Shown one piece after another: positions 1 through 64,000 of a stretch of DNA of 64,000 bases; within the stretch, counting starts at the first letter, position 1, and each line of letters begins with the position of its first letter. Both the position numbers and the translations under genes were made by a program. This DNA is from Sporosarcina ureae (GTDB lineage: Bacteria; Bacillota; Bacilli; Bacillales_A; Planococcaceae). Under the pieces are notes generated by a model. That model saw only the letters and a program-made list of their open reading frames with translations, ran no database searches and had not been told where the DNA came from. The stretch covers positions 1 to 64,000 of the forward strand of contig NZ_JARIEA010000073.1 of NCBI RefSeq assembly GCF_029267015.1, in the 5' to 3' direction.

Positions 1-119
1 GATCCTTACTGTCAGTATACATGAATGGGTTCTGACAAATCATCTGCTTTCTCACCTTCTGGAGGAATTTTCATAGATAAATATTAGCTGTGCTTTAGAC
101 AAATGTAAGTATTTTAAAA

Positions 120-183
120 GGTACCTGTGGGAGAAATTAACGTGAATGAATAAACATTCACGAAAGTTCCGTTCACAGGTACC
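120..183. repeat. 64-nt nested palindrome, copy 1 (terminator-like)
   Basis: The outer arms GGTACCTGTG and CACAGGTACC are perfectly complementary. A second perfect pair, CGTGAATG and CATTCACG, sits inside them. A second copy of the same length and architecture lies at 31077-31138. Read on the minus strand the hairpin is followed by a T-rich stretch (CCTTTTAAAA). Both copies lie downstream of a minus-strand gene, so a transcription-terminator role is likely. The shared sequence suggests a dispersed repeat family. Confidence 0.75.
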
Positions 184-184
184 C

Positions 185-309
185 TTTGCTATATCCTTCA
201 AGACGCGCTACGAGGTAAATGGCCAGTTTTTAACTGGTGAAAATCCTACCCGCTATATGATGCAATCTAGGCTCGGTCGCTCGACCGGATACCTGAAATA
301 AAATAAAAT
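185..309. other. GC-richer structured intergenic segment
   Basis: This short segment lies between the helicase stop codon and the 64-nt palindrome and is clearly richer in G+C than the AT-rich operon beside it. It holds two small hairpins, CCAGTT/AACTGG (223-237) and CGGTCG/CGACCG (274-287), and an enclosing GGTA/TACC pair. The phrase CTGGTGAAAATCC recalls conserved bits of group II intron RNA, but I cannot confirm an intron and no reverse transcriptase is present. Confidence 0.3.
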
Positions 310-3300
310 TCAGTTTGTTAGGTTATTTACACTTTCATATAAATTAGGTAAATCAAATTTAATTTCATATGGTGAAAAAAAATAAATATTAGATGTAGAA
401 TTTTTCTTTTCAATATTATTTTTCAAACCAATTAATTTTCCATTCTTTATCTTAACAAAAAGATGTTTGTTATGAATTTTAAATTCAGCATAATCCTTAC
501 CATGATGCAAATTAAAAGTTTCTTTTACTTTTCTTAAATATTGCTGTTCTTCCTCGACAGGAAACGTTTTCAACTTCCCATGTACTAGATAAGTTAATAA
601 TTCTAATCCAAGTGATCGATTTAACTGTTCATGCTTAGTTTGATTTTGATAATTACGTAAGCACTTATAACATGATGAATCACATTCGTTACTACATGCT
701 TCTAATACCTCAAATGTTTCTTCAATAATTTCAGATATTCTTTCTCCAGCTTCATATGAATAACCCGCCCCACCAGAAAGTGTATCAAATAAATATAAAT
801 CAACAAATCCTCCTTCTCCATCACGCTGATTAACACGGTAGCCTACAGTTAATTCTTGCGCGTCAATATCTAAGACTCGGCTGGAAGCAAGTATTAATCC
901 TTCCCCTAATGTACAAAGCGCATCACGCAGCCAAAGCTTATTAGCATGAAAATCCAAAGTAGACTTCATAGATAATCGAATTAATAATAGATCTGTTTTA
1001 AAAGAATTCCCTAAATAAACTTCATGTATTATTCCATAGCAACTTTTATTATTAGATCCAGATCGTTGAAATGGTTTGTCATGTTTATTTAAGTTGCCAA
1101 CATAGTTATTCTTTAATATAGGTTCAATAAAACCGCAATCTTCACACATGTTAAAACCACTTTCATTATCTGTACCACGATTAACTATAAGTAATTCTTC
1201 ATTTTCTCTGTGTACATATTCAATTAATTCTAGTTGATTATAAATTTTTGAATCAATATGATCATCTTTCAATATAAGCTGAGGTGAACTAGTATAACTA
1301 TACTCTTGTGATGAATCTCCTTTTCTTACTTCTCTGCCTTTCTGAGGTGAAAAACCCTTAGGTATTATATATGGTTTAATTACTAGCTCCTTTTTACAAT
1401 TTGGACATTTGTCAATCGCTTCTTCTTTTTCTAGTTTTTCAGTAAAATTACATTCATTACAGATTGCTACTTTTTTATCGTAAATATTAATATCTTGGGC
1501 TGGTGCTTCTAGATTTTTCGAGAATGGATTATATATTCCGCCAATACGATATGTTTTTTTATTTACAACAATCTGTCTACCTGGTGCATACTCACTTAAA
1601 GCACGATTTAGCTCCAGTTGGGGACGTTGTACTAGAATAACTTTATTGTCTTTATTACGCCCTTGAATATACAAACTCGATAGATTTTGTGGAAATGCAT
1701 ACGTAGGTAAAAAACCATAGTTAAACAAAAAATTAAGCAATAATTCATCAGGATGTTTTTCTGTTTGTTTTTCATTTTCTAGTTCATAATACTTTTTTAA
1801 GTTTTCTTCTACTTCGAATTCAAATTTATCTATTAAGTCTTGTTCAAGATTTTCCGCAGCTTCTTTTACAAGCTTCCATTTATCATCATCATTTTCAATG
1901 GATTGTTCTGGTATAATGGCAAAAAATTCAGGATTATTTTTAAACTTAATTTTTATCTGCTTTTGAACCCACTCATTAAAATCATTTAGCGAGAATACTG
2001 AATAACCTTTAAAAAAGTCAATAGTTGTACCTAAAGCCTCAGATATATCACTAGAACTTTCTCCATCGTTATCAGCACATTCATGGAAATATGTTTGGAT
2101 TAAAAGTGCATGAATATGTCTTTTAATTATTTTTTTGTTTTTTATATAAATAAGTGCCTCTCTCGCATCGCCACTAATAATTTGCTCTGGATGATTAAAA
2201 TAATAATTGTCATGCGGACCGTCTTGGGCATAGGTAACTACAGTAGAAATTGATGATCCACGTCGACCCGCACGACCTGCACGTTGTTGATAATTTTCAC
2301 GTTGTGGGGGAATATTTCTCATTCCAACTGCAGTTAGCGAGCCTATATCAATACCAACCTCCATGGTAGTTGTACAACTTAATATATCAACAATACCTAA
2401 ATCCTCATCTAATACAATATCTTGGAATGCCATTTCATATTGTTCAGTAGTTGCAAAAGCTATACTAGTATCTTTTTGTGATAATTGGGCTGTATGCTCT
2501 TCAACTGATATGTTTGTTATGTTTTCTCCTTTTAAAACTTGAGCTATCGGCGTTCGCCAATAGCCCTTTTCAGCGCGAAGTATATCGCTTTCAGGTAATA
2601 ATTTTATAATTGATAAAGAGTTACAATTAGGACAGCTTTCATTTACAATTACAGCGTTAATTTGTTTACACGCCCCACATTTATACCAAATATGGTTTAT
2701 ACCATCTTTAATCTTTAATTTATTAAGATCTAAAAAATACTTGTCAGATCTAGATCGACATAATTTTTCAAAGAGTAATTTAATCACTAACCGCGAATTT
2801 TCTTCTCCTACATAATTCCTGATAATTGAAAATAGTTGATCTGACACACTATTTATATTTCTTCCCCACTCGGAAGAATCACGATAAAACCCAAGAAGTT
2901 CTCTTCTTTCATATGTTTCTAAATCTATATCTACAGCTATATTATCTAACATTTCTTTAATAAATAAAATCGTTATATTTTCAAGATTTTCTTTACTTAT
3001 TAAATCATGAATATCTCTACTATAAACACGTTTTAAATTTGCCGGTACGACAATACCAGTTGTTGTATCATATATTGAATACCCCGGCTTTCCAATAACC
3101 TCCAGCATACGTAGTTTAAACTCTTTACGAATAGATATATCTATATCATCATCAGCTTCTTCAAATACTTGTATCAAATCTGGCCCATGTTCATTAAAAA
3201 ATTCTTTGACATAACTATCTTTGTCCCTAACCAAGTCTTTTCTCTCTTCCTGTGAAAATAAATACAATTTATTGGTATGCAAATAGTGTAAAATCGCGGG

Positions 3301-5631
3301 ATATATATGCTTACCTAACTTAGCTCGAATATCGCCTTTCTCAAATTCATATGACGCTTTTAATACCAATTGACGAACAGAATCTTTCTCTACTTCTTCA
3401 GGTATATCTCGTGCCAAGCGTGCAGCCTTTTGGCGACCATCTGAAAATATTAATACTTTACGTCCTTCATTAATGTTTTCTCTTTTCCCTTCGACTGGAG
3501 GTTGTGTTATAAACTGTTCACGAATTAAGTTCGCAAAAGGTTGCTCACCCTTTACCCGAAGATCACGAATATTAAATTTCGCATTCTTTAAACAACAAGG
3601 ACATTTTTCAAATGAAATAGCATCAGAATAAAATTTGTTGTGTTTACGACTTGATACTTTCTCTACTGATTTATAAACTTGTATAAATTCTTTATTCTTT
3701 TCGTTATCGGGCGGTATATTCTGTAAATAGCCTGTTTCAATATGAAGCCATAGTGGTGTTATAGTTTCACTCTTAACATTATCATGAGGTTTCTCAATTA
3801 ATAAATGTATTTCTCTTAATTTCTCACTTATAACACCGTGACCACTCTCATTCCATAAATATTTTGGAAATTCTCCCATTTCATTTACATAACCTCTAAT
3901 AAATGCAGATCCACAATATCTATGTGTTAATACTTCATATACTCTACCGTTACAATCACACGTCAATCGATTATCTTCATATAGTTTTCCCAGTGTTCCT
4001 ACTTCATTACAACTTGAACATTCGTGATTTATACAGGTATAAATTCCAGTGACACCCCTAAAAAACATATGAACTCTTGCTGGTAATAATACTCGTCCAT
4101 TTTTATTTGCTGTATTTGCTAGAAGTAGGAGATTACTTACAGCTTTCTCTGCACTCTCTTTAAGTTCTAGAGGATATAGTAATGAAATGATTTCATTGAA
4201 TGAAGTAGCATTTCCGCTTATTTTTTTAATGACTTTTTCTAAAGGTTCCCATCCATCTAAATTATCATATAAATATTGTGGAAATTCTGTAGCGTTAGAA
4301 GGCGGAGAAGTCCAATTGAGACTTTCAAAAAAAACGGCTAGTTTTTCAATGTTATCACTATAATCGCTTTTAATATTAATCAGGGCTTCTGTATTCATAT
4401 TCAATAAAATATTTAGATTGTTTTCTGTTGTATAAGTCGTTTTTCTATTTTCTTTTACACCCTTTATTAATTTGTATTCACGTTTATCAGGCTTCCCTGT
4501 TAATTGCTCCGCAAATTGAATTGCTCCTTTTTCATCATCTTCATTTCCTAAGCTCGCGGAAGTTAAAATACATTTCATTCGATTACGATCAATACCTAAT
4601 CGTGATTGTAAGCGCCTTATTAGTAACGCAACTTCTGCACCACCAGTACCTCTATACATATGTGCTTCATCCAAAATTAAAATAAATTGATTTTCGTCAC
4701 TTGCAGCTAACCAATCTTTTGTTTGTTTCCATATCGAACGTTCTATTGGTCGCATTAACATATATTCAAGCATAGAATAGTTAGTAACTAAGATATCAGG
4801 CGGGCAGTCTTGCATTTCATGTCTAGTAAATAGTTCCGAATCTGTTGATAACCCCTTATATCTACCTTTACTATTTTTCTTTGAATTCTTAAACGCATTT
4901 AAATCTTTTGCCGGCCACTTGCCTCTATCTTTCATTTGTTTTACTTCTTCAGGTTTATTATTTTCCAATTCGGAATAATAATTTAATATATCATTAAGTT
5001 GATATTTATCTTTATTTGGAGAATGTGATCCTGCATAAGGTGTCCGCGAAGTATACATACCGAATTGAGGATTTCTATCAGCAGCTTGAGAAAATAGTTT
5101 TTTAACCCTATCATCTCCAAATAATTTTCTTAACCTTGTCATTTGGTCACTAACTAATGCATTCATAGGATAGAGGATTAAAGCCCTAACAGATCTTTTT
5201 TCAAATTGAATTGGTCGTTCAACAGCTTCTATATACAATGTATTCAATATTGGATGTAAGAAAGACTCTGTTTTACCAGAACCAGTTCCAGTAGAAACAA
5301 TAATATCATTGTCTTCTTGTAAAAAAGCTTGCATCGCAATTTCCTGATGTAAATACGGCTTTGGATATACACCTACTGATTTTTCAAAACGAGACAATTT
5401 CATCATTAATTCTTTCGATATTTCTGGAATGTTCATACTTTCATATATATTGCCAGACTCGTATACAGGCGTAGACTCAATGTAGGGCTCTGTAGATAGT
5501 GTACCTTTTTTATTTAATAGTATTGTACGTTTTTTTTGAATACTACTTTCACTGATTGGATATTGTGTTTCAATATATTCAGCTAATTTATGATGTAGAC
5601 GATTAGCAATAAAAGTAATTGTGTAGTCCAA
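310..5631 (-). CDS. DruE-like giant DEAH helicase with C-terminal DUF1998/MZB zinc region
   Basis: A 1773-residue superfamily 2 helicase, probably the motor of an anti-phage defence system. Walker A STGTGSGKT is at residues 113-121, NYSMLEYMLMRP near 284, DEAH at 321-324, the TSASLG motif III further on, and the motif V/VI block MEVGIDIGS...QQRAGRAGRRG in the second RecA lobe. Several CxxC pairs follow (CNECNF...CPNC, CEDCG). Near the C-terminus the DUF1998/MZB-type zinc cluster ends in CDSSCYKCLRNYQNQ. The length and fused layout match DruE of Druantia; MrfA/YprA and DrmA are shorter. It is the last gene of a four-gene operon, starting with TTG 3 nt after the preceding stop, behind AAGGGAGAG. 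Family assignment is by motif and architecture only; the helicase call is secure, the Druantia call is inference. Confidence 0.88.
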   Translation of the reverse strand: MDYTITFIANRLHHKLAEYIETQYPISESSIQKKRTILLNKKGTLSTEPYIESTPVYESGNIYESMNIPEISKELMMKLSRFEKSVGVYPKPYLHQEIAMQAFLQEDNDIIVSTGTGSGKTESFLHPILNTLYIEAVERPIQFEKRSVRALILYPMNALVSDQMTRLRKLFGDDRVKKLFSQAADRNPQFGMYTSRTPYAGSHSPNKDKYQLNDILNYYSELENNKPEEVKQMKDRGKWPAKDLNAFKNSKKNSKGRYKGLSTDSELFTRHEMQDCPPDILVTNYSMLEYMLMRPIERSIWKQTKDWLAASDENQFILILDEAHMYRGTGGAEVALLIRRLQSRLGIDRNRMKCILTSASLGNEDDEKGAIQFAEQLTGKPDKREYKLIKGVKENRKTTYTTENNLNILLNMNTEALINIKSDYSDNIEKLAVFFESLNWTSPPSNATEFPQYLYDNLDGWEPLEKVIKKISGNATSFNEIISLLYPLELKESAEKAVSNLLLLANTANKNGRVLLPARVHMFFRGVTGIYTCINHECSSCNEVGTLGKLYEDNRLTCDCNGRVYEVLTHRYCGSAFIRGYVNEMGEFPKYLWNESGHGVISEKLREIHLLIEKPHDNVKSETITPLWLHIETGYLQNIPPDNEKNKEFIQVYKSVEKVSSRKHNKFYSDAISFEKCPCCLKNAKFNIRDLRVKGEQPFANLIREQFITQPPVEGKRENINEGRKVLIFSDGRQKAARLARDIPEEVEKDSVRQLVLKASYEFEKGDIRAKLGKHIYPAILHYLHTNKLYLFSQEERKDLVRDKDSYVKEFFNEHGPDLIQVFEEADDDIDISIRKEFKLRMLEVIGKPGYSIYDTTTGIVVPANLKRVYSRDIHDLISKENLENITILFIKEMLDNIAVDIDLETYERRELLGFYRDSSEWGRNINSVSDQLFSIIRNYVGEENSRLVIKLLFEKLCRSRSDKYFLDLNKLKIKDGINHIWYKCGACKQINAVIVNESCPNCNSLSIIKLLPESDILRAEKGYWRTPIAQVLKGENITNISVEEHTAQLSQKDTSIAFATTEQYEMAFQDIVLDEDLGIVDILSCTTTMEVGIDIGSLTAVGMRNIPPQRENYQQRAGRAGRRGSSISTVVTYAQDGPHDNYYFNHPEQIISGDAREALIYIKNKKIIKRHIHALLIQTYFHECADNDGESSSDISEALGTTIDFFKGYSVFSLNDFNEWVQKQIKIKFKNNPEFFAIIPEQSIENDDDKWKLVKEAAENLEQDLIDKFEFEVEENLKKYYELENEKQTEKHPDELLLNFLFNYGFLPTYAFPQNLSSLYIQGRNKDNKVILVQRPQLELNRALSEYAPGRQIVVNKKTYRIGGIYNPFSKNLEAPAQDINIYDKKVAICNECNFTEKLEKEEAIDKCPNCKKELVIKPYIIPKGFSPQKGREVRKGDSSQEYSYTSSPQLILKDDHIDSKIYNQLELIEYVHRENEELLIVNRGTDNESGFNMCEDCGFIEPILKNNYVGNLNKHDKPFQRSGSNNKSCYGIIHEVYLGNSFKTDLLLIRLSMKSTLDFHANKLWLRDALCTLGEGLILASSRVLDIDAQELTVGYRVNQRDGEGGFVDLYLFDTLSGGAGYSYEAGERISEIIEETFEVLEACSNECDSSCYKCLRNYQNQTKHEQLNRSLGLELLTYLVHGKLKTFPVEEEQQYLRKVKETFNLHHGKDYAEFKIHNKHLFVKIKNGKLIGLKNNIEKKNSTSNIYFFSPYEIKFDLPNLYESVNNLTN

Positions 5632-5634
5632 CTT

Positions 5635-6555
5635 TCATCTCTCCCTTCTTAATTCACAACGAGATAAAATATGCTCAACATTAAATAAATTGTGTGATTC
5701 AAATATATATTGTTTTGGCCATTTTGCAAATTCAGGTGTTGCAAATATTCTTAAAAGTAGATGTTCTTCTTTAGGAAGTGAACAATTAATATTTAATTTC
5801 ATATAGTTCCCTTCAATAGGAAATATATTAAAAGTAAATACTTTGCTTTTCTGATAATTCAACGCTAAATATAGGCGAATATAATGTGAATGACTCTCTA
5901 TTTCAGATGCTTTCCATTGAAAACCGTCCCAAGATGCGAAGAATTTATCAATTTTTTCAGAGTTTCTAAATTTTCTATTAAAAAATAAAATATAAAATTC
6001 ATTTTTAATTAAGTGATTATTTTTTTTTACTTTTAACGCTCTTGATTTAGTAAAATATATTATTTCTGATGGTTCTTCATCTTCTAGAGCTCCAAGTTTA
6101 TTCTCATATACTTTTAAAATTTGACTAAAAGTAGGTCTATGCAAGTATTCTTTATATGACAACGCAATACTCATAGGATTCTCAATACTAATTCCCATCC
6201 CAAGAGTCTTATCATTTGAATTTTGTTTTAATGAACTAATTTTAAAATAATTTCCATCTGGCATTAACACACATCTTTCTGGTGGTAATGAATAAAAACC
6301 GTTACCTATATTTAGAATTTCGCCTACATCAACAAGATAGTTAATAAACTGCATTTCTAAGCTTGGCTTTTCTTTATTAAAAAATGATTTAAAAATGATA
6401 TCTTCATTATTAAATAATCTAATCAATATCGTAGTTATTCTTTTTATATTTATTGATTCCGTTTGAAATTCTTCACAAAAACTAGCTAATAAATTTTTTG
6501 TATAGTTACTGTAATGATTAAGTTTTCTTTGCACAAGTAAATAATGGTCAATCAT
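5635..6555 (-). CDS. Unknown 306-aa protein of the helicase defence operon
   Basis: I do not recognise this family. No signal peptide, membrane segment or nucleotide-binding motif is visible, so a soluble cytoplasmic protein is likely. The first ~100 residues look helical and lead into YSLPPERCVLMPDGNYFKIS (about residues 84-105), a pattern that could be a winged-helix region followed by a beta hairpin. The rest is rich in aromatic and basic residues. Its start overlaps the upstream 653-aa gene by ATGA, and the helicase starts 3 nt after its stop. Such coupling suggests fixed stoichiometry and a role as an accessory or adaptor subunit of the helicase. That role is inferred from context only. 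Confidence 0.75.
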   Translation of the reverse strand: MIDHYLLVQRKLNHYSNYTKNLLASFCEEFQTESINIKRITTILIRLFNNEDIIFKSFFNKEKPSLEMQFINYLVDVGEILNIGNGFYSLPPERCVLMPDGNYFKISSLKQNSNDKTLGMGISIENPMSIALSYKEYLHRPTFSQILKVYENKLGALEDEEPSEIIYFTKSRALKVKKNNHLIKNEFYILFFNRKFRNSEKIDKFFASWDGFQWKASEIESHSHYIRLYLALNYQKSKVFTFNIFPIEGNYMKLNINCSLPKEEHLLLRIFATPEFAKWPKQYIFESHNLFNVEHILSRCELRRER

Positions 6556-8513
6556 ATATCTTTTCCATTACCTTTTGACATATAAAATGATTGTTTAAAT
6601 AATTTGTAACACCATTCAAATAACTCTTCTTCATTTGGAATAAAGGTTACCAACTGATTAAGCCAAACAATCAAATTTTTTGGTGACTTGAGATCTTCAT
6701 CCTTAACATCTTCAATCCAATGATTAAAACGTTTGTATATTCCGTTGCTGAATTCAGAGAATTCAAGATCATCAATCGACGTTAAATACAATTGACCAGT
6801 TACAATTTTACTTAAGTACTTTACAACAACTGGTTTTCTAATATAATCAGCAGATTTAATTAAAGGACTATTAGGCATTCTATCTATAAAGTCATCTGCA
6901 TCTTTCAAAGAATCCAATGTTATAATAATGATATTTGAATTAAGTTTCTCATCGCGCCATTTTTGTTCTTTGATATAGAGTGGCAATGAATAAAATGCAG
7001 AAGTTACATGAGGGTTACTAATAATCATTGCTTTTACTAGCTCTAACGAATTGAATTTTTCATTCTGAATATTTAAATTGTTTAAGTTAAATGTTTCTAT
7101 CTCTGGTATAATTGTTATGCTTTGTGATGAAGCGATACTCTTTGTAATACATTTAGCTAATATTAAACTATTTTCTCCATAAATTAAAATGGGCTCTTGT
7201 AATTTTAGTGACGTTAAAATCGTGGAAGATAGTTTTAATTCATTGTCTTTACCACCAAAGATCTTCAAATTTTCCTGTAATAATCTTTCAAAACCTATAA
7301 TATTGTATATGTATTCACTTTCATATGAATCACTGTTTGAAAACAAGGAGTTACTTAAAGTTTGTTCTTTAATTGAAGGTTTGATTGTTTGAGATTGCGG
7401 GAGAGAAGATGTTGCCAATTGTTCAGCATAAACTTCTGCAAACTCAAATTGCATATCATATATTTTCTTATTCATCGTCTCTTGTACAGTATTAAGCTGA
7501 AGATCAACAGTTCTTAGTCTTTCCTCTTTTATTTCAGCTTGTATTGTAAGATCATTTATATATTGTTCTAGTTTAGTAATATTTTGCAAAAGACTATTGT
7601 TTTGCAATATAAAATTTTCATACTGTTCATCAAATCTCTCTCGAACTTTTGTATCTATGACATTCCCACTTGCCTCTAAGTTCAATAATCTTTCGGTGAA
7701 AGTATCTTGAGTCTCTTTATCTAATGACTTATTAGATATCAAATTTATAGTTCTGTTAATTCTCTCTTTTATATGAGGTTCATATTCATTAACTTCGCTA
7801 TACCATTCTTTTAATCTGCTCGTCACTTTTCTTGTAATTTCACCAAATTCCTCATATTCTTTTAATTGCTTTAATACATCACTTATAACTCTTTGGTCAG
7901 TTGCTAAGTCAATCCATCCTTTAATATTATTGTCCTCTATTTTTTCTATACAGAAAAGTCGCTCCTGATTTTTAAAATGATCAAATACTCTTGTTATATT
8001 TAAATCTTGTTTGTAATAACCTACAAACTCATAATCTTTAACTATATATTTCTCTTTTTGCAATTCAAGTTTGACCGGGCCAATAATATAATCATCTGCT
8101 GTTCTGAAATAAATGAAATCAGATGGTATAAAAGAGAGTGATATACCTTTTAATAGATTTTCCGTTATTAAATGTTTGCTTTTCTCAATTGTTTCATCTA
8201 AATCTATCACTTCATATAAATCTAAATTCATAACATCTTTCTCAAGAGAATACTTCGAAAATTTAGGGTTTCCTTCTTCGAAATAAGTAGCCTCAATCAA
8301 TTCACATAGTTTAAAAACTTCAGATTGTGGAGCTGTATATGAATTTGGAACAAAGACTTTTCCTGAGTTTGGAAATACTGATAAAAGCGAACTTTCATCT
8401 ATAGGTTCTAATTCGCCGTTTATATATATTCCGTAGGGATATGCTCCAGCAGCATATATAATTCCAGCTTCTTTATTAACACTTACTCTAAATACTTTTA
8501 ATAATGCTATCAT
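6552..8513 (-). CDS. Coiled-coil protein with possible degenerate ATPase domain, defence operon
   Basis: A 653-residue soluble protein of unknown family. The N-terminal ~200 residues look like beta-rich domains. Residues ~215-370 are helical with a heptad-like coiled coil (NNSLLQNITKLEQYINDLTI). From about 405 a C-terminal domain has a hydrophobic strand followed by PILIYGENSLILAK (441-454), which sits where a P-loop would be but lacks the GxxxxGK[S/T] consensus. A later strand, NIIIITLDSLKD, resembles a Walker B strand. An inactive AAA-like fold is therefore possible but unproven. It overlaps both neighbours by ATGA (8510-8513 and 6552-6555), so it is translationally coupled. A scaffold that oligomerises through the coiled coil is a reasonable guess. 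Confidence 0.75.
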   Translation of the reverse strand: MIALLKVFRVSVNKEAGIIYAAGAYPYGIYINGELEPIDESSLLSVFPNSGKVFVPNSYTAPQSEVFKLCELIEATYFEEGNPKFSKYSLEKDVMNLDLYEVIDLDETIEKSKHLITENLLKGISLSFIPSDFIYFRTADDYIIGPVKLELQKEKYIVKDYEFVGYYKQDLNITRVFDHFKNQERLFCIEKIEDNNIKGWIDLATDQRVISDVLKQLKEYEEFGEITRKVTSRLKEWYSEVNEYEPHIKERINRTINLISNKSLDKETQDTFTERLLNLEASGNVIDTKVRERFDEQYENFILQNNSLLQNITKLEQYINDLTIQAEIKEERLRTVDLQLNTVQETMNKKIYDMQFEFAEVYAEQLATSSLPQSQTIKPSIKEQTLSNSLFSNSDSYESEYIYNIIGFERLLQENLKIFGGKDNELKLSSTILTSLKLQEPILIYGENSLILAKCITKSIASSQSITIIPEIETFNLNNLNIQNEKFNSLELVKAMIISNPHVTSAFYSLPLYIKEQKWRDEKLNSNIIIITLDSLKDADDFIDRMPNSPLIKSADYIRKPVVVKYLSKIVTGQLYLTSIDDLEFSEFSNGIYKRFNHWIEDVKDEDLKSPKNLIVWLNQLVTFIPNEEELFEWCYKLFKQSFYMSKGNGKDI

Positions 8514-10015
8514 TTATCTTCCTTCAACTCCCTGATATAATCAATTACTGGTTTTGGTATTTGGAAGCCATTATAATTAATTAGATATAACAATTTTCTT
8601 TTATTTTTATAATTACTATCAATCACCATTTGTTTTAATGAAATTAACTCCTGTATTGAATAAATGCCTTTAGGAAACATATTTACTCTTTCATAGTAAG
8701 ACAGTAATTTTTCATAATCCCATATGTTTTTTTTAATATTTTGTTTTGTAATTTTCAAACTCCAAATTGTTGGTATATCTATTCTGAAAGGTGCTTTTAA
8801 ACCACTTAAATCATTAGTGTTAACTTTATAATCAATTTCATCTTTAGAGCTAACGCAAAATGAATGGGTACTGCTAACTGAACATACATCTTTACAAACT
8901 ATTTCTCTTTTTTTATAAATAACTTCATTATCATTTATTTTAATAGAAAATAAAGATTTATTGGAATGCACCACTTCAGGAAGATATCGGAGAGTTATGA
9001 ACTCTGTTACTACTTGATCCATATAAATTATATAATCTCCTTGTCTAGAAAAATTAATTTCAACAACATTATTTTTATTTCCGAATAATTCAGAAATACT
9101 TGAATCTGGTGAAATTACAATAATTTTCTGATTAAAGGTAGATACTTTAATATTTGATATTTGTAATTCGACGAATGGTTCAGATACTTCATAAGTTGTT
9201 CCAATTTTCTTGAAATTCGAAGGTTTTATCAAGTCGATATGACATCTAACTTGTGTTAATTCATAATCCAAAGTTCTACCAAACCATTCTATTAAATCCT
9301 CCGAAAATTCTGTAGGCATTATTAAATCGTAAATATGGTAAACGGAATATTTAAGATAGCTTATAACATCTAAAGATTCATGGATGCTCAAATTATATTT
9401 AGTTACTACAAAAAATCTATCTGACAAAGTAATTTTTTGATATGGAATACTAGTAAATCTTCCTTGAATTTCCTTAAAAATTAGAGATCGGTTTTCAAAT
9501 GGCAGGAATCCTCCACTAATTTTTAAATCTAGATTATTTTCCTTTTCTAAGTTTGAACTAGTTAATGTGTATTTGTTAAGTAAAGGAACTTCTATTACAT
9601 TATTATTTCTACTTGGTAATAAATTCACTATATTGAATTCAAAGTCTACTATTTCTCTACAACTATACGAATAGTAACTTTTCTGGATCTGATTTAAAGT
9701 TATCTCTTTATTAATCAAAGGAAACTTCAAAAAGAATTTATAGTCTTTTGAATTTCTTTCTATGATTAATCTAACACCTTGGTTTGCAACTGTTTCCAAG
9801 TTATATACATTATCTATACTTAAACTATTAGAATATAGTTCGCACAATTCTTTTGAATAGTTCTTTTCACCTTTCATATGACGAAAATGTGATACCATTA
9901 CTTTTCCTGGATAAAAAATCACTTGACATCTACAATATGGACAGTAATACTTCAGTCCAGATACAGCGTTTTTCGCTTGAATTAATTGCTTTTCTAATGT
10001 ATAAGCAAAATCCAA
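8510..10015 (-). CDS. CoiA-like zinc-site protein, first gene of defence operon
   Basis: From the TTG start chosen here the protein has 501 residues. The N-terminus carries YYCPYCRCQV (C25, C28), then VSHFRHMKG (H43, H46) and C58 in ELCELYSNS. This CxxC...HFxH...C layout matches the N-terminal zinc region of competence protein CoiA-like proteins. The remaining ~440 residues are unlike anything I recognise. They include a second Cys-rich spot (CKDVCSVSSTHSFCVSS) and no clear nuclease motif by eye. The ORF track starts at GTG 10024, but AGAGGTG lies 6 nt before TTG 10015 and overlaps the GTG, so TTG is preferred. A promoter-like TATAAT lies ~50 nt upstream. A nucleic-acid sensing or nuclease role is inferred from the CoiA resemblance. 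Confidence 0.75.
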   Translation of the reverse strand: MDFAYTLEKQLIQAKNAVSGLKYYCPYCRCQVIFYPGKVMVSHFRHMKGEKNYSKELCELYSNSLSIDNVYNLETVANQGVRLIIERNSKDYKFFLKFPLINKEITLNQIQKSYYSYSCREIVDFEFNIVNLLPSRNNNVIEVPLLNKYTLTSSNLEKENNLDLKISGGFLPFENRSLIFKEIQGRFTSIPYQKITLSDRFFVVTKYNLSIHESLDVISYLKYSVYHIYDLIMPTEFSEDLIEWFGRTLDYELTQVRCHIDLIKPSNFKKIGTTYEVSEPFVELQISNIKVSTFNQKIIVISPDSSISELFGNKNNVVEINFSRQGDYIIYMDQVVTEFITLRYLPEVVHSNKSLFSIKINDNEVIYKKREIVCKDVCSVSSTHSFCVSSKDEIDYKVNTNDLSGLKAPFRIDIPTIWSLKITKQNIKKNIWDYEKLLSYYERVNMFPKGIYSIQELISLKQMVIDSNYKNKRKLLYLINYNGFQIPKPVIDYIRELKEDK

Positions 10016-10065
10016 TAAAATCACCTCTCACAATTCATGGTTATATGTGCCTGTATAAATATGTT

Positions 10066-10095
10066 ATTATAGAAAAATGAAATTTAAAAAAACAA
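10066..10095 (-). promoter_or_regulatory. Putative promoter of the defence operon
   Basis: On the minus strand a perfect TATAAT (10066-10071) is preceded 18 nt upstream by TTGTTT, a weak -35. It lies ~50 nt before the first gene of the operon in very AT-rich DNA. No operator-like palindrome was noticed. Confidence 0.45.
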
Positions 10096-10271
10096 AATTT
10101 ATGTATTTTTCTACTTAAGATCTATTTAGTTAAGTGATTATTAATACATATATTATGCTAAATTTCAATAAAAATACTCTTAAATCATATCTTCAGATTT
10201 GCTATATATTTTACTTTAATTTTAAATATTGTATGGTAGTTTCTAACATTATTCTTAGCAACTAATCTTTC

Positions 10272-10422
10272 TACTGGATAAAATACACTACCCTGCCACA
10301 CACACTAATCAGCACTGACCACAATCGGCTACCACTTTTTCATCAGTCCATATTCCCTACAACACATCCACCTTTACGATAATTATCCAGATCAGCATCA
10401 TATCCGTAATCTCCACACCCAT
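10272..10422 (-). pseudogene. Decayed phage holin (copy of 39698-39934)
   Basis: Reading the minus strand from ATG 10420-10422 gives GVEITDMMLIWIIIVKV, then, after a stop, GLMKKW(stop)PIV and ...GSVFYP. These match, in order, EITDMVVVPVIIGLV, GLPKKWCPIV and GVVYVFP of the intact holin at 39.7 kb. Several stops and a shift break it. It follows the remnant of the same neighbour gene as at the intact locus. Confidence 0.75.
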
Positions 10423-10432
10423 CTCTTGTCTA

Positions 10433-10672
10433 TTATCGAGCACGATAAATTAAACGCTTCTCTGCTTCCGCATGCTCTACATACTCCGAAAACGCGAGGA
10501 CTTTCGGCATTAACCAATCCGCTACGACCCGTCTCACGGAATTTTTTGGCTAAGTAAGTAGTACGCGTCTGCTAGTGATTTACTAAGGTAAAATGCAATC
10601 CAAACAGGTCGTTTGGATTCCACCACGAATAATTTAAATTTAAGGACATGTTTTGTTTGCAAATCGCCTTCA
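10433..10672 (-). pseudogene. Decayed copy of the 154-aa phage protein at 39953-40417
   Basis: In one minus-strand frame I read KLFVVESKRPVWIAFYLSKS followed by LADAYYLLSQ. The intact protein has KLFVVESKQPNWYAFYLSKK followed by EADAYRL. After frameshifts it continues FRETG and LMPKVLAFSEYVEHAEAEKRL, matching LMPNLLTFAES...VYVGHVEAGKRL. The N-terminal third is missing or unrecognisable. The match fixes the origin of this stretch as a second, older copy of the prophage module. Confidence 0.8.
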
Positions 10673-10919
10673 GAAGTGACGCATATTGGAAATCAGAACG
10701 AAGGCATCTCAGCCTAAAGCGATGTATGCGATAGCTCTCGTTTTCATTCTCTTCTAGAAAGTTCTCATATTGTAATCGGTACAATACTGATTTCTCTTTC
10801 ACATATCTCGCAAAGATATTCAACTTCCGCTGCAGGGTAGATCCTTCTCCAAGATCGTAAACGTCTTCTACAGGATACAGCTTATCTCCAGATGCTTGGA
10901 GCGCTTCGAATAAATCCAT
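10572..10919 (-). CDS. 115-aa ORF, probably a chimeric remnant
   Basis: The ORF starts MDLFEALQAS and has no convincing ribosome-binding site (GACGGGCT before ATG). Its last ~30 residues are an out-of-frame reading of the decayed phage gene at 10433-10672. The first ~85 residues look protein-like (helical, charged) and may be the stump of another phage gene that ran into the remnant. I recognise no family. It is probably not a functional gene. Confidence 0.25.
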   Translation of the reverse strand: MDLFEALQASGDKLYPVEDVYDLGEGSTLQRKLNIFARYVKEKSVLYRLQYENFLEENENESYRIHRFRLRCLRSDFQYASLLKAICKQNMSLNLNYSWWNPNDLFGLHFTLVNH

Positions 10920-11483
10920 AGCCCGTCGCTAGTTCTCTGTTAGTTATAAAGGTTTATCGTGAATTCTGAGAGAACTTTCGGTCACGCCGAATTTTAATTT
11001 AGATAGTTGTTTTTCATGAGTAAAAGAGTGAGATCCAAATTTTTAGGTTGGAGAAGTCGTTTTCCAAGAAATTAGTTGGTGTCATTTGGTTGGTTCGTTC
11101 CTTCTTTCCTTCTTTCTTAAAGGTAACTTCTTCAACATATTCATACTTTTTCATTTGAATAATTACCATTTTCCATTACAAGTATTCTTTATTTATAATT
11201 AATTAGCTTTTCGTTCGCATTGCGACCGCAGGAGCTCACTTTCTTCTTAATAGATCCTTCATTTCTTAGCTTGTACATATTTGATTCACTTGTTGTCTTG
11301 GTTTGATCAGCAGCGTTTCAGAAAGACAATCACCGCAGTAATAAATGCTTGTGCTATAAATGAAATCTCTTACCACTTGGGAATTTGACAGGAATCACTT
11401 GTCTTCTTTAAAAGAATACCAGGTCGTGATAGCATTCTGAATAATGTTGTGACTTGATGCTTCAAATCATGAAATATTGTTTC
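10920..11483. other. Intergenic stretch without recognisable genes
   Basis: No ORF with a ribosome-binding site and no strong hairpin was found. The sequence is moderately AT-rich with short T/C runs and may be further decayed phage DNA, but no match could be made by eye. Confidence 0.5.
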
Positions 11484-12734
11484 TTAATATCTCTCATAAT
11501 AGCCGTTATCTGACCGCACCTCCACAGTACTGCGTCCATAACTTGACTGAACGTCAAACCTATATTTATTGTACGTATACATTTCTCCGCTCTTCTCATC
11601 TCGACTTCTTGCTTCTGACTGGGAGATGAACTGTATGTAAACTGGCTTATAATATGAATAATTACGAATCAAGATCTGCTTCACTTCGTCTTGTGTTAAC
11701 TCAAAATTTCGTTTGCCGATTCGTGTGTACGTCATATCGTGAATCTTCCATTTTTCTGTTTCCTTTTTAAATATATAATCAACGAAGACTCCACCTGATA
11801 CTGGTCCATCTGAATCAAGCAAAATCGTGTTGACTATCAACGTGTCTTTGCTTGATTGCGAATAATTAAGACGAACAGACAACTCCGATATATAATAAGG
11901 AAAGAATGACGTATCACATTCAAAGCACACATACTTATAGTCCGGTTTCATTTGTATGTCTGTGAATCTCGCAGTGGCATAAGGTAGTAATTGTGAACGT
12001 ATTTCACTGAACTTTTTATCTGCCAAAAATCCCCTAATCATTACGCCTTCTACTTCAGCTGGCATGCGATTCAAAAGATCTAGCACTTGCTCTCTGCTAA
12101 CCGTTCCAGATTCGACAGGTGTGACACCAACTTCCAGCGCACGGCTTAAAAATTCCGCATAATGCGCACGCGTAACAGGACGGTTTGGATGAAACTTACC
12201 GTTATTGCCATATGCTACGCCATTTGCCAGTAAAGCATTTGCGTGGACAAAGCCCCAATGATCCATATACATATCATGGAAACCACCTGTCCATTCATCC
12301 AAACGAAAACGGAACGCTAAATCTAGAATTTTTGCCATTTGAATCCGAGTTATTGGTGCATTCGGATTGAATTTCTGATTCAATCCGCCGCTCACGATTC
12401 CAGCTTGTGTTAGATTCATGATTGGCTGATAGTATGGGAGGTTCAGTGGTACATCTTTATAGATCAGCTTCTTACTTGCTTTTGGCAGTTTCAGTGCCTT
12501 GTCGAGCAGTGACGCGACATGTTTACGGCTGATCGGCTCATTCGGTCGGAATTTGCCGTCGGGATAGCCGCTGATAAATCCTTTCTTCTCCATTTCTTGA
12601 ATCGCTGCATAGTTGGGATGCTTCTTCGGTACATCTTTGAACTCTTTTGCGGATGCCTGTCCTATGTTTATGAAAGTAATGGATAAGATGAATAGCATTG
12701 TAGTACAAAGAATAGTTTGCAGTAGTTTTTTCAA
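11484..12734 (-). CDS. Secreted protein with three SLH domains and unknown C-terminal domain
   Basis: A cell-surface protein of 416 residues from the TTG start. AAGGAGTGAGG precedes TTG, which gives MKKLLQTILCTTMLFILS, a classic signal peptide; the longer ATG start in the ORF track would bury it. Three SLH repeats follow, each with the ...G(Y/N)PDGKFRPNEPISR pattern: FISGYPDGKFRPNEPISRKH, IVSGGLNQKFNPNAPITR and VAYGNNGKFHPNRPVTRAH. They anchor the protein to secondary wall polymer. The ~200-residue C-terminal part has a mixed, possibly NTF2-like profile (SGGVFVDYIFKKETEKWKIHD). It is a more distant paralogue of the two other SLH proteins here and lacks their upstream motif. Confidence 0.85.
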   Translation of the reverse strand: MKKLLQTILCTTMLFILSITFINIGQASAKEFKDVPKKHPNYAAIQEMEKKGFISGYPDGKFRPNEPISRKHVASLLDKALKLPKASKKLIYKDVPLNLPYYQPIMNLTQAGIVSGGLNQKFNPNAPITRIQMAKILDLAFRFRLDEWTGGFHDMYMDHWGFVHANALLANGVAYGNNGKFHPNRPVTRAHYAEFLSRALEVGVTPVESGTVSREQVLDLLNRMPAEVEGVMIRGFLADKKFSEIRSQLLPYATARFTDIQMKPDYKYVCFECDTSFFPYYISELSVRLNYSQSSKDTLIVNTILLDSDGPVSGGVFVDYIFKKETEKWKIHDMTYTRIGKRNFELTQDEVKQILIRNYSYYKPVYIQFISQSEARSRDEKSGEMYTYNKYRFDVQSSYGRSTVEVRSDNGYYERY

Positions 12735-12921
12735 GACCTCACTCCTTGTAAAATTTTGTTTAATTATTAAACTCATATGAAAAACACTGGCACATTAAAC
12801 CTTGATTTGTATTAGAACTTTGTTCCTGAAATTTGCACTCACCTTAAATGCTAAAAATGATTCTTTGTGTATAATTAGATCTCTTCAATGTAATTAATAT
12901 ATTAATGTTATTTTTAACCTT

Positions 12922-13179
12922 CTATTGTAGATATACATAGGTCAGTATTATGAAGAGCACGGTAATAAGAAGTATAATATTAAACCTTCTCTTGTTCATA
13001 GGTTCTTTAACTTTCAAAAAATCATATCCACAGTACCTACATGATTTGGCAAATGTTCCTGCTTCTTTATGACATCGTGGACAATTATCACCTACATTTA
13101 CAGGAAGTACAGCACTACACTTCTTGCAATCTCTTATGCCTACTAGATTGTAAGTATTGCACTTATTGCAATTTGGCAT
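12922..13179 (-). CDS. Small zinc-ribbon protein with one C-terminal membrane segment
   Basis: 85 residues with four CxxC-type knuckles (CNKC, CKKC, CPRC, CRYC), forming two zinc ribbons in residues 4-55. A single hydrophobic helix (FNIILLITVLFIILTYVYL) ends the chain. AAGGAGGG lies 6 nt before the ATG. It is probably a membrane-tethered zinc-ribbon protein facing the cytoplasm. The function is unknown. It stands alone, between an SLH gene and decayed lipoprotein genes. Confidence 0.7.
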   Translation of the reverse strand: MPNCNKCNTYNLVGIRDCKKCSAVLPVNVGDNCPRCHKEAGTFAKSCRYCGYDFLKVKEPMNKRRFNIILLITVLFIILTYVYLQ

Positions 13180-13604
13180 ATCCTACCCTCCTTCTACAAA
13201 TAGTAATTCAAGATTTTTTTATGATTATTCACCAATACACTTAAATATAATAAACAAATTAAAAATAGGATTCTAAGGATGAAACATACTTAAAAATACT
13301 ATTTGCGTTCATCTCTTCTCTCAAGAACTATGTTTTACAAGAAGAATTTGCAAAATCCCGCAATTGTAATTATATAATATTCCAACTAAACATAGAGCCT
13401 CCGCGAGGATGAGTAACAAGCCATAAATCCAGAGATACTAAGGTCTGGATTTGCCTGCGAAAGCTATTATCCACACCACTTCAAGTAAAGTTGCAACGCC
13501 GAGTTGGCTTGCAAAACTACGTACTTTCATTTTGCACTATACAAAACATATCAAACATGCTTTTTTCATTATATATTTTGTTACTCTGCATCCTCAGACT
13601 TACC
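13180..13604. other. Intergenic stretch with one hairpin
   Basis: A 9-bp perfect inverted repeat AAATCCAGA/TCTGGATTT (13425-13452) could be an old terminator for the decayed gene upstream of it on the minus strand, but there is no T-run. The 60-aa plus-strand ORF here has no ribosome-binding site and is not supported. Confidence 0.4.
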
Positions 13605-14224
13605 CTAATCCTCAATGTCCTTCAGGTAGTTAACTGTACCAATTCTTTCACCAGAAGCCGCATTCACTGAATGTATTGTCACGTCCAACTTGTCAGAAGT
13701 TACTCTATCAAACAGTTGATAAAACATACCCGTCATACCTAAACCTAGTATAACGAATCCGTCGAAACTGCTCTCGAGTCGTTCTCTTGATCAACAACCA
13801 TTGAAAATTCTTGTCTTAGGTAATATCTTTGATAGAAGAAAACTCTTTATGCTGCCTAAATCATCCGTATATTCAATGATGTTTTTTTCATCTCCGTCAT
13901 TAATTCTTGATTCTTTGCTTTAGACATTTTATACGTGATCGTATCATCTGAATTTACAGTCGCACTCTTCATTTCACTTCCTTCTGCGTTTACTGCTACT
14001 TCGTTTAGCTCTTCATCATGGGAAGAAAGATTTCGGTACGGTTATTTCAACCTCTAGCAAACCTTTATCTACCGCCACTATTCTACTCGTATCTCCTGAG
14101 TTTTTTACTTCATACACTTTTTCACTTTGCTCTTTATTGCCATTCTTCTCTTTATCTTACAAACAGCAAGCTATGAAAATCAGCAAAGATAATACTAGAG
14201 TAAGTAGGCCCTTCTCATTTTCAC
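13605..14224 (-). pseudogene. Decayed lipoprotein gene
   Basis: On the minus strand the broken reading frame gives a signal-peptide start (MRRAYLL...LSLLIFIAC), then EQSEKVYEVKNSGDTSRIVA, LLEVEITVPKSFFP, a stop, DEELNEVAVNAEGSEMKSAT and DTITYKMSKAKNQELMTEMK. The C-terminal end reads TIHSVNAASGERIGTV. Multiple frameshifts and stops break it. It resembles secreted lipoproteins of Bacillales that I cannot name. The downstream position relative to the next decayed lipoprotein suggests a former two-gene operon. Confidence 0.7.
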
Positions 14225-14265
14225 ATCCCGTTTTAAAATCACCAGTGCCAGTTATATGACTTAAC

Positions 14266-15254
14266 CTACATTTCAGTGACCTTGCCTTTAATATCCTTAG
14301 GGAAGTTAGGATAGAAAATCTCAAAATCTGCTGTATTGTTCGGATTCAGACTTACTTGTAAGCTCTCTTTTAAGACAGCTACTAATTTCCCTTCACTATC
14401 ATAAAGACCGGCAGCCAACCGAATATCGTCTACCAATTCTTTATTCGTATTATCTACCGCATTCCACATTGCGCTATCACCGAGAAATGCTGTTTCGCTA
14501 GGTGAAAGTACATTAGGAACAGGTGTGCTCATATCTGAAGTGCCCACTATTGACCCACTATCGTCAACAAAGTTAACTTGTGCAGAACCTAATTCTGCAA
14601 TTGCGTCGCCAGTATTCTCTATTTCTTCGCTATAGTTTGCCAAAATGATACTTATGCTATCTTTCCAAAAATGTACCACTTGATCTACTACTTCGATACT
14701 AGCTTGCTACGCAACTTCTTTTTCTTTTCTTTAAACTAGTTCCTTTGGAATTGGTGCTTTGAAGTTATCTCTAAGCTTGTTGAAGATTTCAGTATTAGTC
14801 CTTCATACTCAGGACTAATACTGTAGATCAATTTAAGAACTTCATCTTCTTTTCAAAAGCCAATATAACTTTACGAAGATGCCTTTCTGTATTTTCTACA
14901 TTAAGTAGTACAACCTTCCCTTTGGTTCCATCATCATTAATAATAGCTGAGCTTTCAATCACTCTTATATTTTGACTGTCATTTACTCATTTCTAATGAA
15001 TTAATCATTTCTTCATAGTATGCTCTTTCATCACTATGGACATTTTCATCAAGAAACATTTCTTGCTCTCCTTCATTCCCCTTAACAAAGAGACTATAAA
15101 ACTCCAAAGAAAATTTTTCCCTCCCGATTTAAATTTATTTTTTCTGAGGTATCTAGATTCTTAGCTTTTACTCAATTCGTTGACGTTGTTTCTTTGGCTT
15201 CTCCACAACCCAATAACAATGAGATAGACTTGCAGTTACAATTAGAGTTTTTCT
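14266..15254 (-). pseudogene. Decayed lipoprotein with FxLYD-like C-terminal domain
   Basis: AAAGGT precedes ATG 15254, which begins MRKTLIVTASL. A frameshift leads to LLLGCGEAKE, a lipobox with its cysteine. More stops and shifts follow. The last 137 codons are open (the ORF in the track) and contain ENTGDAIAELGSAQVNFVDD and AGLYDSEGKLVAVLKESLQV, the pattern of FxLYD domains of cell-surface proteins. No ribosome site precedes the 137-aa ORF. It is best read as the intact tail of a dead gene. Confidence 0.65.
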
Positions 15255-15571
15255 CATTACCTTTTCCTCACCCTCTTTTTTTTCATTTTACATGAATTTA
15301 TTTAACATAACAGGATTTTTGTACTAGTTAATAGATTTATGTTAATTATCTCATTAAAAAAACATTTTATGATAATAAAGCATATTAAAATTTAGATACT
15401 AGTGTAAATAGATTCATTATTTTTAATGCACACAAAGTCCATATCATGATTATCTCCTAAACAAAAGTACCTGACCCTTAAAATATATTAAATGAATCAC
15501 GATCTGGTACATTTATAATTTTTATTTTTTCTAAAACATAACTGTCCTTCACTTAAAGCTTTTATACTCAT
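15255..15571. other. AT-rich intergenic stretch
   Basis: Very AT-rich, without a supported ORF or strong hairpin. It separates the dead lipoprotein gene from the terminator of the SLH gene at 15663. Confidence 0.5.
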
Positions 15572-15627
15572 AAAAAGAAGCGCCAAGCCCCAACACTATG
15601 CTGAATTGTGTCGGGACCTGGCACCCT
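15572..15627 (-). terminator. Rho-independent terminator of the 15663 SLH gene, within a repeat motif
   Basis: On the minus strand GTGCCAGGTCCCGACAC pairs with GTGTTGGGGCTTGGCGC, using several G-U pairs, and CTTCTTTTTATG follows. The arm GTGTCGGGACCTGGCACCC is repeated just after, as GTGTCGGAATCTGGCACCC (15639-15657). A related phrase recurs at 31031-31048 beside the third SLH gene. Confidence 0.65.
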
Positions 15628-15662
15628 TAACTTTAATTGTGTCGGAATCTGGCACCCATAAC

Positions 15663-16889
15663 TTACTTGCTGGCATTCATTTTTGTTGTCTCAATTTCAT
15701 AGTACAGCTTATGCTTAGTCGGCGCTTTCACATCCACCTTATAACGCACTTCTTTTCCGTTAGTTAAGCGGACTGTCGCGATATAGTTGCCATGTCTATT
15801 GACGCGAATGAACACATCCGGTGAATCGGTATATCCTTCAAAAGCCATATTGTCGGATATTACCACTCCATCGGTTTGCGCGAAATGAACACTTTCGACT
15901 TTTTCACCCGCTGCCATTTTCAGCCGTACACGAGTCTTTAAGATTTCACTCGGATGTTGAAGCTCGATCTTCAATCGACCGTTTACCTTTTTCACATCGA
16001 CATAATATTTATTGTAATACCGTTTAATGTTTTGCGCTTCCATGCCATAATTACCACCGACTTGAAGTGTTCCTCTGCCCTCTTTAAGTGGCGTCAACTG
16101 TAAGCGGTCACCTGTATAGCCATCCGGTGTTTGTCTGCCTTTAATGATCGCTGCATGATAAATTTCAGAGTTTGGAATGAATTCATCTGTATCCTCATCC
16201 GCCATGATTTCCGAAAATCGCATCATCAGTCCAGACTTATCGCCTTGCGTTTTTATAGAATACGTATCAGGATACACGCGCTCCGTTGTCAGCATCATTT
16301 TAGAAGCTTGCCCTCTTGTTACGAATTCATTGATGCCGAACCTCTCCGGCGTAACTCCTGAAGTGATGCCGAGTTTATACAGAATCAACACATTGGCACC
16401 GTGTGAATTAGTCGATTTCACATCACGAAAAGGATTTTCCTTAGCGATGAAATCAAAACGTGGCAAGTCATACGCTTTGACAAGAATAGAAGCCAGTTGC
16501 CCACGTGTGACAGGATCATTCGGACCGAAATTGCCTTTCGCATAGCCTGACATGATTTCAAGTTCCGCAAGCTTCGCGATGGAATTGTAATAGCCATTCG
16601 CTTTCGAAACATCCTTAAATCCTGGATCCTGTACATAATAATCCGGGTTTTCTTTCAGCAGCTTCACGATGATCGCTGCAGCTTGCCCGCGAGTGATGGG
16701 ATTGCCTGGTTTGAACAGGCCGTCCGCATACCCCGTAATAATATGACGTTCTGCCAATTCATTAACCGCCTCCGCAAAGTGCTTTGTTTCAGGCACATCT
16801 GTGAACTTCTGGTTACTAGTGGCCATACTTGTTAATGGCAAGCTCAGAGCGAGAGCTACCGTACTAAATGCTATCCAGATCTTTTTCAT
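15663..16889 (-). CDS. Secreted SLH-domain protein, paralogue of 29456-30931
   Basis: A 408-residue surface protein. GGAAGGA before ATG 16889 and the signal peptide MKKIWIAFSTVALALSLPL favour this start over the track's start 10 codons earlier. Three SLH repeats follow: IITGYADGLFKPGNPITRGQ (about residues 48-67), IMSGYAKGNFGPNDPVTRGQ and ITSGVTPERFGINEFVTRGQ. A ~200-residue beta-rich C-terminal region ends in ADG/NGKEVRYKVDV. It has no catalytic motif that I know. The start, SLH block and C-terminal pattern (tandem beta motifs with VDVKKVNGRLKIELQHP) are clearly shared with the SLH protein at 29.5 kb, so the two are duplicates. Probable role: S-layer-associated wall protein. Confidence 0.85.
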   Translation of the reverse strand: MKKIWIAFSTVALALSLPLTSMATSNQKFTDVPETKHFAEAVNELAERHIITGYADGLFKPGNPITRGQAAAIIVKLLKENPDYYVQDPGFKDVSKANGYYNSIAKLAELEIMSGYAKGNFGPNDPVTRGQLASILVKAYDLPRFDFIAKENPFRDVKSTNSHGANVLILYKLGITSGVTPERFGINEFVTRGQASKMMLTTERVYPDTYSIKTQGDKSGLMMRFSEIMADEDTDEFIPNSEIYHAAIIKGRQTPDGYTGDRLQLTPLKEGRGTLQVGGNYGMEAQNIKRYYNKYYVDVKKVNGRLKIELQHPSEILKTRVRLKMAAGEKVESVHFAQTDGVVISDNMAFEGYTDSPDVFIRVNRHGNYIATVRLTNGKEVRYKVDVKAPTKHKLYYEIETTKMNASK

Positions 16890-16915
16890 TATGTTCCTTC
16901 CTTTCTGTTCTGTAA

Positions 16916-16936
16916 TCATAAGTCGACGTACAGACG
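16916..16936 (-). promoter_or_regulatory. Conserved leader motif upstream of SLH gene (copy 1)
   Basis: CGTCTGTACGTCGACTTATGA on the minus strand ends 26 nt before the ATG. A motif identical at 19 of 21 positions lies 27 nt before the paralogous SLH gene (30959-30979). The intervening sequences differ, so it may be a promoter element or protein site. Confidence 0.4.
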
Positions 16937-17140
16937 CTAAATTTCCAATATAGTTTCAAATATTATTATTATTTTTTTTGATATAATAGGGTTGGTATAT
17001 ATAGGTAAATAGAATCTTTTAAGTAGTGTAATTTACAAGATCTATAAAGTCTAAAGACTCACTTTTTCTAATTGGTTATTATTCACAAAAACGTGTTGTT
17101 AACTTTCTCTTTATATAGTATATTAGAAAAACGGATTTAA

Positions 17141-17155
17141 AATATTCCGAATAAT
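17141..17155. promoter_or_regulatory. Possible CodY-like site upstream of appD
   Basis: AATATTCCGAATAAT resembles the CodY consensus AATTTTCWGAAAATT at about 11 of 15 positions, ~70 nt before the GTG start. Oligopeptide uptake operons of Bacillales are often CodY targets. The match is weak. Confidence 0.2.
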
Positions 17156-17224
17156 TCCACGACTTTTTTTAACGAATTGTGCTTACTAGACGTAATTAAA
17201 AAATGTATATCGAGGTGTCATACA

Positions 17225-18253
17225 GTGAAAAGTTCAACTTCAAAAGAAGATACACCTTTATTAGAGATTAAAAACCTTCAAACAGGATTTAAAATAGAAG
17301 GCGAATACTATAACGCAGTTGAAAATATGTCTTTTGATGTGAAGAGAAAAAGAATAATTGGAATCGTAGGCGAATCCGGTTGCGGTAAAAGTGTAATGTC
17401 TTTATCGATCATGCAACTTTTGCCGATCGGTATCGGAGAAATCCGCGGAGGTTCTGTACTATTTGAAGGTCAGAATTTAGCTCATTATAACGAAAAGGAA
17501 ATGAATTCTATTCGTGGTAAAGACATATCGATGATTTTTCAAGAACCTATGACGTCACTAAATCCCGTATTTACTATCGGATCTCAAATTGCAGAAGTTT
17601 TATTGAATCACGAAAAGATGACAAAAAAGGAAGCCCTGGCTAAATCGGTAGAGTTATTGAACCAAGTTGGCATCTCTCGCCCTGAAAAAGTTATTCATGA
17701 ATATCCACACCAATTGTCTGGTGGCATGAGACAACGCGTCATGATCGCCATTGCGATTGCTTGTCAACCTAAACTTCTAATCGCAGATGAACCAACTACC
17801 GCATTAGATGTAACGGTCCAAGCACAAATTTTAGAATTATTAAAAAGTATTCAAGAAACGAATGATATGTCGATCATCTTGATTACACATGATCTCGGTG
17901 TTGTCGCAGAGATTTGTGATGAAGTCATCGTCATGTACGCAGGAAAAGCTGCTGAGCGTGCTGAAGTGAATGAACTATTTAGTGCACCAAAACACCCCTA
18001 TACGCAATTACTAATGAAAGCGGTTCCAAAAATGGACGAAGACGTGGATGAGCTTGCTACAATCGAGGGACTCGTACCTTCCATACAAAATATGCCTGCA
18101 ACGGGTTGTAGATTTTCTAACCGTTGTCCAAAAGTAATGCCCGAATGTATGCAAATTACTCCCCTTCTTCGTGAAGTTGACGAAGACCATGAAGTAGCGT
18201 GTTTATTATATGACCCGAGCTGGCCCATTGAAGAAAAGAGGGTTGCACAATGA
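17225..18253 (+). CDS. appD: Oligopeptide ABC transporter ATPase AppD/OppD
   Basis: One of two ATPases of a peptide importer, 342 residues from the GTG start. Walker A GESGCGKS, Q-loop FQEPMTSLNP, signature LSGGMRQRV and Walker B LLIADEP are present. The C-terminal oligo_HPY region contains the Cys-rich patch CRFSNRCPKVMPEC...C typical of OppD/DppD. GAGGTG lies 7 nt before GTG 17225; the ATG at 17177 has no site, so GTG is preferred. It overlaps appF by ATGA. The gene order D-F-A-B-C equals the B. subtilis app operon, not opp (A-B-C-D-F). Confidence 0.9.
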   Translation: MKSSTSKEDTPLLEIKNLQTGFKIEGEYYNAVENMSFDVKRKRIIGIVGESGCGKSVMSLSIMQLLPIGIGEIRGGSVLFEGQNLAHYNEKEMNSIRGKDISMIFQEPMTSLNPVFTIGSQIAEVLLNHEKMTKKEALAKSVELLNQVGISRPEKVIHEYPHQLSGGMRQRVMIAIAIACQPKLLIADEPTTALDVTVQAQILELLKSIQETNDMSIILITHDLGVVAEICDEVIVMYAGKAAERAEVNELFSAPKHPYTQLLMKAVPKMDEDVDELATIEGLVPSIQNMPATGCRFSNRCPKVMPECMQITPLLREVDEDHEVACLLYDPSWPIEEKRVAQ

Positions 18254-19260
18254 CTACTATGCATGAAACAACACACACTTCAGACAACATGTCAGAAGAC
18301 AATTTGCTAGAAATAAAAAATTTGAAAACCTATTATCCAATCTACGGTGGTTTTTTCAAACGAGTAGTCGGTAATGTCAAAGCTGTTGACGACATCTCCT
18401 TTGCGATCAAGCGAGGAGAAACAATGGGACTTGTCGGTGAGTCGGGTTGCGGAAAATCAACTGCCGGCAGAACCATTTTACGTTTGATGAAGCCGACAGA
18501 TGGACAGATCATTTTTGATGGACAAGATATTACAAAATTGAGCGGTTCTAAGCTTCAACAAGCAAGACGAGATTTCCAGATGGTCTTCCAAGATCCTTAC
18601 GCTTCATTGAACCCCACACAGATGGTAGGAAATATTATTGCTGAACCTATTTTGAATTATGAAAAACGCAATAAGAAAGAATTGAAAGCGTATGTGAAGT
18701 CATTGCTGCTGAAAGTCGGCTTACCTGAGGAAGCGTATTATAAATATGCACATGAGTTTTCTGGCGGACAACGTCAGCGAATAGGAATAGCGCGTACATT
18801 GGCGCTGAATCCGAAACTGATTGTTGCGGATGAGCCCGTATCGGCATTGGATGTGTCTGTACAGTCGCAAGTTCTCAATCTATTAAAGAGTTTGCAGAAA
18901 GAATTCGGTCTTACGTATTTATTTATCGCCCATGACTTAAGTGTAGTAAAACATATGAGCGATCGAATCGGTGTGATGTATTTAGGCAATCTGGTAGAGA
19001 TTGCGGCAAATAAAGATTTATATCAAGAACCCTTGCACCCTTACACTCAAGCTTTAATTTCAGCAATACCGGAACCTAATCCGATGTTGAGGAAAGAACG
19101 AATTGTACTAAAAGGAGATGTACCCAGTCCTGCGAATCCACCAACCGGCTGCCCTTTCCACACCCGTTGTCCAGTAGCAATGGATATCTGTGCAGAAAGA
19201 AAGCCGCCCTTAAAGGAGGTGAGACCAGGGCATTTCGTAGCTTGTGTATTACATGAATAA
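18250..19260 (+). CDS. appF: Oligopeptide ABC transporter ATPase AppF/OppF
   Basis: The second ATPase, 336 residues, starting inside the stop codon of appD. It has GESGCGKST, QDPYASLNP, the signature FSGGQRQRIGIART, Walker B LIVADEP and the H-loop IAHDLSVV. The C-terminal Cys motif CPFHTRCPVAMDIC is that of the OppF/DppF class. It should pair with AppD on the inner face of the permease AppB-AppC. A 27-nt gap with AGGGAGG leads to the binding protein gene. Confidence 0.9.
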   Translation: MTTMHETTHTSDNMSEDNLLEIKNLKTYYPIYGGFFKRVVGNVKAVDDISFAIKRGETMGLVGESGCGKSTAGRTILRLMKPTDGQIIFDGQDITKLSGSKLQQARRDFQMVFQDPYASLNPTQMVGNIIAEPILNYEKRNKKELKAYVKSLLLKVGLPEEAYYKYAHEFSGGQRQRIGIARTLALNPKLIVADEPVSALDVSVQSQVLNLLKSLQKEFGLTYLFIAHDLSVVKHMSDRIGVMYLGNLVEIAANKDLYQEPLHPYTQALISAIPEPNPMLRKERIVLKGDVPSPANPPTGCPFHTRCPVAMDICAERKPPLKEVRPGHFVACVLHE

Positions 19261-19287
19261 AAATTAAGGATATAGGGAGGCAATAAC

Positions 19288-21021
19288 ATGAAGAAAAAAT
19301 CCATGTTTTGGGTATTGTCAATGTTACTCGTTCTTTCATTATTTCTTGCAGCTTGTAGCAAAGACAATGCAGACACGGGTACGAAAGACGAAGGTAAAAC
19401 AGACGACACAGAAGCAACAGATGATGGCAAACCAGAAAAAGGCGGAACACTTGTGTATGGTATCGATACAGAGCCTGAAGGAAAATTCAACTTTGCATTT
19501 TATGATATCGCAACAGACGCACAGATTCTTGAATTTATTGATGAATCATTATTCACATACGATGAAAATTTAGAAATTCAACCGAACTTAGCTTCATGGG
19601 AAACAGAAAATAGCCAACATTACACATTTACATTTAAAGAAGGCGTAAAGTGGCATAACGGTGAAGAACTAACAGTAAACGACTGGGTATTTGCACTTGA
19701 AACCATTGCAGATAAAGACTACACCGGCTCAAGATTTACAAACGTAGATACAATTGAAGGTGCGAAAGATTACCGCGCTGGTAAAGCCGACAGCATTTCA
19801 GGTCTTGAAGTTGTAAGCGACTATGAAATCAAAGTCACTTTCGATAAGCCACGTGTAAACAACTTATTGAACATCTGGTCTTACCCACTTCCTGAAAAAG
19901 CATTTGAAGGAATTGCCGTAGCAGATATGGCTGAATCAGAAGTGGTTCGTTCTAAACCAGTGGGCGTCGGTCCATTTAAAGTAGAGAACATTGTACCAGG
20001 AGAATCATACGAACTTATACGTAACGACGACTATTGGAATGGTGAAGTAAACCTAGATAAAATTATTGTTCGTGTGATCGACAATACGTCTACAGTAGGT
20101 GCACTTCAAAATGGTGATATTGACTTAATCGAAGTTCAACCCGTTTCTGCTCCCGAAGTAGAAAAGTTGGATAATGTAGACATCGTCACAGCACCTGGAC
20201 TTTCTTATTATTATGTAGGATTCAAACTTGGTAAATTCGATAACGACAAACTAGAAATCGTTGAAGAGAAAGAAAAATATCAAGACAAAAACTTACGCAA
20301 AGCAATGATGCATGCCATTAACCGTCAAGAATGGATTGACGCATTCTTCTTCGGATATGGAGAGCCAGTTAACAAACCTGTTCCATCCGCACACTGGATT
20401 TCTGCTGATGATAGCGACTTAAACGAATACCCATATGATGTTGAAAAAGCAAAGGAACTTCTTGACGAAGCAGGATACGTGGATACAAACGATGATGGTT
20501 TCCGTGAAGATCCAAATGGTGAAGAGTTCGTAGTTCACTTCGCACATTATGCAACTGGAAACCCAACTTTTGAAGCACGTTCACAAGCTATTGCTCAATA
20601 TTGGGAAGAAGTTGGCTTGAAAGCTGAAGTAGATATGACAGAAGTTACGCTTTACTATGACATGATTGAAAAAGATGATCCAAGCATCGAAACATTCTTC
20701 GGTGGATGGTCAACTGGTTCTGATCCAGATCCATCAGGTCTTTGGAAATCAGATGTTCTATGGAACTACCCACGCTACAACAATCCAGAATCAGATGCTC
20801 TTCTTGAAAAAGCATTAGATATTGATGAAGTCGGAACAGATAACGACAAGCGTAAAGAAGTCTATGTTGAATGGCAAAAGCTGATCAACGAAGACTTGCC
20901 AATGCTTTTCATTGCTGAACTTGAGGAAATTGATGGTGTCAGCAAGAAAGTCGGTGGATTTGAAAGAAATGTTGCAGGTAAAAACAATGCTGCAGAATGG
21001 TATAAGAAATCAGATAAATAA
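19288..21021 (+). CDS. appA: Oligopeptide-binding lipoprotein AppA/OppA
   Basis: Extracellular substrate-binding lipoprotein of the importer, 577 residues. The signal peptide ends in the lipobox LFLAACSKD (Cys at about 23), followed by an acidic/threonine linker (EGKTDDTEATDDG). The mature part has the family-5 solute-binding fold: EPNLA-like IQPNLASWE, YTFTFKEGVKWHNGEELTVNDWVF and the distal FGGWSTGSDPDPSGLWKSD. It captures oligopeptides for AppBC. The D-F-A-B-C gene order matches app, but the peptide length preference cannot be read from the sequence. Confidence 0.9.
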   Translation: MKKKSMFWVLSMLLVLSLFLAACSKDNADTGTKDEGKTDDTEATDDGKPEKGGTLVYGIDTEPEGKFNFAFYDIATDAQILEFIDESLFTYDENLEIQPNLASWETENSQHYTFTFKEGVKWHNGEELTVNDWVFALETIADKDYTGSRFTNVDTIEGAKDYRAGKADSISGLEVVSDYEIKVTFDKPRVNNLLNIWSYPLPEKAFEGIAVADMAESEVVRSKPVGVGPFKVENIVPGESYELIRNDDYWNGEVNLDKIIVRVIDNTSTVGALQNGDIDLIEVQPVSAPEVEKLDNVDIVTAPGLSYYYVGFKLGKFDNDKLEIVEEKEKYQDKNLRKAMMHAINRQEWIDAFFFGYGEPVNKPVPSAHWISADDSDLNEYPYDVEKAKELLDEAGYVDTNDDGFREDPNGEEFVVHFAHYATGNPTFEARSQAIAQYWEEVGLKAEVDMTEVTLYYDMIEKDDPSIETFFGGWSTGSDPDPSGLWKSDVLWNYPRYNNPESDALLEKALDIDEVGTDNDKRKEVYVEWQKLINEDLPMLFIAELEEIDGVSKKVGGFERNVAGKNNAAEWYKKSDK

Positions 21022-21319
21022 GAGATAAAAGATATCGGTGGTGGACGGATACGTTCGTTCACTGCCGTTATTTATTTTACAGACTCTTATATACGGTAAG
21101 ATCTATTTTGGCAGTTCTTCAAATAACCGTGAGTATACAAAGAGAAACACACCTTGCCCAATCACCCAACTAAATAAAATGACTCGTAGTATCGTTCGCT
21201 AGACGTAGCCAACCATACGAACTGAGGTATTATTCAACGTCTACTTATGGAGTAAAAATACGTCTTACCGTGTTTAAGAGATTTAACGTAGAGTAGGACA
21301 TAGTTAAGGAGAGTACCTT

Positions 21320-22285
21320 ATGATAAAACTAATAATCCGTCGTTTTTTAGGGATGATCCCTATGTTATTTTTAATCTCCATAGTGGTATTCGGACTCGCT
21401 AAGGCGATGCCTGGTGACTCTTTCACGGGGGAAATCGATCCGAATAACACCAATCCCGAATATATTGAAGAGATGAGACAGAAAACAGGCTATTACGATC
21501 CTGTGTACGTTCAATACGGCAGATGGATCAAAGATTTCGTTCAAGGTGATTTCGGAAAATCCACGCGTTATAAAATACCGGTGTCTGAGTTAATCATTCA
21601 AAAGATACCGAACACCCTATTTTTAGCGTTAGTTTCCCTAGTCATAACGTATATTCTCGCATTCGCCATGGGCATGTATGCTGGGAGAAAACCCTATACA
21701 CTTGGTGATAACTTGATTGCGGTATTTAACTATGCTGGGCTTGCAATCCCCTCTTTCGTCGCTGGGGTTTTTGCAATTTATTTCTTTGCTTTTGGTTTGA
21801 ATTGGTTCCCTTTCGCGGGTTCTGTTGATATTGAAATCTCAAAAGGCACGCCTGCTTATTGGTTGAGTAAAATTCATCATGTGTTCTTGCCAGCTGTCGT
21901 ACTCGGTATTTTCGCAACAGCACAATATACACAGTTTTTACGTAATGATTTAATCGAGAACTCACGCAGAGATTTCGTTAGAACTGCTAGAGCTAAAGGA
22001 ACACCGATGAGCCGGATTTATAATGTACATATTTTACGTAACTCTATTATTCCACTCATTACATTCCTAGGATTCGATATTGCTTCACTGCTAGGCGGAG
22101 CGATCATTATAGAGAAAATTTTCACGTACCCTGGTATCGGCTTATTGTTTCTTGATTCAGTAGGAAATCGTGATATTCCGACGATGATGGCCATTACGAT
22201 GATGCTATCGTTCCTAGTACTTTTCGGTAACTTATTAGCTGATATTTTATATGGCGTCGTAGATCCAAGAATAAGATTAGGATAG
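21320..22285 (+). CDS. appB: Oligopeptide permease AppB/OppB
   Basis: 321-residue inner-membrane permease with about six helices. The N-terminal MIKLIIRRFLGMIPMLFLIS begins like the OppB/DppB class. The EAA loop that contacts the ATPase reads RDFVRTARAKGTPMSRIYNVH. A ~300-nt gap without obvious genes separates it from appA, so a second promoter is possible. AAGGAGAG is 7 nt before the ATG. AppC begins 11 nt downstream. Confidence 0.9.
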   Translation: MIKLIIRRFLGMIPMLFLISIVVFGLAKAMPGDSFTGEIDPNNTNPEYIEEMRQKTGYYDPVYVQYGRWIKDFVQGDFGKSTRYKIPVSELIIQKIPNTLFLALVSLVITYILAFAMGMYAGRKPYTLGDNLIAVFNYAGLAIPSFVAGVFAIYFFAFGLNWFPFAGSVDIEISKGTPAYWLSKIHHVFLPAVVLGIFATAQYTQFLRNDLIENSRRDFVRTARAKGTPMSRIYNVHILRNSIIPLITFLGFDIASLLGGAIIIEKIFTYPGIGLLFLDSVGNRDIPTMMAITMMLSFLVLFGNLLADILYGVVDPRIRLG

Positions 22286-22296
22286 GAGGAAAGGAC

Positions 22297-23214
22297 ATGA
22301 CAATGAATACAACACCTGTAGAAGAAAAGCCACCAGTGAAAGGCTTATCTCCTTGGGGAATGGCCCGAAAAAAATTCTTGAAAAACAAATTGGCAATGAT
22401 CAGTTCATTCTTTTTAGCAGCTGTCATCATCCTTTCTCTTCTAGCTCCTGTACTGGCGCCTCATATTTCGCCCATTCCAGATATCGAGAAAGTAAATATT
22501 TCAAAAATGAACATCACGCCGAATGGTGAACATCTTCTCGGAACAGATAAAAGTGGCCGGGACGTACTGACAAGACTGTTATACGGGGGTAGAGTTTCAC
22601 TGTTAGTCGGTTTCAGTGCTACACTTATCGTTATTTTCTTAGGTACTCTCGTAGGTTCAATCGCTGGATTCTTCGGTGGCCGAGTCGATAGCCTTCTCAT
22701 GCGATTTACGGATTTCGTATTGAACTTCCCATTCCTTGTGTTCGTTATCGTGTTGAATACCATTTTGCACGGTAAAGTAGATGGGCTATGGGTATTGATC
22801 GGTTTGATCGGTCTGTTAAGTTGGGGTGGTGTGGCGCGTATTGTACGAAGTAAGATTCTTGCTGAGAAAGAGAATGAATATGTTCTTGCAGCCATTTCAA
22901 TTGGTTGTTCACCAGCTAAAGTGATCGCGAAGCATTTGCTGCCGAACGTCATGTCGACGATCATTGTACAGGCAACATTACTTTTCGCCGGGTTGATCAT
23001 CGCGGAATCTGGGCTTAGTTATCTTGGGTTCGGTGTTCCTCAAAAAACGCCTTCTTGGGGTAATATGCTTGCGTTCGCAAACGAGCCAGACGTGCTACAG
23101 GGCAAGCCTTGGATGTGGATGCCGCCAGCACTTGCGATTACGTTTACCATTTTGTCAATTAACTTCATTGGTGAAGGTCTAAAAGATGCGATGAATCCAA
23201 AGTCGACAAGATAA
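22297..23214 (+). CDS. appC: Oligopeptide permease AppC/OppC
   Basis: 305-residue partner permease. The N-terminal hydrophilic stretch (PWGMARKKFLKNKLAMISSF) and the first helix match the OppC N-terminal domain. DKSGRDVLTRLLYGGRVSL and the EAA-like loop NEYVLAAISIGCSPAKVIAKH are typical of DppC/OppC. AGGAGG precedes the ATG. A strong terminator follows directly, closing the operon. Confidence 0.9.
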   Translation: MTMNTTPVEEKPPVKGLSPWGMARKKFLKNKLAMISSFFLAAVIILSLLAPVLAPHISPIPDIEKVNISKMNITPNGEHLLGTDKSGRDVLTRLLYGGRVSLLVGFSATLIVIFLGTLVGSIAGFFGGRVDSLLMRFTDFVLNFPFLVFVIVLNTILHGKVDGLWVLIGLIGLLSWGGVARIVRSKILAEKENEYVLAAISIGCSPAKVIAKHLLPNVMSTIIVQATLLFAGLIIAESGLSYLGFGVPQKTPSWGNMLAFANEPDVLQGKPWMWMPPALAITFTILSINFIGEGLKDAMNPKSTR

Positions 23215-23221
23215 TAGAAAC

Positions 23222-23255
23222 AAAAAACGATCTCATTACTGTGAGATCGTTTTTT
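23222..23255 (+). terminator. Terminator of the appDFABC operon
   Basis: A perfect 14-bp stem, AAAAAACGATCTCA/TGAGATCGTTTTTT, with a 6-nt loop and T-tail. It starts 8 nt after the appC stop. The A-rich 5' arm makes it bidirectional. Confidence 0.9.
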
Positions 23256-23267
23256 ACTTGCTATAAC

Positions 23268-23484
23268 TTAATACTTTGTTCTAATATGTTCGCCGCCTGC
23301 ATTCTCTACTCTCGAAATTATTGTTGAATACATGCGCATCATCACACCGCCATCATAGCTATAGTCCCTTCCGTCTTTCATGTGAAGCATCACTTTTTCG
23401 ACAGCTGTTGTGCCGTCTATTTTCGTGATGACATCCTCGACGCTTTCAAAATCATCCCATTCGTAGATTAGCGTTGTATGGGGT
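23268..23484 (-). pseudogene. 5'-truncated small protein gene
   Basis: An open minus-strand frame of about 70 codons encodes HTTLIYEWDDFESVEDVITK and DGTTAVEKVMLHMKDGRDYS and ends in GGEHIRTKY. A stop lies directly before it and no start with a ribosome site exists. The composition is protein-like, so it is probably the C-terminal part of a lost gene. The family is not recognised. Confidence 0.45.
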
Positions 23485-23689
23485 TAAATTCTACTTACCC
23501 TTCTCATCAATTGTCCGTAATAACATTTACGAAGATGTTTCGTACACTTGCTTGAGTAACTCTTCTAAGCTGGGTGTGCTGTTGTCATCTATATATTGCT
23601 GAAGGAGTAACTTTATTTTATTGGAAAGCGGCATGGGAACCTTCTGACTGATTTTTCTACTTAAATTTTTACATTCTAACAAATAACTA

Positions 23690-23718
23690 TTGCCCTTTAC
23701 GTTAACGTCAATGATACA
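23690..23718 (+). promoter_or_regulatory. Promoter with MerR-type operator in the spacer
   Basis: -35 TTGCCC and -10 GATACA are separated by 17 nt. The spacer is filled by the near-perfect palindrome TTACGTTAACGTCAA (one mismatch). This resembles operators described for the LiuR-type MerR regulators of branched-chain and fatty acid degradation. The placement suggests that the MerR gene downstream regulates itself and the two catabolic genes. Confidence 0.6.
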
Positions 23719-23758
23719 CTGTGCTTATCAGAAAATTCAATACAGGAGTGGTGATATC

Positions 23759-24178
23759 ATGAATTCTAACACAGATGAAGATTCAACAGAATTATCTATT
23801 TCTATTTCAGACATAGCGAAGTTATACGATGTCTCCACTCGTACTATTCGCTACTATGAAGAAATCGGCTTACTACACCCCTTTCGAACAGCTAGCGGTC
23901 AACGTGTTTTCAGTAAAAAAGAGACCACGCGTCTAAAGTTAATTTTTAAGGGAAAGAAATACGGATTCCAATTGGATGAAATCAAGGAAATGATTGAGCT
24001 ATTCGATCGCGATCCAACTGGCAAGAAACAATTAGCACGAACCGTTGAATATGGACAAGAAAAAATAAATGAAGTGACCGAGAGAATTGATGAACTGATG
24101 ATCATCCGATCTGAAATGGACACCTTATTACGTGAGTACAATGTGAAATTACACGAATTGGAGAGTGATCATGAATGA
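23759..24178 (+). CDS. MerR-family regulator of acyl-CoA catabolism
   Basis: 139 residues. The N-terminal winged helix-turn-helix reads SISDIAKLYDVSTRTIRYYE EIGLL. A C-terminal coiled helix (LARTVEYGQEKINEVTERIDE) should dimerise. There is no effector-binding cysteine cluster, so it is not a metal sensor. ATG 23759 follows AGGAGTGG; the longer track start lies inside the promoter/operator. It overlaps the ligase gene by ATGA. By analogy with LiuR-type regulators it probably senses an acyl-CoA intermediate; that part is inference. Confidence 0.85.
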   Translation: MNSNTDEDSTELSISISDIAKLYDVSTRTIRYYEEIGLLHPFRTASGQRVFSKKETTRLKLIFKGKKYGFQLDEIKEMIELFDRDPTGKKQLARTVEYGQEKINEVTERIDELMIIRSEMDTLLREYNVKLHELESDHE

Positions 24179-25686
24179 ACATTTCAAATTTATTAGCTAT
24201 GCAAGCACGCAAATTCCCAAATCATGAAGGAATTGTTACGCCCAAAGAAAGAATTTCATACGCTGAATGGGACAAGGCAGTGAATCAGCTTGCTGACGGC
24301 TTGCGCACATTAGGCATTAGTAAAGGGGACAAAGTCGTCTTGCACATGCCAAATACAAAAGAACTTATCTATTCATACTTTGCTGTGCAACGTTTAGGAG
24401 CACTCAGCATCCCTATTAATGCGAAACTAGCTGAAAAAGAAATCCAGTTCATTGTTACACATAGTGATGCCAAAATGCTGATTACGCACAATATGCTATT
24501 CCCTTCTATAGAACATATGAAGCTCGATCCATCTATTACGTATGTGAAAACTGGTGCGGCTGTATTCGATTGGCGTTCACTAGACGACATTCTTTTAAAT
24601 GGTAGCACATCGTCTATTGAATGCTTATCCTCTGACGATGACGAAGCTTCTATTCTCTATACGTCCGGTACGACTGGTGATCCAAAAGGAGTCGTCTTTA
24701 CTCACCGCAACATCCTAACTGTCGGTATTATGATGGCCATTGAAATGAACATCACTCCAGATAGTCGTTTACTGCATATGATGCCACTTAGTCACTCTGC
24801 TCCCCTACATTTGTTTTTAATTGCAGGGACCTACGCAGGCGCAACACATATTGTAACGCCAACATTTACTCCCGAGTTATTCCTACACACTGTAGCTACT
24901 GAACGGACAACACATTTCTTCGGTGCTCCAATCGCTTATTTGGCAGGTGCTGCTCATGATAAATTAGCCGATTACGATTTGTCGTCGATGACACATTGGG
25001 TATATGGAGGCGCTCCGCTTGATCAATCAAAAGTAGATTTCATTCAACAAAAGTTCCAGACTGACCGACTATATTGTGTATATGGACTAACGGAAGCGGG
25101 ACCTAACGGCACAGTGCTGATGGGCACAGAACATGCCAATAAAGCGGGTAGTATCGGTAAGCGTGCTGCACTCAACTGTGAAATTCGACTTGTAGATGAA
25201 GACGGTAAAGATGTAATCAAAGGCGAAATCGGAGAAATTATTCTAGCTGGAGAAGGAAATATGAAAGGTTACTATAAAGCTGAGGAACTAACTAAGGCTA
25301 CGTTGAAAGAAGGATGGCTATATACCGGAGATATGGCTTATCAAGATGAAGACGACTACTACTGGGTTGTGGATCGCAAAAAAGACATAATCATTTCAGG
25401 CGGTGTCAATATCTATCCACAAGACATTGAAAAAGAATTGATCACTCACCCTGCTGTAGATGACGTAGCTGTTGTGGGTGTTCCGAATCCTGATTGGGGA
25501 GAAACTGTCAAAGCGTTCGTCGTCTTGAAAGAACCTATCGATGGCGACTTGGCAGAGGACTTTAAAACATACTTGACTGGAAAGATTGCCTCTTACAAGA
25601 TTCCGCGATTAGTAGAAGAATTAGATGCTCTTCCGAGAAACGTCACTGGAAAACTATTAAAAAGCCATTTGCGCAATTTAGTATAA
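24175..25686 (+). CDS. Acyl-CoA synthetase (AMP-forming)
   Basis: 503-residue ANL-superfamily ligase activating a carboxylic acid to its CoA thioester through an acyl-AMP. The A3 motif is LYTSGTTGDPKGVVFTHRN, the A5 motif YGLTEAGP, the A7 motif GWLYTGD, the A8 hinge DRKKDIIISGGVNIYPQDIE and the A10 lysine motif PRNVTGKLLK. All catalytic positions are present. The chain length of the acid cannot be told. The start overlaps the MerR stop, and the acyl-CoA dehydrogenase follows 15 nt later behind AGAGGAGG, so the pair should act in sequence. Confidence 0.9.
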   Translation: MNISNLLAMQARKFPNHEGIVTPKERISYAEWDKAVNQLADGLRTLGISKGDKVVLHMPNTKELIYSYFAVQRLGALSIPINAKLAEKEIQFIVTHSDAKMLITHNMLFPSIEHMKLDPSITYVKTGAAVFDWRSLDDILLNGSTSSIECLSSDDDEASILYTSGTTGDPKGVVFTHRNILTVGIMMAIEMNITPDSRLLHMMPLSHSAPLHLFLIAGTYAGATHIVTPTFTPELFLHTVATERTTHFFGAPIAYLAGAAHDKLADYDLSSMTHWVYGGAPLDQSKVDFIQQKFQTDRLYCVYGLTEAGPNGTVLMGTEHANKAGSIGKRAALNCEIRLVDEDGKDVIKGEIGEIILAGEGNMKGYYKAEELTKATLKEGWLYTGDMAYQDEDDYYWVVDRKKDIIISGGVNIYPQDIEKELITHPAVDDVAVVGVPNPDWGETVKAFVVLKEPIDGDLAEDFKTYLTGKIASYKIPRLVEELDALPRNVTGKLLKSHLRNLV

Positions 25687-25701
25687 AGAGGAGGACATAC
25701 A

Positions 25702-27414
25702 ATGCCACACTTTTACGAGAGAGATAAAAACTTGCAAACTTTATTGAAAAATCATCTACCTGAACCTTTTTTCAAATGGGCCGACATTGAGCTGAACGAT
25801 TTCAGTGAGAAATGTACAGGTGTATTCGACGAACGTGCAGTGCATACAGATCGAGAAGGCCAGCCAAAACTTATTCGCTACGATAAAATGGGCAATGAAA
25901 TATCAAAGGTCTGGTTCAATGAAGGTTACCGTCAAACGGTTGCTGACACGTATGGTGCCGGAATTGTAGGCTATATCCATAAAGAAATTCCTGAACGTGG
26001 ACACAAAGGAAACTACGTCTATGCATTTGCACAAGGCTATTTATTGTCACATGCAGAACCTGGCTTCTATTGTCCTGTAACTCTCTCAAAAGCAACGGCG
26101 TATTTATTGGATCAATACTCGGAGGGCTTCGTTCGTGAACGCTTTTTACCACATGTACTGGCTACAGGTAATGAGGAATTATACGAAGGCGCTACATTCT
26201 TAACAGAGCGTCAAGGCGGATCAGACGTCGGAGCAAACGAGACCGTCGCTGTACAAAATGGAGATTCTTATAAACTGACAGGTGAAAAGTATTTTGCGAG
26301 CAACGCAGGCGCATGTGGAGTTACTATGGTCCTCGCTCGTATAGAAGGAGCAACTGGCGGCACGAGAGGACTCAGCCTATTCGCTGTCCCTTGGGAAGAA
26401 AACCGTGTAGCAGGAAATTTACGCATCCGCAGACTAAAGGACAAACTCGGCGTTCGTGCCGTCGCTTCTGCCGAAGTAGAATTCACTGACACAACAGGCT
26501 ATTTAGTCGGAGACGCTGACAAAGGCTTCTTCTATATGATGGAAGCACTCAACTTATCGCGTATCTGTAATGCGGTCGCATCCATTGGCATCATGCGTAG
26601 AAGTCTATTGGAAGCGTACGACTACGCTACTACGCGCGACGCCTTCGGAAAGCAACTTATTCAATATCCGATGGTGCAAAGTACATTAACGAAACTAGCT
26701 GCTAAACAAGACATCTCACTTAAAGCCGTGTTTGATGTCATCGGTTTAATGGATCACGTCATGGGACCTGAAACGAAAAAAAGTGCTTCACAAGATGATA
26801 CGATTCTATTCCGTCTACTTGTTGCAGTTGTTAAAAAAGAAACCGCAGAACAAGCCATTCACTTTGCGCGCGAATCTCTTGAAATGCATGGCGGCAACGG
26901 CTATATAGAAGACTTCGTCACCCCCCGATTACTAAGGGACGCACAAGTACTCACAGTCTGGGAAGGCACCGCCAACATCCTAGGTCTCGAAGTACTGAGA
27001 CTGCTAACTAAGTATCATGTAGATGAACTTTTCACTACTATGATGACAGAACGACTAATGATTGTAGAAGCTGCACTAAATGAGACACTTACTGAAGAAC
27101 AAATCCCTACTTGGCAAACTCATCTCCAAACAGTAAAAGATGAATTAGGCGATCTTAATAAAAAAGTCCAGCACTTCCATTCTGCTTCATATGATCTTCA
27201 GACCTATTATTCTAAAGAGATCGCAAAAGAGTATTCTGATCTGTTTGAAGGATTGATCGCACTTGAAGCCGCTGCACACGGAGATGATAATCAGAAGATG
27301 TTGAGTGCTGTGTTTATTGAGATGACGTTTACTACGCAAGACTCTGGAGATATGACAGAAATGCCTATTGATTTGTTAGGGTTCTCTGCTGCTCAAGAAG
27401 CCATGCAAGGTTAA
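25702..27414 (+). CDS. Acyl-CoA dehydrogenase family protein
   Basis: 570-residue flavoprotein of the long (AidB-like) acyl-CoA dehydrogenase type. An N-terminal helical domain is followed by the FAD/substrate segment GATFLTERQGGSDVGANE, the beta domain (YKLTGEKYFASNAGA) and a C-terminal helical domain with MHGGNGYIEDFVTPRLLRDA. The glutamate in VWEGTANI is at the usual catalytic-base position of this branch. A ~130-residue C-terminal extension follows. It probably makes the enoyl-CoA from the product of the adjacent ligase. A terminator lies directly downstream. Confidence 0.88.
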   Translation: MPHFYERDKNLQTLLKNHLPEPFFKWADIELNDFSEKCTGVFDERAVHTDREGQPKLIRYDKMGNEISKVWFNEGYRQTVADTYGAGIVGYIHKEIPERGHKGNYVYAFAQGYLLSHAEPGFYCPVTLSKATAYLLDQYSEGFVRERFLPHVLATGNEELYEGATFLTERQGGSDVGANETVAVQNGDSYKLTGEKYFASNAGACGVTMVLARIEGATGGTRGLSLFAVPWEENRVAGNLRIRRLKDKLGVRAVASAEVEFTDTTGYLVGDADKGFFYMMEALNLSRICNAVASIGIMRRSLLEAYDYATTRDAFGKQLIQYPMVQSTLTKLAAKQDISLKAVFDVIGLMDHVMGPETKKSASQDDTILFRLLVAVVKKETAEQAIHFARESLEMHGGNGYIEDFVTPRLLRDAQVLTVWEGTANILGLEVLRLLTKYHVDELFTTMMTERLMIVEAALNETLTEEQIPTWQTHLQTVKDELGDLNKKVQHFHSASYDLQTYYSKEIAKEYSDLFEGLIALEAAAHGDDNQKMLSAVFIEMTFTTQDSGDMTEMPIDLLGFSAAQEAMQG

Positions 27415-27421
27415 ATTAAAA

Positions 27422-27469
27422 TAGACTCCTGTTAAGCTCACACTACGAAGTGGGCTGATCAGGAGTCTA
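27422..27469. terminator. Terminator after the acyl-CoA operon
   Basis: Perfect 10-bp arms TAGACTCCTG/CAGGAGTCTA enclose a further partial stem (AGCTCAC...GTGGGCT). T-rich sequence follows on the plus strand. It sits between convergent genes. Confidence 0.75.
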
Positions 27470-27529
27470 GTTTATTGTTTAGGCATTCAAGTTAATTTCT
27501 CAAGTAACTGTTACAATACGTCACAGATA

Positions 27530-28300
27530 TTAACTTCTCAGTCCACGACCTTTTTCAATCAAATACCAGTTAATTACGTAAAGCACTACGATAAACGTAA
27601 TCGAAATGACTATAGAAAATAAAATCGGAACGTCGATCACACCGAGAATCCCGAATCGGAATCCGGAAATCATGTAAACGATCGGGTTGAACTGTGAAAT
27701 CACCTGCCAAAATGGAGGCAACATCGAGATGGCAAAAAACACCCCACCTAAATACGTCAACGGCTGAAGAATAAACGTAGGCACAATAGACACATCGTCA
27801 AATGACTTGGCAAAAATACCGTTCAAGAGACCGGCCAACGAGAACAAAATCGCCGTCATCAAAAACGTCAAGATGACAATGCTCCACGAGTGCACTTGCA
27901 ATGGAACGAAAAACAGAGAGATGATCGTGACCAGTATCCCTACGAGAACACTTCTTCCTATTCCTCCAATGACAAAGCCCCAAATAATAATATGAGTCGG
28001 TACAGGGGCAACTAATAGTTCTTCAATGTTCTTTTGAAACTTTTGAGAGAAAAATGATGACGAAACATTTGAGTAGGAACTGGTGATGACGGACATCATG
28101 ATCAATCCTGGGACAATAAATTCCATGTAAGAGAATCCATCCATTTCGCCAATCCGTTTACCAATCAAATTCCCGAAAATAATAAAGTACAAAGAAGTGG
28201 TGATGACTGGCGGGACCAATGTTTGGACCCAGATTCTTAAATAGCGATTCGTTTCTTTGACCGATAAACCCTTTAATGCTGTTAAATATAATTTAAACAT
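27530..28300 (-). CDS. ABC-2 type exporter permease
   Basis: 256-residue integral membrane protein with six predicted helices. It contains the ABC2_membrane pattern GFSYMEFIVPGLIMMSVI near residue 50, and the C-terminal PLTYLGGVFFAISMLPPFWQ followed by NPIVYMISGFR. This resembles the NodJ/DrrB type of drug or polysaccharide exporters. It starts 12 nt after the ATPase gene and completes a two-gene exporter. The substrate cannot be inferred. Confidence 0.85.
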   Translation of the reverse strand: MFKLYLTALKGLSVKETNRYLRIWVQTLVPPVITTSLYFIIFGNLIGKRIGEMDGFSYMEFIVPGLIMMSVITSSYSNVSSSFFSQKFQKNIEELLVAPVPTHIIIWGFVIGGIGRSVLVGILVTIISLFFVPLQVHSWSIVILTFLMTAILFSLAGLLNGIFAKSFDDVSIVPTFILQPLTYLGGVFFAISMLPPFWQVISQFNPIVYMISGFRFGILGVIDVPILFSIVISITFIVVLYVINWYLIEKGRGLRS

Positions 28301-28312
28301 ATGTATCCTCCA

Positions 28313-29227
28313 CTACGCAGTTTCTTCTGTAAGTTTTAAAAATAACTCTTCTAATCGATTGGACTTGTTGCGCATAGATAACACTTTAATCCCTTGTTCT
28401 GTCAATTGGTTAAACACTTCATTGATCCCTTGATCACGTGCTACTTCTACAGAAAGAGATCCATCGTCCAGGAGTTCACTAGTATAACCATTGATCACTG
28501 GCGCTTGTCCTGAAGGTTCGATATCTAAAATAATGGTTTCATACTGGAGCTTAGCGAGCAATGATTTCATACTAGTATCTTCAATCAGCTGCCCTTTTTG
28601 AATGATTCCGATATTACGACACAACATTTCCGCTTCTTCCAAGTAATGTGTTGTCAAAATAATCGTCGTGCCATTTTCATTTAATTCTTTCAGAAACGTC
28701 CACATCTCTCGTCTCAATTCAATGTCTACACCCGCAGTCGGCTCATCCAGAATAAGTAAGCGTGGTTCATGCATCAAAGCACGAGAGATCATCAGTCGAC
28801 GTTTCATCCCTCCAGAAAGCATCTGCGCCTGAACATTTCTTTTCTCCCATAAATCAGACTGCTTCAAGTATTTTTCGCTACGCTTTAGCGCCTCTTTCCT
28901 AGACACACCGTAATAGCCCGCCTGATTCACTACAATCTGCTGAACCGTTTCAAACGGACTGAAGTTGAATTCTTGAGGAACCAAACCGATCTGCAGCTTA
29001 GCTTGCATTAACTGCGTATCCATATCATAGCCAAAGACATTCACTTTTCCTGATGTCTTATTGACGAGAGACGTCACAATTCCGATAGTTGTAGATTTGC
29101 CGGCACCGTTAGGACCTAAAAGAGCATAAAAATCCCCTTCTTCCACTTTCAAATCGATGCCACGCAACGCTTCCACACCACCAGCATAGACTTTTTTTAG
29201 ATCTTTAATTTCTAATGCGTATGTCAT
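28313..29227 (-). CDS. ABC-2 type exporter ATPase
   Basis: 304 residues from ATG 29227, chosen because GAGGAG precedes it and the protein then begins MTYALEIKDLKKVYAGG as usual; the 73 extra residues in the track are not coding. Walker A is GPNGAGKST, the signature LSGGMKRRLMISRAL, Walker B LLILDEPTAGVD and the H-loop TTHYLEEAE. The ~90-residue C-terminal tail is the DUF4162-like domain of CcmA/DrrA-type ATPases. It powers the adjacent permease. Confidence 0.88.
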   Translation of the reverse strand: MTYALEIKDLKKVYAGGVEALRGIDLKVEEGDFYALLGPNGAGKSTTIGIVTSLVNKTSGKVNVFGYDMDTQLMQAKLQIGLVPQEFNFSPFETVQQIVVNQAGYYGVSRKEALKRSEKYLKQSDLWEKRNVQAQMLSGGMKRRLMISRALMHEPRLLILDEPTAGVDIELRREMWTFLKELNENGTTIILTTHYLEEAEMLCRNIGIIQKGQLIEDTSMKSLLAKLQYETIILDIEPSGQAPVINGYTSELLDDGSLSVEVARDQGINEVFNQLTEQGIKVLSMRNKSNRLEELFLKLTEETA

Positions 29228-29372
29228 TCTATTTATCTCCTCACGATCTTTTAGTTGGCTCCATATAATTATCCATTTGCCAGTATACCACTCCACTATT
29301 AAAGCTACCAGGTTCCAGCACCAGTCTGGATAGTGTTGAAAGCTAGTACTGTCTATAAATATAAACTCAATA

Positions 29373-29424
29373 AAAAGACAGCAAGCCCGAAATAATGAAA
29401 AATCATTCCGGAACTTGCTGCTTT
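29373..29424 (-). terminator. Terminator of the SLH gene at 29456
   Basis: On the minus strand CAGCAAGTTCCGGAA pairs with TTTCGGGCTTGCTG, followed by TCTTTTTAT. It lies just after the SLH stop codon and before the exporter operon. Confidence 0.75.
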
Positions 29425-29455
29425 TAAAATAATTATACAGATGCAAATTGATTAA

Positions 29456-30931
29456 TTAATAGTCTACAGTTTGTTCTGCCTCTACATGAAGGTATGGTCC
29501 GATCTTTTTGACGTCTACGTGAATGCCATATTGGACTACACCATCAAGTTTATCATCGGGATTCCACAACCTACTTGGGAATCCTACCCAGAAATTACCC
29601 ACTTGCTTTGGAGTGATACGAAATGTATTCGTCCCCGTCACTCTCGTCAATGTGGCTATTTTTTCATATCCTTTCGGCAAAATTGTCAGCTTGCCAAGAT
29701 TCTTGTTGCCTTCATCTACCGTAACATCTACGTGAAGATTATTTATTACATGTGAAGACACGGTATAAAATGATTCGGACTCATCTAGTACGGAATGAAT
29801 GCTGTAAAGCGTCTCTCTCCCGTCAGTATACCGAACAGTAGCGATGAAGTCGCCAGCCTGATCGATCTGGACGACGTGACAATATTGCTTAATAGAATTC
29901 GTACAGCTATCGAACGACATATCGTCAGTGATTGTCTTCCCCTTGACCGTCTTCAACGAAATCGATTTAGCTCCGATTGATGGACTGTCTTCCTTTTTTA
30001 TTTCATCCTTCACCCATAATTCTAGCGGTACGGCAAAAGGTCCGTTAGCTTCTTCCAATAAAACCTGGAAGGCACCGTTCACTTTTTTCACCTGCACCAT
30101 ATAATTTTTATGCGATTTTTTATTTATAGAAAAACTTAACGTAGCGGTTCCTTCTTTTTTCGGTACGAGGTGAAGTACCATATCTGTTTCAAAAAGAGTA
30201 TTCTTTTTATACTGCGTAACAGCGTCTAGAACGTCTGGAGAGGTTGTGTTTACGCGTGTAAAGTCATTTCCTCCATAGTCCTCCGGATGCAGCACCTTGA
30301 TTTCTGATTTCACTTCTTCGGATGCTTTCAATAACTTTGCGGCCTGTCCGCGTGTCACTGCCGCATTCGGACTATAGGTAGTCGGCGTTGTACCTGTTGT
30401 CAGGTTGAGCTGATAGAGACTGTAAACACCTGCTCTATGGCTATTTCTGTAATTGAGGTCTTTAAAACTGTTCGCCCAATCAGGATTCCAGGGCTCTTCA
30501 TACAACGGCAGTTCAAATGACTTGATTAGAATGGAAGCCATCTGTCCCCGGGTGATGTTGTCGTTCGGCCCGAAGCGTCCGTCACCATAACCATTAATCA
30601 CACCTTTTTCTGACAGGCCGGCGATTGCTTTATAATAACCGTTTGCTGTCGAGACATCTTTAAATCCAGGATTGGTGACAGTAGTCATATCAAGATTTGT
30701 CATTTTTACGATAATCGCGGCTGCTTGTCCGCGGGTAATGGATTCGCCCGGTTTGAATGTGCCATCCGGATAGCCTCCGATGATATTGCGCTCAGCTAAA
30801 TGATTCACCGCTTCCGCAAAGTGTTTGGTTGATGGCACATCAGAAAACCGCTGATTGTCCGAAGCGTAACTTGATAAAGGAAGGCTGAGTACAAGCAAAG
30901 CTGCCCCTAGTACCGATAGTATTTTCTTCAT
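29456..30931 (-). CDS. Secreted SLH-domain protein, paralogue of 15663-16889
   Basis: 491 residues with signal peptide MKKILSVLGAALLVLSLPLS, cleaved near ASDNQ. Three SLH repeats follow: IIGGYPDGTFKPGESITRGQ, VINGYGDGRFGPNDNITRGQ and LTTGTTPTTYSPNAAVTRGQ. The C-terminal ~280 residues hold repeated beta units with the VQVKKVNGAFQVLLEE and FIATVRYTDGRETLYS patterns also seen in the 408-aa paralogue, plus one extra unit that explains the greater length. It is probably a wall-anchored S-layer-associated protein. AAAGGAT precedes the ATG. Confidence 0.85.
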   Translation of the reverse strand: MKKILSVLGAALLVLSLPLSSYASDNQRFSDVPSTKHFAEAVNHLAERNIIGGYPDGTFKPGESITRGQAAAIIVKMTNLDMTTVTNPGFKDVSTANGYYKAIAGLSEKGVINGYGDGRFGPNDNITRGQMASILIKSFELPLYEEPWNPDWANSFKDLNYRNSHRAGVYSLYQLNLTTGTTPTTYSPNAAVTRGQAAKLLKASEEVKSEIKVLHPEDYGGNDFTRVNTTSPDVLDAVTQYKKNTLFETDMVLHLVPKKEGTATLSFSINKKSHKNYMVQVKKVNGAFQVLLEEANGPFAVPLELWVKDEIKKEDSPSIGAKSISLKTVKGKTITDDMSFDSCTNSIKQYCHVVQIDQAGDFIATVRYTDGRETLYSIHSVLDESESFYTVSSHVINNLHVDVTVDEGNKNLGKLTILPKGYEKIATLTRVTGTNTFRITPKQVGNFWVGFPSRLWNPDDKLDGVVQYGIHVDVKKIGPYLHVEAEQTVDY

Positions 30932-30958
30932 TTGATCCGATCCTTTCTATTCGTATAT

Positions 30959-30979
30959 TCATAAGTCACCGTACAGACG
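30959..30979 (-). promoter_or_regulatory. Conserved leader motif upstream of SLH gene (copy 2)
   Basis: CGTCTGTACGGTGACTTATGA, 27 nt before the ATG, is nearly the same as the motif 26 nt before the SLH paralogue at 16889. Confidence 0.4.
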
Positions 30980-31076
30980 GAAGAATAAGGAAAAAGTTTC
31001 ATGGAAAGTATAGTTATTTTATATGAATTGTTCGGGGACCTGTCACCCTTAACTTAGTTCAGCACCATAGATAAAA

Positions 31077-31138
31077 GTACCTGTGCGAGAAGCTATTGTG
31101 AATGTTTAAACAGTCACGTTAGTTTCTCACACAGGTAC
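31077..31138. repeat. 64-nt nested palindrome, copy 2 (terminator-like)
   Basis: Outer arms GTACCTGTGCGAGAA and TTCTCACACAGGTAC pair with one mismatch. Inner GTGAATG/CAGTCAC pairs imperfectly. Spacing equals copy 1 at 120-183, and the flanking CCC is shared. On the minus strand TTTTATC follows, so it can terminate the YfcC-type gene. Confidence 0.75.
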
Positions 31139-31284
31139 CCATTACTCTATTGTTCGAAAAAACCACCTTGGAAATATATTTTTCCATGAAAACTCTTTAT
31201 TTTGATAAAAAAGACCAGACATATAAACAGAACGAATTGTCTTTGTGTCTAGCCTTTTCCAGCCTTCATACAACATACTTACTA

Positions 31285-32712
31285 TTAAAAAGGACCATAT
31301 CCTGTTAGGACTGCATAAGTAATCGCGATAACTCCCACCACAATCCACATAAGTAATAGAGGAATTGCAAACCTAATCCATTGAGTCCATTTAACACCGC
31401 CTATAGCTAGCACTGCCATTAACACCCCAGAAGTTGGCGCAATAATGTTTGTAAAGCCATCTCCAAGTTTAAATGTAAGGACTCCGGTTTGTCTCGTCAT
31501 TCCTAAAATATCGACAATTGGAACCATGATAGGCATAACGATAGCTGCTTGAGCATCTCCTGCTGTTACTAATAGATTAAAGCCCATATTAAACACGAAG
31601 AGCAGCAGTGCACCTACTAATAATGTTGTCGATTCCAATGGAACCAGAACCATATTCACAATGGTATCTAATATATGGCCATTTTCCATTACAATGACAA
31701 CACCTCTTGCCAAACCTGCTACGAGTGCACCGTACGCGATAGATTGTGCACCTGAAATAAAAATCTTAACGAAGTTGTTCGGATTGATACGTGCAATGAT
31801 TGCCACTATTACGCCCATCAAAATAAAGATACCTGCTAATTCATTGATACCCCATTGTTTGGTGAAGGCTCCGTAGACGAAAAACACTAGTGATCCAACA
31901 AATGCCAGAATGACAAGCTTTTGTGTAGTAGTAAAACTTGTAACTCTATTTTCATGGGATTCTTCCATCCCGTCTGAAATCTCTTGGTGATCGCCAAAAG
32001 GTTTACCCGCCATAATGGACTTCTCTGGATTATTCTTAATCTTTCTAGCATAACTATTTGTATAAAGTATAGTAACTGTAATTAAAGCAACAAATACAAA
32101 TACTCGAAGAACTATTCCTGAGAATAAAGGTAATTCAGCAATTGTTTGAGCAAAACCTAATATCGTAGGATCAAAAACACCTGCAATCATACCTGAATAA
32201 TACCCCAAATATATCATAGCAACTCCAGTTATGGCATCGAGCTTCAAGGATCGCGCTAAACCGATACCAATCGGAATAAAAGCAATAACAGCATTGGCTA
32301 CAACTCCCATAGAAGCTAAAATACCAAACATCGCACTAACCGTTGTGATTAATATAATATATCGACCTTTTGTCTTATCTATTAACTTATTTAAACCAGA
32401 ATCAATAGCACCGGTTGACTCAATAACCGCTATTATTCCCCCAATAATGAAGATTAAGAAAATGATATTCGCAGTTTGAACCATTCCTAGTTGAATAGAA
32501 GTAAATAAATCTAATACGTTTGCAGGATTAGATTCTTGCGCAGTATAACTATTTGGTACAACTTTTGTTATGTCGTCAACAGTTTCACGATCATAAGATC
32601 CTGCAGGTATTAGATAAGTCGCAATAGCTGCCAATACTATAATACTAAAAATAATTATATATGCGTCAGGCATTGTAAACTTTAGACGCTTTTTTTTGCG
32701 TTCTTGTTCCAT
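31285..32712 (-). CDS. YfcC-type carrier (DcuC/arginine-ornithine-antiporter-like superfamily)
   Basis: 475 residues, about 12 membrane helices. The N-terminus RLKFTMPDAYIIIFSIIVLA...YLIPAGSYDRE is characteristic of YfcC proteins. ATG 32712 follows AGGAGG by 5 nt, so the six extra N-terminal residues in the track are dropped. The substrate of this family is not well defined; peptides, amino acids and dicarboxylates have been suggested. The C45-type hydrolase lies directly upstream in the same direction, so it may import the substrate or export a product of that enzyme. The 64-nt palindrome lies downstream. Confidence 0.8.
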   Translation of the reverse strand: MEQERKKKRLKFTMPDAYIIIFSIIVLAAIATYLIPAGSYDRETVDDITKVVPNSYTAQESNPANVLDLFTSIQLGMVQTANIIFLIFIIGGIIAVIESTGAIDSGLNKLIDKTKGRYIILITTVSAMFGILASMGVVANAVIAFIPIGIGLARSLKLDAITGVAMIYLGYYSGMIAGVFDPTILGFAQTIAELPLFSGIVLRVFVFVALITVTILYTNSYARKIKNNPEKSIMAGKPFGDHQEISDGMEESHENRVTSFTTTQKLVILAFVGSLVFFVYGAFTKQWGINELAGIFILMGVIVAIIARINPNNFVKIFISGAQSIAYGALVAGLARGVVIVMENGHILDTIVNMVLVPLESTTLLVGALLLFVFNMGFNLLVTAGDAQAAIVMPIMVPIVDILGMTRQTGVLTFKLGDGFTNIIAPTSGVLMAVLAIGGVKWTQWIRFAIPLLLMWIVVGVIAITYAVLTGYGPF

Positions 32713-32789
32713 AGTATCCTCCTCAGTCAATCCATCTAATTGTACTTGAATAAATTCTCATGACTTATGTGATTTTATTGCACTTACAG

Positions 32790-33863
32790 TTAAAAACTAA
32801 AACGTTGTATATCTATTGGTTGGCAAGGCTGTCCTTCTTGTAGATACAAACTTTTATTCGATAAGTCCATAATCACTGAAAAGACCGTAATAATGTCTGT
32901 ATAGTCTGATGTACCAGGTACTTTATGAATACAAATAGAGTTTGGCTTATTTTCGTGGTCAGCTAACCATCCTTTTATATCTTCTTCTGTTACGACGTGA
33001 TTGTCTTTTGTAGAGTTTTCTATTAATTTCTCAATCCTATCAATTCTATTATATGAATTTTCTTCTGTAGTTAAATTATCATTTCCAATATCATCAATAA
33101 CCGTTTTAGAACAGAAATGATTTGTATGATATAGATAGGAATCTGAAGTTTCTTTTTCACCAAACTTATTTGGGGACAACTCTAAGTTTTTGGCAGTATG
33201 AACAGAGCCTTTTGATTGAGCCATTAAAAAATTGGCCGAAGATCCCAACTTACCATTTACTACTTTATTTCTAGCTTCTTCAATATTCTCTGAATTTAAA
33301 ACTTCTCTTAGTCCAAGATGGATCGGCAGTTCGTTTGATTTAAGGTTTGAACGTAAAGCGTTTAAGCAAACCCCCAGACCGTGTTCATTCATACCGATTT
33401 TCCCAATAATTCCCGCTTCGGTAACCATGTGAATTTTCGGTCCATTCTGTTGAGTGATTTTCGTCATAATCAAACTTTTAGATTGAGCAGAAGTCCAATC
33501 CCAAGTTTGACCCAAAAATGCAAATTCCGATTTAGGTGGCATAATCGCAAAGCTTGTACAACCATCCGTTTTGTTTTGCGTTAACACAATTTCACTTCGG
33601 GCATTTAACACTAAAATATCTTCAAAATCCACAGAAGCACCTTTTGCTAGCCCTTCCATCTCTTCAAGTAATTTAATATTCGTCTTTTCAATAGCATGCA
33701 AATGTTTTTTTCCCATCTCTTTTGCCTGACTCCACGTGATATCCGCATTATTGTAAAATAATTCTTCGTACGCAGTTATACTGGATGCAACTTCACTTTT
33801 AGCTTGTTCTCCATGACTAAAACCAATCTCATACGGCGTACCACTTAAGTTTAATATCTTCAT
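32790..33863 (-). CDS. C45-type Ntn hydrolase / acyltransferase-like protein
   Basis: 357 residues, related to acyl-CoA:6-aminopenicillanate acyltransferase. MKILNLSGTPYEIGFSHGEQ opens the family signature (G..HG). After NARSEIVL comes TDGCTSFAIM, whose Gly-Cys bond is the expected self-cleavage site; the Cys then becomes the N-terminal nucleophile. LGQTWDW and the GIIGKIGMNEHGLGVCLNAL block are also typical. AAGGGTGG precedes ATG 33863, so ten track residues are removed. Members hydrolyse or transfer acyl groups on amino acids or small amides. A role in N-acyl amino acid or peptide turnover together with the YfcC carrier is inferred. A LysR regulator is divergent. Confidence 0.82.
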   Translation of the reverse strand: MKILNLSGTPYEIGFSHGEQAKSEVASSITAYEELFYNNADITWSQAKEMGKKHLHAIEKTNIKLLEEMEGLAKGASVDFEDILVLNARSEIVLTQNKTDGCTSFAIMPPKSEFAFLGQTWDWTSAQSKSLIMTKITQQNGPKIHMVTEAGIIGKIGMNEHGLGVCLNALRSNLKSNELPIHLGLREVLNSENIEEARNKVVNGKLGSSANFLMAQSKGSVHTAKNLELSPNKFGEKETSDSYLYHTNHFCSKTVIDDIGNDNLTTEENSYNRIDRIEKLIENSTKDNHVVTEEDIKGWLADHENKPNSICIHKVPGTSDYTDIITVFSVIMDLSNKSLYLQEGQPCQPIDIQRFSF

Positions 33864-34146
33864 TTTATTCCACCCTTTAAAAGTATTTATCAATTACTTA
33901 AAAAAATGATATCGCTTTCAATTTTGATCAAAAAGGTAGTATACTTCGAAAATCATGCGCAGCCTCCGTCTAATTTTCCGCAACTTCCCTAACGACAAAT
34001 GTTCCACTTGTGTTCTTTCTGACAACGACATCTCCTTCATTCATTTGGTATTTCTAAGTTTAGCTTGCTAGTCACCATTCGAGAAGTATATAATTCATAT
34101 AACAACTATACGTTTTTCGAATACTTAGAAAGCTGGTGATGGAACA

Positions 34147-35022
34147 ATGGAATTAAGACAGCTACGTTATTTTATAGCCGTCGCTGAGGAATTAAATTTC
34201 AGTCGCGCTGCTAAACGACTACATATCACCCAACCGCCTTTAAGTATGCAAATTCAAAACTTAGAAAAAGAAATGGGTATTATTCTATTTCTCCGAACGA
34301 ATCGGAGCGTCGAATTAACAGCAGCTGGACAACGTTTCTATCATGATATCGTCAAAGTTATCGATACCCTAGAGGCTTCAATTGAAAATGCACAACGGAT
34401 CCATCTTGGAAAATTGGGATCTTTGCGTGTAGGATTCGTTGGTTCTGCCACCTATGATATTCTACCTGCAGTTTTAAGGGTATTCCGAAAACAATTCCCT
34501 GACGTTCAAGTACATCTATCCGAATTGTCTACGCTGGCCCAACTTGAAGCATTGCGCCAGAATGAAATCGATGTCGGTGTCCTAAGACCTCCAGTCCTTG
34601 AAGACACGCTTCACACTGAAATCGTCTCCATTCATCCTTGCGTACTCGCGGTTCCAAAACAACATCCTTTACTTGAATTAGATGTAGTCACACTAGAGGA
34701 CTTAAAACCCTACCCGTTCGTACTAATTTCACCAAAGACATGGCCCGGACTCTACACCGAAATTCTCGGACTGTGCCATCCCGTCATCCAACAAGAAGCT
34801 CTAGAATTTCAAACAGTCATCGGCTTGGTTGCTGCTGGTATGGGCATAGCCATTGTTCCCCAATCTATTATGAACATGCATACACAAGAAGTCGTTTACA
34901 TTGATTCGATTCACCAGTTACCGCTTGCCTCGATGGGCATTACTTATCGGAGTAGCGATCAATCCATACTCGTCAAAACCTTTTGTGAAATTGCAGTTCG
35001 GGTTGCTAGAAGTGCAGGGTAG
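34147..35022 (+). CDS. LysR-family transcriptional regulator
   Basis: 291 residues. The N-terminal helix-turn-helix MELRQLRYFIAVAEELNFSRAAKRLHITQPPLS is a textbook LysR domain. The effector domain begins LGSLRVGFVGSATYDILP and resembles the CatR/BenM-like class. It is divergent from the hydrolase-carrier pair across a 283-nt region holding TTCGAAAA and TTTTTCGAA stretches, so it probably controls that pair and itself. The inducer is unknown. Confidence 0.88.
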   Translation: MELRQLRYFIAVAEELNFSRAAKRLHITQPPLSMQIQNLEKEMGIILFLRTNRSVELTAAGQRFYHDIVKVIDTLEASIENAQRIHLGKLGSLRVGFVGSATYDILPAVLRVFRKQFPDVQVHLSELSTLAQLEALRQNEIDVGVLRPPVLEDTLHTEIVSIHPCVLAVPKQHPLLELDVVTLEDLKPYPFVLISPKTWPGLYTEILGLCHPVIQQEALEFQTVIGLVAAGMGIAIVPQSIMNMHTQEVVYIDSIHQLPLASMGITYRSSDQSILVKTFCEIAVRVARSAG

Positions 35023-35126
35023 TTTTTGGAATACGGAGTATATGAGCCCAGACAATAAAAAGATCAAGCAAGTCAGATAATCATTCCTTTTCGGATTGCT
35101 TCTCTTTTTCTATTTACTTATATTCT

Positions 35127-35167
35127 AAAAAAGAGTACCTATGTGTTTCAAGCGCAGGTGCTTTTTT
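35127..35167 (+). terminator. Terminator after the LysR gene
   Basis: AAAAAAGAGTACCT and AGGTGCTTTTTT form an imperfect stem with a long T-tail about 100 nt after the LysR stop. GTACCT recalls the arm of the 64-nt palindromes, but the rest differs. Confidence 0.65.
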
Positions 35168-35374
35168 GATATATCGATAATCACAAACCCAAAGTACTCT
35201 CCATACCACCCAATCCCCCAAAAACACTCTTCACTTCACCGTTTTCCTCCCATAAAATCACCACCCCAACCCGCATAAAACAATAATAATAAGGACATGA
35301 TGAATAAAACAGTAATGAAAAATCAATATATATGCGTACCTACGCAAAACACCAAACAGTAAATGAGGTAGTGT

Positions 35375-36976
35375 ATGGGCTTTTTCAAAAAGAAAGTGAA
35401 AACTAAAGTACAATCCACTCCCCCTAGCCAAACGAAAGAAAATACTTCACCCAGTGATTTAAAGACAAGTCTTCAGGACAATATACAATTCGTAAAAGAT
35501 AGTCTCGGTGCGAGCACCGATATTGTCATTCGTGAAATTCGAATTGGTAAAGGTGGATCGGTGAAAGCGGGGATTTTTTATACCGACGGCTTAAGCGATA
35601 CACCGTCATTGCAAAATTTCGTTATGGAATCGTTGATGTTAGATATAAAAGGGACCCCGTTAGAGAAGAAGGTAACGCCTGAACAAAATCTCTTAACTGT
35701 TTTAAAAGATTTTGCTATGACGGTGGGAGAGATTAAAGATCTCACCAACTTTGATGATCTTTTTACCTTTCTTTTATCTGGGGATGCTATTTTGTTAATT
35801 GATGGATATTCTGAAGGTCTAGTCATTGGAAATAAGCACTGGGTTGAGCGTGGGGTAACGGAACCTACGTCTCAGACAGTAGTTAGAGGACCGCGCGAAG
35901 GTTTTTCTGAAAATCTACGAATCAATACAGCATTGATTCGTCGGAAATTGAAAGATCCAAGTCTTTGGATGGAGTCAAAAGTGATTGGAACGCGGACGAA
36001 AACGAATGTTGCTATTATGTATATTCATGGCGTTGCAAATGACAAAATCGTAGAGGAAGTTCGTTTGCGTTTGGACCGAATAGATATTGACGGGATTTTG
36101 GAAAGTGGTAATATCGAGGGGCTAATTGAAGATTCAACGTACTCCCCTTTCCCTACCGTTTTTAATACCGAACGTCCAGATACAGTAGCTGCAGCACTTC
36201 TCGAAGGACGCATTGCCATTTTAGTGGATGGAACTCCTTTTGTACTACTTGTTCCCGCACTATTCGTCCAATTTTTCCAATCTCCTGAAGACTACTATGT
36301 GCATACCGGTATTGGAAGTCTAATTCGACTTCTACGCTTCTTTGCATACCTAATTGCTTTGCTTGCACCCGCATTATTTATTGCGGTCACCACTTTCCAT
36401 CAAACGATGCTACCACCTGCACTCCTTATTAGCCTGACAGCCCAACGAGAAGGTGTGCCATTTCCGGCATTTATTGAAGCCGTTATAATGGAAATTACTT
36501 TTGAAATTTTGAGGGAAGCAGGCGTAAGGATGCCCCGCTCCATCGGTTCAGCCATGTCCATTGTAGGTGCGTTTGTGATCGGGACCGCTGCGGTCGAAGC
36601 TGGCATTATTTCAGCTGCGATGGTCATCGTCGTTTCCATAACCGCTATATCAAGCTTTGTTTCACCTACTTACAACCTTGCGATCGCTGCGAGGATACTA
36701 CGCTTTGGATTTATGGCGTTAGCTGCTTCGTTTGGGTTATATGGCATCGCCATAGGTTTAGTGGCTCTTATTCTCCATTTATGCAGTTTACGTTCATTTG
36801 GTATACCTTATATGTCACCATTAGCTCCATTTAACGTTTCCGATCAAAAAGACACGTTGATTGTGGCGCCTGTATGGAAAATGTTTACTAGACCTCGCCT
36901 GACGAATCAAACAAATAAAGTTAGGCAACAAGATCCAGCTTCCGCGAAACCACAGCCACCAAAAAACGATGAATAA
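35375..36976 (+). CDS. Spore germinant receptor A subunit (GerA family)
   Basis: 533 residues. A ~250-residue hydrophilic N-terminal domain begins DNIQFVKDSLGASTDIVIRE and contains GRIAILVDGTPFVLLVPALF at the domain border. About five membrane helices follow (AYLIALLAPALFIAVTTFH, the conserved segment REAGVRMPRSIGSAMSIVGA). This is the GerAA/GerKA type, an inner spore membrane protein that with B and C subunits senses nutrients and opens an ion path. It starts a four-gene operon A-C-D-B behind GAGGTAG. The ligand cannot be predicted. Confidence 0.92.
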   Translation: MGFFKKKVKTKVQSTPPSQTKENTSPSDLKTSLQDNIQFVKDSLGASTDIVIREIRIGKGGSVKAGIFYTDGLSDTPSLQNFVMESLMLDIKGTPLEKKVTPEQNLLTVLKDFAMTVGEIKDLTNFDDLFTFLLSGDAILLIDGYSEGLVIGNKHWVERGVTEPTSQTVVRGPREGFSENLRINTALIRRKLKDPSLWMESKVIGTRTKTNVAIMYIHGVANDKIVEEVRLRLDRIDIDGILESGNIEGLIEDSTYSPFPTVFNTERPDTVAAALLEGRIAILVDGTPFVLLVPALFVQFFQSPEDYYVHTGIGSLIRLLRFFAYLIALLAPALFIAVTTFHQTMLPPALLISLTAQREGVPFPAFIEAVIMEITFEILREAGVRMPRSIGSAMSIVGAFVIGTAAVEAGIISAAMVIVVSITAISSFVSPTYNLAIAARILRFGFMALAASFGLYGIAIGLVALILHLCSLRSFGIPYMSPLAPFNVSDQKDTLIVAPVWKMFTRPRLTNQTNKVRQQDPASAKPQPPKNDE

Positions 36977-36991
36977 GAAAGGGAGTATATG

Positions 36992-38179
36992 ATGAAAAAA
37001 TGCATAGTTACACTCCTGATTCTTACCCTCTTTTTGTCGGGGTGCTGGGACAGGAGAGAATTAAATGAGCTGGGCATCGCCATGGCATTAGGAATCGACA
37101 AAATAGAAAATGAATACGTTGTCAGTGCCCAAGTGGTCGTACCTTCAGAAGTATCGATGAGAGCAAGTACGGGGCGTTCAGCGGTCACTCTCTTTCATGC
37201 CACCGGAGACACTGTGTATGAAGCTTTTCGAAAAATGACAAAGGTTTCCCCACGAAAAATTTATCCAGGGCATCTACAAATACTAGTCATCAGCGAAGAA
37301 CTAGCAAAAGAAGGAATAGCTGATTCATTAGAATTACTGTCCAGAGATTGGGAGCTTCGATCGGACTTCTATGTAGTCGTTGCGAAGGATTTAACAGCTT
37401 CTGAAGTATTGAATGTGACGACGACAATAGAAAGTATTCCAGCCAATAAAATGTTTAATGCTCTTAAAGTATCAGAAAAAAACTGGGCCGGAACAGAAGG
37501 CGTCATATTAGATGAGCTAGTAACCAATCTTATAAGTGATGGAAATGAAGCCGTGTTAACAGGAATTCAAGTATTTGGTGACAAAGAAACAGGGTCAAGC
37601 AAACAGAATACGGACTCGATTACTCCTACTACGCGAATTCAATATGATAATTTAGCGGTGTTTAAAGCAGATCAATTAGTCGGCTGGTTAACTGAAGAAG
37701 AGAGTAGGGGCTACGCAGATATTACCGGAAAAGTTAAAAAAACCGTGACATCTATTCCTTGTCCTAAAGAAGGAAATATCACTATAGAAGTTCTAAAATA
37801 TCATTCTAAAATTAAAGGATCTATAAACCAAGGCGATCCTGAGATAGATCTCATAATTGAAGCAGAAGGAAATATAGGAGAAGTATTATGTTCAATTGAT
37901 ATTATGAAACAAGAAACCATTGATGAGCTGGAGAAAAATTACGAAGCAGAAGTGAAAGAAATTATTCATCAAACGATTGAGTCCGTACAAAAACAATATC
38001 AATCAGACATTTTCGGATTTGGCGAAGCCATCCATAGATCCAATCCGAAAGAATGGAACAAAATGAAAGAACACTGGGATGAAAGATTCTCCGATTTAAC
38101 CGTAAATGTTCATATTGATATGAACATTCGTCGCATCGGTACAGTGAATAATTCCTTCTTAGAAAAGATTAAGGACTAA
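36992..38179 (+). CDS. Spore germinant receptor C subunit, lipoprotein (Ger(x)C)
   Basis: 395 residues with the signal sequence and lipobox LFLSGCWDRRELNELGIAMA, diagnostic for Ger(x)C. Three mixed alpha/beta domains follow, ending in FGEAIHRSNPKEWNKMKEHW, another family hallmark. Two ATGs are in tandem; the second (36992) is better spaced from AAAGGGAG. The protein anchors on the outer face of the inner spore membrane with the A and B subunits. It follows gene A by 15 nt. Confidence 0.92.
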   Translation: MKKCIVTLLILTLFLSGCWDRRELNELGIAMALGIDKIENEYVVSAQVVVPSEVSMRASTGRSAVTLFHATGDTVYEAFRKMTKVSPRKIYPGHLQILVISEELAKEGIADSLELLSRDWELRSDFYVVVAKDLTASEVLNVTTTIESIPANKMFNALKVSEKNWAGTEGVILDELVTNLISDGNEAVLTGIQVFGDKETGSSKQNTDSITPTTRIQYDNLAVFKADQLVGWLTEEESRGYADITGKVKKTVTSIPCPKEGNITIEVLKYHSKIKGSINQGDPEIDLIIEAEGNIGEVLCSIDIMKQETIDELEKNYEAEVKEIIHQTIESVQKQYQSDIFGFGEAIHRSNPKEWNKMKEHWDERFSDLTVNVHIDMNIRRIGTVNNSFLEKIKD

Positions 38180-38185
38180 CTGATC

Positions 38186-38419
38186 ATGTTAAATAGTATA
38201 GGCGTCCTCTTGATAGCAGCTGCCATTGTGTGGTTTGAAGTTCCCTCTCTCTTAGATAAAAAACATAAAAAAGAATTGATCGCGTTTTCTGTTTTTCTTA
38301 CGATAGGAGTGGTGTTAGGCATGGTGCTTGGATTTGGAAAGTCCATTCCTAACCCAATGGACTTACTCACTTTTTTATTTACACTACTAACTAACCTGAT
38401 GGCTCCTTTGCTGAAGTGA
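38186..38419 (+). CDS. Germinant receptor D subunit, small two-helix membrane protein
   Basis: 77 residues with two hydrophobic helices (IGVLLIAAAIVWFEV and the LIAFSVFLTIGVVLGMVLGF segment), then a short hydrophobic tail. Size, topology and location inside a gerA-type operon match the D subunits known from gerK and some Bacillus receptor operons, which modulate receptor activity. It begins 6 nt after the C-subunit stop. Identification is by context and topology. Confidence 0.7.
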   Translation: MLNSIGVLLIAAAIVWFEVPSLLDKKHKKELIAFSVFLTIGVVLGMVLGFGKSIPNPMDLLTFLFTLLTNLMAPLLK

Positions 38420-38451
38420 AGATCTAGGTGAAGGGAAAGGTAGGATATGAC

Positions 38452-39567
38452 ATGATGCAAAACGAAAAAATTAATCCATACCAATTTCTAATTTTGGTTA
38501 TTTTCTTTACGATTGGTACAGGCATCTTAATTGTCCCGTCAGTTTTAGCTACTGAAGCGAGACAAGATGCTTGGATTGCCGCTATCGTAGGTATAGTAAT
38601 CGGCTTATTGGTCATATGGCTATTCACATCTATAGCCCTTTGGTTCCCTCATCTCACTTATATCCAAATTAATGAAAAGATATTTGGCACATGGATAGGA
38701 AAAGCTGTTTCCGTACTATTTGTAGCAATGGCTACTCTTTACACGTCTAGTCTATTGTATTATTCGGCGACATTTATAATGACCAATATGATGCCTAACA
38801 CGCCAGTAGTAGCCCTAAATATTCTAATGATCGCAATCGTCGTGATGGGTGTCAGACTTGGATTGGAGACAATCGCTCGTTCTGCAGAAATTTTCATTGT
38901 CGTCTTCTTTATTTTATTCGTCATTTTAGCAGTGTTTATTTCACCGCAAATCAAATTTGAAAATTTGCAGCCAGTATTTGAGGTAGGGACCAAAACGATC
39001 GTTCAATCCAGCATCTATTTTATTACCTCCTCTTCTGTCAATGCGATTGTGTTATTAATGATCTTCCCAGCCATGGTCAATAAAGTGAAACAAGCGAAAA
39101 AGTCTTTTCTACTTGGAAACTTAATAGGTGGTATCTTCATCCTCATTTTTACATTCTTAAGTATTTCGGTAGTAGGTGCTGACGATACAGCTAGACAGAT
39201 TTATCCAAGCTATGAATTGGCCAAACGGATTAATGTTGGAGATTTTGTACAGCGTATTGAAGAATTGATGGGTTTCCTTTGGTTTATCGCCCTTTATTTT
39301 AAGACGATTCTTTATTTTTATGCTTCTGTTTTAGGGATCGCACAAATTTTAAACTTAAAAGACTACCGCCCTTTAACGCTACCGTTAGGCATGTTGGCTG
39401 TTATACTCTCTCTCGTGATCTATCCTAACGTCGTCTACCAAAAAGAAGTGGAACAATCGACTGAAATATATTTCACTATAACTATTGGACTGTTCTTCCC
39501 TCTTTTACTTATGATCGTCTATGCTTTTAGAAAAAATAAGTTAAAAAAGGAACTTAAGAGCCCTTAG
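38452..39567 (+). CDS. Spore germinant receptor B subunit (GerAB family permease)
   Basis: 371 residues from ATG 38452; the track's GTG 38428 lacks a ribosome site. INPYQFLILVIFFTIGTGIL at the N-terminus is the GerAB/spore-permease signature of the APC amino-acid transporter superfamily. Ten helices are expected. It forms the ligand-binding membrane subunit. It comes last in the operon, so the order A-C-D-B differs from the usual A-B-C. A terminator follows. Confidence 0.9.
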   Translation: MMQNEKINPYQFLILVIFFTIGTGILIVPSVLATEARQDAWIAAIVGIVIGLLVIWLFTSIALWFPHLTYIQINEKIFGTWIGKAVSVLFVAMATLYTSSLLYYSATFIMTNMMPNTPVVALNILMIAIVVMGVRLGLETIARSAEIFIVVFFILFVILAVFISPQIKFENLQPVFEVGTKTIVQSSIYFITSSSVNAIVLLMIFPAMVNKVKQAKKSFLLGNLIGGIFILIFTFLSISVVGADDTARQIYPSYELAKRINVGDFVQRIEELMGFLWFIALYFKTILYFYASVLGIAQILNLKDYRPLTLPLGMLAVILSLVIYPNVVYQKEVEQSTEIYFTITIGLFFPLLLMIVYAFRKNKLKKELKSP

Positions 39568-39606
39568 AATGAATTCGTTTAGGAATTGATAATGAGTAAT
39601 ATGGAT

Positions 39607-39645
39607 ATCCAGCATATCTTCTTTTATGAAGACAGCTGGATTTTA
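39607..39645 (+). terminator. Terminator of the germinant receptor operon
   Basis: ATCCAGC...CTTC/GAAG...GCTGGAT forms a two-part stem followed by TTTTATC, 40 nt after the B-subunit stop. Confidence 0.8.
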
Positions 39646-39697
39646 TCATGCCTTATCAAAAATAAAACGTACGTAAATTCTACAGCGAATCTCTTAA

Positions 39698-39934
39698 TTA
39701 GTCTCTGCCCACTACGGCCTTCCCACCGCTATACAAACCGCCAGCAGACAATCCCATGACAACACCACTCAACACTCCACTAGCCCAGTCCTCTGGAAAC
39801 ACATACACGACACCGCTTGCTACACCAAGTACTATCGATACAATCGGACACCACTTCTTCGGCAGCCCGTATCCTTTCAGCGCATCTACTAGTCCGATAA
39901 TTACTGGGACTACCACCATATCCGTTATCTCCAC
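39698..39934 (-). CDS. Phage holin-like protein
   Basis: 78 residues with two hydrophobic segments, VVVPVIIGLVDALKGYGLP and a glycine-rich VLSGVVMGLSAGGLYSGGKA. MEITDMVVVPVIIGLVDALK is the pattern of small holins in Bacillales prophages. Normally such a protein makes holes for an endolysin, but no lysin gene is next to it. AAGGAGAG precedes the ATG. A decayed copy is at 10272-10422. Confidence 0.65.
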   Translation of the reverse strand: MEITDMVVVPVIIGLVDALKGYGLPKKWCPIVSIVLGVASGVVYVFPEDWASGVLSGVVMGLSAGGLYSGGKAVVGRD

Positions 39935-39952
39935 ACCCTTCTCTCCTTTCGT

Positions 39953-40417
39953 TTATAACACACGTTGTACCAAGCGCTTGCCTGCTTCTACATGACCAAC
40001 ATACACTGGAAACTGCATCACTCGTTTTCGGTACTCATACAAACTTTCCTCTCTACCTGATTCAGCAAAAGTTAATAAATTCGGCATCAATCGGTCGGCG
40101 TAAGTGATTTTCACACCCGTCTCGCGAAACGTTTCGCTATGTAATCGATAAGCGTCTGCCTCTTTCTTGCTGAGATAAAAGGCATACCAATTCGGTTGCT
40201 TACTTTCCACCACAAAGAGTTTGATCTCTCCAATTCGCAATATGTTTTCTTTCATCGATTGCTGAATCGCCTCCTGATCGAATTCGATTTCCTTTAGCTT
40301 CTTGCTGTCTTCCTCCATGCGAATTTTTTGATGGCTAATTGCCCAGAAGATACTGTGGGCGGTCAGGGACATATCGGTATCGATCGCGTAATCGAATAGT
40401 TCTTCAACTGTAATCAT
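39953..40417 (-). CDS. Uncharacterised phage protein (154 aa)
   Basis: ATG 40417 follows CAAAGGAGAG by 7 nt and gives MITVEELFDYAIDTDMSLTA; the longer track ORF runs into the DnaB gene and is not used. The protein is soluble, with a helical N-terminal half and a central strand segment KLFVVESKQPNWYAFYLSKK. I do not recognise the family. A frameshifted copy at 10433-10672 preserves exactly this central segment, which hints that it was under selection for long. It lies 18 nt before the holin gene. Confidence 0.6.
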   Translation of the reverse strand: MITVEELFDYAIDTDMSLTAHSIFWAISHQKIRMEEDSKKLKEIEFDQEAIQQSMKENILRIGEIKLFVVESKQPNWYAFYLSKKEADAYRLHSETFRETGVKITYADRLMPNLLTFAESGREESLYEYRKRVMQFPVYVGHVEAGKRLVQRVL

Positions 40418-40436
40418 GTGTAGTCTCTCCTTTGTT

Positions 40437-41690
40437 TTAGCTTTGTAAGTTTCTGAGTCGACCCGTGTCTTTGTCGTAGTGGACGGTGAAGCTGCCGACT
40501 GGGCCATTGCGGTGTTTGGCAACGGTAATATCCAGATGATTCGATATTTCTGATTCTTGGTCGTAGTAGTCATCCCTGTAAAGGAAGCACACGACGTCAG
40601 CATCTTGTTCGATGTTGCCTGAGTCACGTAAGTCGCTCATCATCGGGTGTTTGTCTTGTCGTTGTTCGACAGCTCTTGAGAGTTGCGACAAGACGACAAC
40701 AGGGCAGTTAAATTCTTTCGCCATGGATTTTAAATCTGCGCTAATTTGACCGATTGCTTGATTTTGATTGTTCGCTGCTTCCTCCGGTCGGATGATCTGC
40801 AAGTAGTCAACGAAGATAATCGGACGCTTTTCTGGATTTGCTTTGATGATTTTACGAGCTGCAGCTTTTATTTGGCTCACTTTGATTCCGCTGCGGTCGT
40901 CGATTCTAATCCTTGCACTTTGCAGGAGCTCGAGTGCTTTCATCCAACTATTCTTTTGTGAATCGGGAAAATACTTATTCGGATCGCGCATTTTCAAACG
41001 ACTGTATCCACCAGCTGAGGCAATGAGTCGGTCTGACAGCGTTTTTCGGCTCATTTCAAGTGAGAAAATCAGTGGCAAATGATTAGCCAATCCAGCAGTA
41101 AGTGCGAAATGATTGAGTGTATCTGTCTTACCCATCGATGGTCTTGCCGCGACGACGATAAATTCACCATCTTGGAATCCGTTCAGTACATAATCCATAG
41201 ACTGTAAGCCCGTACTTATTCCCGTCATCCCCGGTGCTTCGATGAATGGTTGTTCGTATTGGGATACAAGATAGTCGTCGAGTAACTCCAATTCGACGGA
41301 TGCATGATCACTATCCAGTTCGTCTAAAGCTTTTTGAATCTTGCCGATCACCCACTGCTCGGCCAACGCTCGCTGCAAAATCTTCTCCGTTTCAATCTTC
41401 TTAAACTTGTCGATCACAATCTCCAAGTATTCGTCAAAGCGGTCTGGGTTCGCAAATCTACGTAAATCCGCTACATAATTTGCTCCACCAAGTTCTGCTG
41501 GTTCGCGTGTTGTCAGCAAGGTAATGAAGTCGATTGAGCGTCCCTGTAGCGCCAATCCTTTCATGGATAGATAAATACTTCTGTGTAGCTGTGTCTCAAA
41601 AAAAGCCACTTGAATTCCACTGTCGAGTATTAGATAGTTTTCCTGCATCATCGTACCGAGAAGACTTTTTTCTACTAGTTCGTTCATCAT
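40437..41690 (-). CDS. DnaB-like replicative helicase (phage type)
   Basis: 417 residues. The N-terminal domain (NELVEKSLLGTMMQENYLIL) and the RecA-like motor are both present: Walker A ARPSMGKTD, FSLEMSRKTLSDRL, Walker B IIFVDYLQII, VVVLSQLSRAVEQR and the arginine-finger region VAKHRNGPVG. It is slightly shorter than chromosomal DnaB (~450 aa). Its ATG overlaps the stop of the DnaD-like gene, giving the usual initiator-helicase pair of phage replication modules. It appears intact. Confidence 0.9.
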   Translation of the reverse strand: MMNELVEKSLLGTMMQENYLILDSGIQVAFFETQLHRSIYLSMKGLALQGRSIDFITLLTTREPAELGGANYVADLRRFANPDRFDEYLEIVIDKFKKIETEKILQRALAEQWVIGKIQKALDELDSDHASVELELLDDYLVSQYEQPFIEAPGMTGISTGLQSMDYVLNGFQDGEFIVVAARPSMGKTDTLNHFALTAGLANHLPLIFSLEMSRKTLSDRLIASAGGYSRLKMRDPNKYFPDSQKNSWMKALELLQSARIRIDDRSGIKVSQIKAAARKIIKANPEKRPIIFVDYLQIIRPEEAANNQNQAIGQISADLKSMAKEFNCPVVVLSQLSRAVEQRQDKHPMMSDLRDSGNIEQDADVVCFLYRDDYYDQESEISNHLDITVAKHRNGPVGSFTVHYDKDTGRLRNLQS

Positions 41691-42481
41691 ACGTGATCAT
41701 CTCCTTTCGTGAAATCTAGCACTGGCGGAACGAGCGGGCGTCTTTTCGGCTTCTTTGACAAAGTCTGTTCGTTTACATAATTTTCGAAGTTACTTGCGCT
41801 GAACAACGTCGCGGGCCGCAAATATTGGTTGAATTCCGGTAGATGCAACCACTGATTTGTTTTGAGGTCGATGACACGCATGAAATCTTCTTGTGTGTAT
41901 CCCTCGCTCAATCGATCGTTGATACATTTTCGAGTAGTAACGTTTTCAGTTTTGAACTGTTTTCCGGTCTTGTTATTTAAGTACTCAATAACGGAATGGA
42001 GGACGTCGAGATTTATCTCGACACTCTTTTTATTCTTTTTTATTAAAGGTTCTTTAAGTTCTTTAGTTATTGGCTTGCTCAATTCCGACACCTGGAGTTG
42101 TTCAACATCGACACGTGCAGCTGTCGGTGTTGGACAATCGATTTGCCCGATTCCGAACGGATTTCCTGGGAATAACGTATAGTCGATTCGGTACCACTTC
42201 GTTTTGTCAATTTTCATTTGGTTGTGTTGATCTGTTGAAATGAGGTAGCCCTTTTTTTCCAAATCATACACAATACGTCGAATCGTATTTGTAGACCAAA
42301 ATGTAAATTCTTTTGTCCAGTCCGCATACGTCTTATAGACCCATTTATAACCATCCTTACTACTTTTTGAAATAAGCGAACGGTAATGCAATTGCTGTAA
42401 AAATAGTGCGCCATTTATTCCAACTTCGTGTACAAGCGATGGTAATAATGGGATTGTTTCTTCATCAATTAATAATTTCAT
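41687..42481 (-). CDS. Phage replication initiator, DnaD-like with winged helix
   Basis: 264 residues. The N-terminal winged helix (WTKEFTFWSTNTIRRIVYDL...KGYLIS) should bind DNA. After a linker, the C-terminal domain ...VIEYLNNKTGKQFKTENVTT...YTQEDFMRVIDLKTNQWL is the conserved phage C-terminal/DnaD-related domain that loads a helicase. It is coupled to the DnaB gene by ATGA. GGGGGACC precedes the ATG. Confidence 0.85.
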   Translation of the reverse strand: MKLLIDEETIPLLPSLVHEVGINGALFLQQLHYRSLISKSSKDGYKWVYKTYADWTKEFTFWSTNTIRRIVYDLEKKGYLISTDQHNQMKIDKTKWYRIDYTLFPGNPFGIGQIDCPTPTAARVDVEQLQVSELSKPITKELKEPLIKKNKKSVEINLDVLHSVIEYLNNKTGKQFKTENVTTRKCINDRLSEGYTQEDFMRVIDLKTNQWLHLPEFNQYLRPATLFSASNFENYVNEQTLSKKPKRRPLVPPVLDFTKGDDHV

Positions 42482-42646
42482 ATGGTGGTCCCCCTAAATT
42501 TGTTGTAAGAGTACGCGTTTCGCACTCCTCACACTTCATATAGAAAGTTTTTCAGGAAAGGATACTCATTTTGAAAATTAATTTTGCGAATTCAAAAAAA
42601 GAGTTGAAGTAATGTACTCCAACCCCTTGCAACGTATGGCTTTTCT

Positions 42647-42892
42647 TTACACACACATTGCATAATTAATTCGATAACATTTTGATGTACTTCCTTCTCT
42701 ACCAGTCATTACGTCCAAATAGCCGATAGTTTCTAAATTCAATAGAATGCTTTCAATCAGCTGAAGCGACCAGAACGGGAACATCTCTTGCCAGGCGTTT
42801 TGTTCTACTAATAATCTCGTCGTTTTTAAGTAGTGCATAGTAGCGCTTTGTCTCATATCCCATTCTCCCTCGACGTAACTTGCTCGTTTCAT
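42647..42892 (-). pseudogene. Truncated phage initiator paralogue
   Basis: 81 codons with no ribosome-binding site. The segment FWSLQLIESILLNLETIGYL...KCYRINY aligns with FWSTNTIRRIVYDLEKKGYL...KWYRIDY of the intact initiator next door. Only the winged-helix part is present and the linker and C-terminal domain are lost. It is probably the stump of a second, diverged initiator gene. Confidence 0.55.
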
Positions 42893-43410
42893 CCGTTATA
42901 TAGCGAGATTTATATAGAGGGATACACAAAAAAAATAAACCGATCGCCTTTACTACAAACGGTCAGTTTATGATCTTTACTGATTGGATGCTCAGTCTCA
43001 CCCGAAAGTGTCAGGCCGTGTTATCGTTCCAAAGATACTTCAATGAATGCTATACTAGGATACGTTGAAAATAAACTGTCGCATGCTTTCTATATGGACG
43101 GACAAGGGTGTAATGTTTTTTCATCTGTCACAGGTTTTTACTGAGGAAGAATAGACGTTAAGGAAGTACTTGCTGTTTTAAATCATTCATACATACCACC
43201 AAATCAAAAATCTGCTAAGTGAGTGCTTTGCAGCGTGTATCATGACAGCTTCTTTTAAGCGCTCACTATTAAATTCAGCGACAACTCATTCGATTCATGC
43301 AATGGATTCTTGCATCACCATTGATAAGACATGCTCTTCGAATTTTACATAAAGAATGACAGTAGATAAAACTGCACATACTAATTTGCAGTTGGAAACG
43401 GGGGATTATT
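42893..43410. other. Intergenic stretch with possible decayed coding remnant
   Basis: An imperfect inverted repeat (ATAAACCGATCG/CGGTCAGTTTAT, 42935-42971) may be a terminator. AGTGAGTGCTT/AAGCGCTCACT (43218-43270) forms an 11-bp stem with one G-U pair. On the minus strand VVAEFNSERLKEAVMIHAAK is readable between stops, perhaps a dead gene; I do not recognise it. The BCCT promoter should lie at the right end. Confidence 0.35.
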
Positions 43411-44883
43411 TTGAATATCACAAAAGTATTCTGGTATAGCATAATAATATGTTTAGCAATTGTACTTTGGGGATCTATTGCCCCTGAACATTTAAATGGT
43501 TTAACCGCATCTATGACAGAGTTTATTTACACTCAGTTTGGTTGGTTTTATATGCTTGTCATTGTTGCTATGATTAGCTTTTGTCTGTATATGATGTTCT
43601 CACGCTTTGGTAAAATCAAACTAGGTAAAGATCATGATCAACCAGATTACAGCTTACCCGCTTGGTTTGCTATGTTATTTAGTGCGGGGATGGGAATTGG
43701 GCTGATGTTCTTTACTACAGCAGAAACGATTTCACATGCTTTCATTAAATCACCAAATGCTCTGCCGGGATCAGAACAAGCAATTTTAGATTCTCTACAA
43801 TATACATTCTTACACTGGGGTTTTCATGGCTGGGGATTATATGCTATTGTTGGTCTAATCTTCGCTTATTTTAAATTCCGTGTCGGTGCACCTGGGTTAA
43901 TTAGCGCAACACTTGAACCATTATTTGGGGCAAAGGCAATGCGTGGCACATTTGGGCAAATAATTGATACTCTGGCTATTTTCGCAACCGTTGTCGGCGT
44001 TGCCTCTACACTTGGCTTCGGTTCAGCACAAATTAATAGTGGGTTCACTTATGTATTTAATACACCAAACACGTTTAGCGTTCAATTGATTATTTTGGCA
44101 ATTGCCACAGTCATTTTCATCCTATCTGCTTGGTCAGGTATTGGAAATGGCATAAAATACTTAAGTTCAATTAACATGTGGTTCGCCATCATACTATTAT
44201 GCGCACTATTTGTTGTTGGACCATCGATGTATATTTTAAATATGTTCACTACAGGAATTGGTAGTTATATTAGCAACTTTATTCAAATGAGCTTCGAGTT
44301 AAAGCCAGAAAATCCAGAACAACGCGAGTGGATTAATGAATGGACCGTTTTTTATTGGGCATGGTGGATTTCTTGGGCTCCGTTTGTTGGCATGTTTATC
44401 GCTCGCGTATCCAAAGGACGTACGATCAAACAATTTATTACAGGTGTATTACTCGCACCTACACTCGTGACCATGATCTTCTTCGCAGTTTTCGGTGGTT
44501 CAGCATTGAATATCGAGCGAAACGGTATTGCCAAGTTATCTGAATTAGCTACAGAAACGGTGACATTCGGCATGCTGGAACAGTATCCATTTGGAACCGC
44601 ACTTTCATTCTTGACGATCATCGTCATTGCGATATTCTTTATTACGTCAGCCGATTCAGCTACGTTTGTACTCGGTATGTTCAGTACCGGCGGCCAACTA
44701 AATCCATCCAACTCAGTGAAAATCATTTGGGGACTACTACTTTCATCGATGGCTGCCATTGTCATGTATTACGGAGGAATTAGCGGATTCCAGAACATGC
44801 TCATTATTGCTGGTTTACCTTTTTCCATCATTCTTATTTTGATGCTCCTGTCCTTTTACAAGACAATCAAGAAAATACGATAA
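43411..44883 (+). CDS. BCCT family transporter (betaine/carnitine/choline type)
   Basis: 490 residues with 12 helices. The BCCT signature helix region reads FYWAWWISWAPFVGMFIARV followed by SKGRTI, and DYSLPAWFAMLFSAGMGIGL is the typical first conserved block. Such sodium- or proton-coupled carriers import glycine betaine or related osmoprotectants. The TTG start is preceded by a G-rich site (ACGGGGG). A short gap leads to an unknown 219-aa gene. No osmoregulatory element was recognised. Confidence 0.9.
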   Translation: MNITKVFWYSIIICLAIVLWGSIAPEHLNGLTASMTEFIYTQFGWFYMLVIVAMISFCLYMMFSRFGKIKLGKDHDQPDYSLPAWFAMLFSAGMGIGLMFFTTAETISHAFIKSPNALPGSEQAILDSLQYTFLHWGFHGWGLYAIVGLIFAYFKFRVGAPGLISATLEPLFGAKAMRGTFGQIIDTLAIFATVVGVASTLGFGSAQINSGFTYVFNTPNTFSVQLIILAIATVIFILSAWSGIGNGIKYLSSINMWFAIILLCALFVVGPSMYILNMFTTGIGSYISNFIQMSFELKPENPEQREWINEWTVFYWAWWISWAPFVGMFIARVSKGRTIKQFITGVLLAPTLVTMIFFAVFGGSALNIERNGIAKLSELATETVTFGMLEQYPFGTALSFLTIIVIAIFFITSADSATFVLGMFSTGGQLNPSNSVKIIWGLLLSSMAAIVMYYGGISGFQNMLIIAGLPFSIILILMLLSFYKTIKKIR

Positions 44884-44924
44884 ATAATAGGACAGATTAT
44901 ATTTCAGATGAGGCGGGATCATAA

Positions 44925-45584
44925 ATGAAGCTATTGAACGTTCGTAAAGGTCAATTCGTTTATTACAAAAATAAATTACACAAAGTCTACTCTATAAAAA
45001 CACTTCTTCAAAAATCGGTTCATCTCATTCGCTTGGAGGACTATGAACAAGAATTGGCTACAGCGAGAAGCATTGATTATTACAAACCTAGACATTTGGA
45101 TAGTTTCGTTTTCCTTAAAAAACGTTATACGCTTGATCAAGACGTCAAAGCTAAAGTGGGCGATTACATTTTGGTCATCAATCCAAAGCCTGATTTGCTT
45201 GATTTCCATCATCTTCATGCAATAGAACTCGTTTCATCGATTGAGAAAAACGGCATAGTTAGTAGTAAATCTAATGGTATTAAACATCACGAATATTGGG
45301 TGATGGTACCTGGTCTTATGGAAGGTGCAACGACTATTGACTTGCAAAATCCGGTGGTAGATGTAGTGGATGAACACGTATTAAATGAGGAAGAAGCCGA
45401 ATTGTCGGAAACGCATATACCGAAAGTTGGGGATGTGTACCAAAAAAATGATAGTGTCCCTTTCTATGCGATGATCGTCGCTATAAAAGGAGAAATCGTT
45501 TTTTTAGGTGGCAATGTAGAAGTGGAAATGAGTGAGTTAATTGATAATGAAGAATGGCGTTATGTGCCAAGTATAGTAAACTAG
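44925..45584 (+). CDS. Uncharacterised 219-aa protein
   Basis: Not recognised. It is soluble, with no signal peptide. Two similar beta-rich units appear: MKLLNVRKGQFVYYKNKLHK at the start and HIPKVGDVYQKNDSVPFYAM near the end, with KAKVGDYILVINPKP between them. These look like small SH3-like barrels. A GGCGGGATC site precedes the ATG. It may be co-transcribed with the BCCT gene (41-nt gap), and a strong terminator follows. Confidence 0.6.
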   Translation: MKLLNVRKGQFVYYKNKLHKVYSIKTLLQKSVHLIRLEDYEQELATARSIDYYKPRHLDSFVFLKKRYTLDQDVKAKVGDYILVINPKPDLLDFHHLHAIELVSSIEKNGIVSSKSNGIKHHEYWVMVPGLMEGATTIDLQNPVVDVVDEHVLNEEEAELSETHIPKVGDVYQKNDSVPFYAMIVAIKGEIVFLGGNVEVEMSELIDNEEWRYVPSIVN

Positions 45585-45619
45585 TAATTTGAGATAACAC
45601 TTGAATAGCAGCTTATTTC

Positions 45620-45651
45620 TAATGCACAACGTTAGTTAACGTTGTGCATTA
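45620..45651. terminator. Bidirectional terminator with 15-bp perfect stem
   Basis: TAATGCACAACGTTA and TAACGTTGTGCATTA are perfectly complementary with a 2-nt gap. It sits between convergent genes. Its right end contains the stop codon of the broken hydrolase gene on the minus strand. Confidence 0.8.
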
Positions 45652-46156
45652 ATTTGTAATAACCGATCTAGATACCGAATGAATCCAGTCGGAAATATCC
45701 TGGATCACTTGCTGATCCAGGTGCTGTTCAACGTTATACTCTTTCTTCGCTTTTCGTATTTCTCCATAAACAGATGGCATGAACGCATGATTCAAGTTTG
45801 GATAAAGTTTATATATAACCTTTGGATGATCTCCGAAAATGTCTTTATAACCGTTAAAATCATTTTCCACTGATACATGGAAATCTTTATCTCCTTGCAG
45901 AATAAATAGTTGATTTGGATCAATACGTGAATGTTCTCTTATCATATCATAGGACGACAATCCCCTTTTTTGACAAACCATCAGCAAGATCCTTAAAAGG
46001 ATAAATGATTCCGACTTTTTCATCCATATTCCTTGGACCAGAGCCATGCGCCAATACAACTCCAGGTAACAATTTATTCAATTCATCAGGAATGGTTAAA
46101 ACTCCGTTTAGTGGATACTTCGTTTTGGCACCGATCACAATCATTTCATTCCTCAT
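45649..46156 (-). pseudogene. Alpha/beta hydrolase with internal deletion
   Basis: The first part (MRNEMIVIGAKTKYPLNGVL...LPGVVLAHGSGP...LADGLSKKGIVVL) is the N-terminus of a dienelactone-hydrolase-like esterase with the oxyanion HGSGP motif. The frame then jumps to SSYDMIREHSRIDPNQLFIL and LYPNLNHAFMP, the C-terminal part with the catalytic His. The central region with the nucleophile GxSxG is missing and the junction is out of frame. Two ORFs in the track are halves of this gene. It cannot be active. Confidence 0.8.
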
Positions 46157-46237
46157 TGTATTTCCTTCTTATATAGTCAATCCATATGCCAATTACTCTA
46201 GTTTCGAATATTATGCATTACTGGCATAACGTTATTC

Positions 46238-46660
46238 TTAATTTGGATAGACTTCATTTATATAAATAAAAGATTGCTTTATTAATTTCACCAATACGTC
46301 TATATCAATATCATCTACTTTGTTTATATACACACATGATTTTCCGGTAGTATGTTTCCCGAAACGTTCCAATAAATCACTTCTGTGTTCATCCCCTGGA
46401 GTTACATATAAACTGATTTTAGCCTTTCGCGGTGAAAAGCCAACAATCGGTGCATCCCCTTCGTGTCCAGATTTATATTTGTAATGATATTTGCCAAATC
46501 CTATAATACTCGGTCCCCACATTTTGGCTTTACAACCTGTTGCTTCTGTAAATATATCTAATAACCTAAACGCATCTTCGCGTTTTTTAAGATGTTCCAC
46601 GTTTTCAATAAATTCGATAACACTGCTGTCGGTTTCTGTAGTTTTTAATTTGTACATCAT
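46238..46660 (-). CDS. DUF1801 family protein
   Basis: 140 residues. VIEFIENVEHLKKREDAFRL, AKMWGPSIIGFGKYHYKY and VGFSPRKAKISLYV are the conserved blocks of the DUF1801 (YdhG-like) family. The molecular role is unknown; the fold is small alpha/beta. AAGGAG lies 5 nt before the first of two tandem ATGs. It belongs to a run of small stand-alone genes on this strand. Confidence 0.8.
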   Translation of the reverse strand: MMYKLKTTETDSSVIEFIENVEHLKKREDAFRLLDIFTEATGCKAKMWGPSIIGFGKYHYKYKSGHEGDAPIVGFSPRKAKISLYVTPGDEHRSDLLERFGKHTTGKSCVYINKVDDIDIDVLVKLIKQSFIYINEVYPN

Positions 46661-46740
46661 CTAAACTCCTTCAAGTGTTGGATGTTAGCGAATAGTTTAA
46701 AGTTGAGGTAGTTCTTTCCCTAACACCACAACATTACGTA

Positions 46741-47166
46741 TTATTCAATGGCCACCAAAACTTCCAATGTACAGGCCTCCGCTCCCAATGCATGTATATA
46801 ACGTTCCAATCCATAGCTTTCTCTAATCCGTATCCCAGGCTTCTTTATCAGTTCAGAAAATACATAAGGGATGCTCTCTATTCCACCCAATACTTCCGCA
46901 ACAATAAATTTGCCGTTTGGAATTACAATTTCTTGCATGTTGGGTATATCTATACAGTGCTCCTTTTTGATACCTGCTAAATAATGAATGAAACCATCCT
47001 CTATTGATATGGTAATACCAAAGGATTCATCAGCCAGTTTAACATTTGGATATTTCTGCAGTTCTTCGTTTAATTGATCCCACAACTTAGGAATCTCCGA
47101 AATAGGTCCTTTCATTTCAAAACCTTTCACTGTGAATGATTCCATATAAATTATTCGTGTTTCCAT
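46741..47166 (-). CDS. GyrI-like small-molecule-binding domain protein
   Basis: 141 residues from ATG 47166 (GAGGGAAG upstream). The pattern VKGFEMKGPISEIPKLWDQL, YLAGIKKE, and the final RESYGLERYIHALGAEACTLEVLVAIE is that of stand-alone AraC-type effector-binding (GyrI-like) domains. No DNA-binding domain is attached. It probably binds or hydrolyses small cytotoxic compounds; this comes from the family, not from any motif here. Confidence 0.75.
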   Translation of the reverse strand: METRIIYMESFTVKGFEMKGPISEIPKLWDQLNEELQKYPNVKLADESFGITISIEDGFIHYLAGIKKEHCIDIPNMQEIVIPNGKFIVAEVLGGIESIPYVFSELIKKPGIRIRESYGLERYIHALGAEACTLEVLVAIE

Positions 47167-47297
47167 TGACTTCACTTCCCTCATTACCTAATTGTGATCT
47201 TCTTCTAAAATTGCAGTAAACTTTACAACTACTATTATTTTGTTTTATTCAACAAATGTTTATTTTGAATGAATTTACTATCCAGTTTTTCTTAAGT

Positions 47298-47395
47298 TTA
47301 AAACAGCTCCTCCAATATTCTTTTATATACGATCCGTTTCCCTTCCTCGAATTCTCGTAAATAGCCATCTACATATTTAGTTTCCACAGTCCACT
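47298..47395 (-). pseudogene. Short C-terminal gene fragment
   Basis: The minus strand reads EWTVETKYVDGYLREFEEGK RIVYKRILEELF and a stop, directly preceded by a stop upstream. It is a protein-like fragment of ~33 residues without a start. The family was not recognised. The surrounding 47185-47458 holds nothing else. Confidence 0.3.
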
Positions 47396-47458
47396 CTAGT
47401 TAGAACTAATCAGTGAGTCCGTACAAAACGTATGTTTTACGCATCTGGTAACACTTTT

Positions 47459-47860
47459 TCAATCCATTGGTAAGTCCAGTTGCCAAGAAACACCAAACTG
47501 GTCATTGACCCAGCCAAACTTTTTACTGAATCCGTAGTCACCCAACGGCATAAGTGCTTGTCCATTCATCAGTAATTTTTCATACAGTGCGTCAATCTCT
47601 TCTTCAGAATCACAAGTGAGATAGATTGAAAATGAAGGTGTAAAGGTGAACTCATGCTTTACATTACTATCAATACACATGAATTCCTGACCCTTTAGCG
47701 TAAAGATTGCATGCATCACTGTACCTTCTTCTCCCGCTTCATTTGCTCCGTAATGAATTATGCTTGTAATACCCGAGTCTTCAATAAGTGAACAATAATA
47801 ATTCATTGCTTCTTCTGCGTTTCCTTCTTGGAACATTAAGAATGGTGTCACTTTTTTCAT
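47459..47860 (-). CDS. VOC family protein (PhnB-like)
   Basis: 133 residues beginning KKVTPFLMFQEGNAEEAMNY, with SIIHYGANEAGEEGTVMHAI and the final YGFSKKFGWVNDQFGVSWQL. This is the PhnB/3-demethylubiquinone-methyltransferase-like branch of the vicinal-oxygen-chelate fold. A metal-dependent enzyme or a binding protein is possible; the substrate is unknown. AAAGGA precedes the ATG at a rather long distance. Confidence 0.85.
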   Translation of the reverse strand: MKKVTPFLMFQEGNAEEAMNYYCSLIEDSGITSIIHYGANEAGEEGTVMHAIFTLKGQEFMCIDSNVKHEFTFTPSFSIYLTCDSEEEIDALYEKLLMNGQALMPLGDYGFSKKFGWVNDQFGVSWQLDLPMD

Positions 47861-48103
47861 TGGTAGTCAATTCCTTTCCTGTTACATCAAATCAGTGTTT
47901 GTTGCTATCGAATTTTTTTAACCTAACTAGTATATTACCCAATATACCATTAAGTAATACGAATATTCTATTTGTAAATCATTTTCAACTCTTATCTATA
48001 TAATCGTACTAGCGATTCATCGCTATTTTCACCCAGACAACGTATAATAAGAAAAGCAGAAGAAGAATCATTTTTCTATAGTTAAAAAAAGAGGTGCAAT
48101 GAT

Positions 48104-48532
48104 TTGAAACAATTTGAAACCGCATTACCTGAGCAGTATGAAGCATTAAAAAAACAGGCCAATTATACGTCTAGCTGGCGAGATCGTTTGGAAGCAGTCA
48201 AAACATTATCGGATTATAAACATGACAAAGTCATAGATTTATTAAAAAACCGCATGCAGCATGATACTGTCCACCAAGTGCAAGTAGCAGCGTATGAAGC
48301 ACTTGCGGCGTTTGGCGAGGAAGTAGAGAAGCCGGCACCTGCACGTTTTGACATTATCAAAAACACAGACAAGATCTTCTTGCGCGTGAAAAAAAGCTTG
48401 CCGAAAGATCATACCGTGGCAGACTTTGCGGATAAACTAAAACGTATGCGTGTAGATGTCTTTGATGCATATGAAGGCGACAAAGGTACAGAATTTATGA
48501 ACTGGTTAGAGCAACGTTGGGCGAAGCTATAA
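48104..48532 (+). CDS. HEAT-repeat protein
   Basis: 142 residues starting with TTG after AGAGGTG. Residues ~20-75 (WRDRLEAVKTLSDYKHDKVI, HQVQVAAYEALAAFGE) form two HEAT-like helical repeats. The C-terminal half (VKKSLPKDHTVADFADKLKR) is helical and unknown. It is small and cytoplasmic, and probably mediates protein contacts. A very strong terminator follows. Confidence 0.7.
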   Translation: MKQFETALPEQYEALKKQANYTSSWRDRLEAVKTLSDYKHDKVIDLLKNRMQHDTVHQVQVAAYEALAAFGEEVEKPAPARFDIIKNTDKIFLRVKKSLPKDHTVADFADKLKRMRVDVFDAYEGDKGTEFMNWLEQRWAKL

Positions 48533-48536
48533 TATG

Positions 48537-48576
48537 AAAGAAAGCCATTTTCTCTGTTGAGAAAATGGCTTTCTTT
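48537..48576. terminator. Bidirectional terminator with 18-bp stem
   Basis: AAAGAAAGCCATTTTCTC and GAGAAAATGGCTTTCTTT are perfectly complementary around a TGTT loop, between convergent genes. Confidence 0.92.
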
Positions 48577-48611
48577 ATTTCACAATTACACTAAAATCAT
48601 CCACTTCAAAA

Positions 48612-49325
48612 TTACTTCTTCCGTAGCATCCTTCTATTTTTCTTAGTCGCTAAATCTGCCAGTCTAACCGGGATGGGTATTCGACTTTCATTATTAATTA
48701 ATTCCATCGTAATAGTAGTTGCAGTCGGTAAGTCTATATAGTTCCCACTTGAAACAAATATCGGTTTGACATTTTGATGCGTTCGTAAAGCTCTGCCGTA
48801 TATCTCTTTTTGTATACGTATATCTTCATAAGAACCCGCTACGTTTTCAGGCATTTTAAATTCGGCATCCGCTATTTTCAAGTAACTTTTGGCGATGCCG
48901 ATAGTTGGTTTATCCAGAAAGAAAGAAGCATGCGTAGCGATTCCCATATGCCTCGGATGCAAATAACCATTGCCATCAAACATAAACAGATCTGGCGTGT
49001 GTGTAAGCTTTTTGGCCGCTTCAATAACTAAAGGAAGTTCCCGAAATGCCAAATAACTCGCTATATAAGGAACGGTAATCGTTCCGGTGCTCGTTGTTTC
49101 CTCAATAACTGCCTTTGTAGCATAGTCGATGATGACGATGCTGCAAACGCCCCATTCCATCTCATCATCTTCCCAGTAAGCTACGTCCACCCCCGCAATG
49201 AGATGAATAGCAGAGGCAGTCGTTCTGTTTACCAAACGTATCTTTTCTTTTAAACCGCTTTGAATAGCATTCCATTTCGTATGGTCGTTCGATAGCGGAT
49301 GAACATCCTGTATATGTATTTTCAT
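48612..49325 (-). CDS. nfi: Endonuclease V
   Basis: 237 residues. The catalytic landmarks of endonuclease V are in order: IAGVDVAY (first Asp), PYIASYLAFRELP (substrate wedge and Glu), LFMFDGNGYLHPRHMGIATH (second Asp) and KPTIGIAKSYL. The enzyme cuts near deaminated bases such as hypoxanthine in DNA, and in some lineages inosine in RNA. The start is odd: AGGAGGA abuts the ATG with only 1-2 nt of spacing, and no alternative in-frame start exists nearby. Confidence 0.93.
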   Translation of the reverse strand: MKIHIQDVHPLSNDHTKWNAIQSGLKEKIRLVNRTTASAIHLIAGVDVAYWEDDEMEWGVCSIVIIDYATKAVIEETTSTGTITVPYIASYLAFRELPLVIEAAKKLTHTPDLFMFDGNGYLHPRHMGIATHASFFLDKPTIGIAKSYLKIADAEFKMPENVAGSYEDIRIQKEIYGRALRTHQNVKPIFVSSGNYIDLPTATTITMELINNESRIPIPVRLADLATKKNRRMLRKK

Positions 49326-49437
49326 TCCTCCTAGATGACTACATTGCTTCTGTCTATCGAGTAATCAGCTAACCTACTTTTAACTATAATATGTTCATTA
49401 TGAACGATATATATACTCTCCCCTGCTACTAGTGAAA

Positions 49438-50046
49438 TCATTTCTTGAAATTTATTAATTTGTATTTGAATAATAGGGTCATCCCCATATTCATTATGAA
49501 ATGAACAAAAATCGGCACTAGCAGATTATTCGTTTTGAAATAAATCCAACCAAAAACTAAGCTTGGGATGCAAATGTTCAGTAACATAATAGGCTTTTTA
49601 AAGTATTGGGTATGTATGAGCAAAAACAAACCAGTCGTTAATAAAATAGCACCCCATTCGTGGGATGTATAAAGGAAAAGTACGTTTTGAATGATGCCCC
49701 TAAAGAATGTCTCTTCGAACAGTGCCGCTATGAACATAAATAGGAAAATCCTTGGCAGGGAATCGTCTTGATAGGAATTATTATTGTCATCGATATAAGT
49801 CGATGGGATCGTAAAAGTCAGAACGACTCCGTATATAACTAAAGCAATGGATGAAACAACTACAATCATGATAGATTCCATTGGATGATCAAATGAAAGT
49901 AGATTTTGTATGGTGAGGATGTCATAAACTAACAAGGCAAATATGATAGCCATACAAATAAATGTGAATGAAGTAAATACGATCATCATGTCTTTAGTTT
50001 TGGATTCATCTGTTCTTTTTTTAGATCCATTGTTCACTTGATCCAT
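49438..50046 (-). CDS. CPBP family intramembrane protease (CaaX-like)
   Basis: 202 residues, six or more helices. The motif EETFFRGIIQNVLF holds the tandem glutamates. LFLLIHTQYF supplies the second motif's His and LVPIFVHFIMN the third. Together these form the glutamic-protease active site of CPBP (Abi/CAAX) proteins. Members process membrane proteins or bacteriocin-related peptides; no bacteriocin gene is adjacent. AGGAAG precedes the ATG. Confidence 0.88.
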   Translation of the reverse strand: MDQVNNGSKKRTDESKTKDMMIVFTSFTFICMAIIFALLVYDILTIQNLLSFDHPMESIMIVVVSSIALVIYGVVLTFTIPSTYIDDNNNSYQDDSLPRIFLFMFIAALFEETFFRGIIQNVLFLYTSHEWGAILLTTGLFLLIHTQYFKKPIMLLNICIPSLVFGWIYFKTNNLLVPIFVHFIMNMGMTLLFKYKLINFKK

Positions 50047-50161
50047 TTATATGACTTCCTTTCTAGATGACGTTGTTCAAGCTGAAATACTATCTGGTGA
50101 TTCATAAACTTTCTAAAATGCCCTCATTTTCTAGGGAGCGTTCCATTCGTTATCTTATTCA

Positions 50162-50404
50162 TCATTTTATCTTAGAAGGCATGACCCAAACTTTATACCG
50201 GTCCTCTCGTGTGTTTTCTGTAATCACCTTGAATTCTTCTATCGCAGCAAGTCTAAAAGCTAATGCATACGCTATTTTATAATCTGGTGTGTCATAGCCA
50301 TCATACAATCTAGCATACATGTCATTTGCTAATGAATCGGCCCAAACATCCGCTTCGAACATGCTATCGAATATAATATCCTCAGTTTTCCACCTATGCG
50401 TCAT
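50162..50404 (-). CDS. Uncharacterised 80-aa protein
   Basis: A clear GGAGG 7 nt before the ATG supports it as a gene. The protein is acidic, soluble and helical (DSMFEADVWADSLANDMYAR, KIAYALAFRLAAIEEFKVIT). I do not recognise the family. It lies between the protease and the Fur-boxed gene, pointing away from the latter. Confidence 0.55.
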   Translation of the reverse strand: MTHRWKTEDIIFDSMFEADVWADSLANDMYARLYDGYDTPDYKIAYALAFRLAAIEEFKVITENTREDRYKVWVMPSKIK

Positions 50405-50478
50405 CTTTTAACCTCCAATTATTGAGTTCGATTCATTAGAAATTTTTAAAAGCTACTATATCCCTTTTCCTTCTACTT

Positions 50479-50515
50479 GAAAATGATAGTCATTATCACT
50501 TGTTTATTGTATACT
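50479..50515 (+). promoter_or_regulatory. Fur box and promoter of the siderophore-binding gene
   Basis: GAAAATGATAGTCATTATC (50479-50497) matches the classical 19-bp Fur consensus at 17 positions. A candidate -35 TAGTCA lies inside it and a -10 TATACT is at 50510-50515, 17 nt apart. Iron-bound Fur would block this promoter. The start codon is ~200 nt further on. Confidence 0.75.
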
Positions 50516-50713
50516 AAAAGCAGTCTTCCTCTACTTGATTTCATGTAAGGATCTGTTAACATACTTTCTCGTAGGGATCAGCTTTATTATACAAAGAAAG
50601 GACGAGTTAATAAAACATATATACATATTTTGCAACAAACATATGGTTTTCTACCTGTATTCCAATGTAGGGTAGAGTCATTCGTAAATTCATCAAAAGT
50701 GAGGTTAATTATT

Positions 50714-51685
50714 GTGAAAAAATGGTCATTATTTGTATTCATATTTGCCTGTATGCTTGTGATTTCCGCATGCGGATCGAAAGAAATGGATACACAAACA
50801 GACAAATCGTCTAGCGCTACTCAAGAAGGCACGGAATCGACTGAAATCAAGATTAAGCATGAACTTGATGATCAAGAAGTAGTTTTGAATAAAGTTCCAG
50901 AAAAAGTTGTAGTATTGGATTTTGGTGTTTTAGATACGTTAGATTCATTAGGTATTGAAGTTGCAGGTGTTCCACAAAATGCGGTACCTGAGTATCTAAA
51001 AAAATACGCTGGATCTGAGTATACGAATGTCGGAAGTTTAGTGGAACCGGATTTTGAAGCAATTGATGGAATGAAACCAGACCTTATTATAATCGGAGAT
51101 CGTCAAGCTGAAATGTATGACGAATTCAAAAGTATTGCGCCAACCGTTTATATGAGTGTTGACTTTACGAACTATATGGATTCATTTACAAACAATATGG
51201 AAACGATTGCGACTATATTTAATGAAAAAGAACAAATCGACAAAGAAGTAGCTGAAATAAATGAAAAAGTCGAGGCTGTTCAAGAGAAAACGAAAGATCT
51301 AGATGCGAAAACGTTAATTGTCATGGTCAATGAAGGTAAAATAAGTGCCTATGGACCTGGTTCACGTTACGGTGGATTCATCCATGATGTGGCTGGATAT
51401 AAAGCGGTAGATGAAAATATTGAAAAAGCGAAATTTGGTCAATCCATTAACTTCGAATATATAACGGACAAAAATCCAGACATTATCTTTGTGGTTGACC
51501 GTAGTGCAGTGCTAAATCCGTCGCATGATAGTGCGAAGGAAGTAATAGAAAACGAGCTTGTGAAAAGAACCAACGCGTATAAGAATGACCATATTATTTA
51601 TCTGGATACAGAAGCATGGTTTTACGGCGGCGGATTGCAATCATCTAAAGTGATGGTTGAAGATACAAATGCGTATTGGAATTAA
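50714..51685 (+). CDS. Siderophore-binding lipoprotein (FecB/YclQ-like)
   Basis: 323 residues from GTG 50714, which follows GAGGT and gives a proper signal peptide with lipobox MLVISACGSK; the 28 extra residues in the track are noncoding leader. The peripheral-binding-protein type 2 fold is seen in KVVVLDFGVLDTLDSLGIEV, VEPDFEAIDGMKPDLIIIGD and YGPGSRYGGFIHDVAGYKAV. It resembles YclQ-type petrobactin/catecholate receptors. No permease or ATPase gene is adjacent, so it must use a transporter encoded elsewhere. A Fur box lies upstream and a terminator downstream. Confidence 0.88.
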   Translation: MKKWSLFVFIFACMLVISACGSKEMDTQTDKSSSATQEGTESTEIKIKHELDDQEVVLNKVPEKVVVLDFGVLDTLDSLGIEVAGVPQNAVPEYLKKYAGSEYTNVGSLVEPDFEAIDGMKPDLIIIGDRQAEMYDEFKSIAPTVYMSVDFTNYMDSFTNNMETIATIFNEKEQIDKEVAEINEKVEAVQEKTKDLDAKTLIVMVNEGKISAYGPGSRYGGFIHDVAGYKAVDENIEKAKFGQSINFEYITDKNPDIIFVVDRSAVLNPSHDSAKEVIENELVKRTNAYKNDHIIYLDTEAWFYGGGLQSSKVMVEDTNAYWN

Positions 51686-51718
51686 CAAGATACACATATC
51701 ATTGTTTTTAAACTAAAG

Positions 51719-51761
51719 AAAAACCATCTAAAGCTCTCCCTTTGCATTAGATGGTTTTTTT
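51719..51761 (+). terminator. Terminator of the siderophore-binding gene
   Basis: A 13-bp perfect stem, AAAAACCATCTAA/TTAGATGGTTTTT, with extra T-tail, ~35 nt after the stop. Confidence 0.9.
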
Positions 51762-51810
51762 CTGTGTAATCAAGTGAACATCGCTTGACCCCGGTGCTAT
51801 ACTCATCTCA

Positions 51811-52114
51811 CTAGTCCCCTATGTACGTCTCTTTACTACTTAACTTCACTAAAAATGGATATAGAATCAGAACCAAAATAAATAAAATAGGAAATAAGCT
51901 GAAAATTATAGCCCCAGGAATGTCAAAAAACAGTTGAATTAGTAATGGCAATAAAACAATCATAAGTGAACATACCCATTTTCCCCTTAGATTTTTGCGT
52001 TTGATACTGTGTTTTATCGCAATGAGGGCAAGTCATAGAAGGGTTCAATGTGGAAGTCTTTTTTATTGTTTGCATCCAACTCCATTTATTATGACAAATT
52101 TGGCATGTTGGCAT
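51811..52114 (-). pseudogene. Frameshifted CxxC...CxxC small membrane protein
   Basis: ATG 52114 (AGGAG upstream) starts MPTCQICHNKWSWMQTIKKT with CPHCDKTQYQ, the N-terminal pattern of the TIGR04104 (cxxc_20_cxxc) family. After about 37 codons the frame shifts. The continuation, RGKWVCSLMIVLLPLLIQLF and IIFSLFPILFILVLILYPFL, is the expected two-helix C-terminus. One nucleotide change near 51990 would restore it. It could be a real mutation or a sequencing error in an A-run. Confidence 0.7.
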
Positions 52115-52180
52115 ATAAATCACTCCTATATTTCTTTTAACTGGCCTTTTAACTGAATGGAATATCTAAAGCCATGCCCA

Positions 52181-52408
52181 CTAACCTTGTGCAGAATTCC
52201 TTTTTTTAATTAATAAATCCGAAACTACAAATGATATTACGGGAACTAATGGCAACAAAATTATCCAATTTCTGAAGCTAAAATAAAGTAAGGGCGCAAT
52301 AAAAGTAATTGTACCAAAAAATATAGTTAATCTGGACTTACTCTTTAGCCCTAGAAAAAGAAGAATAAGTGATATGAACATCATTAATCCCACGAAAATT
52401 TTTAACAA
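52181..52408 (-). CDS. Small membrane protein, three hydrophobic segments
   Basis: 75 residues from TTG 52408, preferred because AAAGGGTGG lies just before it; the track's ATG is ten codons earlier without a site. Hydrophobic helices are IFVGLMMFISLILLFLGLK, TIFFGTITFIAPLLYFSF and WIILLPLVPVISFVVSDLLI. Unknown family. It follows the next membrane gene on the same strand and may be co-transcribed. Confidence 0.55.
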   Translation of the reverse strand: MLKIFVGLMMFISLILLFLGLKSKSRLTIFFGTITFIAPLLYFSFRNWIILLPLVPVISFVVSDLLIKKRNSAQG

Positions 52409-52464
52409 AACATCCACCCTTTCACTTGTTAATCGCATAGAGCTTGTACAACAATCTGAACCCG

Positions 52465-52773
52465 TTAACGGATAATCGGAGCAATAATTAACAGTATTAT
52501 AGAGCTTGAAATTAGAATGGTGCTAATTATTCTTGGTAGTTTTACTTTTTGGTCGCCTTTATAAAATCCAGAGAACTGAAGCTTGTTTCTATACAAAACA
52601 AAAAGAATAATTAGAATGGATATCCCTACTAGCCAAGCACCATTAGTATCATCTACGTTTATTCCAAAACTTGCATAGATTAAGTTCACTAGTCCACCTA
52701 ATAAACCTCCAATAATTAATAATATAATTGCAATTCGAATCAATTCCAAGCCTGCTCCCAATCCTTTTTTCAT
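52465..52773 (-). CDS. Small membrane protein (102 aa)
   Basis: AAGGGGTG precedes the ATG. Helices: IRIAIILLIIGGLLGGLVNL, AWLVGISILIILFVLY and a C-terminal IISTILISSSIILLIIAPII. A soluble loop with KLQFSGFYKGDQKVKLPR separates the last two. The family is not recognised. It sits among other short, possibly transferred membrane genes. Confidence 0.6.
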   Translation of the reverse strand: MKKGLGAGLELIRIAIILLIIGGLLGGLVNLIYASFGINVDDTNGAWLVGISILIILFVLYRNKLQFSGFYKGDQKVKLPRIISTILISSSIILLIIAPIIR

Positions 52774-52879
52774 TTATTCACCCCTTACAATATATAATTC
52801 CTTTTAAGCATCTTATTTCTCAAAATGGCACGTTAACAGTGTAATTTTTACTAAACAACGGCCCCCTAATCTTGAATTG

Positions 52880-53275
52880 TTAAGGGGCTACAAGCTCCAC
52901 TTTTATTCTGTCTGGGTCTTCAAAATAAACAGCATAATAGTCATTTCCACCAGCGAATGGATGCTTTATTGTATAAAGTATAGAAATCCCCTTACTTTTC
53001 AATTTCTCTGTTATGTCATCGACGTGTTGACGTGAATCAGCGTGAAATGCTAAATGATTTAATCCCACTCTAGATCTATGATAGGGGACGTCAAGAAAAC
53101 GTTCTTCTGTTTGAACAAAAACTAGATAAGTATCATCTAATTTCCAACTTCGTCCGCTTTCCCACTCTTGAAAGGAACTGTATCCTAATTCCTCAAGAAA
53201 CCAACCCCAAAAATTGATTGTTCTTTTCAAATCCGAAACATATATCTCAACGTGATGAAGTAATCCTTTCGACAA
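52880..53275 (-). CDS. VOC family protein (glyoxalase/bleomycin-resistance type)
   Basis: 131 residues from TTG 53275 (AAAGGGGCG upstream), giving MSKGLLHHVEIYVSDLKRTI; the ATG at 53311 has no ribosome site and its extra codons overlap poor sequence. LHHVEIYVSDL (metal His), VGLNHLAFHADSRQHVDDIT and AVYFEDPDRIKVELV (metal Glu) are the VOC landmarks. Metal-dependent; the substrate is unknown. Confidence 0.82.
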   Translation of the reverse strand: MSKGLLHHVEIYVSDLKRTINFWGWFLEELGYSSFQEWESGRSWKLDDTYLVFVQTEERFLDVPYHRSRVGLNHLAFHADSRQHVDDITEKLKSKGISILYTIKHPFAGGNDYYAVYFEDPDRIKVELVAP

Positions 53276-53353
53276 TAAATAACGCCCCTTTATTTGTTCA
53301 AATGGTCCCATTTAGGCACAGTTCTTGTTCTGTTATCGCCCTCGATTGATGAA

Positions 53354-53612
53354 TTACTGTTTTCTTGATAAAACAACATAAGTAGCAGAACAAAGAAAGA
53401 GTACTACACCAATAGCAAGCAAATACTTAAAAAGTCATGTGGCATAAAACCTATAGAGAATATCAAAAATAGTATAGACGCTACAAAAAAGCGATCACCC
53501 TTTGTTTCTTTATCCACGCTATACCAATTTAAGAGAACAAGAATATAAGCTTATAGCCAAAGTATTTATTAGTAATATTAACCATATCCTTATTTTCCCA
53601 TCGTATGAATCC
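53354..53612 (-). pseudogene. Decayed three-helix membrane protein
   Basis: Piecing together minus-strand frames gives KIRIWLILLINTLAISLYS, LNWYSVDKETKGDRFFVASI plus LFLIFSIGFMPHD, and YLLAIGVVLFLCSATYVVLS RKQ. Two frameshifts are needed. The result would be an 85-90-residue protein with three helices. The family is unknown. Confidence 0.5.
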
Positions 53613-53672
53613 TCGATCATCGGATTTGTTTGCTAGGCAATGTTCGCCCAGTTGGCGCCTTTATTTATGGAA

Positions 53673-53891
53673 CTACCAAAGTGGTTCATCTTTTCCAGTT
53701 AATTTGATTTTCGAAATTATAAACGGAACAAATAGTAGACTTAACCATCCCAAAGTTAATAACCTCTGCGATTCAGCTGAGATGTATTGTCTGTCACCAC
53801 AATTGGGGCAGTCTTTCCCCTTCTTTGAAAATCCAAGAGCGATTAAGTCTTTTGCATTCCACTTGAAATTACAGTTCGTGCAACGTGGCAT
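53673..53891 (-). CDS. CxxC...CxxC small membrane protein (TIGR04104-like)
   Basis: 72 residues. MPRCTNCNFKWNAKDLIALG and CPNCGDRQYISAESQ form a zinc ribbon with the ~20-residue spacing typical of the cxxc_20_cxxc family. A single helix (LTLGWLSLLFVPFIISKIKL) follows. It is an intact relative of the frameshifted gene at 51.8-52.1 kb. GGAGGTAT precedes the ATG. Confidence 0.7.
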   Translation of the reverse strand: MPRCTNCNFKWNAKDLIALGFSKKGKDCPNCGDRQYISAESQRLLTLGWLSLLFVPFIISKIKLTGKDEPLW

Positions 53892-53965
53892 GACGATACC
53901 TCCTATTCTTCTTTAACCAACACCCATGTTCTTAATGAAAAACTAACTTCCAGTAAAAACATGGA

Positions 53966-54001
53966 CTACTCTACTATTCTTACGTTCACATAGTAGAGTA
54001 G
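53966..54001 (-). terminator. Hairpin between the 54124 operon and the small CxxC gene
   Basis: CTACTCTACTAT/ATAGTAGAGTAG is a 12-bp perfect stem. On the minus strand a T-run (GTTTTTAC) follows about 9 nt later. Confidence 0.6.
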
Positions 54002-54080
54002 GTTTCACTTTTTTGAAGGTTTCGAATTCATATAACGATGTTCCAGCCTTCTCCCTATTGTTACTACTCTATGTATTTTA

Positions 54081-54110
54081 AAAAAAGCACCGCAATATGC
54101 GATGCTTTCC
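54081..54110 (-). terminator. Terminator of the ECF/MoxR operon
   Basis: On the minus strand AAAGCATCGCATATTGCGGTGCTTTTTTT makes a compact hairpin with a long T-tail, directly after the last gene of the operon. Confidence 0.8.
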
Positions 54111-54123
54111 TCTACTTTCCTAC

Positions 54124-56343
54124 TTATTGATGACGCAAAATAAATCGTAATTTCTTCAACCCTTTTTTCGATTTCTTCACCGCCACATAAACTCGCGCAA
54201 ATAACTTTTCTACCTCTGTGCGTTCTTCATTGGTCACATTATGCGGACTATATTTGGCTTTTTGATAAATTTTCAAACTGTCTTCTGTGTCTTGTCGTAG
54301 TTGCGGATCAATTCCCCCAACTGCGTCAGGTATAGTTTCAAATGAAGGCAGTTTCGCAACAACTTGTTCTTTTTCTAACATTTGCACCATGAGCTGGACA
54401 TGGTTCACAACCGCTACTCGATGATCTTTCACATGGAGTTTGTTTTGTCGTTTTCTCTTTCTTAAGACGTATAATACAATCAGGATGAATAGAATCACGA
54501 CGATGAGCATATTCAACCAGAACCACAACACCGTGTTTGGATTCACTTGCTTTGCATCTTCTGGTTTGTCCTGATCTTGCTGCACTTCCGTCGTATCATT
54601 CGGTTCGGGTTCCGCTGTACTTCCACCGGTGACATCCGGTGAATCAGCACCCGAAGCTGGATAGTCTTTTTTATTGATTTCCGGCATTTTCTCAGCATAC
54701 CCCGGTGTCACTTCAATCGGTACCCAACCGACCATATCGACGTAGATTTCCGTCCACGCATGAGCATTTTTCTCGCTGACATTGATTTCACTGAATGACT
54801 GTAGATCTTTCACGTCATCCATCCCGACGATATAGCCTTCCGCATAACGCGCAGGTGTGCCGAGCATTCTGAATGCTAATGTCGCGATCGTTGCGTAGTG
54901 AACGGAGTAGCCTTCTTTTGACTCTTCCAATATACCCGTCACAAAATCCTGATCATGTATCGGTTCGGCACGTTCGTTATAACTCATCGACTGTGCCAAG
55001 AAACGTTCCACTTCTTGAATCGTTTGTTCATATGGTAAACGTCTTTCTGAATCGAGTACGCTCTCGTCCAAATGGTTACGCAACACATTTAAGCTATCTT
55101 GCGGCACAGTAAGATATTCATTGTAGACGTATTGATTGTAATGACTTTCACGACGTAAATAGTCGGTGTCTTTTGTTGCATACAACGCATTCGCGATTTG
55201 CGGATAATCGGTGTACGGCGTCAACATATAGTTCATTTCCACTATGCGTCTGCCGAATATCCCTGTCGCATGCAGCGCGTCTGCTTGTTTCGTACGGATA
55301 ATGTTTGTATCGATCCCAGCCAACTCATACGGCGCATAAATATATCGACTGGATGCACCGACATTTTGAATGACGAGTTTCGCCTCTTCGTACTCCTCTG
55401 GCAAACTGCTTTTCGCAGCCAAACTCAGCTGTTTCGCTCCGGTGAAATCTTCTTTCTCTAGCGCTTCAAGCAATGACTTCTCTTTCCTATATGCGTCGCC
55501 CTCGATTTCCTTCCAGCCAACCGGTGTGTAAGTCGAACCGACGAATCCTTTCAAATACAGTGGACTCGGATTTTCCATCGCGACTTTTAACGCAGTATGG
55601 TCGTCCGGTGTAAACGTAGATAGCCGATGGAAGTTTCCGCCTGTCAGAACAGGTGCGCCGCCTTTAAAATAGCGGAACTTCTCACCTTGGTAACGTATAG
55701 TGTCTTCCCATTTCGAACTGCCCGTGAATTCTCCATTGCCGTTTTGATTAATTGCCGTATAAGCAAACATCAGCACGATCAATGAAATAGGTAAGATCGC
55801 CATCCGTTTCCACCAACGCAATGAAAGATGATTCATATACAGCAGTGTCAAAATCAATACTGCGAAAAACAAAATATCCAGCATCAATGATGGAGACGTG
55901 CCTAGAAGTACTTGAATCGACCAAATCACAAGTGCAAGCGTCACGACGATCCAACGTTTTTGATTAACAATCGCATAATAAATGGCACTGCCGACTAATA
56001 AAGCGATTTGACCGAGGATCATACCGTTCAGCCAGGAGTCTGTTTCATTTACAGACAATACATCCAAATATAAATGCTTGCGCTCTGCAAGCGTTACAAA
56101 CAAGGCGTTAATCGTCCGCTTCACGTCATCCACGTACTTCGATAGGAAGAGTAAGCTGAAGACGACACTCGCGATTAATACGACGTCACCGCCACGTTGT
56201 TTCCACTGAATGCGCGCGACCATCCACAGCAACACGAGCACTAGCGCGGGAACGATATGAATTTCCGGAAACAACATCGCACGGATTACAAGGAAGGCTG
56301 ACACTAGCACACTATACGCTACTACTCCATTGATCCATTTCAT
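54124..56343 (-). CDS. yebA: Transglutaminase-like membrane protein, catalytic Cys replaced by Ser
   Basis: 739 residues of the TgpA/YebA type. Five or more N-terminal helices, a ~400-residue extracellular part, a transglutaminase-core domain at about 470-560, then a Thr/Glu/Pro linker, one helix (LWFWLNMLIVVILFILIVLY) and a cytoplasmic DUF4129-like tail. In the core, EGYSVHYATIATLAFRMLGT has Ser (codon TCC) where catalytic members have Cys. The His motif NAHAWTEIYVDMVGWVPIEV is kept, but the Asp position reads Glu. The domain is therefore probably inactive as a transglutaminase or protease. The start overlaps the DUF58 stop by ATGA. It is the last gene of the MoxR-DUF58-TGase unit. Confidence 0.88.
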   Translation of the reverse strand: MKWINGVVAYSVLVSAFLVIRAMLFPEIHIVPALVLVLLWMVARIQWKQRGGDVVLIASVVFSLLFLSKYVDDVKRTINALFVTLAERKHLYLDVLSVNETDSWLNGMILGQIALLVGSAIYYAIVNQKRWIVVTLALVIWSIQVLLGTSPSLMLDILFFAVLILTLLYMNHLSLRWWKRMAILPISLIVLMFAYTAINQNGNGEFTGSSKWEDTIRYQGEKFRYFKGGAPVLTGGNFHRLSTFTPDDHTALKVAMENPSPLYLKGFVGSTYTPVGWKEIEGDAYRKEKSLLEALEKEDFTGAKQLSLAAKSSLPEEYEEAKLVIQNVGASSRYIYAPYELAGIDTNIIRTKQADALHATGIFGRRIVEMNYMLTPYTDYPQIANALYATKDTDYLRRESHYNQYVYNEYLTVPQDSLNVLRNHLDESVLDSERRLPYEQTIQEVERFLAQSMSYNERAEPIHDQDFVTGILEESKEGYSVHYATIATLAFRMLGTPARYAEGYIVGMDDVKDLQSFSEINVSEKNAHAWTEIYVDMVGWVPIEVTPGYAEKMPEINKKDYPASGADSPDVTGGSTAEPEPNDTTEVQQDQDKPEDAKQVNPNTVLWFWLNMLIVVILFILIVLYVLRKRKRQNKLHVKDHRVAVVNHVQLMVQMLEKEQVVAKLPSFETIPDAVGGIDPQLRQDTEDSLKIYQKAKYSPHNVTNEERTEVEKLFARVYVAVKKSKKGLKKLRFILRHQ

Positions 56344-57386
56344 ACAGCGGATCCCTCCCTATTCTCCGAGATCACGATCGTTTGATATTCCGTGCTGCGC
56401 GCATTATTTGTCGTCAACACGATACAGTGTGGATACGTTTTTCTTAACCTTTTCCATTGTTCATCCGACATCGATAACGCGGATGCACTTCTTGTTAGTA
56501 CTTCTTTTATCGCCAGTGCAGCTTCATGTTCATTTTTAATCGTCAACTGCTCACTTGTTGTGTGATCTACTAGAAGCTGGACTTCATGATGGCCTGCGAC
56601 ATAGGAATACAGCAAAGCGGAAAACGTTTCGATGAATTCATCATAGAGTGCGACGCGTTTTGTAAACGACGTGAAATCAATCGTCATCATTACCGCATCC
56701 CCTATGAGCGTGTCATGCTGTTTGACGAATAGCTCATCCACTTTACTTGATAACTTCCAGTGAATTTGTTTAACTGAGTCGCCTGGTTTATAGACCGATA
56801 CGTCCGCAAGCTCTTCGCCATCGATTTTCTTCATCGGAATCGCACCTGGCGTTTGCAGTACATGCTGATTCTGCTCGATGCGTTGAAGTTTCAAGAAATA
56901 CAGATTCGGCATGATTAACATCGCGGACTGCGTATCGATCTTCTGCACTGAACGGAAGAACGCGAAACTGTCTTTGATCGTTATCTGTTTCATTCTTATC
57001 GTCACTTGTCCCATATATTTCTGTGGCAGAATGAATGCAAATTCTTCCGCACTCTTCGCGGGGATGGACAAGATGTGCTCGTGACTTTCTTGCCTGCCCG
57101 TGAATACGTGCTCGATGACGAGATGCATATGTAGTTGTGTGACGGGTAATCGACTGGTATTTTCTACGCGCAGTTGATAGCCCATCTGTTCATTCTTATA
57201 TAGTTCATTCGCTGCTATGATCTCGCAATGTAATTTTCCTTTTACGAGATAGACGCTTAACACGAGCCACAGCCAGACAATGAATGATCCGATTGCGAAC
57301 AGTAGCGCGAAATGCGTCGTCGTAAAGATGAAAAATGCGAGCGTAAACAGCAACCAGACGACGCTGATCAGTAATGTAAACACCAT
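56340..57386 (-). CDS. yeaD: DUF58 protein with two N-terminal helices
   Basis: 348 residues. Two membrane helices span ~5-50, followed by a beta domain and then the DUF58 core VYKPGDSVKQIHWKLSSKVD, with a von Willebrand A-like segment (AVMMTIDFTSF). DUF58 proteins are partners of MoxR ATPases in membrane or envelope quality control; the exact role is unclear. Coupled by ATGA to the transglutaminase-like gene, and 11 nt after the MoxR gene. Confidence 0.88.
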   Translation of the reverse strand: MVFTLLISVVWLLFTLAFFIFTTTHFALLFAIGSFIVWLWLVLSVYLVKGKLHCEIIAANELYKNEQMGYQLRVENTSRLPVTQLHMHLVIEHVFTGRQESHEHILSIPAKSAEEFAFILPQKYMGQVTIRMKQITIKDSFAFFRSVQKIDTQSAMLIMPNLYFLKLQRIEQNQHVLQTPGAIPMKKIDGEELADVSVYKPGDSVKQIHWKLSSKVDELFVKQHDTLIGDAVMMTIDFTSFTKRVALYDEFIETFSALLYSYVAGHHEVQLLVDHTTSEQLTIKNEHEAALAIKEVLTRSASALSMSDEQWKRLRKTYPHCIVLTTNNARSTEYQTIVISENREGSAV

Positions 57387-57397
57387 ACGATCAGCCC

Positions 57398-58342
57398 TTA
57401 AAATGTCGCAAGCATTGCTTGATCGGGCGTGGCAACACTTTGCAGTAGTTTTTCGAGTAGCGCATCTTGTTCTTGTTCAGCGCCTGGTACGCTCGACAGG
57501 ATAATGCGGTGTCGGCTCGTCGGTAACCACACAGCATGGACGTCTTCTGGAATGACGTAATCACGGTCTTGCATGAAGGCATGTGCTTTCGCCATCTGGC
57601 AGAGTGCGAGTGCGCCACGTGGGCTGATTCCTTGATGAATGGACGGATGGTTTCGCGTTTTCTCGGTGAGTGCCGTGACGTAACGCAAGATTTCTTCGTG
57701 AATGAAGAGATTTTGTACTTGCTGTTGAAGCGCTAATAATTCGTTTTTTGTAATGATCTGCTCGAGTGAAGATAGCGGATCGGTCTGCTGTCGATTTTTC
57801 AGCATTTCGACTTGATCCTCAAAATCAGGATATCCGACGCTTAATTTTGTCATGAAGCGATCAATTTGCGCGCTCGGTAGCGGTTGCGTTCCGATTGTGC
57901 CGTAAGGGTTTTGCGTCGCAATGACGTGAAACGGTGCGGGCAATGGATACGTCACACCGTCAACAGTTACTTGTCTTTCCTGCATCGCTTCAAGTAATGC
58001 CGCTTGTGTTCTTGAAGACGTCCGGTTGATTTCATCGCCAAGCAATAAGTTACACATGACGGCACCTTCTTTAAAGACAAATTCATTTTTTTCTTTATCG
58101 AACATCGTGAAACCGATGACGTCAGATGCCACGACGTCTGGCGTGAACTGGATACGGTTCGAATCGAGACCGACGACCCGGCTGAATGCTTTTGCCAGTG
58201 TCGTTTTCCCGACTCCCGGTAAATCTTCGAGCAGTACATGTCCTCCAGCTAGAAACGTCATCCACACTTTTTGGATGACGTCGTCTTTCCCGTTAATTAC
58301 TTTTTTCATTTCATTGAGTACGTGTGTTGATTGATTGCTCAT
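57398..58342 (-). CDS. yeaC: MoxR-family AAA+ ATPase
   Basis: 314 residues. Walker A LPGVGKTTLAKAF, Walker B LLGDEINRTSSRTQAALLEA MQE, sensor 1 VIATQNPYGTIGTQPLPSAQ and the C-terminal lid (GISPRGALALCQMAKAHAFM) are all intact. MoxR ATPases act as chaperones for VWA-domain partners such as the DUF58 protein next door. The gene begins 3 nt after the ECF ATPase stop, tying this unit to the transporter genes in one transcript. Confidence 0.92.
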   Translation of the reverse strand: MSNQSTHVLNEMKKVINGKDDVIQKVWMTFLAGGHVLLEDLPGVGKTTLAKAFSRVVGLDSNRIQFTPDVVASDVIGFTMFDKEKNEFVFKEGAVMCNLLLGDEINRTSSRTQAALLEAMQERQVTVDGVTYPLPAPFHVIATQNPYGTIGTQPLPSAQIDRFMTKLSVGYPDFEDQVEMLKNRQQTDPLSSLEQIITKNELLALQQQVQNLFIHEEILRYVTALTEKTRNHPSIHQGISPRGALALCQMAKAHAFMQDRDYVIPEDVHAVWLPTSRHRIILSSVPGAEQEQDALLEKLLQSVATPDQAMLATF

Positions 58343-58345
58343 TCG

Positions 58346-59971
58346 TCAGTTCCTCCTGTTGTTGCTGTTCACAGCGTCCACGATATCGTCCGCTGTGATA
58401 GCAAATGGAAATAATCCTCGCGCGATTTTACTCGCCGCGGTTGTATAAAATCGATTGGACGTAAAGAACGTCTTCGGGTTATTGATCGCGAGCAGTGATT
58501 TGTCGAACAACATGCCGACACGTGTAGACACTTCAGCCGCGAATTCAATATCGTGCGTTACGATGATCGTCGTGATATTACGTTTTTGCAGTGTTTGAAT
58601 CAACTGAATCACTTCTTTTTTCGACATGACGTCCATTCCTTTAGTCGGTTCATCGAGCAATAAAATAGATGGATTATGCAGCAATAATTTCGCCAATGCG
58701 ATTTTTTGCTGCTCACCGCCACTTACATCAAATGGGTTTCTCTTTGCTAACTGTTCAATTTGTAGCTGTTTCATCATATCCGTAACAGTGGATTCTCTTT
58801 GCTCTTTTGGCAACTTTTGCACAACAGCCAGCAGTTCTTCGTTCACTGTCGAGTGCATAAATAACGCTTGCGGATTTTGCGGCAATAACACGATATTGCC
58901 TTTCCACTTGGCCGGCACGACATCATCTATAAGGATCTTGCCTGCGTATGGCTTATTCAATCCCGCGAGCAACTTCAAGAACGACGACTTCCCGACCCCA
59001 TTTCCTCCGACGATTGTGAAAATCTCTCCACGGTGAATTGTCACGTTCATATCCGCAAGCAAATCATCGCTTTTACGGTTATAACGGAAATACAGATTTT
59101 TCACTGTAATGAGAGGGGGATGCTTTTTCCTCATCGGATCCATCGGCGGTACAGCGGGTGGGTAGCGCCGAATGAAGTCCATCCCTTCGCGCACAGTAAT
59201 CGGCGTGTTCTCCAGAAAACCAAGCTTATAATAAACACGCATCGCCGCAGTGAGTGCGTCAAGCATCGGATGGTCGAGTAACGAATGACCGATCAACTTC
59301 GGCGTCGAGTCGTACAGAAGCGAGCCGTTTTCCATGAATAATACGCGATCACAGACAGGCAACAATTCTTCTAGCCGGTGTTCGACAACGAGAATCGTCA
59401 TGCCGAGTTCTCGGTTGATTTTATCAAGCAACGTCAAAAACTCGGAAGCCGCGATCGGATCGAGCTGAGAAGTCGGTTCATCGAGCAATAAAATATCCGG
59501 TTCCATCGCAAGCACTGCCGCTAAATTGACGAGTTGTTTCTGCCCGCCCGATAAGTCGCTAACGCTGTCATGCAACCAGTTCTGAATGCCGAAGAAACTG
59601 GCCACTTCCGCAATTTTTCGCTGCATCTCTTCCGTCGAGACCCCCATATTCTCAAGTCCGAACGCGAGCTCTTGCCAGACTTTCTCCATGACGATCTGCC
59701 CGTCTGGATTTTGCATCATATAGCCGATCGCGGTCGCCGTCATTGTAGCCGGCAGATCATCAAGTTTTTGACCGCTGAAATACACATTACCGCTCAGTTT
59801 ACCAGTCGGTCGCATTTCCCGCTTCAACATCTTGAGTAACGTCGACTTTCCAGAGCCCGTAGGACCGAATAACATCACGAATTCCCCTGGCATAATCGAA
59901 AAAGAGACGTCACGCAAGACTTGTTGATCTTCATAAAAGAAGTTTAGATTTTCGACTGTAAGTATCGCCAT
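58346..59971 (-). CDS. ECF transporter double ATPase (fused EcfA-EcfA', YkoD-like)
   Basis: 541 residues with two complete ABC domains. The first has GPTGSGKSTLL, LSGGQKQLVNL and ILLLDEPTSQLDP; the second has GGNGVGKSSFL, VSGGEQQKIAL and ILLLDEPTKGMD. The two signatures and the YMMQNPDGQIVM and LLPQNPQALF Q-loops are typical of energy-coupling-factor transporters. This single-chain form resembles YkoD. It overlaps the T-subunit gene by 28 nt. No S component is in the window. Confidence 0.9.
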   Translation of the reverse strand: MAILTVENLNFFYEDQQVLRDVSFSIMPGEFVMLFGPTGSGKSTLLKMLKREMRPTGKLSGNVYFSGQKLDDLPATMTATAIGYMMQNPDGQIVMEKVWQELAFGLENMGVSTEEMQRKIAEVASFFGIQNWLHDSVSDLSGGQKQLVNLAAVLAMEPDILLLDEPTSQLDPIAASEFLTLLDKINRELGMTILVVEHRLEELLPVCDRVLFMENGSLLYDSTPKLIGHSLLDHPMLDALTAAMRVYYKLGFLENTPITVREGMDFIRRYPPAVPPMDPMRKKHPPLITVKNLYFRYNRKSDDLLADMNVTIHRGEIFTIVGGNGVGKSSFLKLLAGLNKPYAGKILIDDVVPAKWKGNIVLLPQNPQALFMHSTVNEELLAVVQKLPKEQRESTVTDMMKQLQIEQLAKRNPFDVSGGEQQKIALAKLLLHNPSILLLDEPTKGMDVMSKKEVIQLIQTLQKRNITTIIVTHDIEFAAEVSTRVGMLFDKSLLAINNPKTFFTSNRFYTTAASKIARGLFPFAITADDIVDAVNSNNRRN

Positions 59972-60813
59972 TTGACACTCTCCTTCGCTTCATAGATAAA
60001 CGGCAACAACATCAGTAAGCTAATAATGACATAATGTCCTGCCCCCAGTGTCTGTTCACTAATTTCCGGGTAATACTGCGTTTGGTGTTGCGTGAAGTAC
60101 CCGATATAATAGAGAAGAAATAAAACGAGTCCTGCAGTCAGCACACCGTCACGCTTCGTAAAGCGCATGACTTTATACTCTGTCCTCGCTTTCGTCATAC
60201 CATATCCACGTGCTTTCATGACGTCTGGCTTCACAAAGACGAACTCAGCCGTCTGGACAAGTGTCTGCCGCCATAAAGCGAACGCTCGATGAAATTTCAC
60301 GAATCTGCTGGAAACTTTGTAATAACCAATCCCACGCTGCGCCATTTGCTTTTCCTGCCATTTCGTTTTAAATATCGGGATGAAGCGCCATAGCATCGAA
60401 ACGAGAATACCAAGATTAGCAGACACTTTCGTCAGTACAGCAAGTATTTTATTCGTCGTGAAAATCTCGAAATAACTCTTCATCCAAAAACACGTCGCGA
60501 CAATGGCCCCCGCTAGAACGAGACCTTTCGTTACAGCTTCCCGCGTCACCGCATGGTCGTTCAGGAAAAATAAAGGAGTGAAACCGTTATGCACATACGA
60601 TGGGTACGCGACCGCAATGAATAGAAAGACGAAAAAGTAATACAATAGATCTTTACTTGCCGCCCGTACTCCGTGCAACATGGAGAAATACAGAATGCCA
60701 CCGACGAGCGAAAACGCCACGATGATCGGATGAAACGAGCTGAACATCGTGACGAGGACAACGGTCATATAGACAAGTAGCAATACAGGATGAAAGTTCG
60801 AAAATGCGCTCAT
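59944..60813 (-). CDS. ECF transporter T component (EcfT/CbiQ-like)
   Basis: 289 residues, six helices. The coupling motif VMKARGYGMTKA carries the ARG triad that contacts the ATPases in EcfT proteins; an upstream MAQRGIGYYKV segment resembles the second such motif. It should bridge the double ATPase and a substrate-binding S protein. The start overlaps the stop region of the DUF4430 gene (TAGATGA) and its end overlaps the ATPase gene. Confidence 0.88.
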   Translation of the reverse strand: MSAFSNFHPVLLLVYMTVVLVTMFSSFHPIIVAFSLVGGILYFSMLHGVRAASKDLLYYFFVFLFIAVAYPSYVHNGFTPLFFLNDHAVTREAVTKGLVLAGAIVATCFWMKSYFEIFTTNKILAVLTKVSANLGILVSMLWRFIPIFKTKWQEKQMAQRGIGYYKVSSRFVKFHRAFALWRQTLVQTAEFVFVKPDVMKARGYGMTKARTEYKVMRFTKRDGVLTAGLVLFLLYYIGYFTQHQTQYYPEISEQTLGAGHYVIISLLMLLPFIYEAKESVKWRYLQSKI

Positions 60814-61368
60814 CTAGTTTCCTTCTTTCTTTGTTTGGAGTATGTAGCCATCCAGATCCCGTCCTAGATCACATGTGTAGTGGAATTCGACTTCATCGCC
60901 GTCATGCAGTTTGTATTGACTAACCCCCTGACTCGGGAATTCGCCGTTTACTTTATACATCCAACCACTTAACGGACCGCAATTAAACTCATACAAATAG
61001 TTGATGCCTTGAACGTAAATACTGTTGTAGATATTATAGTCGGCTCCTTGGTACTCCATTGGGATGCGGTGGTGGCGAGTCGCGCGGTCGAGAAGATCAA
61101 ACGCAGTATCGCCACTGCGCAACACATATTCTGATTTCGCAAGTATTTCACCGTCTGGTTCGATATATTTCTCAAGACCAGCTTTTAACTGATCCATCGA
61201 ATCGAGAACGGTGTCACTACGTATTTCGAGCGTCACTGTCTCTGAGTCTTCAGTGATTTCGTCGACATGTGTCAAATAATATTCTTCCACCGACTGGATT
61301 TTCGTACCTGCAATGAGCCATCCGACAATAAAGAGGATGAATGCTACGACTAATAGATCTTTCTTCAT
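60814..61368 (-). CDS. Membrane-anchored DUF4430 (transcobalamin-C-like) protein
   Basis: 184 residues. An N-terminal helix (LLVVAFILFIVGWLIAGTKI) anchors the rest outside. The DUF4430 hallmark is CGPLSGWMYKVNGEFPSQGV, then YKLHDGDEVEFHYTCDLGRD. DUF4430 is the C-terminal domain of animal transcobalamin/intrinsic factor and is found in bacterial surface proteins. Next to ECF T and A genes it could pass a ligand to the importer. The ligand is inferred, not shown. Confidence 0.85.
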   Translation of the reverse strand: MKKDLLVVAFILFIVGWLIAGTKIQSVEEYYLTHVDEITEDSETVTLEIRSDTVLDSMDQLKAGLEKYIEPDGEILAKSEYVLRSGDTAFDLLDRATRHHRIPMEYQGADYNIYNSIYVQGINYLYEFNCGPLSGWMYKVNGEFPSQGVSQYKLHDGDEVEFHYTCDLGRDLDGYILQTKKEGN

Positions 61369-61377
61369 TATATCCCT

Positions 61378-63213
61378 CTAGTCTCTCTGACGCCTTCTTT
61401 TTTGTATTCTTACTAGAATTATGATGATCAATCCCGCCGCCACGATTCCAAGTAGCCATGAAATTCGCTTCGCACGAACAGCATTGTCGATTTGCGTTTT
61501 CGATTTTTTAAGATCTTCATAGTTTAAGACTTTCTCTTGATCATATGGAGCCAATGCGTTGAATCGTTCCAAAATCGCATCCACATTGTCACGGTCTTTA
61601 CTTGTCAAATCAGTGAATGGATACAGTTGATCCAGCACCGTTTCGTTAATGCTTTGTATTTCGGTTTCGATCTTTTCCATGTCTTCTTTATATCGATAGA
61701 GTTGTACAAGCTCTGCTTCATAATCGTCTTTATTGTCCGCTTGTTCGAACTGATCAATTAGCGATACGACATCGATATAGTGTTCTGTCGTAAGTGGTGT
61801 TGGAATGGCGTTGATTTTTTCTACATCTTGTTCACTGATGTTTTGTGGCGCAGTTTGCTCCTGATAAATCGGGGCAATCGTGCCGTTTCCTTTCGTATAA
61901 ACGTCGTAGTTTTCACTAAACGCAGGTAAATCAAGTTCGATCGACTGTTTCTCTGCGGCTTCTACGAGCTTATGGAAGTTGTAGACATACGAACGCTCTT
62001 CTATCGGGAAGTTTTCATATGTATCAAGTAATTGCTGAAGCTGTTTAGCGTCTGTGTTGTCATGGATGTCCTGAATGGCTTCCATCAATTCAAGCATTTG
62101 CTGCTTCATTTCGACCGGATTTTCAGGGCGGAAATCATACATCGAGCGGTAACCGTTTTCAAGGCGATAGAGTGACACGAGCGCATAGAGCACTTGCTCA
62201 GACGCCATCGAGTTTGATTCATCCGGCAAGGAAGAAGGATTGTCCGCATTATACGTTTTCGCATGGACAAACCCTCCGTCGTCCAGTTGATAGCTCATGA
62301 TGAAATCGAGCAATGAATGATTGCCTTTTAAAAAGCGTTCGTCTTCTTCGGGATGAATGCCAAGAGACGTCAACGCGACGAGAACTTGAGCGGCACTTTC
62401 GACGTTGTCGTCATTTTGCGCGCTAAAGCCGCCAGACGATGTTTGCATATCCGACAATTTTCCGAGTGCTTCGTCAATGATCGTATGCATCGTTTTCGTT
62501 ACTTCTTTATCCGCATCCTTCTGAATATACGTGAATTCTTCGGTACTTTGATAATACGGTGCGAGCGCCTGTACTGCCATCGCAGTCATATCCGGCTCCG
62601 CTTCGTCTCCGTAGAACGAAAATCCACCATCTTCGAGTTGCAGTGAAATGATTTCTTTGATGATCTCAATTCTTGTCATATCCGCGTTATCCGGCACTTT
62701 ATATCGCATGCTGTCAAGTGTAATCAGCCCCCAGATCCAGCCGTTAATGCCCTGTGCGCCGAGTGACGTCGTCAATCCACGGTTATACGTACCGTCCGCG
62801 ATCAAGTCAATATCGGAAACTGCCGTCGGGTCGCCGCCAGCTGAAAGGATCGCCAGTGAAATCCGGTGCCACTCTGTCGCTTTCATTTCACTAAGTTTTT
62901 CAGTCGTTTTATAGCGCTCGATGACATAGTTCTTGATGACCGCAAGATACGCGGAGTAATCGTCAGGATAGCCGATGCGGCCGAGGCCTACTGGATACCA
63001 ATCACCATTCGTATTTCCCGCGTGCGCTAGAAACGGCTTACTGAGCAGCGGTGCCGATTCGTCAATTTGTTCATCTTGTTTTTTCCACGCAATAATTTCT
63101 TCGATCGTGTGCAGCAGGGATTCTTCTTTTTCCGGTGTCGCGAACGCAACAGACGGCTGGAGTACTACCACCGTCATCATAATCGTCACAAGCCACGCAG
63201 TTAATTGTCGCAT
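61378..63213 (-). CDS. Surface protein with terpenoid-cyclase-fold (alpha/alpha barrel) repeats
   Basis: 611 residues with a signal peptide (LTAWLVTIMMTVVVLQPSVA). Repeats of the prenyltransferase/squalene-oxidase type follow: LQLEDGGFSFYGDEAEPDMT, QTSSGGFSAQNDDNVESAAQ and YQLDDGGFVHAKTY. The same fold makes the N-terminal domain of transcobalamin. A long helical stalk and a C-terminal helix (WLLGIVAAGLIIIILVRI) with an Arg/Lys tail fix it to the membrane. No DxDD cyclase motif is seen, so binding rather than cyclisation is likely. It lies between two DUF4430 genes (18 and 9 nt gaps). Confidence 0.85.
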   Translation of the reverse strand: MRQLTAWLVTIMMTVVVLQPSVAFATPEKEESLLHTIEEIIAWKKQDEQIDESAPLLSKPFLAHAGNTNGDWYPVGLGRIGYPDDYSAYLAVIKNYVIERYKTTEKLSEMKATEWHRISLAILSAGGDPTAVSDIDLIADGTYNRGLTTSLGAQGINGWIWGLITLDSMRYKVPDNADMTRIEIIKEIISLQLEDGGFSFYGDEAEPDMTAMAVQALAPYYQSTEEFTYIQKDADKEVTKTMHTIIDEALGKLSDMQTSSGGFSAQNDDNVESAAQVLVALTSLGIHPEEDERFLKGNHSLLDFIMSYQLDDGGFVHAKTYNADNPSSLPDESNSMASEQVLYALVSLYRLENGYRSMYDFRPENPVEMKQQMLELMEAIQDIHDNTDAKQLQQLLDTYENFPIEERSYVYNFHKLVEAAEKQSIELDLPAFSENYDVYTKGNGTIAPIYQEQTAPQNISEQDVEKINAIPTPLTTEHYIDVVSLIDQFEQADNKDDYEAELVQLYRYKEDMEKIETEIQSINETVLDQLYPFTDLTSKDRDNVDAILERFNALAPYDQEKVLNYEDLKKSKTQIDNAVRAKRISWLLGIVAAGLIIIILVRIQKRRRQRD

Positions 63214-63231
63214 TCCGTCACTTCTCTTTCG

Positions 63232-64000
63232 TTACCATTCTTTATTCCAATTATCATTCGTGCCATTTCCTGACGCTTCATGCCCACCGATGTCTTTTCC
63301 GTAATGAAGAGTATAGCGCACTCTCACTACATCTCCATCTAAGAAATAGGCATCCGAAAAGCCATAGTTCGGATAGTCATTATTGACGCTAAACATCCAG
63401 CCGGAGCCATTCGCGAAATCGAATTCACTTAGACTATCCGGTGAATACGCATCGCGATTTGAAGTAGTGGAAACTTTCTCGACTATTTCCCATAAATCGT
63501 CGGGAATCGCTACATGATTTAGCATGCCAGGCTTACTAACATCTCGTAAATAGAAACTGCTGTCGAAATTTCCCGTTTTGCCGTAATCATAGCCATGATC
63601 TCGCATAAATTGGTCGAGGATATACGACCCTTTTTCCCCTTGATGAATATCCATTTTTGTCGGTTTAATCAAATACGGAACACCAAGAACAGAAGCTTCT
63701 AGACTGATCGTCACTTGTCCGATGATGCCATCTTCTGCCGGTGCAACGGACGTGATCGTAAATTTCTCGGTCACCGTCCGCTCTTCGTCATCCCATACTT
63801 TGATGGTGACGGTGTTTTGTCCGGTCTGCAACGTCAGTTTATAACTCGTTTTTGCACTGTCATCCCAAGTGAACGGCACGTTTTCACCATTCACTTGCAC
63901 GAGAACGTTTTTCCCTCTGATTCGTTCACCAGAAGCAGTCACTGGCCAAACGTTGATCGTTTTAATATCACCTTTGACTTTGCTGCCGGACTTGAGATCG
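63232..64000 (-). CDS. DUF4430 surface protein, 5' end beyond window
   Basis: The frame is open to the window edge (DLKSGSKVKGDIKTINVWPV before the track's GTG start), so the gene is cut and the true N-terminus is missing. Visible parts are an Ig/bacterial-surface-like beta domain (GKNVLVQVNGENVPFTWDDS ... LQTGQNTVTIKVWDDEERTV) and a C-terminal DUF4430 domain (NGSGWMFSVNNDYPNYGFSD, LDGDVVRVRYTLHYGKDIGG). It ends with a low-complexity Gly/Asn/Trp tail. Same operon as the downstream ECF genes. Confidence 0.82.
   Translation of the reverse strand, partial: DLKSGSKVKGDIKTINVWPVTASGERIRGKNVLVQVNGENVPFTWDDSAKTSYKLTLQTGQNTVTIKVWDDEERTVTEKFTITSVAPAEDGIIGQVTISLEASVLGVPYLIKPTKMDIHQGEKGSYILDQFMRDHGYDYGKTGNFDSSFYLRDVSKPGMLNHVAIPDDLWEIVEKVSTTSNRDAYSPDSLSEFDFANGSGWMFSVNNDYPNYGFSDAYFLDGDVVRVRYTLHYGKDIGGHEASGNGTNDNWNKEW

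What the first reader, a model, noticed from the sequence alone, without database searches (positions are those of the whole stretch)
310..10015. Four-gene Druantia-like helicase operon, possible undescribed defence system
Seen: four genes coupled by ATGA overlaps or a 3-nt gap, ending in a 1773-aa DEAH helicase with a DUF1998/MZB-type C-terminus. The other three proteins have no family that I know, apart from a CoiA-like zinc site. Known: DruE is a giant helicase of this type, and Druantia types differ in their accessory genes (DruABCD, DruMFG, DruH). Inference: none of the accessory sets I remember fits this trio, and no methylase is present, so this may be a new subtype or a separate system. 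Its AT-rich bases and neighbouring phage debris fit horizontal transfer.
Basis: partly seen in the sequence, partly recalled or inferred. Interest (0 to 1): 0.87.

Follow-up and report, generated by a model that had tools for sequence, protein, structure and literature searches.

The report
Druantia type I operon lacking DruA
The four genes are druB, druC, druD and druE of the known anti-phage system Druantia type I, so this is not a new system, although it belongs to a large and apparently undiscussed branch in which the usual first gene, druA, is always missing.

Summary
The four-gene operon is real: starts, ATGA overlaps and the 3-nt gap all check out. The "undescribed system" reading does not hold. 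PADLOC models name all four genes as Druantia type I: DruE1 (1982 bits, full length), DruD1 (E 5e-12), DruC1 (2e-48) and DruB1 (3e-39).

The one oddity is DruA, the fifth gene of published type I. It is absent from both sides of the operon and from the whole genome, and from 7 of 9 other Bacillota genomes that carry the operon. In an 87-row DruE tree, DruA is missing from all 49 loci of two fully supported clades (39 mostly Clostridia; 10 Bacilli including this one) and present in 30 of 38 loci of the third group. druBCDE looks like a self-standing core, with DruA lineage-specific.

The host is a Sporosarcina. The operon is an AT-rich island between a dehydrogenase gene and a DUF3885 remnant; close relatives show the empty site.

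Most likely mechanism (inferred): DruE, a YprA-family 3'-ssDNA helicase, acts on phage replication intermediates. DruB (CoiA-like zinc site), DruC (coiled coil plus degenerate AAA+-like domain) and DruD sense the phage or control DruE. No active nuclease was recognised in the operon.

The parts
8510..10015 (-). druB (start TTG 10015; alternative GTG 10024)
   Evidence: PADLOC DruB1 PDLC00004 E 2.9e-39 over residues 12-499; RBS AGAGGTG before TTG
9869..9958 (-). CoiA_N-like zinc site of DruB (C28, C31, H49, C61 invariant in 58 homologues, C61 just beyond the Pfam match)
   Evidence: Pfam PF25164 E 9.9e-7; alignment A2
6552..8513 (-). druC
   Evidence: PADLOC DruC1 PDLC00007 E 2.1e-48 over residues 45-643
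7416..7676 (-). predicted coiled coil of DruC (residues 280-366)
   Evidence: AlphaFold2 model, pLDDT mostly 70-94 there; coiled-coil hits in PDB sequences
6774..7316 (-). C-terminal AAA+-like domain of DruC without Walker A (residues 400-580)
   Evidence: Foldseek matches to AAA+ proteins, E 5e-4 to 1e-2; no GxxxxGK[ST] in any of 56 homologues
5635..6555 (-). druD
   Evidence: PADLOC DruD1 PDLC00011 E 4.9e-12 over residues 17-290
310..5631 (-). druE, giant YprA-family SF2 helicase (start TTG 5631, RBS GGGAGAG)
   Evidence: PADLOC DruE1 PDLC00013, 1982 bits, residues 2-1771 of 1773
5269..5292 (-). Walker A GTGSGKTE of DruE (residues 114-121 GTGSGKT region)
   Evidence: invariant columns T114-T121
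4660..4671 (-). DEAH box of DruE (residues 321-324)
   Evidence: invariant columns D321-H324
658..900 (-). MZB (DUF1998) zinc domain of DruE (residues 1578-1658)
   Evidence: Pfam PF09369 E 6.8e-11; C1646, C1650, C1654, C1657 invariant
184..10950 (.). approximate extent of the inserted island against relative G001 (right border near 13,589 against G485)
   Evidence: empty sites in G001 and G485; GC 27-33%
10572..11169 (-). DUF3885 gene remnant at the upstream border (an intact paralogue lies on contig C37 1325-1954)
   Evidence: Pfam PF13021 E 2.2e-12; 80% DNA match to C37
1..127 (.). exact overlap with the start of contig C37, which carries a 2-hydroxyacid dehydrogenase gene: the sequence downstream of druE
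   Evidence: order confirmed in relative G485

Best explanation
A Druantia type I anti-phage operon of the DruA-less kind (druB-druC-druD-druE), carried by a Sporosarcina on a small acquired island. Proposed mechanism: DruE, a YprA-family SF2 helicase with zinc modules, loads on 3' single-stranded DNA in phage replication or recombination intermediates and unwinds or remodels them, which blocks phage replication. DruB, DruC and DruD form the sensing and regulatory layer: DruB through its CoiA-like zinc site and beta domains, DruC as a coiled-coil scaffold with a dead AAA+-like domain. No active nuclease was recognised in the operon, so loss of phage DNA would depend on host nucleases (AddAB-like) or on an unrecognised domain. 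Shown: gene identities, order, intact DruE motifs, absence of DruA, clade-wide pattern, insertion site. Inferred: anti-phage activity of this copy, complex formation, the role of each accessory protein, the DNA target.
For: All four PADLOC type I models hit. Same B-C-D-E order in most of the 80 fetched loci. DruA absent genome-wide with a working positive control and absent beyond the contig edge. DruA-less clades with full support; 0 of 49 loci with DruA in them, 30 of 38 in the rest. DruE catalytic motifs intact. Neighbours of relatives are often restriction or other defence genes. Type III DruE has been shown to be a 3'-tail-loading dimeric helicase, and its authors propose DruE as the shared core with subtype-specific activators (PMC13192584). 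Type I DruE carries an inactivated Vsr nuclease domain (PMC12458937).
Against: No phage test of any DruA-less operon is known to me. DruB, DruC and DruD have no function by homology; the structure matches are weak (low TM). Type III results may not carry over to type I.
Confidence: 0.6

Rival explanations
1. A decayed Druantia type I system that lost DruA in this strain and no longer works.
For: DruA is part of the published five-gene type I system and is missing here.
Against: All four ORFs are intact with intact helicase motifs. The absence is shared by all 49 loci of two clades with long branches, and DruB, DruC and DruD are kept in nearly all of them (44 of 49 with all four genes), which is not what recent decay looks like.
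Confidence: 0.08
2. A separate, undescribed defence system built around a DruE-like helicase.
For: DruA is missing, and DruB, DruC and DruD are divergent from canonical members (10-16% identity to Pseudomonadota copies).
Against: All four proteins match type I models in PADLOC, and iterated profiles started from the window proteins reach the DruB, DruC and DruD of canonical druABCDE loci in the same order.
Confidence: 0.05
3. The operon mainly excludes incoming plasmid or transforming DNA rather than phage.
For: DruB has a CoiA_N zinc site, and CoiA is a competence protein acting on incoming DNA (general knowledge). YprA-family helicases act on ssDNA-containing DNA.
Against: No CoiA nuclease domain was found. 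Druantia is known for phage defence, and nothing here tests plasmid exclusion.
Confidence: 0.12

Closest known systems
Druantia type I (DruABCDE; Doron et al. 2018, as summarised in PMC13316683 and PMC7251935)
   Same: DruB, DruC, DruD and DruE by PADLOC models, in the same order, with a full-length DruE1 match
   Different: DruA missing from the operon and the genome; DruE in a separate, fully supported clade
Druantia type III (DruH-DruE; PMC13192584, PMC13316683)
   Same: A DruE helicase of the same family; solved DruE-type helicases match at 254-264 bits
   Different: No DruH. Type III DruE has an active PLD nuclease domain, whereas type I DruE carries an inactivated Vsr domain (PMC12458937)
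Druantia type II / type IV CoCoNuT (DruMFGE)
   Same: DruE helicase; an accessory protein with a coiled coil and an inactive P-loop NTPase is an analogy to DruC (my inference from PMC12458937)
   Different: No methylase DruM, no DruF or DruG hit among the four proteins
DISARM (DrmA/DrmB), Dpd (DpdJ), ARMADA
   Same: Related YprA-family helicases; weak cross-hits of DruE to DpdJ and DrmA models
   Different: At most 101 bits against 1982 for DruE1; no other DISARM or Dpd gene in the operon

Membership tests
Druantia (any type) | Giant DruE helicase with DEAD/DEAH core and DUF1998/MZB module | tested here: met
   DruE1 1982 bits, full length; DEAD, Helicase_C and MZB in Pfam; motifs invariant
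Druantia type I | DruB, DruC and DruD next to DruE in the order B-C-D-E | tested here: met
   DruB1 E 2.9e-39, DruC1 E 2.1e-48, DruD1 E 4.9e-12; order as in other loci
Druantia type I | DruA (DUF4338, PF14236), fifth gene of the published system | tested here: not met
   Absent genome-wide and beyond the contig edge; the same search finds it in G630 and G388
Druantia type I | Protection against phage | not testable with these tools
   Needs a plaque assay
Druantia type I | Gene rule of PADLOC or DefenseFinder for calling a complete system | not tested
Druantia types II, III, IV | DruM-DruF-DruG, DruH, or DruF-DruL partner genes | tested here: not met
   No such hits among the four proteins
DISARM / Dpd / BREX | Their helicase plus methylase or modification genes | tested here: not met
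   Only weak helicase cross-hits; no methylase in the operon

The most novel reading that the evidence does not exclude
DruA-less druBCDE is a distinct, fully functional subtype of Druantia I, the usual form in Bacilli and Clostridia. DruA would then be a lineage-specific addition (or an early loss), and the minimal type I machine would be B-C-D-E.
Probability: 0.6. Interest if true: 0.42.

Novelty: new variant of a known kind. Interest (0 to 1): 0.33.

Why it matters
Type I is described in the papers read as a five-gene system. If a large part of its natural diversity runs without DruA, then DruA cannot be the core effector, the minimal machine to purify is B-C-D-E, and annotation rules that demand DruA would miss or demote these loci. 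The S. highlanderae locus, where DruB is gone and the front of DruC is swapped while DruD and DruE are conserved, gives a natural domain swap for locating the sensor.

Tried and rejected
1) Undescribed system: rejected by PADLOC hits for all four genes. 2) DruA hidden beyond the contig edge: rejected by the genome-wide search with a positive control and by the contig C37 overlap plus a complete relative. The first DruA search had no positive control and was not relied on. 3) Another gene family replacing DruA: neighbour clustering found none shared across the DruA-less clades; some Clostridial subclades carry methylase or restriction genes next to the operon (5 to 7 loci each), the window's does not. 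4) Phage or plasmid carriage: no DruC match in plasmid or phage records, only distant DruE matches. 5) A single-sequence DruC search of genome contigs found nothing; replaced by the DruE alignment search. 7) PDB sequence searches with DruB, DruC and DruD profiles gave only coiled-coil or marginal hits. 8) Foldseek with DruB gave only generic Ig/FN3 beta-sandwich matches with low TM; used as a hint only. 9) The original Druantia paper is not held in the library.

Full report
Observation. The four ORFs, their overlaps (two of 4 nt, one gap of 3 nt) and the giant helicase are as described. The operon is AT-rich, 27-33% GC. The claim of phage debris nearby is not supported: the flanks hold S-layer (SLH) genes, a DUF3885 remnant and transporter genes, with no phage-specific hit.

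Identity. PADLOC profiles assign all four proteins to Druantia type I: DruE1 with 1982 bits over the full length, DruD1 E 4.9e-12, DruC1 E 2.1e-48, DruB1 E 2.9e-39. Pfam adds DEAD and MZB domains in DruE and CoiA_N in DruB. Helicases of other systems (DpdJ, DrmA, BrxHI) score at most 101 bits, so DISARM, Dpd and BREX are not supported. The other Druantia types are not supported because their partner genes are absent from the operon.

DruA. Published type I has five genes, DruABCDE (PMC13316683; PMC7251935). A genome-wide search with PF14236 finds no DruA here. The same search finds it in two of ten genomes with the operon (G630, just downstream of druE, and G388), so the test works; the other eight, this genome included, lack it genome-wide. 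The window is the start of contig C59, 309 bases beyond the druE stop, so I looked past the edge. Contig C37 shares an exact 127-bp overlap with the window start and carries a 2-hydroxyacid dehydrogenase gene. In the one-contig relative G485 the dehydrogenase and window 1-183 are contiguous, which supports that join.

Empty site. In G485, window 1-183 (91% identity) is followed about 50 bp later by window 13,590 onward. In G001 the dehydrogenase is followed directly by a DUF3885 fragment, an SLH gene and then window 15,635. Neither relative has a full-length DruE. The operon is therefore an insertion of about 10.8 kb (13.4 kb against G485); against G001 it holds only druBCDE. No integrase is among the ORFs within it.

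Distribution. A DruE alignment search brought 80 named loci. They show the genus: S. highlanderae and an uncultured Sporosarcina carry 72% and 50% identical DruE. Iterated profiles for A, B, C and D and a DruE tree of 87 rows give three groups: 39 loci, mostly Clostridia, none with DruA (25 of them with at least 2.5 kb on both sides); 10 Bacilli loci including the window, none with DruA; and 38 loci, mainly Pseudomonadota with other phyla and archaea, 30 with DruA. The DruA label needs 7 changes on the tree against about 25 for shuffled labels. The tree is a FastTree with local support values and its root is not inferred, so gain and loss cannot be told apart. In whole-genome samples, full-length type I DruE occurs in 6 of 400 genomes of the class and 3 of 399 of the phylum, the window's own genome counted in both.

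Accessory proteins. DruB: C28, C31, H49 and C61 are invariant in 58 homologues; the model (pLDDT 77) has a beta-sandwich-like middle with weak Ig/FN3 matches. DruC: a beta-rich front, an 87-residue coiled coil and a C-terminal fold whose best structural matches are AAA+ proteins (ClpC, LonP1, RavA, BrxL; E 5e-4 to 1e-2, low TM). None of 56 homologues keeps a Walker A motif, so a pseudo-ATPase is the best reading, with moderate confidence. In S. highlanderae DruB is absent and DruC has a different N-terminal half, with only its last 243 residues alike (48%), while DruD (46%) and DruE (72%) are kept. That suggests a modular front end for sensing and a fixed DruC-tail/DruD/DruE engine; this is inference.

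Mechanism. Type III DruE is a dimeric helicase that loads on 3' single-stranded DNA and forms higher-order assemblies; its authors propose DruE as the shared core with subtype-specific partners as activators (PMC13192584). Type I DruE carries only an inactivated Vsr nuclease domain (PMC12458937). No active nuclease was recognised in this operon, so I propose that DruE unwinds or remodels phage replication intermediates under control of DruB, DruC and DruD, and that destruction of phage DNA, if any, uses host nucleases. Only gene identities, motifs and distribution are shown; the rest is inferred.

Novelty. The system is known. The stable absence of DruA is the only unusual point. I found no paper in the searched library that discusses it, but most subscription papers, including the original description, are not held there. 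PADLOC's own DruB1 and DruD1 models already fit DruA-less Bacillota members closely (730 and 530 bits for G693), so its makers had such loci in hand. Because DruA, a stated part of type I, was tested and not found, it is filed as a DruA-less variant of Druantia type I and not as a canonical member.

Noticed in passing
L111 7557-15298 (Sporosarcina highlanderae; same as L029): druB is missing and DruC has an unrelated N-terminal half (507 aa in all), while the DruC tail, DruD and DruE are well conserved: a natural swap of the presumed front end. Two integrase genes lie upstream.
   Followed up: partly
L101, L106, L107, L112, L117, L119, L120: A Druantia-like layout with DruA, an uncharacterised protein of about 950-1000 aa, a DruD-like protein (PADLOC DruD1 in L112 and L119) and DruE, but no recognisable DruB or DruC. 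The large protein has no PADLOC hit; it may replace or fuse B and C.
   Followed up: partly
L065-L067, L074, L082 and others, just upstream of druB: Some Clostridial DruA-less operons are preceded by a cytosine methylase and a type II restriction enzyme.
   Followed up: partly
L099, L113, L115, and G693 and G413 (L035, L039), directly after druE: A D12-class adenine methylase (best PADLOC match PD-Lambda-5_B) follows druE in one subclade of DruA-less operons.
   Followed up: partly
L094, L098 (halophilic archaea): A divergent type with a 611-aa DruD-like protein and DruA on the opposite strand upstream.
   Followed up: no
L095, L100, L103: A DruE-DruD pair with a UvrD/GajB-like helicase gene between them and a further conserved gene of about 390 aa after druE.
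   Followed up: no
window 117-194 and 31073-31150: A short inverted repeat downstream of druE recurs at 31.1 kb (77-81%); perhaps a terminator or a small repeat element near which the assembly broke.
   Followed up: no
window 10572-11169 and G000 contig C37 1325-1954 (L127): Two DUF3885 copies flank the druBCDE island, one degraded and one intact (about 80% DNA identity), in a stretch that varies between close relatives.
   Followed up: partly

Follow-up and report, generated by a model that had tools for sequence, protein, structure and literature searches.

A decayed phage gene pair beside a Druantia type I operon in Sporosarcina ureae, and two orphan phage replication modules related to it

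In the chromosome of Sporosarcina ureae, broken phage genes lie against a defence operon, which raises the question of whether the two arrived together. A preliminary description of the stretch of DNA analysed here (64,000 nucleotides, hereafter the window) had suggested that two related phage elements entered this region, and that the operon came with, or replaced, prophage DNA. The features on which our answer draws are collected in Table 1.

Table 1. Features of the window that are discussed in the text
Feature	Position	Strand	Basis
Segment specific to this strain in comparison with G271, its nearest relative	204..13589	.	blastn to G271 on both sides
DruE, Druantia type I helicase	310..5631	-	PADLOC PDLC00013, E 0
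DruD	5635..6555	-	PADLOC PDLC00011, E 5e-12
DruC	6552..8513	-	PADLOC PDLC00007, E 2e-48
DruB, leading gene of the operon; the relic lies ~250 bases away	8510..10024	-	PADLOC PDLC00004, E 3e-39
Holin-gene relic, codons ~1-48, frameshifted	10274..10415	-	blastn to 39698-39934, alignment
P154 relic, codons ~62-153; frameshifts and an internal deletion	10433..10647	-	blastn/tblastn to 39956-40417
DUF3885 gene fragment, second copy, running into the P154 relic	10641..11051	-	PF13021 E 2e-12 (10641-10919)
Holin of copy A, intact	39698..39934	-	PHROG 1299 holin, E 4e-23
P154 of copy A, intact, phage protein	39953..40417	-	sequence searches, IMG/VR loci, AlphaFold model
Phage-type DnaB replicative helicase of copy A	40437..41690	-	PF03796 E 2e-81; PHROG 19
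DnaD-like helicase loader/initiator of copy A	41687..42481	-	PF09524 E 1e-27; PHROG 428
Short DnaD N-terminal paralogue, upstream end of copy A	42647..42892	-	weak PHROG matches; relatives have homologues in this position

A decayed copy of the P154-holin pair

Positions 10274-10647, on the minus strand, are a decayed copy of the gene pair for P154 and a holin that stands intact at 39.70-40.42 kb. A blastn search of the whole window with the intact region (39641-40440) gave two collinear matches in the same order and on the same strand, 10274-10493 (68%, E 2e-24) and 10527-10635 (68%, E 1e-9), the next-best match having an E value of 2.9. The preliminary description had noted this likeness to a 154-amino-acid protein and a holin on the strength of peptide motifs, which are indeed present in the frame translations of the segment, and the tblastn check that it proposed and a comparison with shuffled sequence bear it out. 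P154 as tblastn query against the whole genome recovered the relic at 10534-10644 (E 1e-7, one internal stop). The Smith-Waterman local score of the relic against the intact pair was 73, compared with a mean of 12.8 (s.d. 1.6, maximum 23.5) in 500 dinucleotide shuffles, and 450-base pieces of the window outside the segment never scored above 22. Convergence or chance as the source of the similarity can be dismissed with near certainty: nothing was found in its favour, the E value of 2e-24 speaks against it, and none of the 500 shuffles got to even one third of the real score.

Both reading frames of the relic are broken by frame changes and stops, and the pair lacks the 5' part of P154 and the 3' part of the holin gene. 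It ends near 10274, at holin codon ~48, with ~250 bases between it and the DruB start codon, and thus lies right beside the defence operon, as had been described. At its other end it begins at 10647 (P154 codon ~62), where it is fused to the DUF3885 fragment. This fragment shows 80% DNA identity to the DUF3885 gene of G271, and the similarity stops exactly at 10647, so that a deletion or recombination must have joined the two pieces; since the same genome has an intact orthologue of this G271 gene elsewhere (C37:1325-1951), the fragment is a second copy. The relic is a dead scar, an ordinary prophage remnant with no function of its own.

This fits the pattern reported for cocci-shaped Sporosarcina, whose genomes contain on average 2.3 prophages that are almost always incomplete ('prophage scars') (PMC5930826), and the orphan modules described below fit it as well. 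That survey makes no mention of the conserved DnaD-DnaB-P154 modules, and the word 'helicase' is absent from its text.

The site of the relic and the arrival of Druantia

The operon adjoining the relic is a Druantia type I system, identified by PADLOC as a DruE-D-C-B set with DruB, DruC, DruD and DruE in order. Druantia I starts with DruB in the window (310-10024) and in seven other Planococcaceae genomes (L237-L243); no common gene stands upstream of DruB across these seven, each of which differs. For DruA, PF14236 gave no match in this genome or in the seven other family genomes with DruB, and the controls were unmatched too, so that the profile is without a positive control.

The contig ends at the window start, and over the first 127 bases it overlaps contig C37, which makes a D-2-hydroxyacid dehydrogenase gene the left neighbour of Druantia. 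In G271, ~35 bases stand in place of window 204-13589, the strain-specific segment that contains Druantia I, the relic, the DUF3885 fragment, an SLH gene and a zinc-ribbon gene, and in whose open reading frame list there is no integrase. The same dehydrogenase-SLH interval of G018 holds an HNH gene, a C5-methyltransferase, McrC and a McrB-like ATPase, followed by a holin-P154 relic. The order hydroxyacid dehydrogenase, defence genes, holin relic, P154 relic and SLH is therefore common to G018 and the window with C37, and the defence genes differ. The holin relic is shorter on the Druantia side (~codon 48) than in G018 (~codon 72), and relic and SLH gene abut in G018, with 5 kb between them in the window. 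At this site G001 has a DUF3885 fragment and the SLH gene, G271 has two lipoprotein-like genes, and neither strain has defence genes or the relic. In a tree of 214 aligned P154 columns, the relics of the window and G018 form a clade (bootstrap 82) whose sister is the clade of intact copy A.

The site looks like a plastic chromosomal stretch where defence systems come and go. In this it resembles the immigration control region of Listeria monocytogenes, a fixed interval in which restriction systems differ by strain; there, however, the pattern was shown in 872 genomes (PMC10059834), whereas we compare two occupied sites and a few without defence genes, a number that makes a defence 'hotspot' suggestive only.

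The relic clade, the shared order and the shared site are most simply read as one ancestral relic beside which the defence systems were placed later. We consider it likely that an ancestral scar was present at this plastic site and that Druantia was added later and separately. An ancestor of the cocci-shaped Sporosarcina would have carried a third P154-holin copy between the 2-hydroxyacid dehydrogenase and SLH genes, probably together with the rest of the DnaD-DnaB module. Most of this copy would then have been lost and the remainder would have decayed; in the window strain, a deletion would have joined mid-P154 to the DUF3885 gene fragment, and the Druantia I operon would later have been set against the holin end, at the place which a McrBC-type system took in G018. 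The shorter holin relic of the window is what one would expect of a Druantia junction formed later. We infer that the defence genes arrived by ordinary recombination between conserved flanks, as we infer the single relic and the order of events. Against this explanation stand the shortness of the relic (214 aligned P154 columns), the bootstrap value of only 82, the unequal spacing of relic and SLH gene in the two strains (adjoining in G018, separated by 5 kb in the window), and the closest relative, G271, which is without the relic and must therefore have lost it.

An ancestral scar leaves two origins for the third copy. The earlier suggestion that two related phage elements entered the region holds as far as the decayed phage paralogue is concerned, and a second entry is one option for its origin, an old duplication another. 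An intrachromosomal duplication of copy A, which would need no second phage, is compatible with the later addition of Druantia and seems possible to us, if somewhat doubtful. The two copies share a strand at a distance of 30 kb (14 kb in G018), the copy A clade has the relic clade as its sister, and SLH and DUF3885 genes have likewise multiplied in the region. The relics nevertheless branch outside all copy A sequences, so that any such duplication predates the species and is hard to tell from the entry of a second related phage.

It is unlikely, by comparison, that the prophage behind the scar brought Druantia as cargo, carried beyond its lysis genes and kept when the rest was lost. Relic and operon do lie within one strain-specific segment, and defence genes stand 3' of P154-holin in both the window and G018, as do type I restriction-modification genes in G012 and, 3' of P154, a type IV restriction gene in G048. 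However, the relic of G018 is accompanied by a different defence system, no phage structural or integrase gene lies beside Druantia, and ordinary genes are found downstream at most of the ~30 module sites. The pairing of the module with Druantia operons, which the preliminary description had proposed to look for in other genomes, was also absent: the ~20 kb taken at each of the family's seven other Druantia I loci contained no P154, holin, DnaB or DnaD. Given the shared site with its HNH, C5-methyltransferase and McrBC genes in G018 and these seven module-free loci, the idea that the operon came with prophage DNA is not supported, few as the strains are. That it replaced prophage DNA is possible only in the weak sense of an insertion at a plastic site already holding a scar.

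Some defence genes were seen near P154 elsewhere. Type I restriction-modification genes (L043:10034-18399, G012), a type IV restriction gene (L078:4998-10386, G048) and candidate defence genes (L054:6039-9771, G056) lie directly 3' of P154 or P154-holin, and a further decayed 3' half of P154, with a holin after it, stands by the type I genes of G012, as in the window (L043:11129-11518). A general defence hotspot downstream of P154 modules was not accepted, the clear cases being few and housekeeping genes standing at most of the ~30 sites, and is left as a lead.

The scar is a witness that the site by the hydroxyacid dehydrogenase gene once held phage DNA, where defence systems now differ by strain.

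Two orphan copies of the replication module

The intact pair is part of copy A, four genes in one direction at 39.7-42.5 kb that encode a DnaD-like loader, a phage-type DnaB helicase, P154 and a holin. P154 is a phage protein, as follows from two sets of prophage loci. In IMG/VR prophages it stands directly after the same type of DnaB helicase in 28 loci, several of them with repressor, activator, recombinase, terminase and portal-like genes, whose roles we assigned by inspecting the sequences. The Sporosarcina G054 module lies inside a genuine prophage that also has terminase, integrase, ArpU-like activator and anti-repressor genes. Direct tblastn of P154 found no relative among INPHARED phages or PLSDB plasmids; with a distant prophage member as query, two Geobacillus phages were matched, directly after the helicase gene. 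P154 was found in 79 of the 261 genomes of the family, and the order-level genome search repeated the family-level one. Its AlphaFold model (mean pLDDT 84.6) matched none of the solved folds, and in BFVD it matched uncharacterised phage proteins only. Assignments to a Pfam or PHROG family (best matches at E ~0.007, single and inconsistent) and to ribosomal S19-like proteins (PDB profile matches at E ~0.05) were not trusted. A lone holin gene, 58% identical to that of copy A, lies among ordinary chromosomal genes at G000:C73:6344-6571.

The genome encodes one host helicase and two module helicases, the latter in copy A and in copy B on contig C17, whose P154 is the third of the genome (intact, 51% identical). 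The orphan DnaD-DnaB-P154 modules are located at window 39698-42481 and G000:C17:1945-4518. One host and two module helicases are present in each of nine related genomes, that of the window included, and in eight of the nine copy A stands beside the ger operon and copy B at the alkaline phosphatase-AEC carrier site. Copy A takes up 3.8 kb between the GerB and BCCT transporter genes, copy B 3.5 kb between alkaline phosphatase and AEC carrier. Unlike the G054 prophage, neither site has integrase, terminase or structural genes, an absence that rests mainly on the gene content of the two sites, the flanking genes having been compared with PHROGs for the best 25 of 73 families. Copies A and B were rejected as complete prophages because these genes are missing.

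The modules were under purifying selection while resident at their fixed sites, with the caveat that some alleles were replaced. All module reading frames are open in eight species at both sites. Across these species the median dN/dS values of DnaD, DnaB and P154 are 0.18, 0.09 and 0.06 in copy A and 0.13, 0.14 and 0.135 in copy B, compared with 0.09-0.14 for the flanking germination genes. The constraint acted while the module genes were chromosomal, since synonymous divergence in the sister pair G024-G055 is close between module (0.16-0.25) and host genes (0.16-0.20). The holin, by comparison, carries a frameshift in G001, and several other relatives gave no match to it at site A. Among the replaced alleles is DnaB-P154 of copy B in the window strain (G000:C17:1945-3740), which was exchanged for a divergent allele; the AEC and alkaline phosphatase genes beside it are close matches to those of G271.

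For copy A the data favour vertical descent, though the picture is not clean. Copy A and the AEC gene are in agreement (r 0.88), and AEC in turn agrees only moderately with the host helicase. Comparison with the adjacent ger genes had first indicated non-vertical descent, a reading we abandoned, as the ger operon was probably itself exchanged between species. At silent sites the GerA genes of G001 and G271 hardly differ, and other genes place G001 further away (window 35375-39567; L048); the ger region was likely transferred between species.

A possible host role for the modules

The modules resemble the replication region of temperate Bacillales phages, with its DnaD-type loader and SPP1 G40P-like DnaB, the same gene order being found in the IMG/VR prophages and G054. 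Those comparison prophages contain terminase, ArpU-type activator and integrase, whereas copies A and B have no other phage genes except the copy A holin. Two intact orphan copies at fixed sites in eight species suggest a domesticated phage replication module, and a host role would be its natural reading. Domesticated phage replication genes have reportedly been described by Brezellec et al. in 2017, with helicase-loading genes kept by the bacterial host. Sporosarcina would resemble these cases in retaining phage helicase-loading genes, but it keeps loader, helicase and third protein together and has retained its own replicative helicase.

We tentatively propose, with confidence a little short of even, that cocci-shaped Sporosarcina keep two selected orphan loader-helicase-P154 modules for a host purpose beside their own helicase, and that the relic is a third copy whose use was lost. 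One guess at this purpose is an anti-phage role, in which the modules might interfere with the replication of related incoming phages; another is that of an auxiliary or restart helicase.

The scar is unremarkable in itself, and it is the orphan modules, the less ordinary pattern, that deserve specialist attention: A three-gene module has been kept at two sites in eight species without the rest of the phage, while the holin and the third copy decayed. If a host function were confirmed, a whole phage helicase-loading unit would have been domesticated beside a functioning host replisome, and P154 would then merit testing.

What the first reader, a model, noticed from the sequence alone, without database searches (positions are those of the whole stretch)
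58346..64000. Transcobalamin-like surface proteins joined to an ECF importer
Seen: two DUF4430 proteins flank an alpha/alpha-repeat surface protein, followed by ECF T and double-A subunits in one operon. Known: animal transcobalamin and intrinsic factor combine exactly these two folds, and ECF importers take up vitamins including B12. Inference: a Gram-positive corrinoid-capture device feeding an ECF transporter. The missing S component should lie just upstream of the window.
Basis: partly seen in the sequence, partly recalled or inferred. Interest (0 to 1): 0.76.

Follow-up and report, generated by a model that had tools for sequence, protein, structure and literature searches.

The report
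Bacterial vitamin B12 capture operon
A soil bacterium carries surface proteins built like the human B12 carriers together with a vitamin importer, under a B12-sensing RNA switch; the idea was proposed in 2007, but here it has lost its own membrane binding part and kept an unexplained three-gene helper module.

Summary
The genome is a Sporosarcina near S. ureae. Two DUF4430 proteins, an alpha/alpha-toroid protein, EcfT and a double EcfA form one minus-strand operon, and the corrinoid inference is strongly supported. A cobalamin riboswitch plus terminator lies directly upstream (C59:65357-65590). The DUF4430 model's 17 best PDB matches are all animal B12 carriers. Relatives across Firmicutes share riboswitch, toroid, DUF4430, T, AA and S, and their S matches the solved B12 subunit CbrT (E=3e-23).

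The S prediction was wrong: no S lies upstream. In relatives S follows AA; in this family the window-type operon has lost it. All 12 such genomes keep exactly one CbrT-like S, in a second riboswitch-linked locus here, so two ECF modules probably share one S.

These three are present in 15 of 15 evaluable window-type operons, twice relocated inside the operon. The transglutaminase has lost its catalytic cysteine in every copy read.

The core idea is prior art (Burroughs 2007). The linked triad and the shared S look new, so I rate it a new variant of a known kind. B12 binding, transport and the triad's role are untested.

The parts
63232..64000 (-). First gene of the operon: 687-aa secreted protein (window holds its last 255 codons; full gene C59:63232-65295) with signal peptide, Ig-like repeats and a C-terminal DUF4430 (transcobalamin beta-grasp) domain. 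Upstream, outside the window on the same contig: cobalamin riboswitch C59:65452-65590 (-) and intrinsic terminator C59:65386-65357 (-).
   Evidence: gene; RF00174, 79.8 bits; terminator, 13 pairs plus T run
61378..63213 (-). 611-aa alpha/alpha-toroid surface protein: signal peptide, toroid at residues about 64-370, coiled region, C-terminal transmembrane anchor (no LPXTG).
   Evidence: (model pLDDT 82)
60814..61368 (-). 184-aa membrane-anchored DUF4430 protein (N-terminal TM helix plus beta-grasp domain).
   Evidence: pLDDT 91.8; top 17 PDB matches all animal B12 carriers
59944..60813 (-). EcfT, 289 aa; two XRG coupling motifs (QRG 159, ARG 201).
58346..59971 (-). EcfA-EcfA' double ATPase, 541 aa; both Walker A, Walker B and signature motifs intact.
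57398..58342 (-). MoxR AAA+ ATPase, 314 aa; starts 3 bp after AA; retained in all evaluable window-type operons.
56340..57386 (-). DUF58 protein, 348 aa.
54124..56343 (-). Membrane protein with a transglutaminase-fold domain (residues 438-544), 739 aa; nucleophile Cys replaced by Ser (GYSVHYAT), Asp region reads EVTP: predicted pseudo-transglutaminase.

Best explanation
This is a riboswitch-controlled corrinoid (B12) scavenging operon. When adenosylcobalamin is scarce, the leader reads through its terminator (inferred) and the operon is made. The membrane-anchored toroid protein (611 aa) and a beta-grasp DUF4430 protein (184 aa; perhaps also the secreted 687-aa one) clamp a corrinoid between them, as transcobalamin's two domains do (inferred from fold, operon and riboswitch). 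They pass it to a CbrT-type S component. That S is no longer encoded in this operon and must be supplied by the single CbrT-like gene of the second B12 locus (C61). The T-AA module here and the one at C61 would then share one S. The MoxR-DUF58-pseudo-transglutaminase triad is a conserved accessory of this operon type; its most likely role is ATP-dependent assembly or remodelling of the surface complex (weakly inferred, about 0.4). Estimated likelihoods: corrinoid uptake 0.9; S shared in trans 0.6; triad functionally part of the system 0.75.
For: Cobalamin riboswitch upstream of this operon and of its paralogue, with a terminator before the start codon. Same in close relatives and in distant loci: 52 of 80 have a cobalamin-riboswitch model hit before the first toroid/DUF4430 gene, with one hit in 64 on the opposite strand; Rfam finds more. 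DUF4430 model: 17 best PDB matches are transcobalamin, haptocorrin or intrinsic factor (TM about 0.6, rmsd about 2 A), then a clear gap. S family matches the solved CbrT (6FNP) at E 2.6e-23, next hit E 0.007 (6FNP identity from PMC5997447). The genome lacks CbiC and has cobinamide-salvage genes under a cobalamin riboswitch, as expected of a scavenger. 12 of 12 family genomes with a window-type toroid operon have exactly one CbrT-like S elsewhere; the relic genome G018 has none. Triad in 15 of 15 evaluable window-type operons, inside the operon in two.
Against: No binding or transport data. The toroid matches terpene-cyclase and other toroids as well as or better than transcobalamin, by sequence and fold, so on its own it is not specific. 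No significant sequence-level match of DUF4430 to animal carriers with these profiles. S-less modules have long branches in the AA tree and Kurthia's T and AA are truncated or split, which could mean decay. In G018 the triad is intact although the transporter is a relic, so the triad may act alone. The genome also has BtuFCD, so the system may be redundant.
Confidence: 0.85

Rival explanations
1. The ligand is mainly a corrinoid other than cobalamin, such as cobinamide or another cobamide; the same machinery acts as a broad corrinoid scavenger.
For: Genome carries CbiB, CobU and a BtuD-CbiZ fusion under a cobalamin riboswitch, a salvage set for incomplete corrinoids. CbrT binds and transports both cobalamin and cobinamide (PMC5997447).
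Against: Riboswitch and fold evidence do not separate cobalamin from other corrinoids, so nothing counts against it directly.
Confidence: 0.3
2. The S-less ECF module in this lineage is vestigial, or drives something other than B12 through an unrecognised S.
For: S lost in all evaluable family members; long AA branches; decayed in Kurthia and a relic in G018; XRG motifs not recognised in several S-less T proteins.
Against: In the window all AA and T motifs are intact and the genes are 84-89% identical and full length in Sporosarcina relatives; the riboswitch is retained; a CbrT-like S always co-occurs.
Confidence: 0.15
3. The MoxR-DUF58-transglutaminase triad is an unrelated neighbour.
For: Such triads occur in many bacteria without B12 genes (own knowledge). 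In G018 it stays intact beside a dead transporter.
Against: Present in 15 of 15 evaluable window-type operons across Bacilli and Clostridia, and in two it lies inside the operon between the surface-protein genes. Close MoxR orthologues (E below 1e-100) occur in only 4 of 37 genomes searched: three with the operon (the window's own among them) and the relic. Blautia has the triad with toroid and DUF4430 genes and no ECF genes in the fetched stretch.
Confidence: 0.22
4. A cobalt importer of the CbiMNQO kind.
For: T and AA belong to the CbiQ/CbiO superfamily; cobalamin riboswitches also control cobalt importers (PMC3766115).
Against: Relatives carry a CbrT-like S, not CbiM/CbiN; CbiC, needed for de novo corrin synthesis, is absent here; surface proteins resemble B12 carriers.
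Confidence: 0.02
5. The toroid is a surface terpene cyclase or another enzyme.
For: Best sequence matches are squalene-hopene cyclases.
Against: None of 62 toroids has the catalytic DxDDT motif; the last Asp is Ile/Met/Val/Leu.
Confidence: 0.02

Closest known systems
Transcobalamin-like SLBB clade of Gram-positive surface proteins (Burroughs et al. 2007, PMC1796856)
   Same: Same domains (beta-grasp DUF4430 plus alpha/alpha toroid), surface location, operons with CbiO- and CbiQ-like genes; B12 scavenging already proposed there.
   Different: That paper does not mention riboswitches or ECF, nor, in the passages read, an S component or the triad. Here the two folds sit on separate proteins.
ECF-CbrT of Lactobacillus delbrueckii (Santos et al. 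2018, PMC5997447)
   Same: S family homologous to CbrT (E 2.6e-23); ECF module; sharing of modules and S components is known for group II ECF transporters.
   Different: Dedicated T-AA modules with fused AA and co-encoded surface receptors; here two modules appear to share one S, whereas in L. delbrueckii one module serves many S components.
Animal transcobalamin / intrinsic factor / haptocorrin
   Same: Two-fold architecture; the DUF4430 fold matches specifically.
   Different: In the window the folds are on separate proteins; domain order is reversed in the C61 proteins; sequence similarity is insignificant.
BtuG/BtuH surface B12 lipoproteins of Bacteroides (own knowledge; PMC6143338 seen only as a search result)
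   Same: Surface capture of B12 ahead of a transporter.
   Different: Bacteroides is Gram-negative and uses a TonB-dependent route; that work does not concern this toroid/DUF4430 pair.

Membership tests
Transcobalamin-like B12 scavenging operons (SLBB/DUF4430 clade) | DUF4430 beta-grasp domain with the transcobalamin beta-domain fold | tested here: met
Transcobalamin-like B12 scavenging operons (SLBB/DUF4430 clade) | Alpha/alpha toroid partner in the same protein or operon | tested here: met
Transcobalamin-like B12 scavenging operons (SLBB/DUF4430 clade) | Operon with CbiO/CbiQ-like genes | tested here: met
Transcobalamin-like B12 scavenging operons (SLBB/DUF4430 clade) | Corrinoid binding | not testable with these tools
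   needs protein
ECF transporter, B12 type (CbrT) | EcfA/EcfA' ATPases with intact motifs and EcfT | tested here: met
ECF transporter, B12 type (CbrT) | CbrT-type S component in the same operon | tested here: not met
   none in the window operon; one in trans at C61:10284-10967
ECF transporter, B12 type (CbrT) | B12-dependent regulation | tested here: met
   RF00174 upstream with terminator; response to ligand not tested
Active transglutaminase (TgpA-like) | Cys-His-Asp catalytic triad | tested here: not met
   Cys replaced by Ser/Ala/Asp in all 14 copies in which the motif was read; His kept in 13 of them; control TGase of the same genome has the Cys
Squalene/terpene cyclase | DxDDT catalytic motif | tested here: not met
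   0 of 62 toroids
CbiMNQO cobalt importer | CbiM/CbiN substrate-binding component | tested here: not met
   associated S is CbrT-like; no CbiM in the operon

The most novel reading that the evidence does not exclude
The MoxR-DUF58-pseudo-transglutaminase triad is an ATP-driven handover machine: it opens or remodels the toroid/DUF4430 clamp so that tightly bound B12 is released to CbrT, a Gram-positive counterpart of the energised release that TonB gives in Gram-negative bacteria.
Probability: 0.15. Interest if true: 0.85.

Novelty: new variant of a known kind. Interest (0 to 1): 0.55.

Why it matters
B12 uptake in Gram-positive bacteria is incompletely known; a 2019 survey of gut genomes calls identification of B12 transporters an open problem (PMC6593275). 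This work joins a 2007 domain-based guess to riboswitch, fold and S-component evidence and so makes it testable. It also adds two unexpected points: one S component apparently serving two ECF modules, and a conserved helper module with a catalytically dead transglutaminase. Animal B12 carriers were proposed to descend from such proteins (PMC1796856), so bacterial homologues bear on their origin.

Tried and rejected
Sequence search of the 611-aa protein against the PDB gave only chance or terpene-cyclase matches. Profile searches with toroids never reached transcobalamin, so toroid homology to the carriers is claimed by fold only. DUF4430 profiles reached transcobalamin-1 at E 0.48 or not at all, not used as evidence. 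An active cross-linking transglutaminase was considered and rejected because the Cys is missing. Cobalt import and terpene cyclase were considered and rejected. Rodionov 2009 was not held, so whether it already lists these loci is unknown. Literature searches for the triad with B12 found nothing. The riboswitch could not be judged where the start of the operon lay outside the fetched stretch (L171, L172, L176).

Full report
Observation. The window is G000:C59:1-64000 of a 73,104-base contig. Reading beyond its edge, the cut gene is a 687-aa secreted DUF4430 protein ending at C59:65295. The nearest named relatives are Sporosarcina ureae DSM 2281 and Sporosarcina sp. P32b, 87% identical over the toroid.

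Riboswitch. Rfam finds none in the window but one at C59:65452-65590, 79.8 bits against a cut-off of 31.5, followed by a strong intrinsic terminator before the start codon. It is a short form, 139 nt against 185 nt at C61. The same element precedes the operon in four close relatives.

Second locus. The genome has a second B12 locus at C61: cobalamin riboswitch (118.8 bits), two surface proteins each holding DUF4430 and toroid (one with SLH repeats), T, AA and an S component. The two AA proteins are 40% identical.

Breadth. From 80 named loci across Firmicutes (Paenibacillus, Bacillus-like genera, Clostridia and others), local profile searches recover toroid, DUF4430, T, AA and usually S in one run. 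A covariance model built from 12 riboswitches of loci found first hits before the first toroid/DUF4430 gene in 52 of 80 loci. Of 64 hits one was on the opposite strand. Rfam finds the element in three further loci of eight retested (L052, L057, L068). This is a riboswitch-linked, widely conserved system.

Folds. The DUF4430 domain (AlphaFold pLDDT 91.8, 61 sequences) matches animal B12 carriers in all of its 17 best PDB hits: E 8e-4 to 0.03, about 82 aligned residues at about 2 A. The next hits are a bacterial structure (3u7z) and then noise. The toroid (pLDDT 82) is a genuine alpha/alpha toroid, but transcobalamin is only one of several equally good matches. It lacks the DxDDT motif of terpene cyclases in 62 of 62 sequences. 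So the B12-carrier identity rests on DUF4430, riboswitch and S, not on the toroid alone.

S component. The C61 S matches chain A of 6FNP by sequence (E 2.2e-12), and the 13-member S profile matches it at E 2.6e-23, with the next hit at 0.0066. 6FNP is ECF-CbrT, shown to bind and import cobalamin and cobinamide (PMC5997447). No S lies upstream of the window operon. In relatives of the window type outside this family, S directly follows AA (L051, L052, L098, L102, L168). In the window's family it is absent from the window-type T-AA unit in all evaluable genomes. G616 carries a second, C61-type T-AA-S directly behind it. All 12 family genomes with a window-type toroid operon have exactly one CbrT-like S, next to another T-AA; G018, whose operon is a relic, has none. 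This fits one S serving two ECF modules. It is a co-occurrence, not proof.

Downstream triad. MoxR starts 3 bp after AA, then DUF58 and a transglutaminase-fold membrane protein. The triad is present in 15 of 15 window-type operons that could be read far enough: five Sporosarcina, six other family members including Kurthia, G375, Paralachnospira, Anaerosalibacter and Pseudogracilibacillus. In G375 and G616 it lies inside the operon, between the 687-type and 611-type genes, so a moved module was kept. Blautia MSJ-19 has it beside toroid and DUF4430 genes with no ECF genes in the fetched stretch. C61-type loci lack it. Counter-evidence: in G018 the triad is intact beside transporter fragments. 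In 14 of 14 copies where the motif was read, the nucleophile Cys is Ser, Ala or Asp (GY[SAD]xHYAT and close variants). The genome's other transglutaminase, at C28, keeps the Cys (GYCDNFST). It is therefore predicted to be non-catalytic.

Physiology. CbiC is absent. Other cobalamin riboswitches precede BtuF, BtuC, a BtuD-CbiZ fusion, CbiB and CobU (C65), MetE (C71) and a ribonucleotide reductase operon (C26). Four proteins carry B12-binding domains. The picture is a B12 user that scavenges.

Mechanism. Shown by sequence: operon, riboswitch and terminator, domain folds, intact ATPase motifs, loss of S, conservation of the triad, missing Cys. Inferred: B12-dependent termination, clamp-like binding by 611 plus 184, hand-over to the C61 S, ATP-driven release by T-AA, assembly or remodelling by the triad.

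Novelty. Burroughs et al. 2007 (PMC1796856) already described these domains, their surface location and operons with CbiO/CbiQ-like genes, and proposed B12 scavenging; that text mentions neither riboswitch nor ECF. The triad, its dead transglutaminase and the shared S were not found in the literature searched, which omits most subscription papers, among them Rodionov 2009.

Noticed in passing
window 52462-52877 and C59:66923-67337 (L005 8923-9337): A 416-bp direct repeat (94% identical), holding a 102-aa membrane protein gene, flanks the whole B12 operon on both sides.
   Followed up: partly
L169 (G018:C1:366001-383000), 7342-8692: A relic of the window operon in another Sporosarcina: fragments of all five genes in order, followed by an intact MoxR-DUF58-transglutaminase triad; this genome has no CbrT-like S.
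   Followed up: yes
L101 (Blautia sp. MSJ-19) 8313-15623; L078 1-4007; L054 6192-9480: Triad genes near toroid or DUF4430 genes with no ECF genes in the fetched stretch.
   Followed up: partly
L147 (G000:C51) 12418-13984: Cobalamin riboswitch before a 458-aa ORF with only partial ribonucleotide reductase matches, possibly a remnant.
   Followed up: partly
G000:C33:57862-58052: Strong cobalamin riboswitch (114 bits) with no same-strand ORF of 110 aa or more within the next several kb: an orphan.
   Followed up: no
L149 (G000:C65) 5329-6801: BtuD-CbiZ fusion (ABC ATPase plus adenosylcobinamide amidohydrolase) in a riboswitch-controlled BtuFCD salvage operon.
   Followed up: partly
L044 (G030:C1:2456001-2474000) 5433-9630: Third riboswitch-linked DUF4430/toroid protein (1291 aa) without ECF genes nearby.
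   Followed up: no
L174 (Kurthia, G478:C3) 8046-10251: T truncated and AA split into two frames in Kurthia senegalensis: decay or sequencing error.
   Followed up: partly
alignment A3 columns 123-176 (L005 7452-7590 against L006 11202-11386): Window-type cobalamin riboswitches of Sporosarcina lack an arm of about 45 nt present in the C61-type.
   Followed up: no
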